Part shown: positions 1 to 64,000 of the stretch, piece by piece | How the letters are laid out: the number at the start of each line of letters is the position of its first letter | Position numbering within the stretch: position 1 is the first letter of the stretch | NCBI RefSeq assembly: GCF_000739635.1 | Contig: NZ_BATQ01000016.1 | Coordinates: forward strand, 62,001-126,000 | Direction of reading: 5' to 3' | Origin: Verrucomicrobium sp. BvORR034 | Lineage (GTDB): Bacteria; Verrucomicrobiota; Verrucomicrobiia; Verrucomicrobiales; Verrucomicrobiaceae | Length of the DNA stretch: 64,000 nucleotides | Position numbers and translations under genes: made by a program | Notes under the pieces: model-generated | What the model was told of the DNA's origin: nothing | Database searches by the model: none | The model's input: only the letters and a program-made list of their open reading frames with translations

Positions 1-1
1 C

Positions 2-982
2 TACGGTCCGGTGGCCAAGACCGCGGCACCGGTGCAGGTTCTGGTGCGAGGAAACACAGAGTCCCCTGCGGAAATGGTCACGCCGGGCGGGCTGTCCTGC
101 TCCGGTCATGCGGTGCCAGACTTCGGCAACGATGCGACCCCGGAGGGCGAGCGCCGTCGCCTGCTGGCGGAGTGGATCGTGCACCCAGGCAATCCGCTCA
201 CCGCCCGGGTGCTGGTGAACCGGCTCTGGCATCACCACTTTGGCAGAGGTCTGGTGGACACCCCGAGCGATTTCGGCCGGGGCGGGGGCAAACCCTCCCA
301 TCCCGAGTTGCTGGACTGGCTCGCCGGGGAGTTTCAACGCTGCGGCTGGAGCCTCAAGCACATGCACCGCCTGCTGGTCATCAGCAGGGCCTACCAGCAG
401 GAGAGCGGCACGGTGCAAGGGGCCTCAGTCGATGCCTCGAACCGCCTGCTCTGGCGCATGAATCCGCGCCGGCTGGATGCCGAATCCCTGCGAGACGCGG
501 TGCTGACGGCCTCTGGCTGCCTGAATTCCGACATGGGCGGACCGGGCTACCAGGACTTCACCTATCAGGAGGCCTACGCCCCCATCTACCGTCATGTCAC
601 TGCCGACCGCCCTGGGTTGTGGCGGCGCAGCATCTACCGGTTCATCGTGAGAACCACGCCCCAGCGGTTCCTCTCCACCATGGACTGCCCGGATCCTGCC
701 AACCTCACCCCGGCACGGCTCACCACCACCACCGCCCTGCAGGCCCTTTCCCTGCTGAACAACGAGTTCATGCTGCAACAGGCAGGGCATCTGGCCCATC
801 GCATCGAGCGGAGGGCTGGCATGTCTTCTGAAAACCGGGGCCGGATGGCCTTTGAGCTCGTCCTGCAACGGCCGCCGAATGGCGCGGAGCTGGCGCTGGC
901 CCTCCCTGTAGTGGAAAAAGACGGTCTGCCTCAACTGTGTCGCCTGCTCCTGAACGCGAACGAGTTTGTCCTCGTGGATTGA
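2..982 (+). CDS. DUF1553 (PSD1) domain protein, 5'-truncated
   Basis: The reading frame is already open at the window edge, so this is only the C-terminal part (about 326 codons) of a longer gene. It carries the PSD1/DUF1553 domain: after a stretch rich in Glu and Arg comes a segment resembling WIVHPGNPLTARVLVNRLW, then HHFGRGLV, and a later HPELLDWLAGEF stretch with SHP context. These proteins normally also have an N-terminal cytochrome-like region and a DUF1549 domain, which would lie upstream of the window. They are secreted proteins typical of Planctomycetes and Verrucomicrobia; their biochemical role is unknown, and a link to polysaccharide use is only inferred from gene neighbourhoods. 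A second, complete family member lies at 21166-23379. The first GTG in frame (position 11) is not a credible start. Confidence 0.85.
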   Translation, partial: YGPVAKTAAPVQVLVRGNTESPAEMVTPGGLSCSGHAVPDFGNDATPEGERRRLLAEWIVHPGNPLTARVLVNRLWHHHFGRGLVDTPSDFGRGGGKPSHPELLDWLAGEFQRCGWSLKHMHRLLVISRAYQQESGTVQGASVDASNRLLWRMNPRRLDAESLRDAVLTASGCLNSDMGGPGYQDFTYQEAYAPIYRHVTADRPGLWRRSIYRFIVRTTPQRFLSTMDCPDPANLTPARLTTTTALQALSLLNNEFMLQQAGHLAHRIERRAGMSSENRGRMAFELVLQRPPNGAELALALPVVEKDGLPQLCRLLLNANEFVLVD

Positions 983-1035
983 CGCCTCGGGCAGAACCTG
1001 AAAAAAGGGGGGTGACAGATACTTAAGATCCCCTT

Positions 1036-2022
1036 ATGATGCCCGCGATGTCGTCTGTCCCCCAAACTTCAGCCGCATCCGCGCCCAACGTCGTGTTGGG
1101 TGGAGCCGCGCTCGCGGTGGGTGCATTGATCGCTGGTGTCGCCATAGGCCGCCGTTCCCGGTGGGGCCTCGTGGTGGGGCTCGGCGTCGCTGCAGTCGCC
1201 GGGTACCAGTTGCTCAAGCAACGGCGGGAGCAGGCACTGGATCTTGAACTGGAACTGGAGCCTCCCGCGCCAGCCCCGGTGGCGCACTCGCCTGTGCCAG
1301 CACCTGTGGTTGCGTTCGCCCCAGCGCCATTGCTGGCTGAGCCTGAACCTTTTGCCCTCCCTTCGGAGGCAAAGGTCGCGCAGGAACCTGCGGTTGATCT
1401 GGCCCCGGCCGGAACCTCCCTTGCCCCTCTCATCTGGGAAGGTGGCGACAGCGGTTCTCGCTCCAGTGATGACTTGGGCGAGACCGTCTGGTTCGGTCTG
1501 CAAGATGTCGCCCTGGCGGCGGCATCCGTGCCAGAAGTGACCTCCTTCGCTCCATCGCCTGCGAGCATGGGAGAGGTCGCCCTGGAAGCTGATCTGGCCC
1601 CGGTGATAGCCTCCTTTCTCTCGGATTTCCCGCCTGCGCCCCAGCTCGAGATGCCAGCACCGCCGCCGCTGACTGCGGATGTGGCGGCATTGATCCAGGC
1701 GCTGAATCCCCCGCCGCTTACTTCCAGCCAGTTTGTAGCTGAGGCATCGGCCATGGGGGCCAGTGTATTCGCCGGAGTTTCACCTGCTTCTCAGTCGGCC
1801 ATGTCTTTTGAAGATGAGGACGACAGCACCACGAGTGATCACGAATCCTTCTTGCTGGAAGACGACCAGAATGGAGGCGCTCCTGCTGGCAAAGGGGTGC
1901 CGCTGGCGGCTGCGGCCCTGGTATTGCTGAGCCTGCTCGGCTTGGGCCTGGGATTCGGCCAGATGAAGGCCGCCACGGCCCCCACGAATCCGGTGGCAGT
2001 TGTCTCTCAAGCGTCCCGGTAG
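1036..2022 (+). CDS. Hypothetical membrane protein, Pro/Ala-rich
   Basis: I do not recognise this 328-residue protein. Two hydrophobic segments lie near the N terminus (about residues 19-40, with a VVLGGAALAVGALIAGVAIG run, and 44-60), followed by a long low-complexity region rich in Pro, Ala, Glu and Val, an acidic patch (about 268-285, EDEDDSTTSDHESFLLEDD), and a third hydrophobic helix near the C terminus (about 295-315). It starts with two tandem ATG codons after a G-rich stretch that could serve as ribosome binding site. Composition suggests an anchored, extended spacer protein. No domain assignment is possible from the sequence alone. It lies 53 bp after the DUF1553 gene and converges on the small zinc-ribbon gene. 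Confidence 0.6.
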   Translation: MMPAMSSVPQTSAASAPNVVLGGAALAVGALIAGVAIGRRSRWGLVVGLGVAAVAGYQLLKQRREQALDLELELEPPAPAPVAHSPVPAPVVAFAPAPLLAEPEPFALPSEAKVAQEPAVDLAPAGTSLAPLIWEGGDSGSRSSDDLGETVWFGLQDVALAAASVPEVTSFAPSPASMGEVALEADLAPVIASFLSDFPPAPQLEMPAPPPLTADVAALIQALNPPPLTSSQFVAEASAMGASVFAGVSPASQSAMSFEDEDDSTTSDHESFLLEDDQNGGAPAGKGVPLAAAALVLLSLLGLGLGFGQMKAATAPTNPVAVVSQASR

Positions 2023-2058
2023 GTCCGGTCTCTGCTGGCGATCACGCCTTGGGGCAGG

Positions 2059-2298
2059 TCAGATCGGCTTCGGTCGACGCGCCTCATTCAGGGAGCCGCA
2101 CTGTGGACACGCGGTGATGGGCTTTTTCTCGGCGTTCTCGTAGATGTGCCCGCAGATGCGGCAGAGCACGAGGTCCTCGCGGGCGCGGCTTTCATCCCGA
2201 CGCTCTATCCACACGGCGATGAGCCAGATCACGCCCAGGAACGTGATTCCCACGGCCATGCCAAGGAGGAGCAGGGTGGTGAGGGAGACGTGGATCAT
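2059..2298 (-). CDS. Small membrane-anchored zinc-ribbon protein
   Basis: A 79-residue protein with a single N-terminal transmembrane helix (about residues 5-30) followed by a charged linker and a rubredoxin-like zinc ribbon made of two cysteine pairs, CRIC and CPQC, spaced about 18 residues apart. This arrangement suggests a cytoplasmic or interfacial metal-binding knuckle tethered to the membrane. Its ATG overlaps the TGA of the upstream gene (ATGA at 2295-2298), so the two are very likely translationally coupled and work together. The function is unknown; redox or metal sensing is only a guess. Confidence 0.65.
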   Translation of the reverse strand: MIHVSLTTLLLLGMAVGITFLGVIWLIAVWIERRDESRAREDLVLCRICGHIYENAEKKPITACPQCGSLNEARRPKPI

Positions 2299-3128
2299 GG
2301 CGTGGCGGGATCAGCCCAATGAAGCACTGCCGTGCCCCAAGTGGGGGGGGGAGAAGCGGGCTTTCTGTTGGCTGGTGGAGCGGCCGCGAGGGGTTGAAAC
2401 TGCAGCACTTGCAACTGGTCCAGTACTTGAGCGTTCGCTTGCGGCGATAGCTCGGGTTTCTCTGAGGCGTTGATGGGGAGGATGAACTCTACCCGGCCCT
2501 CGGCATCGACGCCGAGCTGGTAGCGGCAGGACGCGGGGTACTCCAGAGAAAGCTGGGAAAGATCAGGCTGCTTCATCAGCGGTCGTTTGGCGAGGTCTCC
2601 CAGGAAGCTGACGGACAGTTTGGCCTTGGCTTTGGCAGGCGGGGCGGAGACGGTTTCGTCCTTCTTTGCTGCGGGAGGTGCCTTCAACTCGCTCAGGTCC
2701 AAGGGGGGCAGCACGGTCTTGTCCACGTTCAGCAGACGGGCGGGTGGCACGGTGAAAGCCTTGTAGGGGAGATCAAGCGCGCGCAGCTGGTGGCCCTCAA
2801 AGCTCGGGTGGAACACGGGGGCGTGCTCCTGGAGGGAGGGGCCGGCAGACGCGTCGGAGTCCGACGGGAGGAGCAAGTAGTCGCGATCTTGCACCCGGCT
2901 CAGTAGCGCCATGGCCGCAGGGTCCGCAGGATTGAGCACGATCACCTGCTGCGGCACCGGGGTGAACCGCTGGGTCTGCGGATAGACCACCTGAAACAGA
3001 TAGAAGAACACCGTCAGGCCCACGATCACCGTGAAGATCCAGAAGCCCAGCCGACGTCCCTGCCGCACCGGCTCGTCCCACTGGAACGTGAGCGGGTGCT
3101 GGGCGGTGTTGGAGTCTTTGGACGGCAT
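2295..3128 (-). CDS. Hypothetical single-pass membrane protein
   Basis: A 277-residue protein with a short cytoplasmic N terminus, one transmembrane helix (about residues 29-48) and a long extracytoplasmic part. The linker contains a Lys/Ala/Pro-rich stretch, and the C-terminal segment (about residues 195-250, containing LEYPASCRYQLGVDAEGRVEF) has a loose resemblance to the beta-rich C-terminal domain of TonB, with YP at its start and a DAEGRVEF-like strand. I do not regard this as proof of a TonB function. It is the first gene of a two-gene operon with the zinc-ribbon protein (4-bp overlap) and is divergent from the giant autotransporter-repeat gene, with 185 bp between the starts. That gap contains a perfect 12-bp palindrome (3197-3208) but no clear promoter to my eye. 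Confidence 0.55.
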   Translation of the reverse strand: MPSKDSNTAQHPLTFQWDEPVRQGRRLGFWIFTVIVGLTVFFYLFQVVYPQTQRFTPVPQQVIVLNPADPAAMALLSRVQDRDYLLLPSDSDASAGPSLQEHAPVFHPSFEGHQLRALDLPYKAFTVPPARLLNVDKTVLPPLDLSELKAPPAAKKDETVSAPPAKAKAKLSVSFLGDLAKRPLMKQPDLSQLSLEYPASCRYQLGVDAEGRVEFILPINASEKPELSPQANAQVLDQLQVLQFQPLAAAPPANRKPASPPPTWGTAVLHWADPATP

Positions 3129-3313
3129 GCGGCGGGAGGGCGGCCCATCTTACTCGGGGGGAGCGGGGGTGGCACGGGAAAAATCGGCTCAGATGCCCCG
3201 AGCTCGGGTGAGGAAGTCTGCAAAACCTGGGAAACGGCCAGATTTTTGGCAATCACTGATTAACTGGGACCGTTTGCTGATTCGCCCATCCCCCAATTTT
3301 CTCCCAAGACCCC

Positions 3314-6300
3314 ATGTTCAAGCCCGTGTTCGCGTCGGCCTCCCGTCGCCTCAAAACCGTCGTCCCCACCCCTTCGCTCCTGAAAAAGGCCGCCTGTATT
3401 TTGGCTGGGGTCGGAGTCAGTTTCGGCACCGTCTCTGCGGATCTGATCCAGTGGAACCAGTCGCTGGGGGGCGACTTCAATACAGCTGCGAACTGGAATC
3501 CAGCGGTGGTGCCCGGAGCAGGCGACCAAGCTGTCTTCAGCATTGCCACGGGTGACGTCACCCTTTCCAGTGCTGCGGTTTTGGACAGCATTCTCTTTAC
3601 CGGCGGCGCGAGCTCCTTTGCACTGGGCACCTTGGGAGGGAACGGTCTAACGCTGGGGGACGGGGGTTCCATTACCGTGTCATCCTCGTTGGCGGGTATC
3701 GGAAAGACTTTCACGATCAACGCCCCGCTCCTGCTCAACCCACAGTCCGCCACGACAGCAGGCATCTTTTCTCTGTTGAATGACGCTACGGCCTCCAGCA
3801 ACATTCTGGTCGTCGCGGGTGACATCTCGGCAGGGACGACTTCTGCCACAGAGACGCTGACGCTCGGTGGGAGCAACACGGGGGCAAACCTGGTTTCAGG
3901 AGCCATCAGCAACGGTGCCGCGGCCAGCCTGGCGCTCATCAAGAGTGGCGCAGGCACCTGGACCTTGAGCGGGGCCAACACCTACACTGGCGGCACTGCC
4001 ATCTCTGAAGGAACCCTGGCATTGAGTGGAGGAAACAACCGTCTGCTCAGCACGAGCGCGGTGAGTTTCAATGGACCCTCCGGCGCGCTCGACATGGGTG
4101 CCACCAGTCAGACCCTGGCGGGACTCACCTTTCTGGCGGGCTCCCTGAACAACCAGTATGTCATCAATGGCACTGGCGGTGCCCTCGTCGTGACGGGCGG
4201 GAATTTTGAAGTGGGGGGAGGGAGCGCGGCCGCGCAGTCCGTGGTCACGAACGTGAACATGAGCGCGCTGGGGAGTTTCACCTTTAACCGGGCTGCGGGC
4301 ATCTTTAACGTCGGAGGCACCACGAACGTCGGCAACGTCGCCATCACTGGCAACGCCACCGTGACGCTGGCAGCTGTGAACACGATCACCGCGGCCAGCT
4401 TCAATGTCGGCCACTACACGACAGGGGTGGATTCCCTGAACAGCGGCACTGTGCATCTGGGCCAGACCAACACGATCAATGCCAACGCGATTGTGGTGGG
4501 CATCTCCAAGACCACCGCGACGGTAGATTTCCAGAATCTGACCACGCCCACGCTCAAGATTCGCGGCACGCTGGGGACGGACACGGATCGTGCCCAGATC
4601 ACCGTGGGCTCCAATGACAGCGGACTCACCGCCACGGTGGCGACGTTTGATCTCACCAACGGCGGCACCGTCAGCAGCACGCTGGATGCAAAGGTCAGCA
4701 CCTTGCGCATCGGTCAGAACAACCGCAACAACACCACCGTAGGACGGGCCGCGACCGGGACGTTTAGCATGGGCCTGGGCACCCTGGATGCCACAACCAT
4801 CATCGTGGGCCAGCAGGGGGCTCTCTCTGGGGCCAATACTTTTTCAGGTGCTGCCACAGGCACCTTCAACATCAGCGGTGGCACTGTCATTGCGACCACG
4901 CTGACGCTAGCTGACAAGCTGAGTGGCGCTGCGGTGCAGACCATCACCAGCAATCTCAATCTCTACAGTGGCACCCTCAGCGCGACAACGATCCAGCGCG
5001 GGACAACAGGGACCGGAGCCGGTGCCAATACCGCCACCATCAATTTCAACTGGGTGGATGGCACCATCAGCAACATCAACGGTGTCAACCAGACGGTAAG
5101 TGGCAAGACGGCCGTCAACGGGCTGACTGGCGGCCTGAATATCGTGCTGAACAATACTGGCAACGTGTCAGGGACGCACATCTGGAACGTTGGCGGCACC
5201 CAGACCTCGACTTTGGAAAACACGGTGACCCTTTCGGGTGCGGGCAGCCTGCGCAAGACCGGCACTGGCACCTTGGTGCTGCAGGGAACCAACACTTATG
5301 CAGGCGCTACAGAAGTCACGGCTGGTACTGTGCGTTTTGCCACTCGCGGTGGTCTTTACAATGGAGACTCGACCAAGTGGACTAGCTCCAACCTGGTGGT
5401 GTCCTCCGGGGCAACCGCCGCCTTCAATGTGGGTGGTTCGGGAGAATTCACGGTGCAGGACATTGATCTGCTGAGTTCCCTGGGCACGACCACCGGCGGG
5501 TTTCAAAGTGGTTCTTTCATTGGGCTCGACACCACCAATGCCGTTGGCAACTTTGTGTACAATCTGGCGCTGACCAACACGGACAACGGCCCCAACGTCC
5601 TCGGGCTGGTGAAGCTGGGCACGGGCACGCTGGAACTCACGGCTGCCAACACCTACACGGGAGGCACCAACATTGTCGCTGGCACGCTCGCCTTGAGCGG
5701 CGGGAACGACCGGCTCTACAGAGCGGGGGTGCTCAATTTCACCGGCAGCAGCGGCACGCTGGATGTTGGCTCTACCAACCAGAGCTTGGGTGGGATGACC
5801 TTTGGAATCGCAGGCACGAACAACTACACCATTACGGGAGCCAGCGGCACACTGTCCGTGACTGCCGGCAACCTGCACATCGGCGGGGGCGGCGTGGGTT
5901 CCACGGGAGCCAATCCCACTACCGTCAACATGACGGGGTTGGGGACCTTCAACTATGTGAATACGAGCGGCACTTTCAGTGTCGGTGGCAGAGCTGATAT
6001 TGGTGCCGCGGTGAGCTCGGCCGGCACACTGTTGATGGCGGCCAATACCAACATCACTGCGACGAAGTTTTCCGTCAGCCCCGTGTCATCAGGAAACAGC
6101 TCGCCCAACACCGGCACCGTGCGCATGGGGCAGAATACGGTCATCAATGCCAGCACCATCGAGGTAGGTGTGGGCAAGGCGACCTCCGTGCTGGATTTTC
6201 AAACTTCGTTGTTGAACCCGACTTTGAAGATCCGTGGCACCGGCGGTACGGATACGGACCGGGCGGCGATCACTTTGGGCATTCACGACTCAGGGGTGAT

Positions 6301-9300
6301 TGGCAACACCTCCACCGTGGACCTGGTCACTGGAGTGGCGGGAGCGAGCACGCTGGATGCGATGGTGAGTACGCTAATGATTGCGCAGAACGTCCGCAAT
6401 GGGGCTGCGGGCACCCCTACCACTGCCACCTTCACGATGGGGCAGGGGACGATGAACGCCACCTCCATCGTCATCGGCCAGCAGAATGCCGTCACCGGCT
6501 CCAATAGCTCAGGCAACGCCACCGGCACCTTGAGTCTGCATGGCGGCACCATCACCACCGGCACCCTGACCCTGGCCAACAAGCTGGCCACTGCCACGGC
6601 CCAGACCATCACGAGCAACTTCAATCTCTACAGCGGAGCGCTCTATGCCACGACTATTGAGCGAGGTGCCGTGGGCACGGGTGCCGGAGCAGATACGGCC
6701 ACCATCAACTTCAACTGGGTGGATGGCACGATCGGCAACATTGCAGGAGCGAACCAGACTGTCGATGGCAAGTCGGTTGTGAATGGTCTCACGGGCGGCC
6801 TCAACATTGTGCTCAATAACACAGGCAATGTCTCAGGGACCCACACATGGGCTGTCAGCGGCACCCAGACCGCTACAATCAAGAGCACCGCGATTCTGAG
6901 CGGGGCGGGTGGTTTGACGAAGACCGGCACTGGCACCCTGGTGTTTGAAGGGGCCAACACCTATGCGGGCATGACCATCGTGAACGCTGGCGAATTGCAA
7001 CTGAATGCCACTGGCACCCAGTCGATTGCCGGAAACGTGACGGTGAACGGTGGTTCGGTGAAATTGATGCAGTCAGCCCAGATCAACTCGGCCAGCAGCC
7101 TGGTGGTGGCAGGGGGTGCCTTCAATCTCCAGAACTTTGACCAGACACTTGCTGGCGTGCGTCTGGATTCAGGCACGATATCCGGCTCGGGCACGCTCAC
7201 CAGCACCACGGCCTTTGACCTGCGCTCTGGAACCGTGAGCGGCAAACTGGGCGGGACTGCCGGTCTCGCGAAGAGCACCACTGGTACCGTGATCCTTTCC
7301 GGCATCAACACCTATACGGGTGGCACCACCGTCAACAGTGGTATCCTCATTGCTGCCAACTCGGGTGCATTGGGCACCAACAACTCGCTGACCATCGCGA
7401 ATGGAGCAAGCTTCCTCTACCGGCCTGCCTCCAATGGAGCATTGAATCTGGGCACAGGCGCTTTGAACCTGCAAGGTGGCAGCACCATCGGCACCACCTT
7501 GACCGGTTTGCCCTCGCAGAATGCGATCACCAGTTCTGCCACGGCGTCCGCTGCCGGGGCGGTGAAAGTGGCGGTGTACTTCACTCCTGGCGTCATAGTG
7601 GCCAACGGCACTCACAATTTGGTGACGACCGGTGGGGGGCTAACCGCCGGCGGAGCGACCTACAGCGCTGCTTACTACAACCTTACCAACTCCACAGTCA
7701 GCTTCCAGTCGACCGACACCGCCCTCAGCGTAAATGTTGCCAGCACGACGGCTCTCGCTGCCGCCTATTGGAAGGGTGGGCTGGGCATTGGCAGTAATGT
7801 CTGGGCGCTGTCGGACGGCACCACGAGCAACTGGGTGACAAACGCCAACGGCACCGGAGCCACCGCTCTGGTCCCAGGAGCAGGGGCAGCGATCACCTTC
7901 TCTGCGACAGGAGCCACAGATCAGGGGGCGATGGTATTGGGAGCCAACATGTCCATTGCCTCGCTGACTGTGAGTGACACCAATGTCATCACGTTGAACG
8001 CAGACGGCAACACCCTCACCTTGTCCGCCGCAGGCGGGATCAACGTCACGGCGGGCGCAGGGGCGGTGACCCTGAACGCCGGACTCAATCTGGCGACGGC
8101 CCAGACCTGGACCAACAACAGCAGCAATACGCTTTCCATCGGCGGACCGGTGGTCTTCAATGGCACCTTCACGCTGACGGCGAACGGTTCAGGAAACACC
8201 GTGATCTCCGGTGCCCTCAGCGGTACTGGCGGTGTCACAAAGACCGGGACGGGATCCTTGACTCTTTCCGGCGCCAATACCAACACGGGCGCGCTGGCCG
8301 TGAACGGAGGTCGGGTCAATCTTTCCGGAGGTTACCAAGGGGCGATTTCGGTGGCCACGGGGACAAACAGCCGCGGCATGCTAAACATTCTGACGGGAGC
8401 CAGCCTCACCGGAACCAACATGGCTCTGGGCATCGGCAATGGTGAAGGGGCGAATGGTGCCGTTTACCAATCGGGTGGTGATGTGTTGATGAACAACAAC
8501 ATCAACCTGGGCCTGGGGGGCACATCGACCGCATCCTCCTACGGTTTCTTCAGCATGAGTGGCGGCACCCTTTCAGACACCAACGGGACGAACGTGCGTT
8601 TCCGAATGGGGGGCGGTGGCAACTACTCCAATGGAGTGTTCTACCAGTCAGGAGGATCCATCAGTATCGCCATTTCCAATGGGTTGGAAGTGGGTGGAAA
8701 CGGGACCGGAGGCTTCTCCAACTCCACTGGCATCGGTTACCTCACCGGCGGCACGTTCACCGCTGTTTCAAACCGTATCGGGTACAACAACACCACGAAC
8801 AGCACCGGCGGTATTCGGGGGGAGCAGACTGTAGCGGGAACGGCCGTGGTGACGATCAACGGCGCCACTACACTAGGCCAGGGGGCCGGGGACGTGGGCA
8901 TCCTGAACCTGAATGGGGGCTTGTATGTCACCCGACAGATCACCAAGGGCCTCGGCACCAGCATTGTGAACTTCAACGGTGGCACACTTAAAGTTGCGAC
9001 TGGCACTGGCGCCGCAGGTAGTTTCCTGACCGGACTCACCCAGGCAAATGTGTACTCCGGCGGGGTGAGGGTTGATACGAATGGCATCAATACGACCATC
9101 GCCCAGGTATTGGCAGCTCCCACCGGGAACGGGGTTTCCACCATTGAAGTGACGAACGGCGGCAGCGGCTACGTGGGTCCTCCGATCATTGTCATCACAG
9201 GCGCGGGCAGCGGAGCCACCGCGGTTGCCAACATGGTGGATGACGGCACGGGTAACGGGACCTTCAAGATTGCCAGCATCACCATCACGAGCGCGGGCAC

Positions 9301-10390
9301 GGGCTACTCCAGTGCGCCCACCGTCACCCTTGCCGGAGGTGGCGGCACCGGTGCGGTGGTGGGAATGGTTAACACCTCTGCGAATACATCGGGTGGTATC
9401 ACCAAGACCGGCAACGGCAATCTGACCCTCACGGGAGCCAACACCTACACCGGCGCAACGGTGGTGGAGACTGGGGTGCTGATCGCGGGCAATGCGAGCG
9501 CGTTTGGTGTCAACTCGGCGACAACGGTCAATGCGGGAGCCACCCTGCGACTCGCGGGCAATGGCGTCACCCTGGGTTCGCTCTCCGGGTCAGGCACGGT
9601 GGAAGATACCACCGCGACCGCGGCGACACTCACCCTGGGCAGCGATGGAACCTCGACCAACTTCAGCGGGGTGCTTCAGAATGGCTCCGGCGGAGGATTG
9701 CTCTCTGTGCTCAAGACCGGTGCAGGCACCCAGGTCTTTTCAGGAGTGAACACCTACACTGGCACCACCACGATCAATCAAGGCGCGCTGCAAATTGGTC
9801 ACGGGGGCGTGGGTTCGACAGTGGCAGGCAGCGCGCTGACGGTGAACGGTGTCAATGCAGCAGTGGCTGGCACTGGTCTCGCAGCGGGATCGGTGACCGT
9901 CACCTCAGGCTTTATTCGTCCGGGCGACAACGGCGGCGCAGCGACTGGCACCCTCAATGTTGGCAGCTTGAACCTGACTGCAGGCGGCAGCGGGGTCTTG
10001 CAGATCGAAGGTGCATCGAGCTATGACCGCATCAATGTGGTCAACAGCGGCGGGCTGACCCTGAACGGCAATCTGAATGTCACCAGTTCTCTCACAGGGA
10101 ATGAATACGACCAGACCTTCGCCATTGGCGCCACCTTCAATCTTCTCGACTGGGCGGGCCTCATGAACGGCACTTTCAATGTCGGCACCAACTTCCGCAA
10201 CGGCAGCGAGGATACCGGCCTCCAGTTTGACCTCCCCGATCTCAGTGCCCTGTCCCGCTACTGGGACGTCAGCCAGTTCCTCACAGACGGCACCATCACC
10301 GTGGTCGTCCCCGAACCTGGCCGCGCAATGCTCCTGCTCGCGGGCCTGAGCGCGGTGTTCTTGGGGCGTCGTCGTCGCTGCTGCAAATAG
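3314..10390 (+). CDS. Giant autotransporter-repeat protein with PEP-CTERM anchor
   Basis: A 2358-residue secreted surface protein. An N-terminal signal (hydrophobic core about residues 24-42) is followed by the WNQSLGGDFNTAANWNP opening typical of this family. The body is Gly/Thr/Asn-rich parallel-beta-helix sequence with at least eight copies of the autotransporter-associated beta-strand repeat (PF12951 type), recognisable as K-T/S-G-x-G-T-L-x-L-x-G-x-NTYTGGT. The C terminus is a PEP-CTERM sorting signal: VPEP, a hydrophobic helix, then RRRR. There is no C-terminal beta-barrel, so it is probably exported and anchored or processed by an exosortase-type system rather than autotransported. Residues about 213-665 and 770-1220 are diverged copies of each other. 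Adhesion or a structural matrix role is inferred. A hairpin terminator follows at once. Confidence 0.9.
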   Translation: MFKPVFASASRRLKTVVPTPSLLKKAACILAGVGVSFGTVSADLIQWNQSLGGDFNTAANWNPAVVPGAGDQAVFSIATGDVTLSSAAVLDSILFTGGASSFALGTLGGNGLTLGDGGSITVSSSLAGIGKTFTINAPLLLNPQSATTAGIFSLLNDATASSNILVVAGDISAGTTSATETLTLGGSNTGANLVSGAISNGAAASLALIKSGAGTWTLSGANTYTGGTAISEGTLALSGGNNRLLSTSAVSFNGPSGALDMGATSQTLAGLTFLAGSLNNQYVINGTGGALVVTGGNFEVGGGSAAAQSVVTNVNMSALGSFTFNRAAGIFNVGGTTNVGNVAITGNATVTLAAVNTITAASFNVGHYTTGVDSLNSGTVHLGQTNTINANAIVVGISKTTATVDFQNLTTPTLKIRGTLGTDTDRAQITVGSNDSGLTATVATFDLTNGGTVSSTLDAKVSTLRIGQNNRNNTTVGRAATGTFSMGLGTLDATTIIVGQQGALSGANTFSGAATGTFNISGGTVIATTLTLADKLSGAAVQTITSNLNLYSGTLSATTIQRGTTGTGAGANTATINFNWVDGTISNINGVNQTVSGKTAVNGLTGGLNIVLNNTGNVSGTHIWNVGGTQTSTLENTVTLSGAGSLRKTGTGTLVLQGTNTYAGATEVTAGTVRFATRGGLYNGDSTKWTSSNLVVSSGATAAFNVGGSGEFTVQDIDLLSSLGTTTGGFQSGSFIGLDTTNAVGNFVYNLALTNTDNGPNVLGLVKLGTGTLELTAANTYTGGTNIVAGTLALSGGNDRLYRAGVLNFTGSSGTLDVGSTNQSLGGMTFGIAGTNNYTITGASGTLSVTAGNLHIGGGGVGSTGANPTTVNMTGLGTFNYVNTSGTFSVGGRADIGAAVSSAGTLLMAANTNITATKFSVSPVSSGNSSPNTGTVRMGQNTVINASTIEVGVGKATSVLDFQTSLLNPTLKIRGTGGTDTDRAAITLGIHDSGVIGNTSTVDLVTGVAGASTLDAMVSTLMIAQNVRNGAAGTPTTATFTMGQGTMNATSIVIGQQNAVTGSNSSGNATGTLSLHGGTITTGTLTLANKLATATAQTITSNFNLYSGALYATTIERGAVGTGAGADTATINFNWVDGTIGNIAGANQTVDGKSVVNGLTGGLNIVLNNTGNVSGTHTWAVSGTQTATIKSTAILSGAGGLTKTGTGTLVFEGANTYAGMTIVNAGELQLNATGTQSIAGNVTVNGGSVKLMQSAQINSASSLVVAGGAFNLQNFDQTLAGVRLDSGTISGSGTLTSTTAFDLRSGTVSGKLGGTAGLAKSTTGTVILSGINTYTGGTTVNSGILIAANSGALGTNNSLTIANGASFLYRPASNGALNLGTGALNLQGGSTIGTTLTGLPSQNAITSSATASAAGAVKVAVYFTPGVIVANGTHNLVTTGGGLTAGGATYSAAYYNLTNSTVSFQSTDTALSVNVASTTALAAAYWKGGLGIGSNVWALSDGTTSNWVTNANGTGATALVPGAGAAITFSATGATDQGAMVLGANMSIASLTVSDTNVITLNADGNTLTLSAAGGINVTAGAGAVTLNAGLNLATAQTWTNNSSNTLSIGGPVVFNGTFTLTANGSGNTVISGALSGTGGVTKTGTGSLTLSGANTNTGALAVNGGRVNLSGGYQGAISVATGTNSRGMLNILTGASLTGTNMALGIGNGEGANGAVYQSGGDVLMNNNINLGLGGTSTASSYGFFSMSGGTLSDTNGTNVRFRMGGGGNYSNGVFYQSGGSISIAISNGLEVGGNGTGGFSNSTGIGYLTGGTFTAVSNRIGYNNTTNSTGGIRGEQTVAGTAVVTINGATTLGQGAGDVGILNLNGGLYVTRQITKGLGTSIVNFNGGTLKVATGTGAAGSFLTGLTQANVYSGGVRVDTNGINTTIAQVLAAPTGNGVSTIEVTNGGSGYVGPPIIVITGAGSGATAVANMVDDGTGNGTFKIASITITSAGTGYSSAPTVTLAGGGGTGAVVGMVNTSANTSGGITKTGNGNLTLTGANTYTGATVVETGVLIAGNASAFGVNSATTVNAGATLRLAGNGVTLGSLSGSGTVEDTTATAATLTLGSDGTSTNFSGVLQNGSGGGLLSVLKTGAGTQVFSGVNTYTGTTTINQGALQIGHGGVGSTVAGSALTVNGVNAAVAGTGLAAGSVTVTSGFIRPGDNGGAATGTLNVGSLNLTAGGSGVLQIEGASSYDRINVVNSGGLTLNGNLNVTSSLTGNEYDQTFAIGATFNLLDWAGLMNGTFNVGTNFRNGSEDTGLQFDLPDLSALSRYWDVSQFLTDGTITVVVPEPGRAMLLLAGLSAVFLGRRRRCCK
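3950..5310 (+). repeat. Internal duplication, copy A
   Basis: First of two diverged in-frame copies inside the giant surface-protein gene. It begins with a beta-strand repeat (TLSGANTYTGGT), continues with ALSGGNNRL, the INFNWVDGTI and VNGLTGGLNIVLNNTGNVSG segments, and closes with another beta-strand repeat (TNTYAGAT). Matching segments recur 1665-1671 bp downstream. Confidence 0.8.
5621..6975 (+). repeat. Internal duplication, copy B
   Basis: Second copy of the module at 3950-5310. The order of landmarks is identical (TAANTYTGGT, ALSGGNDRL, INFNWVDGTI, VNGLTGGLNIVLNNTGNVSG, ANTYAGMT). The NFNWVDG coding segments sit at 5041 and 6706, a 1665-bp offset. About 310 bp between the copies is not duplicated. 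Confidence 0.8.
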
Positions 10391-10395
10391 AAAAC

Positions 10396-10424
10396 GAAGT
10401 CCTTCGGAGTCTCCGACGGACTTC
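10396..10424. terminator. Bidirectional hairpin terminator
   Basis: GAAGTCC/GGACTTC forms an outer stem and TCGGA/TCCGA an inner stem, with one mismatch between them. It lies in the 48 bp between convergent genes. On the minus strand the stem is followed by GTTTTC, the better U-tract, so it should terminate the esterase gene as well as the surface-protein gene. Confidence 0.75.
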
Positions 10425-10438
10425 ACAGGGCCTCTTGC

Positions 10439-11299
10439 TTATTTTAAGAACCCGCTGTCCACCAGCCACTCACGGAAGCGGAATGGCCAGGCGCCGGCGG
10501 CGGTGGTGGTGCCGGGCTTGTAGCCGAAGCCATGGCCGGCGTTGCTGTAGATGTGCAGCTCCGCTTTCACACCGGCGGCCTTGTACTTGAGATAGAGGCT
10601 GGCCATGCCCTCGGCGATATCGGGGCGGTCGCCGTAGCCGCAGGCGATGAAGAGTGGGGGCATGCCTTTCTCCACGGTGAAGAGGTTGGAGGTGCCGGGA
10701 TAGATCAGCGCCTGGAAGTCGGGGCGGCTGCTTGCCTTCTCGATGGAATCGGCCGAGCTGGCGTCACCTGCGTCGGACTTCATGGCGGAGAAAGCAGCGA
10801 GTTCACCGCCGGCGGAGAACCCGATGATGCCAATCTTGTCGGGCTTGATGCCCCACTCTTGAGCCTTGCTGCGGACCGTGCGAAGTGCGCGGCGCGTGTC
10901 GGCCATGGCGTGGTCCTGGATGGTGTAGGCGCCGTTGGAGTCCTTGTCGCGGGCCAGCCGGTACTTCAGGACAAAGGCGGCGATGCCGTGTTCCTGAAAC
11001 CACTCTGCCAGAGCATAGCCCTCATGACCAAGGCAGAGCTTGGAATGGCCACCGCCGGGAGCGATGACCACGGCCAGACCGGTGTTGTCCTTGGTCGGCA
11101 GATAGGGCGTGATCGTGGGATTGTGGACGTTGGTGACATTGCTGCCGTCCAGCTTCTCCGCCTCACTGCGGCGGGCTTCGGAGCCCGGGGCTCCGTTGGG
11201 CCACAAGGGGAGTTCGGCCGGGTGACTGGGCTCAGCGCTGAAGAGAATGCCGGTGGTGAAGGTGACGGCCAGGAGGAAGGCTGGGAGGGTGAGTTTCAT
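10439..11299 (-). CDS. Secreted alpha/beta hydrolase (esterase/xylanase-like)
   Basis: A 286-residue secreted carboxylesterase of the alpha/beta-hydrolase fold, close to the acetyl-xylan-esterase and BD-FAE-like proteins common in polysaccharide-degrading bacteria. The start at 11299 is preferred because it begins a clear signal peptide (MKLTLPAFLLAVTFTTG, cleavage near SAEP); an upstream ATG at 11377 would bury it. Motifs seen are LPLWPNGAPG at the mature N terminus, the oxyanion region GGGHSKL, the nucleophile elbow GFSAGGELA (Gly-x-Ser-x-Gly), and the catalytic His in NAGHGFGY. A catalytic Asp is expected in the ACGYGDRPD region. It probably removes acyl groups from glycans in the periplasm or outside. 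It is transcribed alone, divergently from the GT10 fusion gene. Confidence 0.85.
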   Translation of the reverse strand: MKLTLPAFLLAVTFTTGILFSAEPSHPAELPLWPNGAPGSEARRSEAEKLDGSNVTNVHNPTITPYLPTKDNTGLAVVIAPGGGHSKLCLGHEGYALAEWFQEHGIAAFVLKYRLARDKDSNGAYTIQDHAMADTRRALRTVRSKAQEWGIKPDKIGIIGFSAGGELAAFSAMKSDAGDASSADSIEKASSRPDFQALIYPGTSNLFTVEKGMPPLFIACGYGDRPDIAEGMASLYLKYKAAGVKAELHIYSNAGHGFGYKPGTTTAAGAWPFRFREWLVDSGFLK

Positions 11300-11322
11300 G
11301 AAGAACAGGTCAATGCGTGGGA

Positions 11323-11335
11323 GACCGTAACGGTC
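11323..11335. promoter_or_regulatory. Perfect 13-bp palindrome upstream of esterase
   Basis: GACCGTAACGGTC is a perfect inverted repeat around a central A, lying 24 bp before the esterase start in the 138-bp divergent spacer. It could be an operator, but no regulator is identified and a chance palindrome is not excluded. Confidence 0.3.
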
Positions 11336-11437
11336 GCCAACGGCAGGATTGTGCAGTACAAAACAGACGGCAGGCAAACTCGCATCAGGGCGCTCTGATG
11401 ATTCTTTACAGCCGCGGAGAAAACGCCACTAGTCCGC

Positions 11438-13141
11438 ATGATCCGAGTGCCAGCCGCCGAACTGCGTACGCCCTATCCCATTCCCTTTGAGGAAATGCTG
11501 GAGGCCGGGTTTGGCTCAGTGCTCGAGTGTGAGTGTCTTTGCGGATTGGTGCGTCAGGTCGCGGGAGAAGCGGCGCCCCGTCCTTCATTGTTTGAAATTG
11601 GCACCCACCGGGGCGCCGGCCTCTGCCATTTTCATGCCATGGCTCCGGAGTTGGAGCTTCAATCCTTGAATGTTCTTCCGGAGCATCTCCCGCACCTTCC
11701 CAGACAGATGGCCAGCGAGATTCTTCCTCGTGAGGAGATTGGCCGCTTCGCGATCGAGGCGGGCGTGCCCTTCGTTCAACACTATGGCAATTCGCGCACG
11801 TTCGACTGGGAGGCACTGGCAGAGCAAAATCAGTTCGATATCGTCTTTGTCGATGGCAGTCACGAGCAGTTCACCGTGTTTGCCGACACCTTGCATGCGT
11901 TGCAGATTCTCAAGCCGGGAGGATTGATCATCTGGCATGACTACAAGGTCATCGATGAACCGGGGAGGCAGGTGTTCGCTGCGGTCAATGATCTCGACGA
12001 GCACGAGTTCGGCGGCCAGATCCATCATGTGGAGGGTACCTGGCTGGCTTATGCGCGCAGGCCAGAGGGCGTGCCGCCTCGCGATTCGAGCCCAGCGATG
12101 CAGCAGGCTTCCAATACACCCGCGGCGGACCTTTCTCTCCGCCTGCGGGAGATCCCCACTCGCCATGCCACCCAGGCAGAGGCCATTGCGTGGCATCTCG
12201 CCCATAGTCGGAGGGCCAGCCTGGCCCGACGCGTCCGAGATTTGCCTGCGGTGCCGAGGGTGCTCTTCTTCTCTGATCACCGCAATCCAGTTTGGCCCGG
12301 GGCCTTGGAAACGCACTGTGCCACGGGTGCCTACGAGACCACTCAAGATCCAGGCCAAATCCGGCAGGCCGACGTGGTCGTCTTTCATCTTCCAGAAGTC
12401 CCTGCCTGGGCGCGGTTGCCCCGTCAGGATCACCAGATCTGGGTGGGAGTCACCATGGAACCGGATGGTTACTGTCCCAGCCAGGCGGACGCCTCACAGA
12501 TGTCCACATTGGACCTGCTGCTTTCCTATCATGCCTGGGCAGATCTTCAGTTGACCTATGCCCCGCCCGGCACCCTTGCGGAGGTGCTGCGCCCGCCTCC
12601 GCCCAAGGATCCTGAAAAACTGGTCTGTGCCTTTGTCTCCAATTCCCACTCGCTTTCGGGGCGTGAGCGACTCATTGGCTTGCTGGAAAAACACCTGCCG
12701 GTGCACCACTTTGGGGAATGGCATCACAACCAGCCAGGACCGTGCCCGAAAGGGAGGGAGGGCAAGCTGGAGGTGTTGCGCCAGTATCAGTTTTGCCTGG
12801 CCATTGAAAACTGCCTGCAAGAGGACTACGTCTCGGAGAAATGGTACGACTGTCTGGCAGCAGGGTGTGTGCCCATCTATTTTGGCGCTCCCAACATTGC
12901 GGAGTATGCCCCCGGTCCTGGTGCGTATTTGCAGGTTTCGACCGCCGGAGCTATGACTCAACTGGCGGCCAAAGTGAAAGCCACGGCATGCACCACCCCG
13001 CATTATGAGAGCTATTTCCGGTGGAAACAGCACGTAGCCACTCCCTTCCAACAGCTGTATGATCGCCCCCTCGACCGCCTCACCTTGATGGAGAAAATCG
13101 ATTTGATGATCAAGCGTGCCCGGGAGGGCGGCCTCGCTTGA
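11438..13141 (+). CDS. Methyltransferase-GT10 fucosyltransferase fusion
   Basis: A 567-residue cytoplasmic two-domain enzyme. Residues 1 to about 210 are a class I SAM-dependent methyltransferase of the Methyltransf_24 type: FEIGTHRGAG for the cofactor loop, FDIVFVDGSHEQF, and LKPGGLIIWHDY. Residues about 260-560 match glycosyltransferase family 10 (alpha-1,3/1,4-fucosyltransferase-like), with WVGVTMEPDGY, a QYQFCLAIENCLQEDYVSEK donor-binding segment and the CVPIYFGAPN motif. The likely role is transferring a deoxyhexose such as fucose and methylating the sugar or its acceptor. It is the first gene of the glycosylation locus, has a terminator-like hairpin straight after the stop, and is followed by a small peptide gene on the same strand. 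Which sugar and acceptor are used cannot be told from sequence. Confidence 0.85.
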   Translation: MIRVPAAELRTPYPIPFEEMLEAGFGSVLECECLCGLVRQVAGEAAPRPSLFEIGTHRGAGLCHFHAMAPELELQSLNVLPEHLPHLPRQMASEILPREEIGRFAIEAGVPFVQHYGNSRTFDWEALAEQNQFDIVFVDGSHEQFTVFADTLHALQILKPGGLIIWHDYKVIDEPGRQVFAAVNDLDEHEFGGQIHHVEGTWLAYARRPEGVPPRDSSPAMQQASNTPAADLSLRLREIPTRHATQAEAIAWHLAHSRRASLARRVRDLPAVPRVLFFSDHRNPVWPGALETHCATGAYETTQDPGQIRQADVVVFHLPEVPAWARLPRQDHQIWVGVTMEPDGYCPSQADASQMSTLDLLLSYHAWADLQLTYAPPGTLAEVLRPPPPKDPEKLVCAFVSNSHSLSGRERLIGLLEKHLPVHHFGEWHHNQPGPCPKGREGKLEVLRQYQFCLAIENCLQEDYVSEKWYDCLAAGCVPIYFGAPNIAEYAPGPGAYLQVSTAGAMTQLAAKVKATACTTPHYESYFRWKQHVATPFQQLYDRPLDRLTLMEKIDLMIKRAREGGLA

Positions 13142-13174
13142 GAGGGGCATTTGGCACCTCTCTTGCTTCTTATT
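13140..13174 (+). terminator. Terminator after methyltransferase-GT10 gene
   Basis: GAGAGG (13140-13145) pairs with CCTCTC (13157-13162), with an extra GC/GC pair inside, and is followed by the T-rich stretch TTGCTTCTTATT. It starts within the stop codon of the upstream gene and would insulate the small peptide gene from read-through. Confidence 0.55.
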
Positions 13175-13200
13175 GATCGCTGCGTGCCATAAATTATTCT
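13173..13200 (+). promoter_or_regulatory. Candidate sigma70-type promoter for peptide gene
   Basis: TTGATC (13173-13178) and TATTCT (13195-13200) are separated by 16 bp in a locally AT-rich patch that stands out in this GC-rich DNA. Each hexamer matches the consensus at four of six positions. It lies 57 bp upstream of the 44-codon ORF and overlaps the end of the preceding terminator region. Confidence 0.35.
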
Positions 13201-13257
13201 CTTGACGGGGTTTCTTCGATCCCTTTTCCTAACCGCAACTCATCAACGTCACATCAT

Positions 13258-13392
13258 ATGGAATTCGACAGCCCCGCTGACTTCGCCACCGTTGCCACCT
13301 CCCCTGTCATGCTCGATTTGAGCCTGGACGAACTGGACGCGATTCTTGAGGTGGACGTGGTGAACACGGTGCCTCCCCTGACCAACGTTTAA
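13258..13392 (+). CDS. 44-residue acidic peptide, possible modified-peptide precursor
   Basis: A short ORF (ATG 13258, TAA 13390-13392) encoding 44 residues. It is acidic, lacks Cys, His, Lys, Arg, Trp and Tyr, and has seven Ser/Thr. Residues 19-30 read LDLSLDELDAIL (beginning at Leu19), which resembles the amphipathic Asp/Glu-Leu-rich helix near the end of leader peptides in ribosomally made, modified peptides; the last 13 residues are VDVVNTVPPLTNV. The GC3 pattern and an independent upstream AT-rich promoter-like region support a real gene. It lies between a methyltransferase-GT10 gene and two convergent glycosyltransferase genes, and its stop codon overlaps that of the GT1 gene. A precursor or a small glycosylation target is inference; it could also be an unrelated microprotein or non-coding. 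No protease, transporter or cyclase is nearby. Confidence 0.5.
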   Translation: MEFDSPADFATVATSPVMLDLSLDELDAILEVDVVNTVPPLTNV

Positions 13393-14675
13393 TCAGGCTG
13401 GCGGTGCAGCCATCGCTCGATCTGGACGCAGGCCGTCTTCAGGGCCGAATTTGAATCGAAGTGCGGCGCCAATTCACTGGCGCGGCTTCGATTTTCTTCT
13501 GTTAGCACCCGAGTCTCCAGCACCTCAGCCAATGCCGGGGCGGTCAGCTGGTGTGGATTCACGGCAGCGCCGAGCCCCAAGCTAACCACCTGCCGGGCAT
13601 TGTAGAACTGGTCGTTCCCATACGGCTCGATCAGCAGCGGAGTGCCTGCCGTGATCGCACGGGCCACGGTGCCGATGCCACCATGGGTGATGACCGCCGC
13701 CGCCTGGGCAAAGAGTCGGTGCTGAGGACCTTCAGTTAGCAGGGCCGCCTCCCCTCTGGCGCAGGCTGATTGAAAGGCGTCACTCCGCAGAGCCGCCCAA
13801 CCTGCCTGCGCCACCAGGGGACGTCGCAAGAGTCTCGCGGCTTCCAGATGCAGGTCCAGCACCCGTTCCGGGTGGGCCAGCGGCTGGCTGCTGAAGGCCA
13901 GGACCAGAGGAGCAGGCTGGCCCTCCAGAAGGTTCGCAAGAGAGTCCGCCGGATCCCGACCCTCCCAATGCGGAGGTTCGTGGAGCCAAAATCCCGTTTG
14001 CACAATCTCCCGTCCGGTTTCCACCGCGGGTACGCCAAAAAGCGGATGCGTGGCCAGGAGCACCCGGGGGGCGACAAAGAGATCGCGCTCGTCTGCCACC
14101 GGGACCTCCGCAAGCCCCAGTTGGCGCCGCAGAGCATGAATGCGGTCTCGATAGCGGCGGGTCCACGGCTGGGTGGCATCCCGCTCCTCACGGGCGGCGA
14201 TGCCTGCCGCCGCCGCCGTGCCGGGAGCCGGGTAGAGCCAGGGGAGCACGCAGACCGTGATCCACGGGATGCCGGCGAGATCACTCACCATGCGACCGAT
14301 CGACTGAAGTCGCGAGCACACCAGCAGGTCAGCCCCGGCACAGGCGGCCGTCACGTCTTCCAGCATTTCATCGAACCCAAGCTTTTCATGAAGCTCCGGC
14401 TGGTTCACGCCGGTGGTGCGATCCCTCACGTCAGGAGGGCCTCCTTTCTCCGGCAGCCAATGGTCGAAGGCCTCCGGTTTGTTTCGCACCGTGGTGGGGT
14501 CCTGTTCGCGGCGGGTGGGATGGAGTTGCATGCCGCAGCTCTCCACGTGGAGCCGGAGGTATTCCGGCCCCGCATATCTCACGATATGCCCCCGCTCTAC
14601 CAGCCTCCGTCCGAGTGCCAGGAAGGGGAAGTGGTCTCCCAGCGTGCCAGTGGAGGTGAGTGTCAGCAGGGCCAT
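13389..14675 (-). CDS. GT1-family glycosyltransferase (UGT/MGT type)
   Basis: A 428-residue glycosyltransferase with the GT-B fold, related to macrolide and glycopeptide glycosyltransferases. The N terminus has the TSTGTLGDHFPFLALGRRL acceptor-domain opening. The C-terminal nucleotide-sugar site reads FAQAAAVITHGGIGTVARA, followed by GTPLLIEPYGNDQFYNA, the UGT signature with the HGG and DQ residues intact. The start at 14675 is chosen because MALLTLTSTG begins the domain; an upstream in-frame start at 14720 would overlap the preceding gene. The gene begins 5 bp after the three-domain glycosyltransferase gene and is surely in the same operon. Its TAA stop overlaps the stop of the small peptide gene on the other strand. 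No signal peptide or membrane segment is visible, so it acts in the cytoplasm. Confidence 0.9.
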   Translation of the reverse strand: MALLTLTSTGTLGDHFPFLALGRRLVERGHIVRYAGPEYLRLHVESCGMQLHPTRREQDPTTVRNKPEAFDHWLPEKGGPPDVRDRTTGVNQPELHEKLGFDEMLEDVTAACAGADLLVCSRLQSIGRMVSDLAGIPWITVCVLPWLYPAPGTAAAAGIAAREERDATQPWTRRYRDRIHALRRQLGLAEVPVADERDLFVAPRVLLATHPLFGVPAVETGREIVQTGFWLHEPPHWEGRDPADSLANLLEGQPAPLVLAFSSQPLAHPERVLDLHLEAARLLRRPLVAQAGWAALRSDAFQSACARGEAALLTEGPQHRLFAQAAAVITHGGIGTVARAITAGTPLLIEPYGNDQFYNARQVVSLGLGAAVNPHQLTAPALAEVLETRVLTEENRSRASELAPHFDSNSALKTACVQIERWLHRQPD

Positions 14676-14680
14676 GACGG

Positions 14681-17041
14681 TCAGGGGTGCACGATCTCCA
14701 CCTTGGGCAGGCCCCAGCACGTCACCCCGAAGTCCTGGGCCATCTGGGCGAGGCCTTCAGTTTCCACGAACCCACGATATGGCATGGCTGGGAAGCGCAG
14801 CCCGTGGCGATGCAGGTCCGCCTCGACCAGCAGCATGGTGCCTCCCACCCCGTCCAGTTCCACCTCCTCCTGATCCCGAAACGCATCCAGATACTTCCGG
14901 CTCAGTCCCGCGGGTGGTTGGTAGAGCCCGTCCAGGAGATGCTCGGGGCCGTCGCGCAGCGCCTTGTCTTTGAACACAAAGCTGTTGAGGTCAAACGAGG
15001 GGCCGCCATACACGCCCTTCACGCAGTTCGGGCACACAATCTGGTGACCTGAATCCAATAGCCTGAGCAGCACATCAGCCGGCCATTTCAGCAAGTCCAC
15101 ATCGATCCACAGGACCCACGCCTCGTCATCCAGCGCGCTTTCCACCAGCGTATTCCGGCTTTGGGCGAGCACGGTGCGCCTCTGCCTTTGCAGGGAGGGT
15201 TGCGAGCGTTCTCCCTTCAGTTGAAAGCCGTAGTCACGCTGGAGCAAGCGAGTGCCTGCCAGCCGGTGGCCATGCGCTGCCAGATGCTCACGTGCGACCG
15301 CCGCCGTGGCGTCACGGCTGTCGCTTTCCAGCAGTGCCAGGGAGATCTTGTCCAGGGGGTAGTCCGTGCGCAGCAGGTTGGCGAAGAAAGGACCGAGAAA
15401 CGGCACGGCGTCCTTGACCGGCGTGGCAATCAGGATCTTGGGCAGTTCTCGGGTGATGGAGACTGTGGAACGAATTGGTGGCACGGACGCAATGGTCGCC
15501 GCAGGAACAGGCCGCGGTGACAGGGCAAGGGATGGGGTCGCTGACAGTCCCGGCAAGCCCAACGCCAGCAGGTACTCATGCACCGGGAGCGCGGGCTGCA
15601 TGATGCGCAATCTCGTCTCACAAGCCGACTCCTCCCAGTGCTGGCTGGCCGCCATCCAGAGTGAGTCCCAGTGAGCCTCTGAGAAGGTGTTCTGGCCGTG
15701 GCAGATGTAAGTGTAGAGCGTGGGGGCATCCAGCATGCAGATGCGTCCCTTCGCGGCCAGCTCCTGGACAGGCGGGGTGTCCTCGCCGGCGCGGAGCTCG
15801 GGATACGCCGTGATGGTGCCGCGCCGCCACATTAGGGCGCATTCCCAGATGCGGTTCGATGAAATGGCAAACCGGCTGCGGGCCGGCCACCACATCTGCA
15901 GGCGGTTCAGGCCGCAGGCATCCGCTCCGCTGGCAAAGATCGCCATGACCTGACGTTCCAGCCTCGCTGGACTGGAGAGGTCATCGTCATCCCATTGGCA
16001 GAGCAGGCTTCCGCGTGCCTCGGCCAGTGCCAGATTCCGCAGAGCGCCCAGAGGCTTGCCTTCGGGCGGCATCTGGATCCACCGGATGCGACCCCCGTCA
16101 TCATCCTGGACAAAAGGGGGTAGGTCATTGCCTGAGTCATCGATCACCACCAGTTCACGGTTGGCGTAGGTCTGCCGTCGAAAGGCAGCAACCGCCTGTC
16201 CGGCCAGCTCCCGTCGCCGTCCCGTGACCATGAGGCAGGAGACCAGCGGACGGTATCCGGCAGCCTCTGCCAAAGAGGCTGTCTTGGGTTCATTGAGCAC
16301 TCCGGACACCAGAGGCGAGGCCGAGCGCAGCAGGAACAGGCGCGTCTGCTCATGTCCCTTTCGCCACCAGGTGCCGTCCCAGTAGTGCAGGGCATAGGTG
16401 CCAGGGCCATACCAGTGAGGAGAGCCGGGTTCCCGGGCCTTCAGCCACTCTCCATCTTGATTGGTCGCGGGCTGCACAGACTCGCTGGGAAGCAGCTTGG
16501 GCCGCCATTCAGGTTGCTCGCAACCGTGTGTGACGTGGGTCAGCAGGAAGGGGCCAGTGGCATCCAGCGGGCCCGTGTTCTTGCGGCGTTGTGTCATCTC
16601 CGCCACCACCAGCTTCCAGAAGGGATGACCGGGTTCAGAGGCCATCCAGGCGTTTCCCACAATGCGGCGCATGCCCGCCGAAGCGGAAACTTTGGCCGAC
16701 AGATGCAGCTCTGGTTCCAACGGCAGCAGCAGCCGTTCACCTGACAGGAGTGGTTCGAGCGGTCTTAGGCACTCCGTGTCCAGATCGGCATAGACCCCGC
16801 CAAAGTGGTCCAGCAGGAGATACCTTGCCGCATCGGCTCGCATGATGCCGGATCCATACCCGTCGTACACCGGCAAAAAGTCCGGATAGCAGGTGGCGAC
16901 AAACTCCCGTAGGGAGGCATCTGTCCAGAGCCGGTGCTCCCACTCCGGGAGATGGTTAGCCCAGGTGCTGCGCAGGGCCGCCCACCTCTCTGGCAGCGCC
17001 TCGTCACGCCACATCTGGTGGAGAATTTTTGGGATGGGCAT
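14681..17041 (-). CDS. Three-domain glycosyltransferase: GT32-GT2-GT62
   Basis: A 786-residue protein joining three glycosyltransferase domains. Numbered from the ATG at 17041: residues 1-250 are a GT32 (OCH1/Gly_transf_sug) domain starting IPKILHQMW with the DLD motif at 86-88; residues about 265-500 are a GT-A GT2-like domain with PLVSCLMVTGR, VVIDDSG and a DDDD acidic motif at 351-354; residues about 535-786 resemble Anp1 (GT62 mannan synthase), with PKILIATPVKDA, ESDSRDAT and a DVD motif at 647-649. A GTG at 17071 could add 10 residues. Each DxD-type metal site looks intact, so the enzyme may add several sugars in turn. It is the first gene of the operon with the GT1 gene. Acceptor and sugars are unknown; there are no membrane segments. 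Confidence 0.85.
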   Translation of the reverse strand: MPIPKILHQMWRDEALPERWAALRSTWANHLPEWEHRLWTDASLREFVATCYPDFLPVYDGYGSGIMRADAARYLLLDHFGGVYADLDTECLRPLEPLLSGERLLLPLEPELHLSAKVSASAGMRRIVGNAWMASEPGHPFWKLVVAEMTQRRKNTGPLDATGPFLLTHVTHGCEQPEWRPKLLPSESVQPATNQDGEWLKAREPGSPHWYGPGTYALHYWDGTWWRKGHEQTRLFLLRSASPLVSGVLNEPKTASLAEAAGYRPLVSCLMVTGRRRELAGQAVAAFRRQTYANRELVVIDDSGNDLPPFVQDDDGGRIRWIQMPPEGKPLGALRNLALAEARGSLLCQWDDDDLSSPARLERQVMAIFASGADACGLNRLQMWWPARSRFAISSNRIWECALMWRRGTITAYPELRAGEDTPPVQELAAKGRICMLDAPTLYTYICHGQNTFSEAHWDSLWMAASQHWEESACETRLRIMQPALPVHEYLLALGLPGLSATPSLALSPRPVPAATIASVPPIRSTVSITRELPKILIATPVKDAVPFLGPFFANLLRTDYPLDKISLALLESDSRDATAAVAREHLAAHGHRLAGTRLLQRDYGFQLKGERSQPSLQRQRRTVLAQSRNTLVESALDDEAWVLWIDVDLLKWPADVLLRLLDSGHQIVCPNCVKGVYGGPSFDLNSFVFKDKALRDGPEHLLDGLYQPPAGLSRKYLDAFRDQEEVELDGVGGTMLLVEADLHRHGLRFPAMPYRGFVETEGLAQMAQDFGVTCWGLPKVEIVHP

Positions 17042-17191
17042 GCAGGAGCGCAGGATGAAGTCCTGCTGCACGTCCTAGCGGCGGGCGATGGGGGATTCAA
17101 GGAGAAAATCGCCCCGCCTCTTTTGCCAGCGTCAACCCAAGGCCGGGAAATTGGAGCAGGGCACGATCACCCCAGTCCATCCCGGTCGATG

Positions 17192-17767
17192 CTATTTTCC
17201 TCGTACCGCGAGCGCCGCCCTGGCCGAATCCGCCATGGTGACCAGCGCTGCCCCCAGCATGATGGCGTCTTTCACCACGAGGCGCCCACGCCCGCTGAGG
17301 TAGGGGAAGCCGTGCTCCGTATCACCCAGTGCAGGCACCCAGGACTCGGGCGTGGTGATGAGGAACGACAGCGTGACCAGAGACATCACCGCGACGAGAA
17401 AGCTCCCCACTGCGGCCAGTCCGGGTGACCAGGGATGAAGGCAGAGCAGCAGCCCGTAGATGACGATCACGGCACCCAGGCCGTAGGAGAACTCATAGGT
17501 GCGGTTCTCCTCATGCCAGGCCCGGTTCTGCGGCACGAACTGGCCTTCGGCATTCATATGGGTCTTGTATTCCGGTGCCGGGTGTTTGTAGAGGAAGCTC
17601 ATGAGTGGGCTGTTGGCCACGAAGGGCACAATGCCATCTGCCTCATACTTGAAGATCTTGAGCCCGCCGATCCACAGGAGCACCACCACGAGGCCCAGGC
17701 GGGTAAGAGTCATTCCCAGCCGTTCTGAGCCTGCTGCCAGCGTGAGAAAGCGCGAATAGAGATTCAT
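17192..17767 (-). CDS. DUF417 family membrane protein
   Basis: A 191-residue inner-membrane protein of the DUF417 (YkgB-like) family. Four hydrophobic helices are visible: about residues 19-36 (with LVVVLLWIGGLKIFKYEADG, the family hallmark), 86-106, 111-133 and 160-180. The GLKIFKYEA and FVANSPLMSFLY motifs after the first helix are typical. The ATG at 17767 is preferred; the frame extends further up but the extension overlaps the stop region of the regulator gene. It starts 50 bp after the AraC-type regulator and may be co-transcribed with it. The physiological role of the family is unsettled; some members respond to reactive chlorine stress. Confidence 0.85.
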   Translation of the reverse strand: MNLYSRFLTLAAGSERLGMTLTRLGLVVVLLWIGGLKIFKYEADGIVPFVANSPLMSFLYKHPAPEYKTHMNAEGQFVPQNRAWHEENRTYEFSYGLGAVIVIYGLLLCLHPWSPGLAAVGSFLVAVMSLVTLSFLITTPESWVPALGDTEHGFPYLSGRGRLVVKDAIMLGAALVTMADSARAALAVRGK

Positions 17768-17817
17768 GGGCCACGGTATCGCCTGCGTGTGCCGCAAACC
17801 ATGGATGCCAGGAGCCA

Positions 17818-18705
17818 CTACATGGACAGATTGCGCCCGCCGCGAATCGCCGTCTCGAATTCACGGTACTTCACCGGGGAAAGCCCGATGGCCTGCTTGA
17901 ACAGGCGGCTGAAGTAGAACTCATCTTCCAGCCCGACTTCCGCAGCGATCTCCTTCACCGGACGAAGGGTATGCAGCAGCTGCCACTGGGCGTGTTTGAC
18001 GAAGCGCTCTTTCACGATCTGCGTGGGTGTGCGTCCCAGTGCGCGTTTCACGGCGCGACCCAGAGCCTTGGGGGTGAGATGAAGCATCGTCGCGTAGTCG
18101 GCAGGTGCATGCAGCTTTTGATAGTGCTGCTCCACGAGTTCGATGAAGCGGCTCACCACCTCCGGGGATCGACCCAGCGGCGTGCCTTCCCCCCCGGCCC
18201 CGAGTTCAAGTTTGCGTCGGGTGGCTTTGATGAGCAGCACCTTCAGATAGGAGACCAGGAGTTCCGTATGGGCCAGACCACCCTGGTCCAGTTCGCGGCG
18301 CATCTGAGTCAGGAGGTCCGTGATGTTCTCGACCAGTTCGCCGTCCACAGGAACGTGGGGCGCACCATACACTTCATTAAAGAGCACCCCATTGCAGCCG
18401 ATCTCATCATGATGGGTCTCGATGCAGAGGAAGTTCGCGTGGAACTGCAAGACGGTGCCCTCCACCCGTGCAGCGCGGAAGCTCTCCACATGAAAAATCT
18501 GGTAAGGCTGGAAGAAGATCAACGCGGCTCCGGACAGAGCGTGGGTGGTCTCTCCCGCGTGGTAAGTGCCTCCTTGGGGCAGCCATAGCACCGTGAAATA
18601 ATTGGCACGCTGGGCACCCTCCGGCCACCGCAGGTCCTCCAGCCTTTCCACACGGAAGGCGGGCTCTCCCCGGCGGGGATCGTAAAGGTGCAGCGGGATG
18701 CTCAT
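17818..18705 (-). CDS. AraC-family transcriptional regulator
   Basis: A 295-residue regulator with an N-terminal cupin-like sensing half (about residues 1-150, FRVERLEDLRWPEG onward) and a C-terminal AraC/XylS double helix-turn-helix (about residues 195-290), including LGRTPTQIVKERFVKHAQ and EVGLEDEFYFSRLFKQ, which ends GLSPVKYREFE, the typical C-terminal signature. The ATG at 18705 (MSIPLHLYDP) is chosen over an upstream start at 18810 because that extension crosses a strong terminator hairpin. It likely controls itself and the DUF417 gene downstream. The effector is not apparent. Confidence 0.9.
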   Translation of the reverse strand: MSIPLHLYDPRRGEPAFRVERLEDLRWPEGAQRANYFTVLWLPQGGTYHAGETTHALSGAALIFFQPYQIFHVESFRAARVEGTVLQFHANFLCIETHHDEIGCNGVLFNEVYGAPHVPVDGELVENITDLLTQMRRELDQGGLAHTELLVSYLKVLLIKATRRKLELGAGGEGTPLGRSPEVVSRFIELVEQHYQKLHAPADYATMLHLTPKALGRAVKRALGRTPTQIVKERFVKHAQWQLLHTLRPVKEIAAEVGLEDEFYFSRLFKQAIGLSPVKYREFETAIRGGRNLSM

Positions 18706-18751
18706 GAGGGTGACAGGGATGAATACGGAACCAGCCACGGGTGGCCAGAAC

Positions 18752-18787
18752 AAAAAAGTGCCGCAGGCCTGCGCCTGCGGCACTTTT
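18752..18787. terminator. Strong intrinsic terminator after pirin gene
   Basis: An 11-bp perfect stem, GTGCCGCAGGC paired with GCCTGCGGCAC (18758-18768 and 18773-18783), has a 4-base loop, AAAAAA on one side and TTTT on the other. On the minus strand it follows the pirin stop by about 20 bp and separates pirin from the AraC gene. Confidence 0.9.
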
Positions 18788-18806
18788 CCCGAAGCCTGTC
18801 GAGGGA

Positions 18807-19505
18807 TCAACCCAGGTCAAACAAGATGCCCTCGGCATCCTGGTCAGCCTTGATGGTGAGAGTGCCAGCCGTCTCGCTGCTGGCCCCGTCGCCAGCGACC
18901 AGTGAGTTGCCGTTCACACTCAGACTGCCCTTGGCAAGCTGCAGCCACACCCCGCGTCCGGCGGCGAGATCGTGCGTAATTTCCTCGCCTGCCTTGATCT
19001 TCAGCCGGTAGATGCTCGCATCCTGGTGGATGACCGCAGAGTCTTCCCGCCCGTCTTCTGAGATGACCAGCACTTTGGACTGTGTGTCATGCTCTGGCTT
19101 CGGGTGCCACTCCGTGTAGCTCGGGGTGAGCCCGCGGCGCTCGGGGAAGATCCACATTTGCAGCATGTGAGTCGGCTCGGTCTGGGAGGGGTTGTACTCG
19201 CTGTGGCGCACGCCCTGGCCAGCGCTCATGAGCTGGATCTGGCCTGGCTTGAGCGCACGGCCGTTACCCATGCTGTCGGCGTGTTGCAGGGTTCCCTCCA
19301 GCACGTAGCTGAAGATTTCCATGTCGCGGTGGGGGTGGGTGGGGAAGCCGCCTCCAGGGGCGATGCGGTCTTCATTGATGACGCGCAGGCTGCGGAAGTG
19401 GACATGCTTTGGATCTTCGTACTCGGCGAAGCTGAAGCTGAACTTGGAGTCCAACCAGCCGTGGTTGGCGTGGCCGCGGTCATTGGATTTGCGTACAGTG
19501 ATCAT
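18807..19505 (-). CDS. Pirin family protein (YhhW-like)
   Basis: A 232-residue bicupin of the pirin family, related to E. coli YhhW, which can act as a quercetinase. The ATG at 19505 (MITVRKSNDRGH) begins the family-typical N terminus; much longer upstream extension in frame is not supported. The metal-binding motif is seen as FPTHPHRDMEIFSYVLEG plus the later GVRHSEYN, giving the three His and one Glu expected. The C-terminal cupin lacks these ligands, as usual. It is transcribed alone, divergent from the DUF1501 operon across 250 bp, and ends at a strong terminator. Substrate in this organism is unknown. Confidence 0.9.
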   Translation of the reverse strand: MITVRKSNDRGHANHGWLDSKFSFSFAEYEDPKHVHFRSLRVINEDRIAPGGGFPTHPHRDMEIFSYVLEGTLQHADSMGNGRALKPGQIQLMSAGQGVRHSEYNPSQTEPTHMLQMWIFPERRGLTPSYTEWHPKPEHDTQSKVLVISEDGREDSAVIHQDASIYRLKIKAGEEITHDLAAGRGVWLQLAKGSLSVNGNSLVAGDGASSETAGTLTIKADQDAEGILFDLG

Positions 19506-19589
19506 AGGATTTGGGAAGCTGGATGTTTCGATAGGGGAGTCAGTCCGGAAGTGGCGCTGACGGAGCGAGCATGACCCTGGCGGCGGTTT

Positions 19590-19607
19590 GGAACTAATAC
19601 TTGTTCC
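19590..19607. promoter_or_regulatory. Inverted repeat GGAAC-N8-GTTCC
   Basis: GGAAC (19590-19594) and GTTCC (19603-19607) form a perfect 5-bp inverted repeat around an AT-rich 8-bp centre, in the 250-bp divergent region between pirin and the DUF1501 gene. It could be an operator for either. The spacing does not fit the usual LexA boxes. Confidence 0.3.
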
Positions 19608-19755
19608 GAACTCGGAGCATACCCTGTGGGTTGGCTCGAAAGAGGCGGCAAAAGGCTGCGCAGATACTCCATGGCCCGCCCAGCTTTCTCCATTCAAGAA
19701 ACCGCTCTGAGCCCGTAATATCGGGCAGTTCAGACCCTCACCCCTTCTTCCAGGC

Positions 19756-21132
19756 ATGTTCAAGTTCTCTGCAAAAGGCTCCATCTCCACCTGCGACGGC
19801 GTATCGCGGCGCGACTTCCTGCAAGCGGGCGCACTGGGGGCGATTGGGCTGTCGTTGCCCCAGTTCAACGCTCTCCGGGCCTCCGGTGTGGTGGACAAAA
19901 AGAAAGATGATCGGGCCTGCATCATGATCTTCAATCTTGGCGCGCCCAGCCAGATCGATACCTGGGATCCCAAGCCGGACGCTCCTCGGGAAGTGCGCGG
20001 CCCTTTTAAGACCATCCGCACCAACTGCCCTGACATCCAGCTCACGGAGATCTTCCCGCACATGGCGAAGATTGCGGACAAGTTCTCCCTCGTGCGCAGT
20101 GTGTATCACAATGCGGCAGCGGTGCATGATACCGGGCACCAGATGATGCAGACGGGTCGCCTCTTCAGCGGCGGCATCAATACCCCGCATGTGGGCTGTG
20201 CCCTGGAGTTCCTCAAAGGTCGCAATTCTGAGCTGCCCGCGCACGTCATTCTGCCGGAGCCGATGGGCCCCACTGGTGGCAACATGCCTCACGGGCAGGA
20301 CGCAGGCTTCCTCGGCAAGACCTATGATCCGTTCGTGCTGAATGCGGACCCTTCCGCCAAAGATTTCAAGGTGCCGGATCTGCTGCCTCCGCAGGAGATC
20401 AGCGAGGTGCGACTCGCCCGTCGCCGCGCCCTGCGGGACATGGTGGACCAGTCAGTGAAGAACTTCGAGGCCAGCGAGTCCGCCAAGCTCATGGACACGA
20501 ACTTCCACGATGCCTACCGGCTCATGACCAGCAGCGCGGCCCGGGAGGCGTTTGACCTCACGCAGGAGAAGCCGGCGGTGCGCGAGCGTTATGGGATGAA
20601 CCGCTTTGGCCAGTGCTGCCTGCTGGCCCGCCGTCTGGTGGAGCGTGGAGTTCGGTTTGTCACGGTGAACAGCTTCATCACGGTGTTCAACGAGATCACC
20701 TGGGACATTCACGGCAGCAAGCCCTTCACCAGCATCGAAGGCATGCGCGATCTCGTGGCTCCCATGTACGACCAGGGCTACAGCGCCCTCATTGAGGACC
20801 TGCACCAGCGTGGGATGCTGGACAACACGCTCGTCTGCAATCTGGCGGAGTTTGGCCGTACGCCCAAGGTCAATCCCGCCGGAGGCCGGGATCACTGGCC
20901 GGGGGTGTGGACCGTGGGTTTCGCCGGCGGCGGCGTCAAAGGTGGCCGCGTGATCGGTCGCAGCGATGAGATCGGTGCCTACCCCGCGGAACACGCGGCG
21001 GCTCCCGCCAATGTCGTGGCCACGATCTACGAGTCGCTGGGCATTGACCTGGAGACCGAGCTGCCCGGGCCGCAGAACCGGCCCTTCCCGGTGGTGGACC
21101 GCGGTTTCGACCCGATCCGCCAGCTCTTCTAG
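19756..21132 (+). CDS. DUF1501 family protein, Tat-exported
   Basis: A 458-residue DUF1501 protein, distantly related to the alkaline phosphatase/sulfatase fold. A twin-arginine signal, SRRDFLQAGALGAIGLSLP (about residues 17-35), predicts export of a folded protein, probably with cofactor or metal bound. Family segments include IMIFNLGAPSQIDTWDPKPD, YHNAAAVHDTGHQMMQTGRL, the ERYGMNRFGQCCLLARRLVE region, NEITWDIHG and LAEFGRTPKVN...GRDHWPG, whose Asp/His residues match the family's putative metal site. It is the first gene of a three-gene operon with a DUF1549/DUF1553 protein and a cytochrome/WD40 protein; such DUF1501-DUF1549/1553 pairing is a hallmark of Planctomycetes and Verrucomicrobia. 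Activity is unknown. Confidence 0.9.
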   Translation: MFKFSAKGSISTCDGVSRRDFLQAGALGAIGLSLPQFNALRASGVVDKKKDDRACIMIFNLGAPSQIDTWDPKPDAPREVRGPFKTIRTNCPDIQLTEIFPHMAKIADKFSLVRSVYHNAAAVHDTGHQMMQTGRLFSGGINTPHVGCALEFLKGRNSELPAHVILPEPMGPTGGNMPHGQDAGFLGKTYDPFVLNADPSAKDFKVPDLLPPQEISEVRLARRRALRDMVDQSVKNFEASESAKLMDTNFHDAYRLMTSSAAREAFDLTQEKPAVRERYGMNRFGQCCLLARRLVERGVRFVTVNSFITVFNEITWDIHGSKPFTSIEGMRDLVAPMYDQGYSALIEDLHQRGMLDNTLVCNLAEFGRTPKVNPAGGRDHWPGVWTVGFAGGGVKGGRVIGRSDEIGAYPAEHAAAPANVVATIYESLGIDLETELPGPQNRPFPVVDRGFDPIRQLF

Positions 21133-21165
21133 TTTTTGTCTCTGCTTTTCACTCCCCTCCGCTGC

Positions 21166-23379
21166 ATGCCGGGCCGCTTTTCACTTGTTGTTTCATCTGT
21201 CCTCCTGCTGGTCACCGCCTCCGGCGCTCATGCCCAGGAGGCGGCTCCCTCCTTCCGCAACCAGATCCAGCCCATCCTGGCGCGCTACGGCTGCTCCAGC
21301 GGGGCCTGTCATGGGTCTGCGGCCGGACAGGGGGGCTTTCGTCTTTCCCTGCGAGGGTATGATGATGCGGGGGACTACCTGAGCATCACCCGTTCTGCGC
21401 AGGGTCGCAGGGTCACGGTCGAAGATCCCGCTCAGAGCCTTCTCCTGCTCAAGGCGACCAAGCGCGTGCCGCACAAGGGCGGGGAGAAGATCAAGGAAAG
21501 CTGGCCGGAGTATCAAGTGCTCGCGGACTGGATCGCTCATGGTGCCCCCGGACCCCAGGAGCAGGATGCCCGCATCCAGAAGATCACGGTGAGCCCCTTG
21601 CACGCCTCCGTGAAGAACGGACAACGGCAACCGCTCAAGGTGACAGCCCGCTTCAACGACGGCAGGGAGGAGGATGTCACCAGGTGGGCCAAGTACACCG
21701 CGGGCAATACCTCTGTGGCGACGGTGGATGACGACGGGGTGGTGAAGGTCGTGGGCAACGGCGAAGGGACGGTGACGGCCTGGTACCTCAGCCAGCTCGC
21801 CATCGCCACCATCACGGCACCGTACGAGCACCCGCCCCTTGCCGTGGCGTTTGATGAATTCAAGCCACGTAATTTCATCGACCACGAGGTGCTGGCCAAG
21901 CTCAAGGAGCTCAACCTTCCTCCCTCCGGGCAGTGCACTGACGCAGAGTTCATCCGCCGGGCCTTCCTCGATACGCTGGGCATTCTTCCGACGCCGGATG
22001 AGACCCGGACCTTTGTCTCGGACGCCCGACCTGCGAAGCGGGATCGCCTCATCCAGTCGCTGCTGGAGCGGCCGGAGTTCGTGGACTACTGGAGCTACAA
22101 GTGGAGCGACCTGCTGCTGGTCAACAGTGACAAGCTCCCGGTCCAGCCCATGTGGAGCTACTACCAGTGGATCCGTCGCAATGTGGAGCAGAACACTCCA
22201 TGGGATGTGATGGTGAGGGACCTGCTGACCTCCACGGGCAGCACTCTGGAGAACGGTGCCGGGAATTTCTTCACCCTGCACGATGAGCCCACCCGCCTGG
22301 CGGAGACGGTCTCCACCGCCTTCATGGGCATGTCCATTGCCTGTGCGAAGTGCCACAACCACCCCATGGAGAAGTGGACGCACGACCAGTACTACGCCTT
22401 TGCCAACCTCTTCTCCCGGGTTCGATCCAAGAACGGAGCGGTGGCGGATGAGCGGGTGGTGTTTGCCAGCACCGATGGAGATCTGGTGCAGCCCCTTTCC
22501 GGCAAGGCGCTTGCTCCCACCCCGCTGGATGCCAAGCCTGTGGCCCTGGCTGCCACCCTGGATCGGCGCAAGCCCCTGGCCGACTGGCTGACGGCTCCGG
22601 AGAATCCGTACTTCTCCCGCGCCATCACCAATCGCGTCTGGAAGAACTTCTTTGGCGTTGCGCTGGTGGAGGCCGTGGATGATCTGCGGATGACGAACCC
22701 CGCCAGCAATGAGACGCTCCTCTCCGCGGCGGCATCGCACCTGGTGAAGCAGAAGTTTGATCTCAAGGCGCTCATCCGCACCATCCTGGAAAGCGAGACC
22801 TACCAGCGCAGCAGCGTGGCCTTGCCGGAGAACCAGGGGGACACCCGCTACTACTCCCGCTACTATCCACGCCGGCTCATGGCGGAGGTCATGCTGGATG
22901 CGGTTTCCCAGGTCACGGCGGTGCCCACGTCCTTCAACATGGACAAACGCAACGCCAACAAGGGCATCGGCAGCGCCTACCCCATGGGCTACCGGGCGCT
23001 CCAGCTGCCGGACTCCCACACTTCAAGTTATTTCCTGGATAGCTTTGGCAGGCCGGACCGGGTGCAGACCTGCGATTGCGAGCGGACCAACGAGCCCAGC
23101 ATGGCCCAGGCCCTGCACATTGCCAATGGCGACACCCTGAACCTTAAGCTGGCCAAGCCGGACAATCGTATTGGAACGTTGCTTGCCTCCGGCCGTCCCG
23201 ATATCGAACTGGTGGAGGATGCCTACCTCGGGTGCGTCAGCCGTCCGCCGACGGACAAAGAACGTCAGGGGGTGCTGAAGGTTCTGTCCGAGGCTGCTAC
23301 GCCCGCGGAGAAGCGCATGGTCCTGGAGGACGTCTTCTGGGGGCTCATGAGCTCACGTGAATTTCTTTTCAATCATTGA
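21166..23379 (+). CDS. DUF1549/DUF1553 protein with Ig-like and cytochrome-like parts
   Basis: A 737-residue secreted protein. The ATG at 21166 (MPGRFSLVVSSVLLLVTA) starts a signal peptide; a TTG at 21136 is a weaker option. In order: a cytochrome-like N-terminal domain with CSSGACHGSA, a BIG2-type immunoglobulin-like domain (about residues 130-220, ending VVGNGEGTVTAWY), DUF1549 (about 230-430, with FIRRAFLDTLGILPTPDE and ACAKCHNHPMEKWT, a second CxxCH), and DUF1553 (about 480-730, with ITNRVWKNFFG). The CxxCH may carry haem after export, though the family's haem content is not established. It lies 33 bp after the DUF1501 stop, and its own stop is 14 bp before the next start. The truncated gene at the window start is a relative. 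Confidence 0.9.
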   Translation: MPGRFSLVVSSVLLLVTASGAHAQEAAPSFRNQIQPILARYGCSSGACHGSAAGQGGFRLSLRGYDDAGDYLSITRSAQGRRVTVEDPAQSLLLLKATKRVPHKGGEKIKESWPEYQVLADWIAHGAPGPQEQDARIQKITVSPLHASVKNGQRQPLKVTARFNDGREEDVTRWAKYTAGNTSVATVDDDGVVKVVGNGEGTVTAWYLSQLAIATITAPYEHPPLAVAFDEFKPRNFIDHEVLAKLKELNLPPSGQCTDAEFIRRAFLDTLGILPTPDETRTFVSDARPAKRDRLIQSLLERPEFVDYWSYKWSDLLLVNSDKLPVQPMWSYYQWIRRNVEQNTPWDVMVRDLLTSTGSTLENGAGNFFTLHDEPTRLAETVSTAFMGMSIACAKCHNHPMEKWTHDQYYAFANLFSRVRSKNGAVADERVVFASTDGDLVQPLSGKALAPTPLDAKPVALAATLDRRKPLADWLTAPENPYFSRAITNRVWKNFFGVALVEAVDDLRMTNPASNETLLSAAASHLVKQKFDLKALIRTILESETYQRSSVALPENQGDTRYYSRYYPRRLMAEVMLDAVSQVTAVPTSFNMDKRNANKGIGSAYPMGYRALQLPDSHTSSYFLDSFGRPDRVQTCDCERTNEPSMAQALHIANGDTLNLKLAKPDNRIGTLLASGRPDIELVEDAYLGCVSRPPTDKERQGVLKVLSEAATPAEKRMVLEDVFWGLMSSREFLFNH

Positions 23380-23393
23380 TCCCGTCCTGCCGC

Positions 23394-26300
23394 ATGCCTT
23401 TCTTCCGACATCTTTCTGCGATCCCAGTGATGGCTCTGGCAGGCCTTCATGCCGCCCCGGCTCCGGTGGACTATGAGGCCAGGATTGGGCCTCTGTTTCA
23501 GGAGCATTGTGTGGACTGTCACGCGGCGGATGATGCAGACGGGGAGTTTGCCCTCGATACCTTTGACGCATTGATCAAAGGCGGCAAGGCGGGCAAGGCG
23601 GTGGTCCCAGGGGATGCGCAGAATTCGCTGCTTGTGAAGTTCCTGGAAGGCCGCAGCGGTCGCGAGGGCAAGAACCAGTTCATGCCTCCCGGCAAGAAGG
23701 AGCATTTGAAGCCGGAGGAGATCGCAGTCATCCGGCAGTGGATCGATGCCGGAGCCCATCCTCCCGCTGCGCCTGGCAAACCTGCGGATGCCCTGGCTTC
23801 GCTGCCCAAAATCTCCCCGCGTACTGCCATCAAGAAGTCCGTACTTTCGTTGAGTGCGTCGGCCCCGGCCAAGCTGGTGGTGGCTGGCGGATACGGGAAC
23901 GTGCGCCTCATCGACCCGAATAACTTGCAGACGGTCCGGGAGATGAAGGAGGTGGCGGGCAAGGTGAATGCCGTGGCCTTCTCCGCTGATGGTGCTTTTG
24001 TTTTTGCGGCGGCGGGCACTCCCGGCGTCAGCGGTGTCGCCTACCAGTGGAAGACGGCAGATGGTTCATTGGTTCGAAAGTTGGAGGGCCATTCGGATGC
24101 GCTGTATGGCATGGCCATCTCTCCGGATGGCAAGCTGCTGGCGACGGGAAGCTACGACCAGAAGATCAAGCTCTGGGACCTGAGCACCGGGGCGGAGGTG
24201 CGCGCCCTCACCGGGCACAATGGTGGAGTGTTCGGTCTGGCCTTCCGTCCCGATGGCAAGGTCCTCGCCAGCGCGAGTGCGGATCGTACGGTCAAGCTCT
24301 GGGAGGTGGCTACGGGACGCCGGTTGGATACTTTCTCCCAACCCTTGAAGGAACAGACTGCCGTGGCCTTCTCCCCCGATGGCCGTTTGCTGGCTGCTGG
24401 AGGTGCTGACAACCGGCTGCGCGTGTGGAAGGTGAGCGCGGAGGCGGTTGAAGGAACCAACCAGCTCCTGGCCACCCGGTATGCGCATGAAGGCGCGATC
24501 TTGAGCATCGGATTCGAGCCTGGCGGCAAGCAGATCTTCACCAGTGCTGCGGACCGTACGGCGAAGATCTGGAACAGCGCCACCTACACCGAGGAACATC
24601 TCATGGATCAGCAGTCCGACTGGGTGCCGGCCATGGCGGCACTGGGAGGCGACAAGCTGTTGGTGGGCAGACTCGACGGTTCGCTCGCCGTTTATCTGAT
24701 CTCCACCGGGTTGCCTGCAACTCCCGCCCCGGCCACTCCCAAACCGATGGCCAAGAGCAAGCCAGCTCCTGCTGCCAAGCCGGAACTGGTGCGTCTCGAA
24801 CCGCGTGGGGTGCAGAGTGGCACGCGAACGACATTGAAGGTCACGGGCAAGAACCTGCAGGGCCTGAGCGTGGTGAAGCTCGGGCATGCGAATTTGAAGG
24901 CGTCCGTTGTGTCCGTGAACCAGACGGGAACCGCTGCCGAGATCGAGGTCGATGCAGGTGCCAAGGTTCCGCGAACCCAGGTGGACGTTTCCCTGGTGAC
25001 CGCGGGAGGGGAGACCGCAAAGCAACGTCTGCTGGTGGACTATCTGCCCCAGCTCGTGGGGGTTCCGTCTGACAAAGGCACCCGTCTGCCCGCGCTGCCG
25101 CTCAATGTCTGGGGAACGCTTCGCCAGACCGGTCAGGTGGATGCCTGGATCTTCGGGGCGAGGAAAGGCGAGACGGTGATCTTTGATCTGGCGGCTGCGC
25201 GCATCGAGTCCATGGCCGTCTCCCCTCGTCTGGAGGTGATGGATGCCGACGGCCGCCTGCTGGCAGCCAACAACGGGCTGGACAGTGGTAGTGATCCCTT
25301 TGTTGCCTTCACCGCCCCAGCAGATGGGGAGTACAAGGTCCTGGTTCGGGAAATTACCCTGGCCGGGTCTGAGGACCATGTGTACCGCCTCACGGCGGGT
25401 GTGCTGCCGTATGTCACAGGCTGGTGGCCGCTGGCGGTGCCCCCCAACCAGGAAAGCCGTATCGAGCTCGTGGGCTACAATCTGAAGGACTCGAAGGTGA
25501 TGGTGACCAGCCCAGCGGAGGGGGAGGTGAGCCTGCCACTGGATTCTGACCAGTATCGGAGCCGGGTGAACATGCGGGTCCAAGTGAGCTCTTTGCCCCA
25601 ACTGACGGAACAAGAGCCGAATGACGAAGTCGCAAATGCCCGGAAACTGACCGTCCCCAGCCTGGTGAACGCCCGGCTGCAATCGACCAGACCGGGACAG
25701 CCGGATGCGGACCTGTTCCCGTTTGAGGCTGTCAAAGGGCAGCAGTTGGTCTTTGAGACACGCGCTGCTGTGCTGGGCTCACCGGCCGATACGAAGCTCG
25801 AGATCCTGGACGCCAAAGGGGAGCTGGTGCCGATGATCAAGATGCAGGCGACGAAGGACTCCGGGATCACGTTGCGCAGCGAAGATGCCAACGATTCCGC
25901 CATCCGCTTGGGCAGGTTCGCGGAAATGGAACTGAACGACTACATGTACTTCAATGGCGAGGTGCTCAGGATCTACCGCCTCGCCCGTGGGCCGGATGCG
26001 GACATGGTTTACTACGCTGGAGCTGGCAAGCGGAGGGCGTTCTTCAACACCAGCCCGGCGGGCCATGGACTGGATGACCTGTGCTATGCGGTGGAACCCC
26101 GGGCGCTGGACGCCCGCATCGTCCCCAACGGGCTGCCCGTCTTCACGCTGTACTACATGAATGACGACGACGGGGAGCGCAAGCTGGGCAGGGACTCCCG
26201 CCTCAACTTCGTGGCCCCGGCAGATGGCACCTATCAGGTGCGCGTGAGTGACACCCGTGGCTGGAGCAGTGAGCGTCAGGCTTACCAGCTCATTGTACGG

Positions 26301-27053
26301 GAACCTAAGCCCGACTTCACACCGCGGCTTCGCATGCCTGCCACTGTTTCCGTCCCCGCGGGTTCGGGCGTGCAGTTTGCCGTCACGGTGGATCGGGATG
26401 ACGGCTTCGAGGGACCGGTTCAAGTGGAGCTGTCCGGGGTGCCGGAAGGGTTCTATGTGTCCACACCCATCGTCGTGGAGGGTGGGCATCTGGACGCCGC
26501 GGGCGCGTTGTACGCCCGGCCGGAGGTCAAAGTGGGCAATCACGACTTCAGCGGCGTGAAGGTGACCGCCAAGGGCATCATCAATGGCCGTGAAGCCGTC
26601 AAGGAGGTCAATGGCCTGCCGAAGATCGCTGTGGCGGCAGCCGGGAAGCGCTCCCTGTTCGTCGAGCCTGATATGGTGGGTAAACCTGCTGGAGACGGCC
26701 GGACCGCGCCTCCGGGGCCCTATGAAATCACCATCGAGCCCGGCAAGCTGGTCTCCGCCTGGCTGCGGGTGGACCGTCGCGGCGATGACGCTCTCATCGG
26801 TGTGGACATCGAGAACCTCCCTCACGGGGTCATTGTGGACAACATTGGCCTCAATGGGGTGCAGATCCGTGCCGGTGAAAACGAGCGCGAAGTCTTTCTC
26901 TCCTGTGCCCCCTGGGTGGCGGAGCAGGACCGTCTCTGTCACATGGTGGTGGGCAGCGCGCGCAATGATGCCGTGAAGGCGGACGCGGCGGCGACCAGCT
27001 TCCCCGTGTTGCTGAAAGTGCGGAAGAGTCCTTCCACCATCACCGGACGATAG
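23394..27053 (+). CDS. Secreted cytochrome-c/WD40 beta-propeller protein
   Basis: A 1219-residue exported protein, last gene of the DUF1501 operon. The ATG at 23394 begins the signal peptide MPFFRHLSAIPVMALAGLHA; a TTG at 23376 overlapping the previous stop is less likely. Domains in order: planctomycete-type cytochrome c (PSCyt1) with CVDCHAADDADGEFALD and a distal QFMPPGK Met; a WD40 propeller (about residues 145-440), each blade showing patterns such as LATGSYDQKIKLWDL and LASASADRTVKLWEV; then a long C-terminal part with pre-peptidase-like beta-sandwich domains (EQEPNDEVANA, PADGTYQVRVSD). It may be an electron-transfer or scaffold partner of the two preceding proteins on the cell surface or in the periplasm. 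That role is inferred only. Confidence 0.9.
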   Translation: MPFFRHLSAIPVMALAGLHAAPAPVDYEARIGPLFQEHCVDCHAADDADGEFALDTFDALIKGGKAGKAVVPGDAQNSLLVKFLEGRSGREGKNQFMPPGKKEHLKPEEIAVIRQWIDAGAHPPAAPGKPADALASLPKISPRTAIKKSVLSLSASAPAKLVVAGGYGNVRLIDPNNLQTVREMKEVAGKVNAVAFSADGAFVFAAAGTPGVSGVAYQWKTADGSLVRKLEGHSDALYGMAISPDGKLLATGSYDQKIKLWDLSTGAEVRALTGHNGGVFGLAFRPDGKVLASASADRTVKLWEVATGRRLDTFSQPLKEQTAVAFSPDGRLLAAGGADNRLRVWKVSAEAVEGTNQLLATRYAHEGAILSIGFEPGGKQIFTSAADRTAKIWNSATYTEEHLMDQQSDWVPAMAALGGDKLLVGRLDGSLAVYLISTGLPATPAPATPKPMAKSKPAPAAKPELVRLEPRGVQSGTRTTLKVTGKNLQGLSVVKLGHANLKASVVSVNQTGTAAEIEVDAGAKVPRTQVDVSLVTAGGETAKQRLLVDYLPQLVGVPSDKGTRLPALPLNVWGTLRQTGQVDAWIFGARKGETVIFDLAAARIESMAVSPRLEVMDADGRLLAANNGLDSGSDPFVAFTAPADGEYKVLVREITLAGSEDHVYRLTAGVLPYVTGWWPLAVPPNQESRIELVGYNLKDSKVMVTSPAEGEVSLPLDSDQYRSRVNMRVQVSSLPQLTEQEPNDEVANARKLTVPSLVNARLQSTRPGQPDADLFPFEAVKGQQLVFETRAAVLGSPADTKLEILDAKGELVPMIKMQATKDSGITLRSEDANDSAIRLGRFAEMELNDYMYFNGEVLRIYRLARGPDADMVYYAGAGKRRAFFNTSPAGHGLDDLCYAVEPRALDARIVPNGLPVFTLYYMNDDDGERKLGRDSRLNFVAPADGTYQVRVSDTRGWSSERQAYQLIVREPKPDFTPRLRMPATVSVPAGSGVQFAVTVDRDDGFEGPVQVELSGVPEGFYVSTPIVVEGGHLDAAGALYARPEVKVGNHDFSGVKVTAKGIINGREAVKEVNGLPKIAVAAAGKRSLFVEPDMVGKPAGDGRTAPPGPYEITIEPGKLVSAWLRVDRRGDDALIGVDIENLPHGVIVDNIGLNGVQIRAGENEREVFLSCAPWVAEQDRLCHMVVGSARNDAVKADAAATSFPVLLKVRKSPSTITGR

Positions 27054-27075
27054 ACTTGGGGAGCGCTCTGTGCTC

Positions 27076-28941
27076 TCAGGAGACTGTCGCCAGAGCACTG
27101 GGACGGGTGGATTGCAGCAGGTGACTCACTTGCTGCAGCGCCCCCAGGGTCCAGAAGACGGGGTAGAGCTGTTCGTGGTACCACAAACGGGCGAAGTACA
27201 GCCCAATTGGGGCAGACGGAAACCGGGTCCCTGCCGAGGAATGATCGACGAGCCATCGGGCACCTTTCACTGCGGCATCAGCGGAGGGAGAGGTGGCCTG
27301 GTCACGGTGGAGCGAGGCATACCCCGCGAGCGCTGCCACGGCGACCGCGGTCTCTTCCAGGCTGGCAGGTCCGACATCGCTGCCGCTCCAGCCGCCCTCA
27401 GCCTTTTGCCAGGCCCGCAAGTTGCTGTCTCCCGTGGCGAGGATCCGGGAGACGATGGGTCCGCCCAGCCCCGAGCCCAGGAGGTGATTCATGATCTGGG
27501 CCGTGCCGTACACGTGGTTCTCTTCTTCTGCGGCATGTTCATTGCCAAACCAAAGGGGCACGTGATTGAACCCTGGCTGAGATCCTGAAACCTTGGGCGT
27601 GCGGGCGATGAACTGAAGCGCCCGGAGGATACGGTTCGAGAGCTCACCGCGCAGATCGTGATCCAGATGGTCCTGCCACAAGCCCCAGGCATGCAGGGTG
27701 TGGGCCGTGATCTCCGGAGTGCTGCGGTCAAAGGGCAGGGTGCCCCAACCACGGCAGAAGGTGGGGATGCCGCCGTCACGATTTTGCAAATCCATGAGCC
27801 ACCGCACGCCTCTGGCCACCGCAGGAGCGAGGGTCCTGCGTTCGGCTTCATCTTCGCACAGATGCCAGAGGGCCACGAGAGCCCCGCTGGTATCGTCCGC
27901 ATCGGGCACGCCGCCGGGCAGGTCGGTCCAGGCCCAGCCGCCGGGGGCGGCATTGGTGAAGGGGTGTATTTCCTGATACTGCTGCCCCAGCAGCCAGGAT
28001 TTCAAGGCAGGGATGTCCAGCGCTTCGCGACCTTCCGGGGTGGCGGTGAGCGCCTTGGTGGAAAGGGTGGTGCCCCAGGTAGCGAGGTTGGTGTCGATCG
28101 GCCAGCTTCCATCGGTCCGTTGAGAATCCTCCAGGAACCGGATCGCTTCAAGGACGCAGGGGTGGAACTTCTCTCCCGCGCTGGCGAGCGCCATGGTGAC
28201 AAAACTCGTCAGCGGCGTGGCCTCCAGATAGCCGCCCGTGCTGGGCTGCAGAAGCTTCAACATGGGGCTGATGCGCGGCCAGAGGGCCTTGCGGAGCGCA
28301 TGCAGCGGATTGAGCAGGGACGGCGGTGCGTGGTAAAACCGCGCATAGCCAATGGCGATCAGCGCAGGCAGCGCATAGCTCACCACCGGAAGGCCAATGG
28401 CCCCGAACCATTCACGCGGCATGGCTGCCAGCTCAAACGGCAGGGCCAGCACCCGGGACCACGCTTCTTTCTGCGGTCCCAGCCGGCCGCCGATGGCGCA
28501 CAGCATGAGGATGGGCACGGAGAAGGTCTTGTCCTTGCCATAGCGCGCTACCACCGCACGGCAGATCACCTCCGGCTCCAGGGAGCCCGTTCTTTCCTCG
28601 ATCCAGGCTTCGCAGTGCTGGATGGGCTCGGTGCGGTCTGGTTCGCACAGGCTGAGGGCCGACCAGCACAGGAGTGTGGTGGAGAGATTGCTCTTGCTCA
28701 GCGTGGTGTCGCCCCAGCCGCCGTCCTTGTTTTGATGCAGCACCAGCCACCGCACTCCCTGCGCGATGCGGGCCGAATGCAGCGGGGCATCTACCAGATG
28801 CAGCGCCACGATGGCCGTGGCGGTGGAAAGGGCACTGTTGGAAAGATGCCCCTCCCAGTGCCCCCGGGCGTTCCGCAGAGACAGCAGATGCGCCCGGGTG
28901 TTCTGAATGGCTTCGGCAAGTGGGGAATCAAATGTCGCCAT
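27076..28941 (-). CDS. shc: Squalene-hopene cyclase family protein
   Basis: A 621-residue terpene cyclase of the squalene-hopene cyclase family, which turns squalene into hopanoid pentacycles at the membrane. The start at 28941 (MATFDSPLAEAIQ) is preceded by GGAAAGAG at good spacing, better than the ATG at 28962. The catalytic DxDDT motif reads DADDTSGA (residues 347-354). QW-type repeats are visible, for example QNKDGGWGDTT, QRTDGSWPID and QNRDGGIPTFCRGWG. The C terminus, YHEQLYPVFWTLGAL, is the expected closing QW-like segment. No squalene synthase or hpn gene is adjacent, so the precursor must be made elsewhere. It converges on the cytochrome/WD40 gene with 22 bp between. A related cyclase with another terpene substrate is the main alternative. 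Confidence 0.85.
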   Translation of the reverse strand: MATFDSPLAEAIQNTRAHLLSLRNARGHWEGHLSNSALSTATAIVALHLVDAPLHSARIAQGVRWLVLHQNKDGGWGDTTLSKSNLSTTLLCWSALSLCEPDRTEPIQHCEAWIEERTGSLEPEVICRAVVARYGKDKTFSVPILMLCAIGGRLGPQKEAWSRVLALPFELAAMPREWFGAIGLPVVSYALPALIAIGYARFYHAPPSLLNPLHALRKALWPRISPMLKLLQPSTGGYLEATPLTSFVTMALASAGEKFHPCVLEAIRFLEDSQRTDGSWPIDTNLATWGTTLSTKALTATPEGREALDIPALKSWLLGQQYQEIHPFTNAAPGGWAWTDLPGGVPDADDTSGALVALWHLCEDEAERRTLAPAVARGVRWLMDLQNRDGGIPTFCRGWGTLPFDRSTPEITAHTLHAWGLWQDHLDHDLRGELSNRILRALQFIARTPKVSGSQPGFNHVPLWFGNEHAAEEENHVYGTAQIMNHLLGSGLGGPIVSRILATGDSNLRAWQKAEGGWSGSDVGPASLEETAVAVAALAGYASLHRDQATSPSADAAVKGARWLVDHSSAGTRFPSAPIGLYFARLWYHEQLYPVFWTLGALQQVSHLLQSTRPSALATVS

Positions 28942-29002
28942 AGTGCTCTTTCCAGCTCTCATCGAAGCTCAATTCCTAATTCATCATTCCCAGTTCAGAA
29001 TT

Positions 29003-31666
29003 TTACTGCAGTCCTTCCGCCATCTTCTGGAGCTGACCCAGCTTGGCGGCCCAGTCGGTCTCACGCTGGCGGTGATCGTCCAGCACCTTGGCAGGCACTT
29101 TTGACGTGAAGTTTTCATCCGCCAGCTTGGCGCGCACCTTTTCCAGTTCCACTTCCACCTTGGCGATCTCCTTCTTCACGCGCTCACGCTCCGCGGCCAC
29201 GTCGATGAGACCTTCCAGCGGGAGGAAGAGCTCGCCAAACGGCGTGAGCACCACCGGTGTGCCCTTCGGCGCGGCATAGGCGGGATCGAGGTCCAACGTC
29301 TCCGCATTGAGGAGGATCTTCACCACCTCCACTTCGTGAGCAGCCAGTTCGGAAGCGGGCTTGAGCACGAAGCGCACGCGCTTGTTGCTTGCGATGTTGG
29401 CACCGCTCTTGAGGCCGCGACCGAGGTTCACCACCTCTTGCTTGGCGGCAGCGAATTTCTCCTCCTCCGCCGTGATGCCAAAGTAGGTGCGCTCGGCTTC
29501 GTCGAATGACTTGGGCCACGGGGCGAACATGATGGTGTCGCCTCCCTGGTCGGCTGGCATTTCCTTGTTGAAGCCCATGCCCTGCCACAGCTCCTCCGTG
29601 ATGAACGGAAGGAAGGGGTGGAACAGGCGCAGCGTGTGGCCGAGCACGAAGTCCATCACCGCCAGGGTGTTGGCCTTGCGGGCTTCATCACTGCCGTTCA
29701 GCACGGCCTTGGTAGCCTCCACGTACCAGTCACAGTACTCGCTCCAGAAGAAGCGGTAGAGCGTGGCGGCGGCATCGCTGAAGCGATACTCTTCCAGGGC
29801 TGTTGATACTTCCTGAATGGCATCGCTGAGGCGGGCGAGGATCCACTTGTCGTCGCTGCTCAGCAGCTCTGGCTTGATCTCACCCTCTGAGGCTCCGCCT
29901 TGCATCTGACGGAAGCGGGCGGCGTTCCACAGCTTCGTGCAGAAGTTGCGGCCCAGTTCCACGTTCTTCTCATCGAAGAGCACGTCAGCACCGAGAGGGG
30001 CGCTGCGCATGATGCCGAAGCGGAGGGCGTCGGCGCCAAACTTCGAGATCAGCTCCAGCGGATCCGGCGAGTTGCCCAGGGACTTGGACATCTTGCGACC
30101 CTGCTTGTCGCGGATGATGCCGGTAAAGTACACGTTCTTGAACGGCATCTCACCCATCCACTCGTAGCCAGCCATGATCATGCGGGCCACCCAGAAGAAA
30201 ATGATGTCCGGCCCCGTCACGAGGTCCGTGGTGGGATAGAAGGCCTTGAGGTCGTTGGTTTCCTTGGGCCAGCCCATGGTGGCAAAGGGCCACAACCAGG
30301 AGCTAAACCACGTGTCGAGCACATCGGCATCCTGCGTCCAGCCATCGCCTTCCGGCGCGGTCTCGCCGCAGTACACCTCTCCATCGCGATACCACACGGG
30401 CACACGATGGCCCCACCAGATCTGGCGGCTGATGCACCAGTCCTGAATGCCGCCCATCCAGTGGTCATACACCTTGGCCCAGCGGTCGGGGAAGAAGCGC
30501 ATGCGCCCCTCTGCCACCACGGCCTGGGAGGCGGGCACGCTGGGGTACTTCAAGAACCACTGCTCACTCAGGCGGGGCTCGATCGGCACACCGGCGCGCT
30601 CGGAGTAGCCCACGTTATTCTGGTAGGGTTCCTCTTTCACGAGGTCGCCCATTTCACGGAGCAGTTCCACGGCCTTCTTGCGCGCCTCGAACCGGTCCAG
30701 ACCTTGCAGGTCCTTGCCAGCGAGCTCGTTCATCGAGGCGTTCGGGTTCATGATGTCGATCTGCGGCAGGTTGTGCCGCTGACCGATCTCAAAGTCCGCC
30801 TTGTCGTGTGCCGGCGTCACCTTCAGCACGCCCGTGCCGAACTGTGGGTCGATGTGGTCGTCCGCCACAATCGGGATGCCAGCCTGATTTTCCAGGGGCA
30901 GGGGACGGCGCACATGCTTGCCGATGAGATGGGCATAACGCTCATCCTTCGGGCTCACAGCGATTGCGGTATCGCCCGGAATGGTTTCCGGGCGCGTGGT
31001 CGCGATGGTCAGCCAGGTGCCCGGCTCTTCCACCACTTCCACCTTGAAGTAGTACAGGTGACCGTTCTGCTGGCGCATCTCCACCTCCTCATCGCTGAGG
31101 GCGGTGAGGGCGGAGGGGCACCAGTTCACCATGCGCTTGCCACGGTAGATCAGGCCCTTTTGGTACAGGTCCACGAACACCTTGGTCACGCACTTGGAGT
31201 ACTCTTCGTCCATCGTGAAGCGCGTGCGCGACCAGTCGCAGGAGGCGCCGAGGGCGCGCAACTGCTTGAGAATGATGCCGCCGAACTTCTCCTTCCACTC
31301 CCAGATCTTCTCCACCATCTTCTCGCGGCCGAGGTCGTCGCGGTGCTTGATGGAGCCGTCCTTCTTGAGGGTCTTTTCCACCACGTTCTGGGTGGCGATG
31401 CCGGCGTGGTCCGTGCCCGGCAGCCAGAGCACCTCTTTGCCCAGCATGCGGGCGCGGCGGGCCAGGATGTCCTGGATGGTGTTGTTCAGGACGTGCCCCA
31501 GGGTGAGGATGCCCGTCACGTTCGGCGGAGGGATGACGATCGAGTAGGCCGGGCGCTTATCGCTCACGCGGGCGGGATCGGCGGTGAAGCAGCCACGCTC
31601 CAGCCATTGCGCATACCAGCGCTCTTCCACTTCGTTGGACGTGTAGGTCTTGCTCAGTTCGGGCAT
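29003..31666 (-). CDS. valS: Valyl-tRNA synthetase
   Basis: An 887-residue class I aminoacyl-tRNA synthetase that charges tRNA-Val. The HIGH-type motif is PPPNVTGILTLGHVLNN near residues 40-56 and the KMSKS loop is GRKMSKSLGNSPDP. The editing (CP1) domain, the anticodon-binding domain (LRLFHPFLPFITEELWQ) and a C-terminal coiled coil (RERVKKEIAKVEVELEKVRAKL) are all present, so the protein is full length. ATG 31666 (MPELSKTYTSNEVEERWY) is preferred to the in-frame ATG at 31705, which precedes the conserved N terminus. It is divergent from the HtrA-like protease gene across 119 bp and upstream of the cyclase gene on the same strand. No T-box leader was noticed. Confidence 0.97.
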   Translation of the reverse strand: MPELSKTYTSNEVEERWYAQWLERGCFTADPARVSDKRPAYSIVIPPPNVTGILTLGHVLNNTIQDILARRARMLGKEVLWLPGTDHAGIATQNVVEKTLKKDGSIKHRDDLGREKMVEKIWEWKEKFGGIILKQLRALGASCDWSRTRFTMDEEYSKCVTKVFVDLYQKGLIYRGKRMVNWCPSALTALSDEEVEMRQQNGHLYYFKVEVVEEPGTWLTIATTRPETIPGDTAIAVSPKDERYAHLIGKHVRRPLPLENQAGIPIVADDHIDPQFGTGVLKVTPAHDKADFEIGQRHNLPQIDIMNPNASMNELAGKDLQGLDRFEARKKAVELLREMGDLVKEEPYQNNVGYSERAGVPIEPRLSEQWFLKYPSVPASQAVVAEGRMRFFPDRWAKVYDHWMGGIQDWCISRQIWWGHRVPVWYRDGEVYCGETAPEGDGWTQDADVLDTWFSSWLWPFATMGWPKETNDLKAFYPTTDLVTGPDIIFFWVARMIMAGYEWMGEMPFKNVYFTGIIRDKQGRKMSKSLGNSPDPLELISKFGADALRFGIMRSAPLGADVLFDEKNVELGRNFCTKLWNAARFRQMQGGASEGEIKPELLSSDDKWILARLSDAIQEVSTALEEYRFSDAAATLYRFFWSEYCDWYVEATKAVLNGSDEARKANTLAVMDFVLGHTLRLFHPFLPFITEELWQGMGFNKEMPADQGGDTIMFAPWPKSFDEAERTYFGITAEEEKFAAAKQEVVNLGRGLKSGANIASNKRVRFVLKPASELAAHEVEVVKILLNAETLDLDPAYAAPKGTPVVLTPFGELFLPLEGLIDVAAERERVKKEIAKVEVELEKVRAKLADENFTSKVPAKVLDDHRQRETDWAAKLGQLQKMAEGLQ

Positions 31667-31785
31667 AGGGGCGCACAGCTTGCACCAAAGAGAGGGGGTT
31701 TGCAAACGGGCGCGAGAAACGATCCCGAGCCGTCCATCAGGATCAGCTTTGAATCCGGCGGGAGTCGTATTACGTTTCCACCCTA

Positions 31786-32769
31786 GTGAAGTTCCGCCAG
31801 TTTTCCCGCCGCCTCCTTTCCCTGCTTGGGCTGGGCGGCCTCCTTGTGGCTCAATCCCTCTCCCTGGCTGGGCCCTCCACCGTCGAGACCTCGCTGGAGG
31901 ATTTGCTCACCCTCCAGACCCAGATTCAGTCCGTGCAGGAGCGCACCCGGAAGGCCTTGGTGGCCATTGAGTGCGGGGGCGGGACCGCGAGCGGCGTCAT
32001 CGTGAGCCCCAACGGTCTCGTTTTCACAGCCGCCCATGTGACGGGTGAGCCCAATCGCAAGGTGAAGGTTATCCTCTCCGACGGCCGCTCGGTGGAAGGC
32101 ACGTCTCTGGGCCTGGATACGGCCACCGATTCCGCAATGATCCAGCTGCCCGCCCCGGCCAAAGCCTGGCCGTACGTCTCCATCAGCCGGGAGACTCGCG
32201 AGGTGAAGGTGGGCGACTGGTGCTACGCCCTCGGCCATCCTGGCGGGTGGGACGTCGCCCGCGGCCCCGTGCTGCGCATCGGCCGCATCGTCAAGGTGGC
32301 GGCCAATATGCTCCAGAGCGACTGCGTGCTCATGGGCGGCGATTCCGGCGGGGCGCTTTTCAATCCTCAGGGGGATGTCATCGGCATCCACAGCCAGATC
32401 TGGCAGGGCCGGGATCAGAACCTCCACGTCAGCATGGCCCCCTTCCTCCGCGCGTGGGAGGTCATGAAAAAGGGGCAGGTCATCACGGCTTGGGCTCAGG
32501 GCAGTGGCGGCTGGATCGGCCTCAGCACGGAGGCCGCCGAGGGTGGCCTGAGTATTCGGGCGATTGCCCCGGACTCGCCCGCCATGAAGGCCGGCCTCAA
32601 GGAGGGCGATGTCATCATGAGCGTGAACAATGAGAAGCTGGCCGCTCCGGTGGACTTCTCCCAGGCCATTCGCAATCGCACGGCCGGTCAGTTGATCACG
32701 CTTAAGATCCGCTCGCCCCACGGGGAGAGGTTTGTGGAGGTGAAGCTCGGTCAGCGTCCCGAGCAGTAG
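31786..32769 (+). CDS. HtrA-like serine protease with PDZ domain
   Basis: A 327-residue exported trypsin-like protease with one PDZ domain, as in the DegP/DegQ/HtrA family of envelope quality-control proteases. It starts with GTG (no suitable ATG nearby). A signal peptide (MKFRQFSRRLLSLLGLGGLL) is followed by the catalytic domain with the full triad visible: His84 in TAAHVTGE, Asp115 in TATDSAMIQL, and Ser187 in GGDSGGALFN. The PDZ domain (about residues 235-325) contains RAIAPDSPAMKAGLKEGDVI. It is only about 35 residues shorter than one-PDZ DegS-type enzymes. The next gene, 21 bp on, encodes a paralogue lacking the triad, so the pair may act together. Confidence 0.9.
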   Translation: MKFRQFSRRLLSLLGLGGLLVAQSLSLAGPSTVETSLEDLLTLQTQIQSVQERTRKALVAIECGGGTASGVIVSPNGLVFTAAHVTGEPNRKVKVILSDGRSVEGTSLGLDTATDSAMIQLPAPAKAWPYVSISRETREVKVGDWCYALGHPGGWDVARGPVLRIGRIVKVAANMLQSDCVLMGGDSGGALFNPQGDVIGIHSQIWQGRDQNLHVSMAPFLRAWEVMKKGQVITAWAQGSGGWIGLSTEAAEGGLSIRAIAPDSPAMKAGLKEGDVIMSVNNEKLAAPVDFSQAIRNRTAGQLITLKIRSPHGERFVEVKLGQRPEQ

Positions 32770-32790
32770 GCCGGTATCGAGAGGAGCATC

Positions 32791-33867
32791 ATGCGACTGA
32801 TTCCATCTTTTCCAAAACCGGGGTGCTTCAGCCGGTCGCTTGTTTCTTTCGTCTGCTTCGCACTGGTCGGCGGGTGGGTATTGGACGGCAGCGCGTTCAG
32901 CCAGGAAGTCCTGCCCGACGAGCTGCGCACCAATGGTGCAGCCAGTCTCAAGGCGGTCCAGCCAGTGAAAAACCTTGCCATGCAGAGCGCCATCCAGCTT
33001 GGCAAGAGCAAGGACAAGACGCTCACTGGCGTGGCGACTACGCCAGACGGGTACATCCTCACCCTCGCCAGCGAAGCGGAACCGCTGAAGCCGCTGAGAG
33101 CCTTCCTTTCGGATGGAACAAGCACCGAGGTGCGCGAGGTCAAACGGGATGACCGGCTCAATCTGCTGCTCTTGAAAGTGGACCGGGCCGGTTTTATGCC
33201 CGCCGCTTGGGGCGAATCGCTCTCGCTGGACATCGGCCACTGGGTGGTGAGTCCCACTGAGCATGGCAGCGAGGTGCGGCTGGGTGTGGTGAGCGCCAAC
33301 CGCCGAGCCATCCCCAACTCTGGCGCGGTCTTGGGCGTACGCTTCGGGCTGGATGACGCCGATGTGGGTGTCATGGTGGAGGAAGTGGCCGCAGACAGTC
33401 CGGCTAATCTGGCCGGCATCTTGAAGGATGACCTCATCCTGGCAGTGGATGGCAAGGGCGTGTCCAAGAATGAAGCCGTGGCCCGCATCGTGTCGGGCCG
33501 GCAGCCAGGGGATCTGATCAAGATCAAGTATCGCCGGTCCGGCGCAGACAAAGAGACGGAGGTGCGGCTCGCCAGCAAGAGCCGCGTGCTCATGAACTGG
33601 GCGGGCGAGGACTTTGGGAATCACGGCACCTCCTTCCGCACCGACAACTACCCGGAGATCATCCAGCACGACCTGCCCCTGGGCCCCATGGACATGGGCG
33701 GTGCCGTATTCGATCTCCACGGTCGCGCCATCGCCATCAACGTGGCCCGGGTGGACCGTGTCACCAACTACGCCCTGCCCGTCGAGGCCTTTCTGCCCGA
33801 CCTGCTCAAGTGGCTGCGCGAAGACCGGAACGCAGAAAAAGAGAAGGCCAAGAAACGGGAGAAGTGA
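32791..33867 (+). CDS. HtrA-like pseudoprotease with PDZ domain
   Basis: A 358-residue paralogue of the preceding protease with a signal peptide, a trypsin-like domain and a PDZ domain (EEVAADSPANLAGILKDDLI). All three catalytic positions appear replaced: TLASE where TAAH is expected (His to Ser), DRLNLLLLKV where an Asp is expected (Asp to Asn), and GPMDMGGAVFD where GDSGG is expected (Ser to Met). A GAGAGGAG ribosome binding site (32779-32786) precedes the ATG. It lies 21 bp after the active protease and is surely in the same operon. It probably binds substrate or regulates the active partner rather than cleaving. Placement of the PDZ domain before the Ser-region loop is unusual and deserves a structural model. 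Confidence 0.8.
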   Translation: MRLIPSFPKPGCFSRSLVSFVCFALVGGWVLDGSAFSQEVLPDELRTNGAASLKAVQPVKNLAMQSAIQLGKSKDKTLTGVATTPDGYILTLASEAEPLKPLRAFLSDGTSTEVREVKRDDRLNLLLLKVDRAGFMPAAWGESLSLDIGHWVVSPTEHGSEVRLGVVSANRRAIPNSGAVLGVRFGLDDADVGVMVEEVAADSPANLAGILKDDLILAVDGKGVSKNEAVARIVSGRQPGDLIKIKYRRSGADKETEVRLASKSRVLMNWAGEDFGNHGTSFRTDNYPEIIQHDLPLGPMDMGGAVFDLHGRAIAINVARVDRVTNYALPVEAFLPDLLKWLREDRNAEKEKAKKREK

Positions 33868-33990
33868 GAGGCTTCGCCCAGCCCACCGAGTTCAAAATCG
33901 ATTGCCTTTCTTGTCGGGCGTCGTATCTTTGTTCACCGATGACAGAATAAGAGCATCAGACTCCAAGTGGTTTCCTGAATCCCGCGCTCC

Positions 33991-34038
33991 ATGGATGAGC
34001 CCGGGCAGCAGCGGGGTGATTTCACCGGCTGCTTGTGA
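33991..34038 (+). CDS. Candidate 15-codon leader uORF before ABC-F gene
   Basis: ATG GAT GAG begins a 15-codon ORF ending TGA at 34036-34038, 44 bp before the ABC-F start. Its last two thirds lie inside the hairpin at 34007-34033. Many resistance-type ABC-F genes are controlled by short upstream ORFs whose stalled translation changes RNA folding. Being coding is unproven, and no ribosome binding site is obvious. Confidence 0.3.
   Translation: MDEPGQQRGDFTGCL
34007..34033 (+). promoter_or_regulatory. Leader hairpin upstream of ABC-F gene
   Basis: AGCAGC/GCTGCT and GGTGA/TCACC make an 11-bp stem with a small GG/G internal loop and a TT turn. It has no T-run after it, so it is not a plain terminator; it could be an attenuator or a ribosome-access switch for the ABC-F gene 50 bp downstream. 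Confidence 0.4.
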
Positions 34039-34082
34039 ATGCCAACCTGATTTCCGTCTCATCATGTCGATGACGCGGGTCC

Positions 34083-35675
34083 ATGCTCATGTCTACCTCG
34101 GTTTCTTTTGCCAATGTCACCTGGTGCACCCCTGATGGGGACCCTCTCTTCACGGATCTAACCCTGTCCCTCACGGGCTGTCGGACGGGTCTCGTCGGCC
34201 GCAACGGCGTGGGCAAGACCACGATGCTCAAGCTGATCACGGGTGAACTCCGGCCGCATGCCGGCAAGGTGATCGTCCACGGTCGGGTGGCGTACCTGGA
34301 ACAGGTGGTTCAGGAAATAGAAGGCCAGACGGTTGCTGGTCTCTTCGGTGTGTCCGGGGATCTCGCCCTGCTGCGGCGTGCCGAGGCGGGCACCGCTGAA
34401 CTCGATGAGCTCTCAGACGTGGACTGGACCCTGGAGGCCCGGATTCTGGCGGCGCTGGGCAAGGTCGGCCTCGACGCTGGTCCGGGCACTCTTTTGCAGG
34501 AGCTTTCCGGCGGCCAGCGCATGCGTGCCCGAATCGCAGCTGTCTGGTTTGCAGAGCCGGATCTGCTGTTGCTGGACGAGCCGACCAACAATCTCGACCG
34601 CGAGGGGAGAGCTGCGGTGCACGCCCTCCTGAAGGAATGGTCTCACGGAGCCATCGTCATCAGCCACGATCGTGAGCTGCTGGAAAACATGGACGTCATC
34701 GTGGAGCTCACGTCACTGGGAGCGAGGAAATATGGCGGAAACTGGTCCCACTACCGGGAGCGCAAGGCGCAGGAGTTGGAGGCCGCCCAGCACGATCTCG
34801 CTCATGCGCAGAAGCGCCAGGAGGAGGTGGATCGTGACGCGCAGGTTGCCGTGGAGCGCAAGGCCCGCCGGGATGCAGCGGGCCGGCGCAAGCGCGCGAA
34901 GGGTGGCGAACCGCCCATCCTGCTGGGGGCCAGGAAAGATCGTGCAGAGGACTCGGCAGGGGTAGGGGCTCGCTTGGCGGAGCGCCGACGGTCGGAGGCC
35001 GCGGAGGGGTTGGCCTCTGCGCGGGGACGTCTGGAAGTGATCCAACCGTTCACCGTAGTGCTAGCTCCCACGGGGCTTCCTGCGGGCAAGACCGTGCTGG
35101 AGGTGGATGCGGTAACGGCTGGCTATGAACCGGGACAACCCATCGTGCGGGATGTTTCGTTCTCCATCAACGGACCGGAACGAGTGGCGGTTCAGGGCCG
35201 AAATGGCTCGGGCAAGACAACCTTGTTGCAGGTGATTTCCGGCAAGCTTGCTCCGTGGGCCGGCAGTGTTCGCTTGGGGGTGCCATTCGCCATGCTGGAT
35301 CAGCAGGTGAGTCTTTTGAACCCCCAGCTTTCCATTCGGGATAACTACCGGAATCTGAACCCTGACAGCGATGAAAATGCCTGCCGTTCCTCCCTGGCAA
35401 GGTTCCGTTTCAGAGCGGACGCCGCACTTCAAACCGTCGCCACTTTGAGTGGCGGACAGATGCTACGGGCCGGACTGGCCTGCGTCCTGGGGGGCAGTCA
35501 TCCGCCTCCCTTGCTGATCCTCGATGAGCCGACCAACTCCCTGGACCTTGAGTCCATCGAGACCGTGGAAGCCGGGCTTCGCGGCTATGACGGGGCTCTG
35601 CTGGTGGTCAGTCACGATGAGGCGTTTCTTCAAGAGGTTGGCATCCATCGGCGGATCTCTCTGCCTGTGTCGTGA
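34083..35675 (+). CDS. ABC-F family ATPase
   Basis: A 530-residue soluble protein with two ABC ATPase domains and no membrane segments, which is the ABC-F layout of ribosome-associated factors (translation factors such as EttA, and antibiotic ribosome-protection proteins). Walker A motifs: GRNGVGKTTMLKL and GRNGSGKTTLLQV. Signature motifs: LSGGQRMRARIA and LSGGQMLRAGLA. Walker B: LLLDEPTNNLD and LILDEPTNSLD. Between the domains is a Lys/Arg/Glu-rich linker (about residues 220-310) that would reach the ribosome. A second ATG at 34089 is possible. A leader hairpin and uORF precede it, and an APH-like kinase gene converges on it. Resistance is suggested by this setting but not proven. Confidence 0.9.
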   Translation: MLMSTSVSFANVTWCTPDGDPLFTDLTLSLTGCRTGLVGRNGVGKTTMLKLITGELRPHAGKVIVHGRVAYLEQVVQEIEGQTVAGLFGVSGDLALLRRAEAGTAELDELSDVDWTLEARILAALGKVGLDAGPGTLLQELSGGQRMRARIAAVWFAEPDLLLLDEPTNNLDREGRAAVHALLKEWSHGAIVISHDRELLENMDVIVELTSLGARKYGGNWSHYRERKAQELEAAQHDLAHAQKRQEEVDRDAQVAVERKARRDAAGRRKRAKGGEPPILLGARKDRAEDSAGVGARLAERRRSEAAEGLASARGRLEVIQPFTVVLAPTGLPAGKTVLEVDAVTAGYEPGQPIVRDVSFSINGPERVAVQGRNGSGKTTLLQVISGKLAPWAGSVRLGVPFAMLDQQVSLLNPQLSIRDNYRNLNPDSDENACRSSLARFRFRADAALQTVATLSGGQMLRAGLACVLGGSHPPPLLILDEPTNSLDLESIETVEAGLRGYDGALLVVSHDEAFLQEVGIHRRISLPVS

Positions 35676-35707
35676 CGGCGTCTTGGTGCCGTGCCGAACG
35701 GTGGTGA

Positions 35708-36493
35708 TCAGATGTGCTGGCCGGCTGAGAAGTCTGCCAGCCACTTCACATCGGAATCGATAGAGGCGACATCGCCCCGGAGATGAAACCCCACCCAGGG
35801 CTCAATGCCACCCGATGCCAGATGCAGTGTCCGCTCGATCTCCCGGTGCTGGAATTCTCTGAGAACTTCCAACGCATCCATCCTTGAAACATGGCAGACT
35901 TCGCAAAGCAGCGAGAAGCGATGAACTTGGTCCTTCCCAGGCACCACACCGCAGTGTTGGCAAAGCTCAGGAGTACGCAGGGGGACGCTGTGCCAGGCGA
36001 TTTGCGCAATGTCTTCGATGGTGTTGCCGGGTTCCGCCATGTCCCAGTCAATGAATCCGACGAGTTGATCCTCCCGCCAAACCATATTCCACGGACCTAG
36101 ATCACCATGGCGAATGATCTGGCCTGTGGACCAACGCCTGTCGGGATCGCGCCACACCGCATTGGGCGGCGGGATGAAGTCGGCGACCGCATGGTGATAG
36201 GCGTTGAGAGCCTCACCGATGGCGATGATGCCGGAGTCTTTTAGAAGGCAAGGTGGCCACGGGCGGAGCGCCACCGTTCCTTCCAGATAGTCAAGTTCCT
36301 CGAACTCCTGAATGGATTCTCGAACACGAGGGGAGTGGAGATAGTCCTTTGTGGAAAGATGCTGGAGCAACGCGTGGACGGCCGGTGTCCAGGGACCGAC
36401 AGGACGTCGGATTCGGGTGCCGAAGCGCGTCACGGTGGAGACGCTGCCGGACGCGGATTCTCCCTCTCTAAGATCGCGTCCGGTGTTTGACAT
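35708..36493 (-). CDS. Aminoglycoside phosphotransferase/choline kinase-like protein
   Basis: A 261-residue protein of the APH/choline-kinase superfamily, small-molecule kinases with the protein-kinase-like fold. The catalytic loop is IRHGDLGPWNMVW (His-Gly-Asp, with the conserved Asn) and the metal-binding motif is VGFIDWDMAEPGN. An N-terminal nucleotide-binding lobe is short and poorly conserved. The substrate cannot be assigned: members phosphorylate aminoglycosides, macrolides, choline, homoserine or sugars. It converges on the ABC-F gene with 32 bp between the stops and is 12 bp downstream of the pyruvyl transferase gene on the same strand, so it may share its transcript. Confidence 0.85.
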   Translation of the reverse strand: MSNTGRDLREGESASGSVSTVTRFGTRIRRPVGPWTPAVHALLQHLSTKDYLHSPRVRESIQEFEELDYLEGTVALRPWPPCLLKDSGIIAIGEALNAYHHAVADFIPPPNAVWRDPDRRWSTGQIIRHGDLGPWNMVWREDQLVGFIDWDMAEPGNTIEDIAQIAWHSVPLRTPELCQHCGVVPGKDQVHRFSLLCEVCHVSRMDALEVLREFQHREIERTLHLASGGIEPWVGFHLRGDVASIDSDVKWLADFSAGQHI

Positions 36494-36505
36494 CCCTGCG
36501 CTTTC

Positions 36506-37795
36506 CTACGCCTCGATCGCCTTCTTCACCACCTGCATGGTGGCGGCTTGGCGCTCATGGACAAAGTCCATCGCCTTCTTCACCTTGGCCTGGGCAGCGG
36601 GATAGTCGCTGTTGATGGCCAGGAGGGTGTCGACGGTTTTGCCTGCGGGCGTGGAGTCGAACTCCAGAAGCCATTCGGAGAGACCGATGTCCTTGAACAT
36701 CCAGCACTTCGGGCTGTGGAACTCGGAGTACGTGTGGATGATCGGCGTGCCGTTGGCCAGCGCGATAATGGGTGAGTGCGGCTCGTGACACACGACCGTG
36801 TGGGCTCGTGCAAAAACGGACGCGGCCTCGTCTGCATTCCAGAAGCTGTCGAGGTTCACGACGTTCTTCTGAATGTCGGCCGGGAGCAGGTCGTAGATGA
36901 GGCGCTTGTTGTGCACCATCTCCTTCTTCACCTCGGGCGAGATCAATACCTTGTACCCGGTGCGTTTGACCCACAGCGTGACGAGTTCGCGGTAAACGCC
37001 CGCGCGGCGTTCGTCATCGGCCACCTGTTCTGGAGTGGGATGCAGGGGATTCAGCGGCGGATTGTGCACTCCCGGATGTTTGGCGGTGTGCGTGCGCAGC
37101 TGCAGGGTGATGAACTTGCGGTCTTCCAGTCCGGCTTGTTCCATGAACGCCAGCGCCTTTTCATCGTCGCGCACATCGATGCCGAAACAACCGTCTGGGG
37201 CAAACTCGAGCACCGGTGTTTTGACCCCGGCGGTCTGTAGGATTTCCAGGGTCCGGCCTTCGCGGCAATAGACGAAGGCAGCGTTGTTGAGCAGGTCGAT
37301 CCGCTCAGCCGCCTTGTCGCCCTGCACAAAGTCGAGGAAGTACGACTGGCCGTAGAGACCGTAGGGCTTGCCGAGCTTCCGACAGTAGCTCATGAAGGAG
37401 GTGTCCGTGCCCATGCCAGAGTTGTGAATGGCCACATCGGCGCGCTTGAAGGCGTCCACCAGCGCTTCGCCCTTCTTGTCCTGCTTGGTCAGATTGCCCT
37501 GAAGGATCTCCACCTTGGGAAAGCGACGGCGGAGCATGGCTTCGACGCGATCATCCAGCTTGGAGGCCCAGAGGATGACCTGCGCCTCGGGGAGATGTTG
37601 CTCAAGAATGCGCAGCGTCCCCGGGGTGTGGCCAATGTCCCCGATATTCACCGTGTCCCAAGCCGACTTCAGCAAGACGGTCTTGCCTTTGCCAGCATCC
37701 TGCCCAAATGCGGGCAGGGAGGCGGCTCCCAGAGCCAGGCCGGCTTGGGAGAGGAAGGTGCGTCGGGTCTGCGTTGGGGCTGCTGGGGAAGACAT
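36506..37795 (-). CDS. Polysaccharide pyruvyl transferase family protein, Tat signal
   Basis: A 429-residue member of the polysaccharide pyruvyl transferase family (PF04230), enzymes that add pyruvyl ketals to sugars in exopolysaccharides or cell-wall polymers. The core shows VNIGDIGHTPGTLRILE at the start of the first Rossmann-like half, later VAIHNSGMGTD, and near the end VVCHEPHSPIIALANGTPIIH and the following HSPKCWMF. Unusually, the N terminus carries a twin-arginine signal, TRRTFLSQAGLALGAASLP (residues 10-28), predicting export of the folded enzyme; most members act in the cytoplasm with phosphoenolpyruvate. Without that donor outside, the activity may differ. It is 12 bp before the APH-like kinase gene. 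Confidence 0.85.
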   Translation of the reverse strand: MSSPAAPTQTRRTFLSQAGLALGAASLPAFGQDAGKGKTVLLKSAWDTVNIGDIGHTPGTLRILEQHLPEAQVILWASKLDDRVEAMLRRRFPKVEILQGNLTKQDKKGEALVDAFKRADVAIHNSGMGTDTSFMSYCRKLGKPYGLYGQSYFLDFVQGDKAAERIDLLNNAAFVYCREGRTLEILQTAGVKTPVLEFAPDGCFGIDVRDDEKALAFMEQAGLEDRKFITLQLRTHTAKHPGVHNPPLNPLHPTPEQVADDERRAGVYRELVTLWVKRTGYKVLISPEVKKEMVHNKRLIYDLLPADIQKNVVNLDSFWNADEAASVFARAHTVVCHEPHSPIIALANGTPIIHTYSEFHSPKCWMFKDIGLSEWLLEFDSTPAGKTVDTLLAINSDYPAAQAKVKKAMDFVHERQAATMQVVKKAIEA

Positions 37796-37889
37796 GAAGA
37801 AAAGGGGCGAAACAGGAGGAATGTACCGGCTTCACCCTCCTGGGCAAGGCTTCCATGCTTTGGCGGCGATCCAAATCGAGCCGGAGGGC

Positions 37890-38585
37890 TCACATCTGAC
37901 GGTTCTGATCCGTCCCTGCCCACCAGCCAGAGAGACGCTCCCCAGGGAATGGGGGAATGGCCAGCCCCGCGGATTCATAGTGAGAGGTGTCGTTGAAGAG
38001 AGTCAGCCGGGCGCGAACGGGACTCTTGAAATCCACAATGTTCAGCGCGGCCGGGCTCTGGTCCAGGTTGTCCCGGTAGCGCCGTGGGTCAAAGCCGAGG
38101 AGGGAGCTGAGCAGCAGCCGGATGGTGGCCTTGTGGGAGACGATTGCCACATTCCCAGAAGGATGGGCGTGCAGGATGTCCATGAGGGCGGGCAGGGAGC
38201 GGGCGGTGACGGCCAGGCCGCTCTCTCCGCCAGGCGGAGCAAAGGTGAACGGGTCCTCTTCCCAGGCCGCTGCCTCTTCGGGATACTTCGCCTCCACTTC
38301 AGGGCGGGTCATCTCCTCCCAATGGCCGTGGGAAATTTCCCGCAAGCCATCGCGAGGTTGCACCTCCAGTCCATGGGGCTGAGCCAGGATGCGGGCGGTC
38401 TCCATGGTGCGATCCAGTGGGGAGGCATAGACAGCGATGAGGTTTTCGTTCGCCAGCCGGATGGAAAGCCGACGGGCCTGCTCCCGCCCTTGATCCGACA
38501 GCGGAACATTGATGGAGCCGGCAAACCGGTCCTCTGCGGTGAGGATCGTGGCACCGTGGCGAATGAGAAAAATGCGGGTGTTCAT
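37890..38585 (-). CDS. Histidine phosphatase (phosphoglycerate-mutase-like)
   Basis: A 231-residue cytoplasmic enzyme of the histidine phosphatase superfamily, which includes cofactor-dependent phosphoglycerate mutase, fructose-2,6-bisphosphatase and cobalamin pathway phosphatases. The catalytic RHG is at residues 9-11 (IFLIRHGATILTAEDRFAG). The supporting motifs YASPLDRTMETARI, the acid-base region LREISHGHWEE and the second His in VAIVSHKATIRLLL are all present, so it should be active. The substrate is not fixed by sequence. It lies 36 bp downstream of the GH15 glucoamylase gene on the same strand, so a role with sugar phosphates is plausible but inferred. Confidence 0.9.
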   Translation of the reverse strand: MNTRIFLIRHGATILTAEDRFAGSINVPLSDQGREQARRLSIRLANENLIAVYASPLDRTMETARILAQPHGLEVQPRDGLREISHGHWEEMTRPEVEAKYPEEAAAWEEDPFTFAPPGGESGLAVTARSLPALMDILHAHPSGNVAIVSHKATIRLLLSSLLGFDPRRYRDNLDQSPAALNIVDFKSPVRARLTLFNDTSHYESAGLAIPPFPGERLSGWWAGTDQNRQM

Positions 38586-38621
38586 GGAGAATAGGGAGGA
38601 GGGGGAGATGGCAGGCAGAAA

Positions 38622-41036
38622 TCAGACCACTTCCACACGGCTATTGTGCCCTTCCCAGTGATTGGAAGCCAGCCAGTAGAACGTGAAGTCTGCTGCAGCA
38701 CCGACATGCAAATCCGTAGTGGGCAGATCCACATACCACAAGCCTAGGGCTTCGTTGCGTGTCGTTTCTGTCTCTTGCGTGGACTGCCATCCGTCCAACG
38801 ACCAGACCACTCGGGCACCGGCATTGAGCACGATGCGAAGCGTCTTGCCGTCATGCATATGTCGCAGCGGATGGCGGAAGCTCCAGATCTCATGCGTGCC
38901 GTGAGTGCGCCGGATGGCGTAACGGTCTCGAACCGGAGGCAGCAGATCGAAACACACCCCGTCGTTGCGGCTGCGTACAAGCGAGACGTACTCGGCATGA
39001 GACCAGCACAATGGCATGGCTGCACCCGTGGGGCAGCCGGGGTTCAGATGCTCGCCCACCGGGGCGTCGTCCCAGAGTTGCTCGCTGATCATGCCGCCAT
39101 CATTGGCAAACTCCTCCATAGCCTTGATGTAGGGCAGGGGATCGCGACCGGCGGCCAGTTCGTAGTGGCCGCGTTCTCCCGTGAGAATGGGCCAGGAGCG
39201 GCCCACTCCGCCGCCGTCAAAGGGGCCACCATCCGACTTCTGCCCGTAGCCATCGTGGTTGTATCGTCGCCAGCCGGGTCCCTGGGGTAGGTCGCGCTTG
39301 ATGACGCGGTCGATGACTTCGAGTGACTCAAGAATGACCGGATCATCGGCGGGGCGAATGCCCAGTCGCACCAGGTGGAGGAAATCACCTCCCACCACGT
39401 TGCGGGCCGGGTGGTAGCCGCCGCCATTGGCCACCAGCAGCACAAGCGTGTCGGGATCCGGATGGGGATCAGGAGTCAACGGGTCCGCAGGCGTGATGCG
39501 GACATAGTGGCGGGATCGCCCCGGCACCAGGTCACCACGGGTGGTGACCGTCCACTCCTCCAGATGGTCAGACAGCCAGTCTGCATAGGCGAGGATGAAG
39601 TCGGAGGTCTCGGGAAGATTTCGTTCTCCGGCAAACTCGGCAGCGGCCGCCAGCCCTGCGATCACTGTCGCCAGGGTGGAGGGCGAGTAGCCCGCATTCT
39701 CCTCCCAGCGCTCCTGCATAGTTACCGGTCCATTCTGGATCAAGTGACCTGCCGCATGGCGGATCATGTTCCACGGGTCAAACAGGCCCAGGCCGTTGCC
39801 CTTGTGCTTCAATCGCCAGGCCAGCAGGATGGGCGCGGCCACTTCATCCATCTGCATCCCGGGCCAGTACGCGTTGCCGTTGATCCAGGAGTTCTGCGGA
39901 AAGCTGCCATTTTTCCCCTGGATCGTGCTCAGCCAGATCAAGGCGCGCAGCGGCGTGCTGTGTTGCCCAGTGGCCAGCAGCGCGCTGGCGCTCTGCACCA
40001 GATCGCGCGTCCATACCAGATGATAGCCGCCGAGGTCATCGTCTCCTTTGGACTCCCCCCAAGGGATGCTCATGGAGGCTACCAACGCCCCCTGGAAGAT
40101 CTTGTCCTCATGGGAGAGCAGGACGCACCGGCTCAGGCGGTACATGCTGCCCTGATCCGCGGTGTTGTGGCTGAAGTCGTACTTGGCATCGATGACCGCC
40201 CTCTGCCACTGCCGCACATAGCCTTCCCGATGAATCTCAAACGGGGTGGCCAGAGACTGTAGCAGCTTGGCGGCCGTGCTCTGACAACTGCCTCCAACGC
40301 CGACTGCGATGGTGAATGCGCCACTGTCCGGAAGTCGGATTTCTCCCGTGAGAGCGATGTTGCCGTGCTCGGCCGCGTGGAATTGCCAGTCCATCTGGAA
40401 GTTGTCGGACAAGTCCTGCCAGCCGTCGCTGGCCCCGGCGAATCCTACCGAGCGTTTCGTGAAACCAGAGCTGCACCCAAGCAGCAGATGCGTGCCCGCC
40501 CTCTCCGCATGCAGCAGTTCCGCGCCACCAAGGTTACAACACCAGCCCGAGTTCCCCTCTCCGCGACCCGCAATATGCGGTGCCAGCAGCACGTAGAGAC
40601 GCAGTTTCCCTTCCAGCGCTTCATCCTTCACCTCCAACCGAACCTGCATGAGCAGCACGGAGCGATGCGGGTCCGTGAGGATGTGTTTGACCAGCCGGTA
40701 GCGTCCATCCGGTGCGGTGTTGATGATCTGGTAGAATGGGCAGTCTTTCTCCGGATAGCTGATCTCGTGGTTGAGATCCCGCTTCTCCTCATGAAAAAAC
40801 GTTTCACCATCGGTGATGAGAAGCTGGCAATCCCGGGTGTTCGGCTGATCCACATGGGGGTAGTAGATCTCATTGATGATGCCGTGGCTTAGGGTGAACC
40901 ACACCCGGCAGCTCGTGTGGTAAGACGTGCCCAGGCCCTCCTTCGCGCTGGAGGTCCAGCGGGGTGGGATGCCCGGCGCTCCAAAGGCGGTGCGATCCGT
41001 GTCGGCGTCTGGCTGAGAGGAGGGGTGAGGATTCAT
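38622..41036 (-). CDS. GH15 glucoamylase/glucodextranase-like enzyme
   Basis: An 804-residue glycoside hydrolase family 15 protein. Residues about 15-275 match the N-terminal glucodextranase-type beta-domain (YHTSCRVWFTLSHGIINEIYYP). The catalytic (alpha/alpha)6 barrel follows, with SIPWGESKGDDDLGGYHLVW and TRDLVQSASALLATGQ, and the catalytic-base region GGMISEQLWDDAPVG. A C-terminal beta-rich part follows. It releases glucose from alpha-1,4 (or dextran alpha-1,6) glucans. No signal peptide is seen, so it acts in the cytoplasm, probably on storage glycogen or imported oligosaccharide. It lies upstream of the histidine phosphatase gene and 173 bp from the divergent small ORF. Confidence 0.93.
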   Translation of the reverse strand: MNPHPSSQPDADTDRTAFGAPGIPPRWTSSAKEGLGTSYHTSCRVWFTLSHGIINEIYYPHVDQPNTRDCQLLITDGETFFHEEKRDLNHEISYPEKDCPFYQIINTAPDGRYRLVKHILTDPHRSVLLMQVRLEVKDEALEGKLRLYVLLAPHIAGRGEGNSGWCCNLGGAELLHAERAGTHLLLGCSSGFTKRSVGFAGASDGWQDLSDNFQMDWQFHAAEHGNIALTGEIRLPDSGAFTIAVGVGGSCQSTAAKLLQSLATPFEIHREGYVRQWQRAVIDAKYDFSHNTADQGSMYRLSRCVLLSHEDKIFQGALVASMSIPWGESKGDDDLGGYHLVWTRDLVQSASALLATGQHSTPLRALIWLSTIQGKNGSFPQNSWINGNAYWPGMQMDEVAAPILLAWRLKHKGNGLGLFDPWNMIRHAAGHLIQNGPVTMQERWEENAGYSPSTLATVIAGLAAAAEFAGERNLPETSDFILAYADWLSDHLEEWTVTTRGDLVPGRSRHYVRITPADPLTPDPHPDPDTLVLLVANGGGYHPARNVVGGDFLHLVRLGIRPADDPVILESLEVIDRVIKRDLPQGPGWRRYNHDGYGQKSDGGPFDGGGVGRSWPILTGERGHYELAAGRDPLPYIKAMEEFANDGGMISEQLWDDAPVGEHLNPGCPTGAAMPLCWSHAEYVSLVRSRNDGVCFDLLPPVRDRYAIRRTHGTHEIWSFRHPLRHMHDGKTLRIVLNAGARVVWSLDGWQSTQETETTRNEALGLWYVDLPTTDLHVGAAADFTFYWLASNHWEGHNSRVEVV

Positions 41037-41209
41037 GCGGCTGGCCGGGATACGTTTTTGGGCACGGAGCAGGAGGCATTCATTAAGAACTCACCACATC
41101 GCAAGTATCGCTTTCAGGGGAAAATAGCAGGGAAGGGCATGTCTTATCCATGATCAATCTCGTGGATTTTCAGTTTGAGAGCTTTTGCTTTCTGCCGACC
41201 TTTAGCCCC

Positions 41210-41434
41210 ATGACCAAGAAACACTCCCTCGACAAGAAGTCAGAGAGGAGTGGGGCATGCGCAGTCAACGTGATCGCTGAAGCGGGATGTCTTGGCAGGT
41301 CTTGCCAAGAGAACATTGAATCGGTGATTGAAGAGATGGATGCCATCTCGGCAATCCATCGTGGACTGGAAGAAATGAACTCTGGAAAAATCATCAGCTC
41401 TTCAGTCGCTCATCGTAGATTGAAGAGACTGTGA
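41210..41434 (+). CDS. Small antitoxin-like protein, low GC
   Basis: A 74-residue ORF (start ATG 41210; an ATG at 41150 is also in frame). The C-terminal part, AISAIHRGLEEMNSGKIISS, has the pattern of small antitoxins of the Phd/RelB/ParD kind (an amphipathic helix, RGLEE, then a GK/GR turn). The N terminus is Lys/Ser-rich with Cys residues and gives no clear DNA-binding motif. Composition is clearly more AT-rich than its neighbours, which suggests transfer. No toxin ORF follows: 54 bp on, the macro-domain gene ends on the opposite strand. An orphan antitoxin or a remnant is the best guess. Confidence 0.4.
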   Translation: MTKKHSLDKKSERSGACAVNVIAEAGCLGRSCQENIESVIEEMDAISAIHRGLEEMNSGKIISSSVAHRRLKRL

Positions 41435-41487
41435 CCGAACCGAAGTGCTTCAAGTGATGCGAGCTCGGCTACATGACCAAAGCACTG

Positions 41488-42111
41488 TCAATGGGGCTGC
41501 CGTGGCTGCTGCTGCCCCCAGCGACCGCCATAGTGAATGCGTTCGTGGCGCACTTGCGCGAACGTGGGGTTGATGACGGTGGGAGGGTTGAGGAAATGCT
41601 CATAGGCCAGGCACATTTGCAGGCCCGCCTCCAGGGGATCCATTCCGCCTGTGCCAGTGCCAAGCCCAGGGCACGCCAGATGATGAATCTTCCGCGCCTC
41701 GGTTTGATTGTGCCGGTGCACCGCGGTGAGCGTGGCCCAGAGCGCGAGATAGACGTGGTCGGTCCCACAGATGTTCATCGGCACCCGCATGGTGGGGGCG
41801 TGCGCGACAAAGGGATGCGCGGGATGCCCGGTAGGGACGATGATACAGGTGCCCACGGGCTGCTCCCCCAAGTGGTCATTCAGGATGCGCTGCTGGATCA
41901 GGTCCATCACGTGACGGCCAAAATAGCGCACCACGGCAAGGTCCATGCCAGCATCCATGAGGCCGAAGGAGTTCCCCGGGGTGAGCACACAGTCGTAGGC
42001 GGGCAGGTCTTCGAACTTCCCCAGGACCACTTCCACTTCAGGGTGAGCGCGAAACTGCCAGCGCAGGACTTCGCGGGACTCGGGGTTGCGGTCGATCAAG
42101 GTGAGTTTCAT
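41488..42111 (-). CDS. Macro domain protein
   Basis: A 207-residue protein with a macro domain, which binds or removes ADP-ribose. The ligand-binding loops read TPGNSFGLMDAGMDLAVVRYFG near the N-terminal third and CPGLGTGTGGM in the C-terminal half. The family context is broad: some macro proteins reverse ADP-ribosylation, and some pair with toxin-like ADP-ribosyltransferases. No DarT-like partner is next to it; the neighbouring small antitoxin-like ORF is on the other strand. Cytoplasmic; no signal peptide. Confidence 0.8.
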   Translation of the reverse strand: MKLTLIDRNPESREVLRWQFRAHPEVEVVLGKFEDLPAYDCVLTPGNSFGLMDAGMDLAVVRYFGRHVMDLIQQRILNDHLGEQPVGTCIIVPTGHPAHPFVAHAPTMRVPMNICGTDHVYLALWATLTAVHRHNQTEARKIHHLACPGLGTGTGGMDPLEAGLQMCLAYEHFLNPPTVINPTFAQVRHERIHYGGRWGQQQPRQPH

Positions 42112-42182
42112 GGATCGGCGTTTCCCAGGTTGAACAAGATGGCAAGACGGCTGCGTTATGTTGAATCACCTTCGTCCAACTC

Positions 42183-43034
42183 ATGCAATACAAACTGTTT
42201 TCCTTGATGCTTCCGATGCTGCTGACCTGCTATGCAGGGAGCCTCGCCCACGCCCAAACCGCCGTCCCCGCCGGCGAGCCCACCAACGCTGATGAGGCCG
42301 CTGCCAAGAAAGCGGCCGAAGCCAGGGAGCTGAATGCCAAGTTCGCAGCATGGAAGGCCACACTACCGGAAAAGCAGCAGGCCTGGGAAACGGTGCTCGA
42401 AAGCAACCTGGGCAACTTCTATCTGCCGCTCTACCAGAAGGACAAGATCAAGACTCCGCCCACCCCCACCGCGTGGGACTATCTGGAAGATGACGCCAAG
42501 CTCCCCCGGGTGCTGCTCATCGGCGACTCTGTGTCCCGCGGTTACACACTCGCCACCCGGGCTGCGCTCAAGGGCAAGGCCAATGTGCATCGGGCCCCTG
42601 AGAACTGTGGCCCCACCGCCAATGGTTTGAAGAAGCTCGACATCTGGCTGGGGGAGGGGAAGTGGGATGTCATCCACTTCAACTTCGGCATCCATGACCG
42701 AGCCACGCCCAACGAGGAATACCTGTCCCGGCTCAAGCAAATCGTCGAACGGCTCAAAAAGACCGGGGCCAAGGTGGTCTGGGCGACCACGACCCCCATC
42801 CCACCCGACACCAAAGACGGCCCCCAAGCCACGGAGTCGATCGAGGAGAAGAACCGGATTGCTCTGGAGCTGATGAAGAGCGAAGGCGTGGCCATTGATG
42901 ATCTCAACGCCTTCATCCTTCCTCAGCTCGGCACCGTCCAGAACCCCAAGGATGTGCACTTTACCGCGCAGGGCTACGAGCTGCTCGGAGGCCAGGTCGC
43001 GCAGTCAGTGCTTGGAGTGATCAACTCCAAGTGA
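42183..43034 (+). CDS. Secreted SGNH/GDSL hydrolase
   Basis: A 283-residue exported SGNH hydrolase. A signal peptide (MQYKLFSLMLPMLLTCYAGSLAHA) leads to a mature protein with block I LLIGDSVSRGYT (nucleophile Ser), the Gly/Asn-type oxyanion block in HFNFGIHD, and the catalytic pair in KDVHFTAQGYELLG (Asp-x-x-His). These enzymes deacylate acetylated glycans or lipids. It is followed 39 bp later by a BPSS1187-like hydrolase on the same strand, and both are likely one operon that starts the secreted-hydrolase region. The Asn of the usual GND motif is replaced by a His-containing sequence here, which is worth a check against characterised members. Confidence 0.85.
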   Translation: MQYKLFSLMLPMLLTCYAGSLAHAQTAVPAGEPTNADEAAAKKAAEARELNAKFAAWKATLPEKQQAWETVLESNLGNFYLPLYQKDKIKTPPTPTAWDYLEDDAKLPRVLLIGDSVSRGYTLATRAALKGKANVHRAPENCGPTANGLKKLDIWLGEGKWDVIHFNFGIHDRATPNEEYLSRLKQIVERLKKTGAKVVWATTTPIPPDTKDGPQATESIEEKNRIALELMKSEGVAIDDLNAFILPQLGTVQNPKDVHFTAQGYELLGGQVAQSVLGVINSK

Positions 43035-43073
43035 GCCGGTCTTCTCAGAAAGTTATTTCCCATCTACCCTCTC

Positions 43074-44153
43074 ATGAACATCAAGTCATTGCCTCATCTG
43101 ATACCTTCCGTGCTGTTGCTGGTTGGAGCTTCCACGCTCACTGCGGCCCCAGAGCTGACCTTCAATGATCCCAAACCGCAGCGGTACGAGCTCACCGCCC
43201 GAGCCAGTCAGATCGATCCCAGGGCCAAAGAACATCCGGAGCTGGAATTCGTCTTCACCAAGAAGGACAAACCGGCCGATACCGAGCGCGCGATGGTGGA
43301 CACCCGCGTGAAGCCTCAAGGGAAGCTGGTGATCTGGCTCATGGGGTACAATGGGGGGCTGTTCGAGCGCATTTCCAGCTACGGGCTGCACGGCATCCAG
43401 GTGCACTATGCCAATGGCTGGTTTGGGAAATTCTCGAAGCTGGCCCCGGCGGATGATGACAAGTATCTGGGCAAGATTCGCCTGGAAGCTGCCACGGGCG
43501 AAGACTTCAGCTCAGCGGTGGAGATCCCCAAACCAGACGGCATGATGGAGCGCTCCTACCAGTTCGTGAAATGGCTCGCGAAGGAGAACCCCCAAGGCAA
43601 GTGGGAGACCTTCATCACAGATGACGGCAAAGGCCTGCGCTGGGACAAGGTGATCATCTCCGGGGCGTCACACGGGGCCACCACCGCGGCACGGTTTGCC
43701 AAACATCAGCGCGTTGATCGTGTCGTGATGTTCTGTGGTCCGCGTGATCAGCTGGAGACCTGGCAGGGCCTCCCTTCCGCTACCCCAGAGAATCGCTACT
43801 TTGGCTTCAGCCATGTGCTTGACGGTGGATGGTCTGGGGATCATTACTGCCGCTCCTGGGAGATGATTGGCTTGCACCAGTTCGGACCCATTGTGAACGT
43901 GGACCAGGTCAAAGCGCCGTATGGCAACACTCGCCGCCTGATCACCGACGCCGACGTGAAGAACGATGCCAACAAGGCCCATAGCAGCGTCACTCCTGGC
44001 GGCGCTGCCGTGAAGAACGCCGCAGGTGAATTCATTCATGAAGACGTCTGGCGTTATCTCTTCAATCAACCGGTTGACGCCGTGGGGCAGCCCGGGCCAG
44101 CCGATGCAGATTGCGAAAAGGACCTGCGCGGCAAAGAGAAGAAGGCCAAGTAA
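43074..44153 (+). CDS. BPSS1187-like alpha/beta hydrolase
   Basis: A 359-residue exported protein resembling the BPSS1187 group of alpha/beta hydrolases. A signal peptide (MNIKSLPHLIPSVLLLVGASTLTA) comes first. The nucleophile elbow GASHGATTAARFAKHQ (Gly-x-Ser-x-Gly) lies about residues 206-221, and the later FSHVLDGGWSGDHYCRSWEM segment holds a likely catalytic Asp/His. It is close behind an SGNH hydrolase and converges on a sulfatase gene. Substrate is unknown; an ester on a polysaccharide is a reasonable guess from context. Confidence 0.75.
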   Translation: MNIKSLPHLIPSVLLLVGASTLTAAPELTFNDPKPQRYELTARASQIDPRAKEHPELEFVFTKKDKPADTERAMVDTRVKPQGKLVIWLMGYNGGLFERISSYGLHGIQVHYANGWFGKFSKLAPADDDKYLGKIRLEAATGEDFSSAVEIPKPDGMMERSYQFVKWLAKENPQGKWETFITDDGKGLRWDKVIISGASHGATTAARFAKHQRVDRVVMFCGPRDQLETWQGLPSATPENRYFGFSHVLDGGWSGDHYCRSWEMIGLHQFGPIVNVDQVKAPYGNTRRLITDADVKNDANKAHSSVTPGGAAVKNAAGEFIHEDVWRYLFNQPVDAVGQPGPADADCEKDLRGKEKKAK

Positions 44154-44185
44154 GGTGAATCGGATCGGTGGGCCGCTACCCTGCT

Positions 44186-45562
44186 CTACTCTGCCTTCTG
44201 CCAGGGTACGGCCCCGCCGGCTTGAATATGACGTCGCAGCGCGGTGGAAAGCTCCCGCGTGATTTTGGGTGCCTTGCCCATGACATTGTGCTCCTCCTTG
44301 GGATCATCTTTCAGATGGAAAAGCTCCAGTGGTGCGTAGGGCCCGTTCTGCATGAGCTTCCAGTCATCTTTGATGATGGCCTCATAGCTTTTGCCCCCGT
44401 ACTCTGGCCCACCTTCCCGGCGTACAAAGTACAGTTCCCGCCCCGCCGGCATGGCCTGCCCTTTCAACGCGGGAACCAGACTCACCGCATCGGTGTCCGG
44501 AGGTTGGGCGACGCCCGCGAGTTCAAGGAAAGTGACCGCGCTGTCAAAGCCCAATCCAGCGTAGTCCTGGCGTGATCCCGGGGCAGCGTGCCCCGGCCAG
44601 CGCACGATGAAGGGCACGCGCAATCCGCCGTCATAGTGGTCCTGCTTGCCGCCGCGCCAGGGCTGATTGCTCTGACCGTGGGGCAAGGATCCGCCATTGT
44701 CCGCGGTGAAGATCACGACGGTCTCCTTGGCGAGTCCCGTTTCATCCAGGGTCTTCAGCACTTGACCGATCCGGTCATCCAGATGCTCCACGAATGCCAC
44801 GTTGGCGGCTCGCTTGGGTTCGAGATCTGGATGCCGCTGCTTCACGCGGTCCAGCCACTCCTGGGGTGGCTCGATGGGGAAGTGCGGGGCATTGAAGGCG
44901 AGATAGAGGAAGAACGGCTTGTCCCCGTTTGATGCACGGGATTTCAGATAATCGCCGGCCCATTGGCTGAAGAGATCCGTGGCATGCCCTTGCGGCTGGA
45001 TCTTCTCCTTGTTGAGACGCATGTAGTTGTTTCCTTGGCGCAGATGCGTCGTGTAGCTGTCCATCATGTCTCCCAGGAATCCCTGGAACTGGTCAAAACC
45101 ACGTTCATTTGGCGTGTTGGGAGACTCCAGACCCAAGTGCCATTTGCCAATCGCCGCCGTGTGATAGCCCGCATCATGCAATCGGTTGGCCAGAGTGGGC
45201 AGTCCTGGTTTCAGATAGCCCCAGGAGTTCTCAGGTTGCGTACGGATCACCCCCGGCACCCCCGCCCGATCGGGATAGAACCCTGTCAGGATGGCCGCCC
45301 GGCTGGGAGAGCACACCGTGCAGTTCGCCCGCATGTTCGTGAAGAGCATGCCTTCTTTTGCGAGGCGGTCGATGTGCGGCGTTTGCACATCCTTGGCACC
45401 ATAGGCCGAGACATCGCCATAGCCGTGGTCATCGGTGATGATGAGCAGGAAATTGGGGCGGGATTCAGATGCGGCACGCAGGGCGGGGGTGTGAGCGGGA
45501 AGGATCGAAAGAATGACGAGGAATAGGAGACCGTGGAAATGGGGGTGGTATGAGGAAGGCAT
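44186..45562 (-). CDS. Secreted sulfatase
   Basis: A 458-residue type I sulfatase, exported by a signal peptide (residues about 8-31). The active-site signature is C84-S-P-S-R88 within CTVCSPSRAAILTG; Cys84 would be converted to formylglycine by a maturation enzyme that is not in this window. The metal site residues ITDDHGYGDV (two Asp) and the later VVIFTADNGGSL (Asp-Asn) are seen. It removes sulfate esters from sulfated glycans or small molecules. It is the last of six sulfatases on the minus strand and is separated from the other five by the transposase element. The 321 bp before the transposase start hold no gene; the part 45563-45722 shows nothing, the rest is the element's left arm. Confidence 0.93.
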   Translation of the reverse strand: MPSSYHPHFHGLLFLVILSILPAHTPALRAASESRPNFLLIITDDHGYGDVSAYGAKDVQTPHIDRLAKEGMLFTNMRANCTVCSPSRAAILTGFYPDRAGVPGVIRTQPENSWGYLKPGLPTLANRLHDAGYHTAAIGKWHLGLESPNTPNERGFDQFQGFLGDMMDSYTTHLRQGNNYMRLNKEKIQPQGHATDLFSQWAGDYLKSRASNGDKPFFLYLAFNAPHFPIEPPQEWLDRVKQRHPDLEPKRAANVAFVEHLDDRIGQVLKTLDETGLAKETVVIFTADNGGSLPHGQSNQPWRGGKQDHYDGGLRVPFIVRWPGHAAPGSRQDYAGLGFDSAVTFLELAGVAQPPDTDAVSLVPALKGQAMPAGRELYFVRREGGPEYGGKSYEAIIKDDWKLMQNGPYAPLELFHLKDDPKEEHNVMGKAPKITRELSTALRRHIQAGGAVPWQKAE

Positions 45563-45722
45563 GGGGCTGCGTGTGGAGGTGACCGGTGATGGTGCGGAGA
45601 GTGGGCGCGCAACGCGGCGCGAGTGTGCGGTGGAGTTTCAACGCGAAAGGGTGGGGGCGCATTTCAGGAGAGAATGGGGGGAGTCTGGAGCCTATCCAGG
45701 ACTGTGACACCCATAGCGTCCC

Positions 45723-45829
45723 GATCCCCGCAGGGGATCTCTACCACAGCCCAACGCCGACGAGCTTCAAGCGAAGTCGCCGTTGGGTGGTTGTGAGGAG
45801 AAATTTCAACCTTGAAAAGGTTGTCTAGA
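45723..45829. repeat. Left inverted-repeat arm (REP-like)
   Basis: Outer palindrome GATCCCC-GCA-GGGGATC (45723-45739), a hairpin closed by CCCAACG/CGTTGGG (about 45750-45786), and the perfect palindrome AACCTT-GAA-AAGGTT, ending in TCTAGA (45824-45829). Compared with the reverse complement of the right arm, about four of five positions agree by eye. Confidence 0.85.
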
Positions 45830-45883
45830 TGCTTACCCGTTAAGACCTCGCATCGTCAGCACCAAACACTTCTCCACCTCTCA

Positions 45884-46339
45884 ATGGCACAATCCCTCTC
45901 CGCCATTTATCTGCACTTGGTATTTTCCACCAAAGATCGTCGCCCATGTTTCAATGATGGCGGTTTTCGTCATGAGTTGCACTCTGTTTTGGGTGGCCTC
46001 GCGAAATCAATGGAATGTATGCCGTTGGAGGTTGGCGGTGTGGAAGATCATGTACATTTGCTGATCCGCCTCTCGAAAGCATTGTCTGCTTCAGACTTCG
46101 TCAAAGAACTCAAACGCAATTCCAATGCATGGGTAAAGCGAACGGCACCCGATCTCCAAGATTTTGCATGGCAGGGCGGCTATGCAGCATTTTCAGTGAG
46201 TGTCTCCAACATTGAGGCGGTGCGGCACTACATTCAGAAGCAGGAGGAGCATCACAATAAGGTGGGCTTCAAGGAAGAGTTGCGCGCGTTGCTGAAGCGG
46301 CATGTTGTGGAGTGGGACGAGCGGTACGTCTGGGATTGA
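45884..46339 (+). CDS. REP-associated tyrosine transposase (Y1, IS200-like)
   Basis: A 151-residue Y1 transposase of the PF01797 family. The HUH metal-binding motif is VEDHVHLLIRL, the IYLHLVFSTKDRRP opening is typical, and the catalytic Tyr lies in VRHYIQKQEEHH. The ATG at 45884 (MAQSLSAIYLHLVF) is the right start; the frame is open further upstream through the inverted repeat. Length and motifs look intact, so it may be active. It cuts single-stranded DNA at hairpins; the large inverted-repeat arms on either side are the likely recognition sites. Base composition is lower in GC than the neighbouring sulfatases. Confidence 0.9.
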   Translation: MAQSLSAIYLHLVFSTKDRRPCFNDGGFRHELHSVLGGLAKSMECMPLEVGGVEDHVHLLIRLSKALSASDFVKELKRNSNAWVKRTAPDLQDFAWQGGYAAFSVSVSNIEAVRHYIQKQEEHHNKVGFKEELRALLKRHVVEWDERYVWD

Positions 46340-46361
46340 TGGAAAAGGTGAGCGAGAACCG

Positions 46362-46467
46362 TCTAGACAACCTTTTCAAGGTTGAGTTTCTAGATCAACT
46401 ACCCAACGGCGACTTCGCCTAAGGCTCGTCAGCGTTGGGCTGTGCTAGAGATCCCCATTCGGGGATC
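46362..46467. repeat. Right inverted-repeat arm (REP-like)
   Basis: Mirrors the left arm: TCTAGA, the palindrome AACCTT-TTC-AAGGTT, a hairpin closed by CCCAACG/CGTTGGG, and the outer palindrome GATCCCC-ATTC-GGGGATC form (46450-46467). The middle 15 bp next to the AAGGTT palindrome is the least conserved part. Confidence 0.85.
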
Positions 46468-46500
46468 GAATTTCCAATGCTGGCACTCTTTGCGCCCCGT

Positions 46501-46543
46501 CCAACGTTGACTCGTCCCGCGCAGCGGGCCGAGTCCAACGTTG
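46501..46543. repeat. Third REP-like hairpin beside the element
   Basis: CCAACGTTGACTCG at the left pairs with CGAGTCCAACGTTGG at the right (one extra C), with an inner CCCGC/GCGGG stem. It is followed by GGGCTCTGATACAGATCCTCGCAGGGAT, a degenerate match to the outer part of the two arms, so it looks like a third, solitary repeat unit. The remaining 46544-46600 shows no gene. Confidence 0.7.
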
Positions 46544-46600
46544 GGCTCTGATACAGATCCTCGCAGGGATTGATGCCACCGAGAAGATTACCTTCCCGCC

Positions 46601-48262
46601 TTACTCCACTTTCCCCGCCCCCTTCTTCCTCCCCGCAGCACGCTTGCCTTCCGCATCGGACAACGGGCCTGACATCGGAGGTGTCTCGAAGAACTTCCCA
46701 TCTTCCACCAACCTTGGATCGCCGGTGCGCTGCAACTCATCCAACAACCGCTTCTCCAATTCTGCTTTCACTATGGCATAGGCCGGATCTTCGGCCACGT
46801 TCTTGGTCTGGTGGGGGTCCTTCTTGAGATCATACAACTCCACGCGCGGACGTTTGCCATACACCCACTCGAAGTGCGCCTTCCATTCAGGGCTGTTGCG
46901 CTGGCCCACGAGCCAGGCCTTGGTGGGGCCGGAGTCCTCGTCGGGCAGGGTGGAGCGGGTTTCATCTCTTATTTCCTCGTACGTGGGTGGATCGCTGCTG
47001 TCGAGACGGTAGGGGTCACCCATGGGATAGCGATCGGGCTTGAAGTTGATGATCAAGAGGTGATCTGCCGTGTGAATGGCCCGCTGGGGATAGGGCATGT
47101 AGTCAGCACGCGCGTTCTCCACGTGGCGTTCCCGACCGGTCACCACCCAGGTGCGGCTTTCATCAACCTGGCCGGACTTCTCCGACTTCAATACCGGCCA
47201 CAAACTGCGACCGGTCATCACCTCAGGCACAGCTACACCCCCGGCTTCCAGAAAAGTCGGAGCGAGATCAGGCAGGTTCACGAAGTCCTCCACCACGCGC
47301 CCCCCTTTCACTCCGGGTCCGGCGATGGCCAGGCTCACGCCGGTGCCGAAGTCATAGAGATTGCACTTGCCGTGAGGGAAGCCGGGGGCGCCGTGATCAC
47401 CGCTGATGACGATGAGCGTGTTCTCCAACTCTCCGCGCTTGGTCAGATCCTCAATCAGCAGGCCCAACATCGTGTCCAAAGCCTGGATCTCGCCAAAGTA
47501 ATCGGCGAGATCCTCCCGCACTTCTGGCACATCGGGCAGGAAGGGGGGCATCTTGCCCTGGAGCGAGTCGGGATCTATTTGCCACAATGCCTTGCCGCTG
47601 CCCTGCTTCCAGGAGCGGTGGACGTTGGTGGGGCCAAACCAGAAGCAAAAAGGGGAGTCGGAGGGCCTGGCTGAAAGGAAGTCGCGGAAATTTCCTAAAA
47701 CCTCGTGATACATCTCCTGCTTGGCAGCCTCGATGTCCTTCCCCTGGGCTACCATGGCCGTCACGTTCTCGGAGAAGTTGTTGAACCGCCCTCCTGCCTT
47801 CTGGTAAGCGTATTTCTGCCCGCCGTAGGGGGCGTCCGCGGGCGTGCCCGGGCCCCAGACTTTGTAGGCCTTGCCGATGTGGTACCCAGCGTCTTTCAGC
47901 AAAAGAGGGTAGGTGGGGATCTTCTCATCCCACACCGCTCCACGCAGGATGGAGCCCCGACCGGTCCGCCAGAAGTACTGCCCGGAGAGCAGGGAGCTGC
48001 GGCAGGGAGTGCAGGAGGGCGCATTCACATGGGCGTTGCGGAACAGCACCCCTTCGCGGGCAATGTGGTCGAAGTTAGGGGTACGAACCACATCGTTGAT
48101 TCCTCCCGGCCCGTTGATCTCGGAGTAGATGCTGGCGTAGCGGCCCCAGTCGTCGGCAAAGACGAAGAGGATGTTGGGCCGCTTGGTTTCGGCTGCTGTT
48201 AGGGAAAGAGCAGCCAGGCAACCCCACCAGGTCGCGGCAAGGAACAAGGAAAGTCGTTTCAT
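46601..48262 (-). CDS. Secreted sulfatase (CTPCR signature)
   Basis: A 553-residue exported sulfatase; ATG 48262 begins the signal peptide [20 protein letters not shown]. The frame is open up to 48514, but that extension lies inside the previous gene. The signature is C84-T-P-C-R88 in [13 protein letters not shown], with a second Cys in the position usually held by Ser. Metal-site motifs [11 protein letters not shown] and [15 protein letters not shown] are present. The C terminus is Lys/Arg-rich. The overall pattern is close to heparan/iduronate-type sulfatases seen in Planctomycetes. It starts 28 bp after the previous sulfatase stop, so it is co-transcribed as the fifth gene of the run. Confidence 0.92.
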
Positions 48263-48290
48263 GATCGGAAAGGTCGATGTGTTGAAGGGC

Positions 48291-49679
48291 TCAGTCGAGT
48301 TGCGGGGGACCAGGCACCACTCCGGTCCGATGCTGATTGACCGCTTCCTGGATGCGGGCCAGCGCATCGGGATGCTCGGCTGCAAGCGAGCGCTTTTCAC
48401 CTGCATCCAGGCCCAGCTGGAAAAGCAGGGGCGGATCCTGAACCTCACGTTTTCCCGGGCCGTAGCCGGGCTGCGTGACGTAGTGCGCCTTCCACTCGCC
48501 CAGACGGCAGGCATAGAGCTGGTCGCCGCGGTAGTAGAAGAAGGGGCGTTCTGATAGTGCTTTTCCTTCCAGCAGGAGCAGGCGGATGTCTGTGCCGTCG
48601 ATCACCCGGTCCTTGGGCAATTCGGCCCCCGCAAGGGCCAGCGAGGTGGCAAACAGGTCCATGGAGTTGGCGGGATCATGAGCCACGCCGGGCTTGATGT
48701 GTCCTGGCCACCAGGCGATGCCCGGGACGCGCATGCCACCTTCCCAGTTGCTGCCTTTGCCATCCTTGAGAGGTCCGGCGCTGCCTCCTTGAGCTCCCAT
48801 GATCAGCCAGGGACCATTGTCGCTGGTGAAGAACACCAGAGTATTTTCCGCGAGCCCTTCCTTGCGGAGGGTTTCGAGCACCTGCCCCACGCTCCAGTCC
48901 AGCTCTTCCACGGTATCACCATAGATGCCGGCCCGGCTCTTGCCTTTGAAGTTCTCAGACGCAAACAGCGGCACGTGCGGAAAGCTGTGTGCCATGTAGA
49001 GGAAGAAGGGCTGGTTCTTCTTCTGCTGGATGAATTTCACGGCCTCCTCCGTGTAGTGACCGGTGAGATGAACCTGGTCGGCAGGCTTTTCCACCACCTC
49101 GCCATTGCGCAGCAGGGGCACGTTCCAGCCGTCGGCTGGTGGGGTTGGTGATCCGGTTGACCCCTTGGGGAGGTCGGGGCGGGCATCCATGTCGTTGGAG
49201 TACGGCAGCCCGAAGCTCTGGTCGAACCCCTGGTCAAGCGGGCGGGAGCCTTCATGAATGCCGAGGTGCCACTTGCCCACGTGGGCGGTGGCGTAGCCGC
49301 GGGTTTTCAGTGCTTCAGGAAGGGTGATCTCGTTGGCAGGCAATCCGCCTGGGGAATTAGGAAACAACACGCGCCGCTTGCCATACATGCCGCTGCGCAC
49401 CGGGTAGCGGCCCGTAAGCAGGGCGGCCCGGCTGGGAGTGCAGACCTCGGAGGCGACATAGAAGTCCGTAAACCGCAGGCCTTCGGCGGCCATCCGGTCG
49501 AGATTCGGCGTGGCGATGGTCGGGGAGCCATAGCAACCCAGATCGCCGTAGCCCAGATCATCGGCCAGGATGATGACGATGTTGGGCGGCCGGTCGGCGG
49601 CTGGTGCCCACAGAGCAAGCGTGAGGCTTGCGGCTGCAGTGGCGGTGGCTTGCAGGAGAAGACGGAGGCCGGAAGTCAT
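48291..49679 (-). CDS. Secreted arylsulfatase-like protein
   Basis: A 462-residue exported sulfatase of the arylsulfatase A type. The signal peptide spans residues about 1-28. The formylglycine signature is C80-T-P-S-R84 in [13 protein letters not shown], followed by [10 protein letters not shown]. Metal-site segments are [15 protein letters not shown] and [13 protein letters not shown]. Its ATG overlaps the TGA of the previous gene (ATGA at 49676-49679), so the two are translationally coupled. The 462 residues are a normal family length. It probably acts in the periplasm on sulfated oligosaccharides. Confidence 0.94.
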
Positions 49680-51112
49680 TTGGTGAGGGAGACGGGTTTC
49701 GGTTTTGAATTGGTGGCCGTGACCCAGTTCATCAGCTCCTGATGCAGGGCCCTGGCTCTCTCAGGCTGTACGGCGCTCAGGTTATGTTGTTCTCCCGGAT
49801 CAGAGGAAAGGTCGTAGAGCTCATTCTGGCCGGTGGTGAAGAAGTGGATCAGTTTCCACGAACCAAGGCGGAGCGCGGCGGAAGGCTGGCTGCCAGACCC
49901 GTGTTCATGAGGGTAGTACCAGGCCAGAGGGCGGTCCTTGAGCGAGTCGTCTTTCCCGGTGCCCACGATGCTGGCGAGGGAGCGCCCGTCGAGGTGCTGC
50001 TCTGGCAACTGAGGCAGCCCGCTCAATTCCAACAGGGTGGGATACAGATCGGGCGTGTAGGCGGGGGTGCCGATGACGGTCCCGCCTTTCAGGTGGCCTG
50101 GCCATGAGATGTAGCACGGAGTGCGGATGCCGCCTTCATAGTTCCAGCCTTTGCCACAGCGCAGCGGCAGGTTGCTGGTGGGGCCGGTGCGACCCTTGGC
50201 CAGCGTGCACAATCCGCCGTTGTCTGAAGTGAATACTACGATGGTCTTCTCCCGGAGCTTCTGATCTTCCAGGACCTTGAGCACCCGACCGATGTTGGAG
50301 TCCAGATTCTCCAGCAGAGCAGCGTAGGCAGGGTCATCCTGGCGGGGGCGGGACTGGGCTCCAAACGGAGCCTCCAGCGGAGGAGCGGGGGCGTCGCCAT
50401 ACATCGCCTTGGCCTTGGCCTGATATTTTGCCACCAGCTGCGGGGGCGGCTGGATGGGGGTGTGCACGGCGTAGTGGGAGAAGCACAGGAGGAAGGGTTT
50501 GGTGGCGTCCCGTTGTTTCAAAAACTCCAACGCCTTTCCGGTCAGGGCGTCCGTCAGATAGTCGCCATCGGAGCCTGGCTCCAGATCGGGCACATCCCAG
50601 AGTGTGTCTTTGCCGTCCTTTTTGCGGTAGGGGTAGTAGTAGCTGGCCGGCTGGCCGCCCCGATTGACGGCAGCGGTCCATTGAAACCCATGCTGGGCGG
50701 GTTGGTCTGTATCGGCCTCACCCAGATGCCACTTCCCCACGTAGCCCGTCTGATAACCCTGCGCGGCAAAGGCCTCGCCAATCGTCGTTTCGGTGCCGGG
50801 AAGGGCCACGCCGGACTTGGGCTTGATGTAGTCGGTGATGCCCACGCGTTGTGGCACCTTGCCCGTCATCAATGCTGCCCGGGTGGGGGAGCAGACAGGA
50901 TGGGCGGAGTAAAAGCTGCTGAAGCGGACTCCCGACGCCGCGAGGGCGTCGATCGCCGGGGTTTCATAGAATTTGGATCCTTCCACGCCCAGGTCCTGGC
51001 TTCCCAGGTCATCCACGAGAAAGAGCAGAACATTGGGGCGCTCCGGGGTGGCGGCAGCGGCTACGCTGCCAGCCAGAAGGATCGCGGCAAGGGTCAGGGA
51101 AAATCGTTTCAT
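49676..51112 (-). CDS. Secreted sulfatase
   Basis: A 478-residue exported sulfatase with signal peptide MKRFSLTLAAILLAGSVAAA. The signature is C74-S-P-T-R78 in PVCSPTRAALMTGKVPQR. Metal-site segments are FLVDDLGSQDLG and VFTSDNGGLCTLA. Insert segments after the signature (TDYIKPKSGVALPG) are those of a common Planctomycete/Verrucomicrobia sulfatase group. It follows another sulfatase gene by 39 bp and overlaps the next by 4 bp. No regulatory site was identified in the spacer. Confidence 0.94.
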   Translation of the reverse strand: MKRFSLTLAAILLAGSVAAAATPERPNVLLFLVDDLGSQDLGVEGSKFYETPAIDALAASGVRFSSFYSAHPVCSPTRAALMTGKVPQRVGITDYIKPKSGVALPGTETTIGEAFAAQGYQTGYVGKWHLGEADTDQPAQHGFQWTAAVNRGGQPASYYYPYRKKDGKDTLWDVPDLEPGSDGDYLTDALTGKALEFLKQRDATKPFLLCFSHYAVHTPIQPPPQLVAKYQAKAKAMYGDAPAPPLEAPFGAQSRPRQDDPAYAALLENLDSNIGRVLKVLEDQKLREKTIVVFTSDNGGLCTLAKGRTGPTSNLPLRCGKGWNYEGGIRTPCYISWPGHLKGGTVIGTPAYTPDLYPTLLELSGLPQLPEQHLDGRSLASIVGTGKDDSLKDRPLAWYYPHEHGSGSQPSAALRLGSWKLIHFFTTGQNELYDLSSDPGEQHNLSAVQPERARALHQELMNWVTATNSKPKPVSLTK

Positions 51113-51151
51113 CCTTGTGAATGACTGGACGGTGGAAAGGTAGGCGCAGAA

Positions 51152-52987
51152 TTATCGCGAACGCTCCAAAAGACGGCGCTGGATGCGGCCCGCGGGCTCC
51201 TTGAATGACAGTCCGCGCACGACTGCCTGGGCCTCCTCCAGCGGCACGTGTCCGGCATCCGTCAGAAAGTCCAACGCATTCAGGGCTGCGAGTGTTTCAT
51301 GGGCATTTCCGTTGGAGATCACCTCCTTCAGCGTCGCCAGTCCCACCCGTTCCTCCTGCATCCAAGCCAACGCCTCAGCCGCCACCACCCGGACATCGGG
51401 CCATTCATCTGATTTCGCCAGCGTTAGCAGGCATTCTTTGTTCGCTGCCGCTTTTTCTTTCAGGATCAGGCAGCCGGTCGCCCCCCAGTATCGGATGACG
51501 GGATGGGGATCCACCAGGGCGTTGGTCAGCGTCGGCAGGTCGTCCACTTTTCCGGTGCTCGCTGCATTGGCCACATCAATGATGCGCTCCAGCGGATAGT
51601 CGCTGCTTCGAGCGTAGTCATACAGTGTTTTGTCCCCCGCGAGGCGCGTGTACATGCCTTCCGGGATGAAGCCGGTGTCCCGTGTCTGAATCAGCTCCTG
51701 ACGCAAGAGCTTCTCCATCTCCAGCAGCCGCGTTCCCTGCTCTGGCGCTGCGGCCAGGTTGTTTACATCATAGGGGTCCGCATTGACATCATAGAGTTCC
51801 TCTCCTGACTTCGGCTGCCAGTAGGCCGACTGCGCGGGATTGCACCGGCCTGCCTGATATTCCGCGAACCAGGAGCGCATGCTGGGCTGCACTTCAAATG
51901 GGTAGCTGTAGGGCTGACCCCAGGGCCGGTGGGGACTGTAGTTGCGAATGTAGAGGTGACTGCCGGTGCGGATGGCGCGAGCGGTATCATACCGCTCATC
52001 CATGCGGCCTCTGAAGAGGAAGACGTGATCTCGTGGCAACGTCTTGTTGTTGCCCAGAAAGGCGCGCCCCTCGTAGTTCGCGGGTTGGGCCACGCCGCAC
52101 AGGCTGAAGACCGTGGCGGGGAAATCGGTGAAGCACACTGGCTGATTCACCCAGCCGCCGGGTGCTTCCGGACGCCACGCGGCCCATTTTTCCGGAATGC
52201 GGATGATCAGAGGCACGCGGGTACCAGAGTCATGCAGATGGCGTTTGCCTCCCGGCAGCGCGCCACCGTGATCGCCGTAGTAGAAGACGATCGTGTCATT
52301 CGCCAGTCCTTCCTTCTCCAGCTCCTTGAGCACCTCGCCCACCTGGCTGTCCATGAGGGTGATCTGGTCGTAGTAGTTGGCCCAGTCCCGCCGGATGTCC
52401 GGCGTGTCCGGATGGTAGGGCGGCAGGACGATCTTCTCAGGCGGCACGCGGAAGGTTTCCTTGCCCTTCTTGGGGGCCACCTGGCTTTCATGGCTGGAAG
52501 TGAAGTTGAAGACGGCGAAGAACGGCTGCCCCGGAGTGCGGTGCCGGTAGTGGGCCTGCTTGCTGCTCTCGTTCCAGAGATTGCTCCTCGAACCCTCCAC
52601 ATTGTAGTCCGTTTTGACGTTGTTGGTGCAGAAGTAGCCGGCGGAGCGCAGCACTTCCGGGTAGAGCTGGAAGCCGGGTGGAATGGCCACCTGACTGCGA
52701 TGGTTTTGCACTCCCAGGGTAGAGGCATGCATGCCGGTGATGAGGGTGCTTCGCGAGGCGGAGCAAACCGGAGCGTTGGCAAAAGCGTTGCGGTATCGAA
52801 CCCCTTCCGCGGCCAGCTTGTCCAGATTTGGCGTCAGGGCCAGGGCATCCTTGTAGCAGCCCAGATAGGGGCTGTTGTCTTCGCTGGTCACCCAGAGGAT
52901 GTTGGGACGGTCCGGCGCAGCCCTTAGAGAGCTGAAGCAAGATGCAAAGATCAGTGGCAGCAGGACGGCAAGGAAGAAACGGGACAT
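51152..52987 (-). CDS. Secreted sulfatase with C-terminal HEAT-like repeats
   Basis: A 611-residue exported sulfatase of the heparan N-sulfatase-like group. ATG 52987 (MSRFFLAVLLPLIFASC) starts the signal peptide, which contains a Cys in a lipobox-like position; a TTG at 52996 is less likely. The opening of the catalytic domain is ILWVTSEDNSPYLGCYKD, and the signature is C75-S-A-S-R79 in PVCSASRSTLITG, the C-x-A-x-R form. FYYGDHGGALPGGKRHLHD holds the second metal site. The last about 130 residues carry helical HEAT-like repeats (AATGCLILKEKAAANKECLL type), probably for binding substrate or a partner. It lies between two other sulfatase genes. Confidence 0.9.
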   Translation of the reverse strand: MSRFFLAVLLPLIFASCFSSLRAAPDRPNILWVTSEDNSPYLGCYKDALALTPNLDKLAAEGVRYRNAFANAPVCSASRSTLITGMHASTLGVQNHRSQVAIPPGFQLYPEVLRSAGYFCTNNVKTDYNVEGSRSNLWNESSKQAHYRHRTPGQPFFAVFNFTSSHESQVAPKKGKETFRVPPEKIVLPPYHPDTPDIRRDWANYYDQITLMDSQVGEVLKELEKEGLANDTIVFYYGDHGGALPGGKRHLHDSGTRVPLIIRIPEKWAAWRPEAPGGWVNQPVCFTDFPATVFSLCGVAQPANYEGRAFLGNNKTLPRDHVFLFRGRMDERYDTARAIRTGSHLYIRNYSPHRPWGQPYSYPFEVQPSMRSWFAEYQAGRCNPAQSAYWQPKSGEELYDVNADPYDVNNLAAAPEQGTRLLEMEKLLRQELIQTRDTGFIPEGMYTRLAGDKTLYDYARSSDYPLERIIDVANAASTGKVDDLPTLTNALVDPHPVIRYWGATGCLILKEKAAANKECLLTLAKSDEWPDVRVVAAEALAWMQEERVGLATLKEVISNGNAHETLAALNALDFLTDAGHVPLEEAQAVVRGLSFKEPAGRIQRRLLERSR

Positions 52988-53044
52988 GGGGATCAAAAGG
53001 GGAATGCGGAAGACGGTGACTCAACGAGCTCAGCGCAAGGGGGC

Positions 53045-54523
53045 TCACTCACCACTGGGCTTGGTGCCAGCCGCTACAGGTATAGGAGGCAGCTCATGGA
53101 GTCGGGCCATCAGCCTGGAGACGACTTCCGGATGTTCGCCGGCCAGATTGCGCGTTTCATCCGGATCGGTCTGATAATCGAAAAGCTCGACTGCGGCAGG
53201 CTGCTCTTTGATGCCGGGTCGCGAGCTGATGCGCCACCGGTCATCGCGCAGCGTGCGCCATCCCTGTGTCCACCAGGCTCGCGCCGGTTTGCTGGAAGGG
53301 GTGGCGGGAGACTCCATCTGGGGACGAAGACTCCTTCCATCGAGCCCCTTTGGTGCAGGCAATCCGCAGAGATCCGTCAGTGTCGGGAAGAGGTCCACCG
53401 TCTCCACCACCGCTTTGGTCGTGACGCCCGGGGCATTCATCTTCGGGTGACGGATCAACAGGGGGCTGACCAGGGCCTTTTCAAACAGGCAGTGCTTGCC
53501 CCAGATGTTGTGTTCTCCGAGCAGAAAGCCGTGATCACTCCAGATGACGACGATGGTGTTGTCATCCAGGTGCAGTTTTTCCAGGGTGGTCAGCACCCGG
53601 CCCACCTGGGCATCCACATAGCTGACACAGGCGGCATAGGCCCGCCGTACCTCTGCCGCCACTTCGGGGAACGGGTCCGTGCCGTCCGTGGCGAGCCGGG
53701 CGTAGTTTCCATGAAACTCGCCGCTTCTGTGCCAGGTGGAGGGCCAGCCGGGCTTCGCGGCTGCCGCCTCCCCCGGGGCTGGGAAGGGAGCCATTCCTTG
53801 AAGATCAAAGTAGGACTTGGGGCAGGCAAAGGGCAGGTGGGGTTTGAAGAAGCCCACGGCGAGAAACCAGGGGCTTTGAGACGTGGTTAGCCCCATCAGC
53901 ATGCGCTCTGCCTCATCCGCTACGAAGGCATCTGGATAGGAATGGTCCGGGCCGTCAAAGGACTCCAACGGCAGCGTCACCCCTGGTACTCTGGGTTTGC
54001 CGTTGGCGGTGCCATGCATGAGATGCTGCGGGGCTCCCCAAGGCGTCTCGGGAATCCAGCACCTGTCCCATGAACCCGGCAACTCTTCGGGACCCTCCGC
54101 CCACAACTTGCCGGTGCGACCGCCGGGATGGTGCGTGATTTTGCCCATCGCATACGTCTTGTAGCCGTGACGCTGGAACCATGCCGGCAGATTGGCGTCT
54201 CCCCATTGGCTCTGGGTGCTGGCGATAGCGCCGTTGCCCAGTTGCGCGGCAGTTTCCGGATAGCGCCCTCTCAACAGGGTGCAACGCGATGCGCCGCATG
54301 TGGGCACCTGCACATAGTGGTGACTGAAGGTGCGTGCCGTGCGGGCAAAGGCATCCATCTTGGGAGTCCGGGCGCGCTCGTTCCCCAAGGCTCCCAGATC
54401 ATTGCGCAGGTCGTCAATGGCGATGAAGAGCACATTGGGGGCCGCGTGCGCCCCGCCACACGCGGCAATGAAGCCACAGAGCAGGGCGATGAGGTGGAGG
54501 GGAAAACGGAAGCGTGCAGCCAT
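53045..54523 (-). CDS. Secreted iduronate-2-sulfatase-like protein
   Basis: A 492-residue exported sulfatase resembling iduronate-2-sulfatase. The signal peptide covers about residues 1-28. The opening FIAIDDLRNDLGALGNERA and the signature C76-G-A-S-R80 in PTCGASRCTLLRGRYP are typical of that group (C-x-A-x-R). Further landmarks are FFKPHLPFACPKSYFDL and VIWSDHGFLLGEHNIWGKH, with the metal-binding Asp-His. It is the first sulfatase of the five-gene run, 92 bp downstream of an SGNH hydrolase gene and 57 bp before the next sulfatase gene. Confidence 0.93.
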   Translation of the reverse strand: MAARFRFPLHLIALLCGFIAACGGAHAAPNVLFIAIDDLRNDLGALGNERARTPKMDAFARTARTFSHHYVQVPTCGASRCTLLRGRYPETAAQLGNGAIASTQSQWGDANLPAWFQRHGYKTYAMGKITHHPGGRTGKLWAEGPEELPGSWDRCWIPETPWGAPQHLMHGTANGKPRVPGVTLPLESFDGPDHSYPDAFVADEAERMLMGLTTSQSPWFLAVGFFKPHLPFACPKSYFDLQGMAPFPAPGEAAAAKPGWPSTWHRSGEFHGNYARLATDGTDPFPEVAAEVRRAYAACVSYVDAQVGRVLTTLEKLHLDDNTIVVIWSDHGFLLGEHNIWGKHCLFEKALVSPLLIRHPKMNAPGVTTKAVVETVDLFPTLTDLCGLPAPKGLDGRSLRPQMESPATPSSKPARAWWTQGWRTLRDDRWRISSRPGIKEQPAAVELFDYQTDPDETRNLAGEHPEVVSRLMARLHELPPIPVAAGTKPSGE

Positions 54524-54615
54524 GGCAGGACGGGAAGCCCCGTAAACGACCTGCCCAGCACCAGACTTGCGTCAATCTGGAGCCATTTCTGGCGATGCGC
54601 CTGCTCTTGCTTTGA

Positions 54616-55329
54616 TCATTTCCAGAATGCCCTGACCGTTGCCTCCCAAGCATCAGCCATCACTTGATGTCCTGCATAGGTGGGGTGCACCCCATCCCAG
54701 ATCCAGTAGTCGGCAGGAGCCCGCTTGCAGGCCTCATCGAATGCCTGCTGATACTTTACCAGGGCGGCCCCGTGCTTTGCCGCTAGTTTGGCCACGATGG
54801 TCTGACGTTGTTCAATGCTGGCTTTTGCCGCCTCCCAGTTCTCTTTCTTTTTGCCGACGGGCAGAAGGAAGGGTTCACCGAGCACGAGCTTGACTCCTGG
54901 AAGTGCAGCCTTGGTCTCAGTGAGCAGCCTGTCGTAGCCCGCCTCGTACTCCGCCATGGGAACGTTGCGCCCGTCGTCGTTCACCCCGATGAGGATGCTC
55001 AAAAGATCTGGCTTCAGGTCGAGAGTGTCCTTTTGCCAGCGCGCGGTCAGATCGGATACCTTGTTGCCACTGATGCCACGGTTCAGAAAGGTGAGCTTCT
55101 GGGAGGGGAACGCGGCACCGTGTTTGGCCGCAATGATAAAAGCATAGCCGTGACCCAGAATATGATTCGGATCCGCCGTCCGCCCGCGATTTCCGTCCGT
55201 AATGGAGTCACCTTGGAAGAGGATTCGACATTCTTGTGAGAAGGCGGGCAGAGGCTCGGCTCCATGGCCACACAGGAGAAACATGCTGGCGCTCGCGAGT
55301 GTGTTCAACAGGAGGCGGGGCAGGTTCAT
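54616..55329 (-). CDS. Secreted SGNH/GDSL lipase-esterase
   Basis: A 237-residue exported SGNH hydrolase; ATG 55329 begins the signal peptide MNLPRLLLNTLASASMFLLC. The long open frame upstream to 57219 is antisense to the aminotransferase fusion and is not real. Motifs: block I ILFQGDSITDGNRG (nucleophile Ser), block II Gly in NRGISGNKVSD, block III LLSILIGVNDDGRN (GxND), and block V WDGVHPTYAGHQVMADAW (Asp-x-x-His). All four blocks are intact. It removes acetyl or similar esters from sugars. It heads the minus-strand hydrolase run; it could share a transcript with the sulfatases 92 bp downstream. Confidence 0.92.
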   Translation of the reverse strand: MNLPRLLLNTLASASMFLLCGHGAEPLPAFSQECRILFQGDSITDGNRGRTADPNHILGHGYAFIIAAKHGAAFPSQKLTFLNRGISGNKVSDLTARWQKDTLDLKPDLLSILIGVNDDGRNVPMAEYEAGYDRLLTETKAALPGVKLVLGEPFLLPVGKKKENWEAAKASIEQRQTIVAKLAAKHGAALVKYQQAFDEACKRAPADYWIWDGVHPTYAGHQVMADAWEATVRAFWK

Positions 55330-55419
55330 AAAGTGGACTGATGGTGTATTGGCCCGGTCAATAGTGCCATTGATTTTATCAAGTCGCGGGCTCCGCCGCC
55401 TCTCTCCAGAGTGGCCGGC

Positions 55420-57168
55420 ATGCAAACGCTCTACCGGACTCCCCACCTGACGGCTGACCGCTCCGACCGGGACCACGGGTCCCGCATGACCCTCCGCCCC
55501 GCCACCCAGGCGGATCGCGAACGCATCTCCGCCATCCGGCACGAGGTTTATGCCCAGGAGATAGGGCAGCATCCGGCAAATCCAACCGGCAAGCTTACGG
55601 ATCGCCTGGACGCCACCAATCATTACCTCGTGCTGGAGATGGACGGTGGCCTCGCCGGATTTATCAGCATCACCCCACCGGAGAGCCCTTCGTACTCCAT
55701 CGACAAATACTTCAGCCGTGGGGAACTGCCATTTCCTGTTCACACCGGGCTCTACGAAGTGCGCCTGCTCACGGTGCTGAAGGCCAGTCGCGGATCCGAA
55801 ACCGCCGCCCTGCTCATGTACGGGGCGCTGCGCTGGGTGGAGTCGCGGGGTGGCACGCACATCATGGCTATCGGCCGGGAGGAGGTACTTTCCATCTATG
55901 TGAAGGCGGGGTTGCGTGACTGCGATGCCAGTGTGAAGTCGGGCGCGGTGACCTATCGCCTGCTGCATGCCCCGGTAGAGGCACTCCACCGGGAGACGGA
56001 CCGCATGACCGGCTTGCTGGATCGCCTGGAGCGTCATGTGAACTGGCAGCTCGGCATCACCTTCCGCAAACCGGCGGCCTGTTTTCATGGAGGCGCGTTT
56101 TTTGACCGGATCGGTCCACGCTTCGACCGCCTGGATTCCGCCCAAGGCATCATCAACGCGGATGTGCTGGATGCCTGGTATTCTCCCGCGCCAGCGGTTC
56201 AGGAAACTCTGGAACGGCATCTGCCCTGGCTGCTGCGCACCTCGCCACCCACCGACTGTGGCGGTCTGCTGGAAGTCATCGCCACCGCCCGTGGGGTGAG
56301 ACCCTCGCAGCTCCTGCCCGGGGCAGGCTCGTCCGATCTGATCTTCCGCGCCTTCTCCCGCTGGCTCACACCTGCCTCCCGCGTGTTGCTGCTGGATCCC
56401 ACCTATGGTGAGTATGCGCACGTGCTGGAGAAGGTCATCCGCTGCCAGGTGGACCGCCTCACCTTGAAGCGCGAGGACCGCTACGAGGTGCCGCTGGAGA
56501 CCCTGAAGGCCGCCTTGGGCCGTGGGTATGATCTCGTGGTGCTGGTGAATCCGAACAGCCCCACGGGCAGACACATCACCCGGCAGAACCTGCTTCAGAC
56601 CCTCGCCGCTGCACCGGCCTCCACGCGGGTATGGATCGATGAAACGTACGTGGACTTTGTGGATCCGGCCCAGTCTCTGGAGACTGCCGCCGCCCAGAGC
56701 GAGAATCTGATCGTCTGCAAGTCCATGTCCAAGGCCTACGCTCTGAGTGGGGCCAGGGTGGCTTATCTTTGCGCCGCCGTGCATCAGCTCGAGGAGCTGC
56801 GTGCCTGGACGCCGCCGTGGGTGGTGAGCCTGCCCTCCCAGGTCGCGGCGGTCCGGGCGCTCCAGAGTCCCGCCTATTACACCGCCCGATGGGCCGAGAC
56901 CCGGGAACTGCGGGAGAATCTGGCCGCTGCCCTGCGCTACCGCGGCTTCCACGTGATCCCCGGTGCCGCCAACTATCTGCTTACCCATCTCCCGTCCGAA
57001 GGTCCCTCCGCCGCAGAGGTGGTCCAGGCCTGCCGTGGCTTCGGCCTCTATCTCCGCGATGCCGCCGGCATGGGCAGCCAGCTGGGCACCCATGCCCTCC
57101 GTTTCGCCGTCAAAGACGCCGCGACGAACAGGCGGATGCTGAGCATTCTGGATGTCTGCCTGGACTAG
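55420..57168 (+). CDS. GNAT acyltransferase-aminotransferase fusion
   Basis: A 582-residue fusion. Residues about 20-190 are a GNAT-fold acyltransferase (MTLRPATQADRERISAIRHE), close in layout to the autoinducer-synthase/N-acyl-amino-acid-synthase type (RHEVYAQEIG, LDATNHYLVLE, LAGFISITPP, YEVRLLTVL). Residues about 230-580 are a fold-type I PLP aminotransferase like histidinol-phosphate aminotransferase, with NPNSPTGRHI, WIDETYVDF and the Lys in CKSMSKAYALSGARVAY (Lys438). Starts at 55411 (GTG), 55420 (ATG) and 55486 (ATG) are all possible; the last begins the GNAT domain directly. Such a pairing suggests a product that is both transaminated and acylated, or an unknown amino acid pathway. 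It is divergent from the SGNH gene. Confidence 0.85.
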   Translation: MQTLYRTPHLTADRSDRDHGSRMTLRPATQADRERISAIRHEVYAQEIGQHPANPTGKLTDRLDATNHYLVLEMDGGLAGFISITPPESPSYSIDKYFSRGELPFPVHTGLYEVRLLTVLKASRGSETAALLMYGALRWVESRGGTHIMAIGREEVLSIYVKAGLRDCDASVKSGAVTYRLLHAPVEALHRETDRMTGLLDRLERHVNWQLGITFRKPAACFHGGAFFDRIGPRFDRLDSAQGIINADVLDAWYSPAPAVQETLERHLPWLLRTSPPTDCGGLLEVIATARGVRPSQLLPGAGSSDLIFRAFSRWLTPASRVLLLDPTYGEYAHVLEKVIRCQVDRLTLKREDRYEVPLETLKAALGRGYDLVVLVNPNSPTGRHITRQNLLQTLAAAPASTRVWIDETYVDFVDPAQSLETAAAQSENLIVCKSMSKAYALSGARVAYLCAAVHQLEELRAWTPPWVVSLPSQVAAVRALQSPAYYTARWAETRELRENLAAALRYRGFHVIPGAANYLLTHLPSEGPSAAEVVQACRGFGLYLRDAAGMGSQLGTHALRFAVKDAATNRRMLSILDVCLD

Positions 57169-57220
57169 GCGGAAACCACTCCCGATCCGGCAGACGTACC
57201 GTTGGGGCATGACGACCAAA

Positions 57221-57245
57221 GAGGAACTGGAACCACCAGTTCCTT
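57221..57245 (+). terminator. Hairpin after aminotransferase fusion gene
   Basis: AGGAACTGG and CCAGTTCCT make a perfect 9-bp stem with a 5-base loop (57222-57244), 53 bp after the stop. The T-run that follows is weak, so efficiency is uncertain. It ends 32 bp before the DUF5069 start and could also be a leader structure. Confidence 0.5.
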
Positions 57246-57276
57246 GCCAATTTCCCGCCCCTGATCAAGTTATCCC

Positions 57277-57717
57277 ATGAGTTACCAGCTCCCTGTCAGC
57301 GACTACGAGGAAACTTCCGGCATCGTCTTCTTTGCCCGCATGGTGGACAAGATCCGCCTGCATGCTGCGGGCAAGCTGGCCCCTGACTATCTGCGTGGGT
57401 TCATGGATCTGACCTGCCTGGACGCGCGCTTCTGCCGCTTCTGGGAGGTGGATTACGACCTGCTGGAGGCACGTACGCTGGAAGGCGGCACCAATGAGGA
57501 GTTGCTCGCCTGGTGTTTCCGGGATCGCAAATTTCCCAACGATGAGCAGATTCTGGTGTGGAATTCCTTCCTGATCAAACGCGGCTGGCGCGACAACGGC
57601 TCACCGGGGATCATCGAGGCCAAGGCAGCCAACGGCTGGCAGGACCGCAACGACATTCAGACGTATGTGGACCTGCATGACATGGACGAAGGCCGTCAGC
57701 CGCGGTTCTCGTCTTAG
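57277..57717 (+). CDS. DUF5069 domain protein
   Basis: A 146-residue cytoplasmic protein that spans the whole of DUF5069, a family found mostly in Verrucomicrobia and neighbours. Characteristic segments include SGIVFFARMVDKIRLHAAGKL, APDYLRGFMDL, the RFWEVDYDLL region, and WNSFLIKRGWRD. No catalytic motif or cofactor site is evident, and there is no signal peptide. The function is not known. It lies 74 bp before the MOSC gene on the same strand and 108 bp after the aminotransferase fusion, with a hairpin in between. Confidence 0.85.
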   Translation: MSYQLPVSDYEETSGIVFFARMVDKIRLHAAGKLAPDYLRGFMDLTCLDARFCRFWEVDYDLLEARTLEGGTNEELLAWCFRDRKFPNDEQILVWNSFLIKRGWRDNGSPGIIEAKAANGWQDRNDIQTYVDLHDMDEGRQPRFSS

Positions 57718-57791
57718 CTGGTCTGCGGCGCTTTGAGGGGGTGGGATGGCATTGTTCTTTCTTCACGATGCAGGCCCCATCCCTGCATCCC

Positions 57792-58433
57792 ATGAAGGTA
57801 CTCTCCGTCAATCGGTCCTTGGTCCGCCTCGTCGAGGTGAATGGCAAAGAAGTTCCCACTGGCATCTACAAAGAGCCGGTCGATGCCGCGGTCATGGTGC
57901 ACTCCCTGGGATTGGAAGAGGATGGGCAGGCCGATCTAAAGGTGCACGGGGGCCCGTATCAGGCCGTGTACGCTTACCCCGCAGAGCACTACCTGCACTG
58001 GCAGCAGGCCCTGGATCGTGAACACCTGGAACCAGGGACCTTTGGGGAGAATCTCACCGTCAGTGGCTTGCTGGAAACAGAGGTGTGCATTGGCGATGTC
58101 CACCGGATCGGTGGAACGGTCTTGCAGGTCACCTGCGAGCGCATCCCCTGTTTCAAGCTGGGGCACAAGCTGAATCGGCCCGATATCTTGAAGCCGTTTC
58201 TACAGAGCGGACGCAGCGGATTCTACTATCGCGTCGTGGAGAGCGGGACGGTGGCGGCAGGGGACTCGGTCGAGGTCCTGGAGCGGGATCCGGAGGGCAT
58301 CACAGTTCGAGCCCTGCTGGGCATGCACCGGTTGCACGAAGGCACTCCAGAAGACTTGCGCCGGGCACTGAAGATCGAAGCCCTCTCGCCCCTGGTGCGG
58401 AGCGAGTTCGAGGAAAGACTGGCGAAAAACTGA
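57792..58433 (+). CDS. MOSC domain protein (YiiM-like)
   Basis: A 213-residue protein with a MOSC domain, like E. coli YiiM, which uses a molybdenum cofactor to reduce N-hydroxylated base analogues and similar compounds. ATG 57792 (MKVLSVNRSLVRLVEV) starts the domain; the open frame upstream to 57741 lacks support. The conserved VHGGPYQAVYAYPAEHY, GTFGENLTVSGL, and CERIPCFKLGHK (with the cofactor-binding Cys) segments are all present. The C-terminal 3-alpha region is seen as LHRLHEGTPEDLRRAL-like sequence. It converges on the histidine kinase gene with 21 bp between. Confidence 0.9.
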   Translation: MKVLSVNRSLVRLVEVNGKEVPTGIYKEPVDAAVMVHSLGLEEDGQADLKVHGGPYQAVYAYPAEHYLHWQQALDREHLEPGTFGENLTVSGLLETEVCIGDVHRIGGTVLQVTCERIPCFKLGHKLNRPDILKPFLQSGRSGFYYRVVESGTVAAGDSVEVLERDPEGITVRALLGMHRLHEGTPEDLRRALKIEALSPLVRSEFEERLAKN

Positions 58434-58454
58434 TCCGGTGCGGCGGCGGGCGGG

Positions 58455-59816
58455 TCAGTCGTTGGGCAGTTCAATGGTCGCGCGCAGACCGCCGCCAGGA
58501 CGATTGGCCAGGGCGATGTCTCCACCATGGCTGCGGATAATGGTGCGGGCGATGGAAAGGCCAAGACCCACGCCGCCGGTGCCGCGATTCCTTGAACTCT
58601 CCAGACGCACGAAGGGGTTGAACACCCGCTCGCTATCCTCAGCGGGAATGCCGGTGCCGTCATCGTCCACGGTGATGAGAGCCCGTTGTTCGCGAATTTC
58701 CAGGCCCACGCGCGCGCGCTGGCCGTAGCGCACGGAGTTTTCCACCACGTTGCGCACCGCCCGTCGGAGGGCATCGGGCCGGCAGCGCCAGGGAGTCCGG
58801 TCGCCGGGGGCGAAGGTGACATCCCAGCCGAGGTCGGCGAGATCGTCGCAGAGGCTCTCCAGCAGGGCGTTCAGGTCCACATTTCGGGTGGGCTCCGTCG
58901 TCGCCTCTTCCCGGGCGAATGCCAGGGTGGACTCCGCGATGGCTTTCATCTCATCCAGCGTGGCGATGATCTTTTCCCGCGTGTCAGCGTCCGAGATGAA
59001 CTCCGCCCGCAGGCGCATGGAGGTGATGGGCGTACGCAGATCGTGGCTCATGGCGGCCACCATCTGGGTTCGATCCTGTACAAAACGGCGCAGTCGCTCC
59101 TGCATCCGGTTGAAGGCCGCAGTGGTGTGGCGGATGTCGTCGGCACCTTCTTCCGGCAGCGGAGCCATTTCTTCACCGCGGCCCACTTTTTCAGCGGCCT
59201 CGGTGAGTCTCTCCAGAGGGCGGCCCACCCGGCGGACGAGCATGACGGCCCCCAGGGTGAGCAGCACTGCCGAGATGCCCATGGAAAGATGGTAGTACCA
59301 TGGGGGGCCGGTGGAGGCAGGCTTGGCATACACACCTTGCAGCCACAGATTCGGACCCACGGGCATCTGCAGTCCGAAGCCGTTCCAGTCCTCCAGATGC
59401 ATCAGCCTCGCGTTCGCCGTCTCTGGTCGTTCCTCAACGTGTTGCTTGTTCCATGTCGCGTCCGCCTGAGGGGGGAGATCCGCTGCCGCCGGGGGGCGGG
59501 GGGGCTCCAGCATTTTCTTGCGGCCCTCATTCTGCCAGGCCATCGGATCTTCAATGGGGGCGGTGGTAAACCAGAACCGCACCACCGGTGTATTGGCGGC
59601 ACCCAGGATCTCAGGGTGCTGCTCGGGACCCACCGTGTTCACCAGGCGCACCACCGAGGCCGTGCGCGCCAGGAACTCCTCCCGCCGCACCTCCCGGAGG
59701 GACCGCATCTGCTCTGCGCGGAAGATGAAATAGAACAGCGTCTGGGAGATGCCCAGAGCCAGCAGCATTACCATGATCCACTGGCCGATCAGACTTCGCG
59801 TCCAGAAGGCCCTCAC
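58455..59816 (-). CDS. Sensor histidine kinase (EnvZ/OmpR type)
   Basis: A 453-residue membrane sensor kinase. The GTG at 59816 overlaps the TGA of the response regulator (GTGA, 59813-59816), which is the best start. Two transmembrane helices (about residues 7-29 and 150-172) bound a periplasmic sensor of about 120 residues with a Pro-rich stretch (PPRPPAAADLPP). A HAMP linker follows, then the dimerisation helix with the phospho-acceptor His in AAMSHDLRTPITSMRL, an N box NVVENSVRYG, and G boxes VDDDGTGIP and GGVGLGLSIARTI. It phosphorylates the regulator just upstream. The signal is unknown; the divergent efflux operon suggests an envelope or toxic-compound cue. Confidence 0.93.
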   Translation of the reverse strand: MRAFWTRSLIGQWIMVMLLALGISQTLFYFIFRAEQMRSLREVRREEFLARTASVVRLVNTVGPEQHPEILGAANTPVVRFWFTTAPIEDPMAWQNEGRKKMLEPPRPPAAADLPPQADATWNKQHVEERPETANARLMHLEDWNGFGLQMPVGPNLWLQGVYAKPASTGPPWYYHLSMGISAVLLTLGAVMLVRRVGRPLERLTEAAEKVGRGEEMAPLPEEGADDIRHTTAAFNRMQERLRRFVQDRTQMVAAMSHDLRTPITSMRLRAEFISDADTREKIIATLDEMKAIAESTLAFAREEATTEPTRNVDLNALLESLCDDLADLGWDVTFAPGDRTPWRCRPDALRRAVRNVVENSVRYGQRARVGLEIREQRALITVDDDGTGIPAEDSERVFNPFVRLESSRNRGTGGVGLGLSIARTIIRSHGGDIALANRPGGGLRATIELPND

Positions 59817-60541
59817 TCCGCCACCGCCTTCCCCGTGAAGCAATAGCCGTCTCCCCAGTGGGTTTTGATCAGGGTGGGGTTCTTGGAGTCCGGCTCGATC
59901 TTCCGGCGCAGCCGGCTCACCTGGTTGTCGATGCTGCGGTCCCAGACGTCCGCCTCTCTTCCGCTGGTAAGGTCCAACAGAGCATCACGGTTCAGCACCT
60001 TGCCCGGATGATCCAGAAAGACACAGAGCAGCCGGAACTCCGCCGTGCTCAGTGGGATGGCCACCCCATCTGACCCGGTCACCTCATGCCGGCGCACATC
60101 CAGGACCTTGTCCCCAAACCGCACCTGCATGGCTTGGTGCGCACTGCGGATCTCCGGCAGGGTGCCTACGCGCCGTAGCACGGCGCGAATGCGGGCCAGC
60201 AGTTCGCGGGGGTTGAAGGGTTTCACCAAGTAGTCATCCGCGCCCAGCTCCAGACCCACAATGCGGTCAGCATCCTCCGCCATGGCGGTGAGAAAGATGA
60301 TGGGGATCTGCGTCTCTGCCCGGAGGTGGCGGCACAGGGCCAGCCCGTCCTCGCCGGGCATCATGATATCCAGCACCACCAGGTCCGGCTTCGCTTTTTC
60401 CAGTTGCTGGCGGAAGTCGGCGGCATCTTTGGCGGCCGCGACGCGGAACCCATGCTGGCTGAGATAGCGTACTACCAGTTCGCGGATCTCCCCGTGGTCA
60501 TCCACCACGGAGATGAGAGGGGCAGGGTCCGGAGGGTTCAT
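59813..60541 (-). CDS. OmpR/PhoB-family response regulator
   Basis: A 242-residue two-component regulator. The receiver domain (residues about 9-125) has the acidic pair VVDDHGE, the phospho-acceptor Asp in DLVVLDIMMPGEDGL, the switch Thr in PIIFLTAMAED and the Lys in DYLVKPFNPREL. A winged-helix DNA-binding domain of the Trans_reg_C type follows (about 145-240), ending in WGDGYCFTG. It is the first gene of the two-gene operon with the histidine kinase and is divergent from the RND efflux genes. The direct repeats in the shared 215-bp spacer are a good candidate binding site. Confidence 0.95.
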   Translation of the reverse strand: MNPPDPAPLISVVDDHGEIRELVVRYLSQHGFRVAAAKDAADFRQQLEKAKPDLVVLDIMMPGEDGLALCRHLRAETQIPIIFLTAMAEDADRIVGLELGADDYLVKPFNPRELLARIRAVLRRVGTLPEIRSAHQAMQVRFGDKVLDVRRHEVTGSDGVAIPLSTAEFRLLCVFLDHPGKVLNRDALLDLTSGREADVWDRSIDNQVSRLRRKIEPDSKNPTLIKTHWGDGYCFTGKAVAE

Positions 60542-60621
60542 CGTTACCTGAAAAGGATACTAGAGTGACGCCGGGCGGGTGTAGTTGAAATTGTATCAAA
60601 GTGTGTCAGCCCCGCTCCATC

Positions 60622-60639
60622 CGCGACAAATCGCGACAA
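60622..60639. promoter_or_regulatory. Tandem CGCGACAA direct repeat, likely regulator site
   Basis: CGCGACAA occurs twice (60622-60629 and 60632-60639), ten base pairs apart, in the spacer between the response regulator and the RND operon. OmpR-family regulators bind direct repeats with one helical turn spacing, so this fits autoregulation and control of the efflux genes. The rest of the spacer (60542-60756) shows an AT-rich TATCCT hexamer near 60681 but no clear -35. Confidence 0.5.
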
Positions 60640-60756
60640 TAAAGGCGGCCGGATGGCAAGCTTCACCCGGTTCCTTATGTTATCCTTTATGGGTAGCATC
60701 GTCTGGATGGGGGCCTCCCCCTGGCGCCCTCCAGATGGGTGTTCAAGCTTTCTCGC

Positions 60757-61974
60757 ATGAAAAAGACACGCTGGTTTTTGTTTCTGTTGGTCCTGGTGGC
60801 AGCCGGAGCTGCTGTGTTCTGGCGGGCGCGGGCTTCTGGTTCCGGTGCGGGTGCTGGGCAAGCCGGTGCAAAACCTTCTGGCCCCCAGGCGGTAGCCGTG
60901 CTGGTGGCCCAGGCAGAGTCCCGGGATGTACCCGTCTGGCTCACTGGGATTGGTTCGGTTCAAGCATTCAACACCGTCACCGTCCGTCCGCGGGTGGGTG
61001 GCTCGCTGGATCAGGTCAACTTCACCGAGGGTGCGACCGTGAAGCAGGGGGATGTGCTGGCGCAGATCGATCCGCGTCCCTATCGCTCCGTGCTCGCCCA
61101 GGCGCAGGCCAAGAAGGCGCAGGACGAGGCGCAGCTCACCAATGCCAAACTCGAACTCACCCGGGTGCAGTCTCTCGTGAAGAACAACGCCGTCAGCCAG
61201 CAGGTGCTGGATCAGGCGCAGGCCTCCATGGCCCAGCTCACGGCCATGGTCCAGGCGGACCAGGCCGCGGTGGAGTCGGCGCAGCTTGATCTGGACTTCA
61301 CCACCGTGCGCGCCCCCATCGCCGGGCGTACCGGGGTCCGCCTCGTGGATGCGGGCAACGTTGTCACCGCGAACCAAGGGGCTGGCATCGTGGTCGTCAC
61401 CCAGCTCAAGCCCATCTCGCTCGTCTTCACCCTGCCTCAGCAGAACCTGCCCTTCCTCCGCCGTCACATGCAGCCCGGGGCCGCCCCTTTGGTGGCCCAG
61501 GCGCTGGATGAAGATGGCACCGTGCTGGACGAGGGCCGTCTGGAGCTGATCGACAACCAGATCGACAGCAACACCGGCACGCTCAAGCTGAAGGCCACCT
61601 TCACCAATGAGAAGCTGGCCCTCTGGCCCGGCCAGTTCGTCTCCGCCCGCGTGCTGGTGGAGACCCACAAGAACGCCATCGTGGTGCCTGCTGAATCCAT
61701 TCAGCCCGGCCTCGACGGCCCCTTCACCTATGTGGTGAAGGCGGATTCCACGGTGGAGGCTCGAACCTTGAAAACCGGCCTGACGTTTGAAGGTGCGACC
61801 CTCGTGGAGGACGGTCTCAGCGCCGGGGAGAAAGTGGTGCGTGAGGGCCAGAGCAAACTCAAGCCCGGGGCCCAGGTCGTCCCGCAGCAGGACAAGACGC
61901 AAAACGTGCCCGCTCCCGCGGGGAACCATGGCGCCTCGGAGATCCGCACCGCCAAAGCCGGCCCTGTATCATGA
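60757..61974 (+). CDS. RND efflux periplasmic adaptor (MdtA/AcrA type)
   Basis: A 405-residue membrane-fusion protein that links an inner-membrane RND pump to an outer-membrane channel. ATG 60757 (MKKTRWFLFLLVLVAA) starts a membrane anchor; an in-frame GTG at 60739 is less likely. The domains in order are a biotinyl-lipoyl half-motif (TVRPRVGGSLDQVNFTEG, then KQGDVLAQIDPRPY), an alpha-helical hairpin with coiled-coil sequence (about residues 110-175), the second lipoyl half (TVRAPIAGRTGVRLVD), a beta-barrel, and a membrane-proximal domain with LWPGQFVSARV. There is no lipobox Cys. It overlaps the pump gene by 4 bp (ATGA). Confidence 0.93.
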   Translation: MKKTRWFLFLLVLVAAGAAVFWRARASGSGAGAGQAGAKPSGPQAVAVLVAQAESRDVPVWLTGIGSVQAFNTVTVRPRVGGSLDQVNFTEGATVKQGDVLAQIDPRPYRSVLAQAQAKKAQDEAQLTNAKLELTRVQSLVKNNAVSQQVLDQAQASMAQLTAMVQADQAAVESAQLDLDFTTVRAPIAGRTGVRLVDAGNVVTANQGAGIVVVTQLKPISLVFTLPQQNLPFLRRHMQPGAAPLVAQALDEDGTVLDEGRLELIDNQIDSNTGTLKLKATFTNEKLALWPGQFVSARVLVETHKNAIVVPAESIQPGLDGPFTYVVKADSTVEARTLKTGLTFEGATLVEDGLSAGEKVVREGQSKLKPGAQVVPQQDKTQNVPAPAGNHGASEIRTAKAGPVS

Positions 61975-64000
61975 GCATGTCCACCCCTTTCATCCGTCGC
62001 CCTGTGGCCACGGCGCTGATGACCATCGGCATTTTTCTGGTGGGATTAGTGGCATTTCCGCTCCTGCCCGTGGCCCCGCTGCCCCAGGTGGAGTTCCCTA
62101 CCATCCAGGTTTCGGCCCGGCTTCCCGGGGGCAGCCCGGAGACCATGGCCTCCTCCGTGGCCACGCCGCTGGAGAACCAGCTGGCGCTCATTCCGGGCAT
62201 CACGCAGATGAGCTCTGCGAGCGGATTGGGCAGCGTGTCCATCACCATCCAGTTCGACTTGAATGTCAATATCGATTCCGCCGCGCAGGAGGTGCAGTCT
62301 GCCATCAGTGCCGCTGCAGGGCAGTTGCCCACCAACCTCCCGAGTCCCCCGAGTTATCGGAAGGTGAACCCGGCTGATTCACCCATCCTGGTGCTGAGCC
62401 TCACCTCCAAGGTGCTGCCCCTGGAGGAGGTCAGTGACTATGGATCCAACGTGATCGCCCAGCAGATCTCCCAGCTTGAGGGGGTGGCGCAGGTGGACAT
62501 CATGGGCGAGCGCAAGCCGGCCGTGCGGGTGCAGGTGGATCCCGCCAAGCTTGCCTCACTGGGCCTCAGTCTTGAGGATGTGCGCGGTGTCATTGCGGCC
62601 GCCACGGTGAACTCTCCCAAAGGCAGCTTCGACGGCCCCAAGCAGAGCATCGCAATCTACGCCAACGACCAGATCCTGAAGGCGGAGCCTTACAACGATC
62701 TCATCCTGGCCTATCGCAACGGAGCCCCCATCCGGGTGCGTGATGTGGGACGCGCCGTTGACGGGCCAGAGCAGATGCGCTCTGCGGCCCTCATCAACAA
62801 CGAGCGGGGCGTGGGCATCATGATCCGCAAGCAGGCGGACGCCAACGTCATTGATACGATTGCTCGCGTGCAGGAACTGCTGCCCCAGCTGAAGGCCGCC
62901 ATCCCGCCTGCCATGGAGGTGGATGTGTTGAGCGACCGCAGCCGCACCATCCGCGCCTCGGTGGAGGAGGTGGAGCTGCACCTCGTGCTCACCGTGGCCC
63001 TGGTCACCATGGTGGTGTTTGCCTTCCTGCGCAACGGTCGTGCCACCCTCATCTCCAGCGCGGTCGTGCCCATCTCCATCGTGGCGACCTTTGCCGTGAT
63101 GTACGTCATTGGTTTCAGCCTCAACAACCTCTCACTGATGGCGCTCACCATCTCGGTGGGCTTCGTGATTGATGACGCCATCGTGATGCTGGAGAACATC
63201 TATCGCTACATCGAGGAGGGCATGAAGCCCATGGATGCAGCATTGAAGGGAGCGGGGGAGATTGGCTTTACCATCCTGTCGATCACGTTCTCCCTCATCG
63301 CCGTGTTCATTCCTGTGCTGCTCATGGGTGGCATTGTCGGCCGTCTCTTCCGTGAGTTTGCCGTTACGGTGTCGGTGGCCGTGCTGGTCTCGGGCTTTGT
63401 CTCGCTCACCTTCATCCCCATGATGTGCTCGCTCTTCCTGCATCCGCATCATCCGCCCAAGAAGAGCACCATGCGGGGCTGGGTGGATGGCACCCTGGAA
63501 AAACTCTTCCGCGGCATGGAGAGTGTGTATGAGGCCATCTTGAAGGTGGTGCTGCGTCACCAGCGGCTCACGCTGCTCTCGCTAGTCGCCACCATCGGTC
63601 TCACGGGCTACGTCTTTGTGAAGATGCCCAAGGGCTTCTTCCCCCTCCAGGACACGGGCATGCTCAATGTGACGGCCGAAGGTGCCCCGGACGTGTCCTA
63701 CACCTCCATGTATGAGAAGGCCGAACAGGTGGGCAAGATTCTCATGGAGGACCCCGCCATCCTGGGCATGCAGAACCGCATCGGCTCCGGCGGGCGCAGC
63801 AGCGCCGGCGGCAACAGCAGCCGCTACTGGATCACGTTGAAGGACCGCCACGAGCGCGATTCCATGGACGCCGTCGTGGCCCGACTGCGGAAGAAGACGG
63901 CCTCCATTCCCGGAGTGAGCATGTACTTCCAGCCGCAGCAGGATCTCAATGTGGGCGGCCTGACCTCGAAGACCCAGTTCCAGTACACCCTGCGGGATGC
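61971..64000 (+). CDS. RND efflux pump permease, 3'-truncated
   Basis: The first 676 codons of an AcrB/MdtB-type inner-membrane pump of about 1030 residues; the frame is still open at the window end. It opens MSMSTPFIRRPVATALMTIG with the first transmembrane helix, followed by the PN1 porter region (PLPQVEFPTIQVSA, GGSPETMASSVATPLENQL, LAKKLAS-like DPAKLASLGLSLEDV). The central helices carry the proton-relay region: LTISVGFVIDDAIVMLENIYRY, with the conserved Asp-Asp. PC1 begins near GFFPLQDTGMLNV. It pumps toxic compounds outwards with the adaptor upstream; the ATG overlaps the adaptor stop. An outer-membrane partner may lie beyond the window. Confidence 0.95.
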   Translation, partial: MSMSTPFIRRPVATALMTIGIFLVGLVAFPLLPVAPLPQVEFPTIQVSARLPGGSPETMASSVATPLENQLALIPGITQMSSASGLGSVSITIQFDLNVNIDSAAQEVQSAISAAAGQLPTNLPSPPSYRKVNPADSPILVLSLTSKVLPLEEVSDYGSNVIAQQISQLEGVAQVDIMGERKPAVRVQVDPAKLASLGLSLEDVRGVIAAATVNSPKGSFDGPKQSIAIYANDQILKAEPYNDLILAYRNGAPIRVRDVGRAVDGPEQMRSAALINNERGVGIMIRKQADANVIDTIARVQELLPQLKAAIPPAMEVDVLSDRSRTIRASVEEVELHLVLTVALVTMVVFAFLRNGRATLISSAVVPISIVATFAVMYVIGFSLNNLSLMALTISVGFVIDDAIVMLENIYRYIEEGMKPMDAALKGAGEIGFTILSITFSLIAVFIPVLLMGGIVGRLFREFAVTVSVAVLVSGFVSLTFIPMMCSLFLHPHHPPKKSTMRGWVDGTLEKLFRGMESVYEAILKVVLRHQRLTLLSLVATIGLTGYVFVKMPKGFFPLQDTGMLNVTAEGAPDVSYTSMYEKAEQVGKILMEDPAILGMQNRIGSGGRSSAGGNSSRYWITLKDRHERDSMDAVVARLRKKTASIPGVSMYFQPQQDLNVGGLTSKTQFQYTLRD

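Follow-up and report, generated by a model that had tools for sequence, protein, structure and literature searches.

What is encoded by a 44-codon open reading frame that lies among large glycosyltransferase genes in a member of the Verrucomicrobiaceae, and what might so small a product do beside these enzymes? The ORF runs from ATG to TAA at positions 13258-13392 of the forward strand of the window, the 64-kb stretch of DNA that was analyzed. The initial annotation had described it as a Cys-free, acidic ORF between a methyltransferase-GT10 gene and two convergent glycosyltransferase genes, and its coordinates, charge, and neighbours all match this description. The predicted peptide (MEFDSPADFATVATSPVMLDLSLDELDAILEVDVVNTVPPLTNV) lacks Cys and has a net charge of -9 and a pI of 4.05, as computed from the sequence. 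Its start codon follows the stop of the methyltransferase-GT10 fusion gene (MT-GT10) by 116 nt, and its 3' end overlaps the end of the convergent GT1 gene by 4 nt, both in the window and in the same-genus genome G002. The features of the locus are as follows.

11438..13141, + strand: fusion of Methyltransf_24 and GT10 fucosyltransferase (MT-GT10), 567 aa (Pfam, alignment)
11474..17207: stretch missing as a block from same-genus genome G003, corresponding to the cassette without the initial 12 codons of MT-GT10
13140..13162, + strand: hairpin over and beyond the stop codon of MT-GT10, which it may terminate (weak T tract)
13202..13206, + strand: TTGAC, possible -35 element, 51 nt 5' of the ATG (sequence comparison)
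13258..13392, + strand: peptide gene, 44 aa (homologues, Ka/Ks, alignment of peptides)
Peptide residues 1-18: variable N-terminal part, with M1, F3, and S5 invariant
Peptide residues about 19-33: conserved acidic, leader-like segment, LDLSLDELDAILEVD
Peptide residues 34-44: constrained C-terminal part, VVNTVPPLTNV
13389..14675, - strand: GT1 (UGT/GtfB/sterol-GT-like) glycosyltransferase (Pfam, alignment, PDB profile, translation)
14681..17041, - strand: three-domain fusion GT32-GT2-GT62 (Anp1/Mnn9), 786 residues (Pfam, alignment, PDB profile)

Coding and expression of the peptide gene

Homologues of the peptide were identified among 57 genomes (the window's own and relatives), with identities to the window of 86% in G002 (same genus, g1), 63% in G004 (another genus, g2), and 42% to 51% in G005, G015, and G020 (a third genus, g3). 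The other matches in this set (E 0.45 to 6.9), mostly in long or broken frames, were taken as chance. Between the window and G002 the ORF carries 9 synonymous and 7 nonsynonymous changes (dN 0.074, dS 0.341), a synonymous excess with p 0.0044 in a Fisher test on rounded counts; over 40 codons of the comparison with G004, pN is 0.22 and pS 0.80 (p 1.5e-7). Nucleotide identity to G002 is 87% in the ORF versus 55% in the stretch between the MT-GT10 and peptide genes. The start position is common to all 14 known copies (13 ATG, 1 GTG), and each copy has its stop codon 1 to 4 residues past a conserved Asn. By eye, no Shine-Dalgarno-like sequence is present in the 20 nt 5' of the start in 13 of the 14 copies; G005 has AAAGG.

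Could the frame nevertheless be spurious, or the coding lie on the opposite strand, where a mirror ORF occupies 13254-13385? ORFs of this size arise readily in the GC-rich window, which has 105 ATG ORFs of 40-60 codons, so that length alone is at chance level. Mirror ORFs are also present at other loci, and Ka/Ks of the mirror frame between the window and G002 is similar to that of the forward frame because the wobble positions of the two coincide. The protein scores separate them: in all ten pairs chosen among the 14 copies, the forward frame scored highest of the six frames (137 versus at most 107 for window and G004; 70 versus at most 45 for window and copy 15b). The shared start and stop positions and the forward orientation of the g3 terminator described below likewise stand against a chance or mirror-strand ORF, which we reject on the synonymous excess, the frame scores, and the difference in identity between ORF and intergenic stretch, leaving it a negligible probability. 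The stretch 13258-13392 is a real, conserved gene under purifying selection.

The signals ahead of the gene agree with the initial annotation in part. The hairpin that it proposed as a terminator, at 13140-13162, is more stable than shuffled sequences (z -3.5); its T tract is poor and its counterpart in G002 is not significant (z -1.1). As to the promoter-like patch, TTGAC occurs 48-51 nt 5' of the ATG in the window, G002, and G004, and 70 nt 5' in G005; it was not found before the first peptide copies of G015 and G020, and a sigma-70 scan of 13142-13257 found no promoter. In both complete arrays of g3, the final copy is followed by a strong hairpin with a T run in the sense of the peptide, as judged from folds made without shuffle comparison. 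It is plausible from these sequences that the peptide gene forms its own transcript. A short ORF 3' of a hairpin might also be a regulatory leader peptide or attenuator, or a small RNA with a fortuitous frame. This is very improbable: the constraint is codon-shaped, the gene occurs in up to six tandem copies, and between it and the convergent GT1 there is no other gene of the same orientation. The attenuator or leader peptide was rejected because there is no co-directional gene 3' of the peptide for it to control.

Distribution and genomic sites of the cassette

Of the 68 family genomes, six contain the peptide, and exactly these six contain full-length MT-GT10; at the thresholds used, neither occurs alone among the 68. 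Seven further genomes match part of the MT-GT10 profile only. At all six loci the peptide gene lies just downstream of MT-GT10, and at five of them GT1 is convergent with it and followed by GT32-GT2-GT62, while the sixth contig (G005) ends 10 bp past the first peptide. The three-domain fusion is complete in the window, G002, G004, and G015; in G020 the contig ends within it. Within the limits of the contigs, gene order and orientation are identical among the six loci. That homologues should lie beside such glycosyltransferase genes was a prediction of the initial annotation; MT-GT10 adjoins the peptide at six of six loci, and GT1 with at least part of GT32-GT2-GT62 at five. The peptide is therefore a member of the cassette, linked to MT-GT10 and glycosyltransferase enzymes in every genome that holds it. 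The cassette spans three genera and, in the genomes searched, is confined to the Verrucomicrobiaceae; with only three genus-level contexts, this co-occurrence rests on few evolutionary events.

Beyond the family, a 387-genome sample of the phylum, in which just 2-3 candidates were scored per genome for the fusions, yielded no full-length MT-GT10 or GT32-GT2-GT62 except the window's own. Partial matches in this sample are a GT32 part in G065, a GT10 part in G112, and a methyltransferase part in G355. A contig scan of 84,980 species returned 13 loci, four of them full-length and all four already known cassettes; the scan used two short patterns and is not exhaustive, as it returned neither G004 nor the window's own genome. 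No plasmid sequence matches the peptide at E 1. MT-GT10 matches nine plasmid records, none over more than 80% of the query; the five matches listed cover at most 31%. In 58 viral contigs the methyltransferase part only is matched (residues within 30-210).

Distant peptide matches at E 1 occur in 70 genomes of the phylum sample besides the window's own (best in G394, 4.5e-4), and frames were translated at six loci (L040, L041, L042, L044, L050, and L056). Of the two nearest look-alikes, the one at L056 is a 40-codon ORF with LDSILEYDV between two genes that we take from their sequences to be prepilin-like, with no glycosyltransferase seen; the one at L042 lies antisense within a gene that presumably, again from its sequence, is dihydrolipoamide-acyltransferase-like.

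The cassette is located at different genomic sites in the three genera. In g1, a PATR autotransporter (PATR-repeat protein) and an esterase-like gene flank one end, and DUF417/AraC the other. In g2, the neighbours are GFO_IDH_MocA and SDR genes at one end and a protein without family assignment, then ClpX, at the opposite end. In g3, OppB/OppC-type permeases adjoin one end and QueC lies beyond the other. Opp-type ABC permeases adjoin the cassette in g3 only, and ClpX is two genes away in g2 only. In G003, 94 bp stand in place of window positions 11474-17207 (5,734 bp), and a scar (L112:1474-1515) retains the first 12 codons of MT-GT10 with their ATG and reaches a stop after 13 codons. From this block absence and 13-codon scar, the cassette was most simply lost there by deletion. 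The genes that flank the G004 site are separated by 6.0-6.5 kb in G004. In the cassette-free G014 the distance is 2.0 kb, filled with other DNA, and at another locus of the window's own genome it is 0.46 kb. Part of the g3 Opp flank (query 1-1901) is present in G022, where neither peptide nor fusion was found and the contig may end.

Several further features were observed around the cassette. In g1 it adjoins a 2358-aa protein (3314-10390) with eight Pfam matches to the PATR passenger repeat and, by eye, a PEP-CTERM-like end. To its right, at 17195-20081, are DUF417, AraC-type regulator, and pirin-like genes; since 17208-18820 is kept at 89% in the cassette-free G003, this region is not part of the cassette. 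A dispersed repeat of about 170 bp (L025:8931-9102) has many copies in the three g3 genomes and lies just outside the GT32 end of the cassette.

Anatomy of the peptides and their partner enzymes

All 14 aligned peptides are 44-48 residues long, acidic, and without a single Cys. Fourteen positions are invariant (window numbering): M1, F3, S5, D20, L21, L23, L26, D27, I29, L30, E31, D33, V38, and N43. The central segment has the consensus LxLxxLDxILExD, and the part that follows reads VVNTVPPLTNV in g1, VVNTVPPPLNQP in g2, and [IV]T[DN]SVTGPGG[AF]NQ plus a tail in g3. Across copies this part shares the pattern D-[VI]-x-[ND]-[ST]-V-...-N, in which one Ser/Thr and one Asn are conserved. The leader-like segment that the initial annotation had read from the single sequence is conserved, and a constrained C-terminal stretch is present too. 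No cleavage motif was recognised in the peptides. A structure prediction (AlphaFold) was uninformative, with a pLDDT of 63 and a short helix at residues 23-29.

The peptide genes are in tandem in g3, with six copies in G020, four in G015, and at least one in G005, where the contig ends. Over the 11 g3 copies, pN/pS is lowest in the C-terminal core up to NQ (0.084), followed by the leader-like segment (0.156) and the five residues before that segment (0.263), as sums over all pairs, which are not independent. Past NQ, the tails are TVT, FA, FN, TPV, PK, GPS, KPV, PPA, IK, TEF, and PK, free in sequence and in their length of 2-3 residues, and the core is near-invariant. Many multi-copy RiPP precursors diversify their core; that of g3 does not, a point against the acceptor reading below. 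An array of one repeated core with only 2-3 end residues free reads as dosage, not diversification, and arrays of four and six genes are as expected of a stoichiometric substrate.

No Pfam or NCBIfam leader family matches the peptides above its curated cut-off; the best scores (TIGR04451, E 1.8 in 1 of 14 members; PF19256, E 0.15 in 2 of 14) are at chance level. A PDB search with the peptide profile returned a single match, ribosomal protein L27 (E 0.81), also taken as chance. The DSIL stretch is, we presume, reminiscent of the DSL motif of ACP-like carriers; such a carrier was rejected, as the window peptide matches no Pfam family at E <=1 and is too short. Class II lanthipeptide and double-Gly leaders carry ELDxIL-like motifs, which the DELDAIL of the peptide superficially resembles, although it has no GG/GA site.

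The three large proteins of the cassette contain five glycosyltransferase domains and one methyltransferase domain. Conserved Met starts are at 14675 for GT1 (longest ORF start 14720) and at 17041 for GT32-GT2-GT62 (longest ORF start 17071). The Pfam domains of the latter are Gly_transf_sug, Glycos_transf_2, and Anp1, the first and last of which we take to be the equivalents of GT32 and GT62. In profile searches against the PDB, the best solved relatives are glycoprotein 3-alpha-L-fucosyltransferase A for GT10 (9s6a, E 2e-36), Mnn9 for GT62 (3zf8, E 1.4e-28), an initiation-specific alpha-1,6-mannosyltransferase for GT32 (9n3s, E 3.6e-9), heparosan synthase B for GT2 (E 2.8e-9), and sterol glucosyltransferases and GtfA/GtfB for GT1. 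By eye, the motifs ADLD in GT32, WDDDD in GT2, DVD in GT62, and HGGIGT in GT1 are kept, which we assume to be the catalytic-type motifs of these families. The GT10 motif is DYVSEKW in g1, DYVTEQW in G004, and RYVTEKW in g3; as it is not uniform, activity of this domain is not assured everywhere. A structure model of the fusion (AlphaFold, pLDDT 52) is weak.

No protease or exporter conserved with the cassette was detected in a scan of 17 proteins from the cassette and its flanks (8 + 9), so these two weak points, already named in the initial annotation, stand. A defence system was rejected, as PADLOC matched none of the four cassette proteins at E 0.01. GDP-mannose dehydratase is present in all nine genomes examined, cassette-free ones included; it is permissive, not diagnostic.

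A possible peptide acceptor for glycosylation

The constant linkage to glycosyltransferases, the tandem copies, the binding-like segment, and the constrained C-terminus with its Ser/Thr and Asn are together best read as those of an acceptor. We consider it probable (roughly 0.6), from sequence comparison, that the peptide is the substrate of the glycosylation enzymes of the four-gene cassette, as a RiPP-like precursor or a primer. The peptide of 44-48 residues would be made and recognised by at least one cassette enzyme through the LxLxxLDxILExD segment. Sugar would then be placed on the constrained C-terminal part, where the conserved Ser/Thr at window residue 37 is the likeliest acceptor (with Asn43 as the alternative), and the GT1, GT32, GT2, GT62, and GT10 domains would extend it into a short glycan. 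The methyltransferase domain would perhaps methylate a sugar or the peptide. The product would be a trimmed, RiPP-like glycopeptide or a peptide-primed glycan, which host proteases and exporters would have to serve because none is conserved with the cassette. All of these steps, from the choice of acceptor residue and the sequence in which enzymes and sugars act to the methyl site, trimming, and export, are candidates inferred from the sequences.

Instead of being modified, the peptide might be an accessory protein (adaptor, activator, or scaffold) that binds MT-GT10 or the other glycosyltransferases via its acidic segment, the glycan being lipid- or sugar-linked. The central segment does look like a binding helix, the C-terminal core is invariant instead of diversified, and machinery for leader removal was not found among the proteins scanned. 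Arrays of four and six copies are nevertheless easier to explain for a substrate that is consumed than for a catalytic accessory, the constrained C-terminus with its conserved Ser/Thr and Asn would need a reason of its own, and by Pfam the four-gene cassette has no lipid-carrier or polysaccharide-export gene; we consider an accessory role unlikely, if worth keeping in view. More improbable is that the small gene is an independent hitch-hiker in the cassette, such as a type I toxin, an antitoxin, or a stress peptide. Neither PADLOC nor Pfam gives a clue to the peptide, and its functional link to the enzymes is deduced from their association. That association, however, holds at three different genomic sites in six of six genomes, with convergent packing and the 4-nt overlap in the window and G002, and the peptide is acidic and, by eye, lacks any long run of hydrophobic residues.

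Taken as an acceptor, the peptide places the cassette, in outline, close to a glycosylated RiPP. A short precursor is gene-encoded (a conserved coding ORF in six genomes), enzyme genes lie beside it (MT-GT10 in six of six) and may act on it, and the leader-like segment and constrained C-terminus may mark a leader and a core, though no protease was found among the proteins scanned and no cleavage motif was recognised. The suggestion in the initial annotation of a ribosomal peptide decorated with sugar and methyl groups is supported in part: a conserved peptide gene lies beside MT-GT10 at six of six loci, with GT1 and at least part of GT32-GT2-GT62 at five, and no conserved protease or exporter was found among the proteins scanned. 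More specifically, a ribosomal peptide of fixed sequence may prime a multi-sugar, methylated glycan built by eukaryote-Golgi-type transferases (FucT, Och1/Mnn9-like), with amplification in g3 serving dosage, a tentative proposal to which we give rather less than even odds. A peptide-primed glycan of this kind would form a class of bacterial products apart from glycocins, from lipid-linked glycans, and from the glycosylated RiPPs described so far.

Glycocins (sublancin, glycocin F, thermoglycocin), as described in PMC12457901, similarly combine a short ribosomal peptide with a neighbouring glycosyltransferase gene, and the chemistry to be expected is likewise O- or S-glycosylation of a core. 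Unlike the Cys core with disulfides of glycocins (PMC12457901), the cassette peptides are Cys-free and so form no disulfides, and neither a C39 peptidase/ABC transporter (among the 17 proteins scanned) nor a thiol oxidoreductase (among the proteins scanned) was found. Five glycosyltransferase domains in three proteins compare with the one glycosyltransferase of glycocins, e.g., SunS or ThgS (PMC12457901). As for a SunS-type enzyme, the cassette has a GT2 domain inside a fusion (by Pfam only). A glycocin was rejected on the absence of Cys from the 14 peptides and of a C39 transporter from the scanned proteins. Glycosylated lanthipeptides are ribosomal peptides to which sugars and methyl groups are added, decorations that the product proposed here would share; cacaoidin is reportedly one of them (PMC8068269). 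In contrast to cacaoidin-type lanthipeptides, the cassette has no Cys in its peptide and no lanthionine synthase domain, and a lanthipeptide was rejected on these two grounds.

Among the open-access papers listed, as represented by titles and the beginnings of abstracts, no description of the cassette was found, nor any such system for the phylum. If the peptide is the acceptor, the cassette would form a glycopeptide pathway that has neither Cys in its peptide nor a transporter of its own and would be a compact model for how bacteria build complex glycans on peptides, and its Mnn9-like (GT62) and Och1-like (GT32) domains would gain a candidate substrate. By sequence, the GT10, GT32, and GT62 parts score best against eukaryotic Golgi-type glycan-building enzymes; unlike these, they occur in a bacterium, where they are joined with a methyltransferase or with one another and accompany a peptide of 44 residues.

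The joining of Och1-like, GT2, and Mnn9-like domains in a single bacterial protein is an observation in its own right. Full-length GT32-GT2-GT62 occurs only alongside the cassette, both in the 68 family genomes and in the 387-genome phylum sample (two candidates scored per genome).
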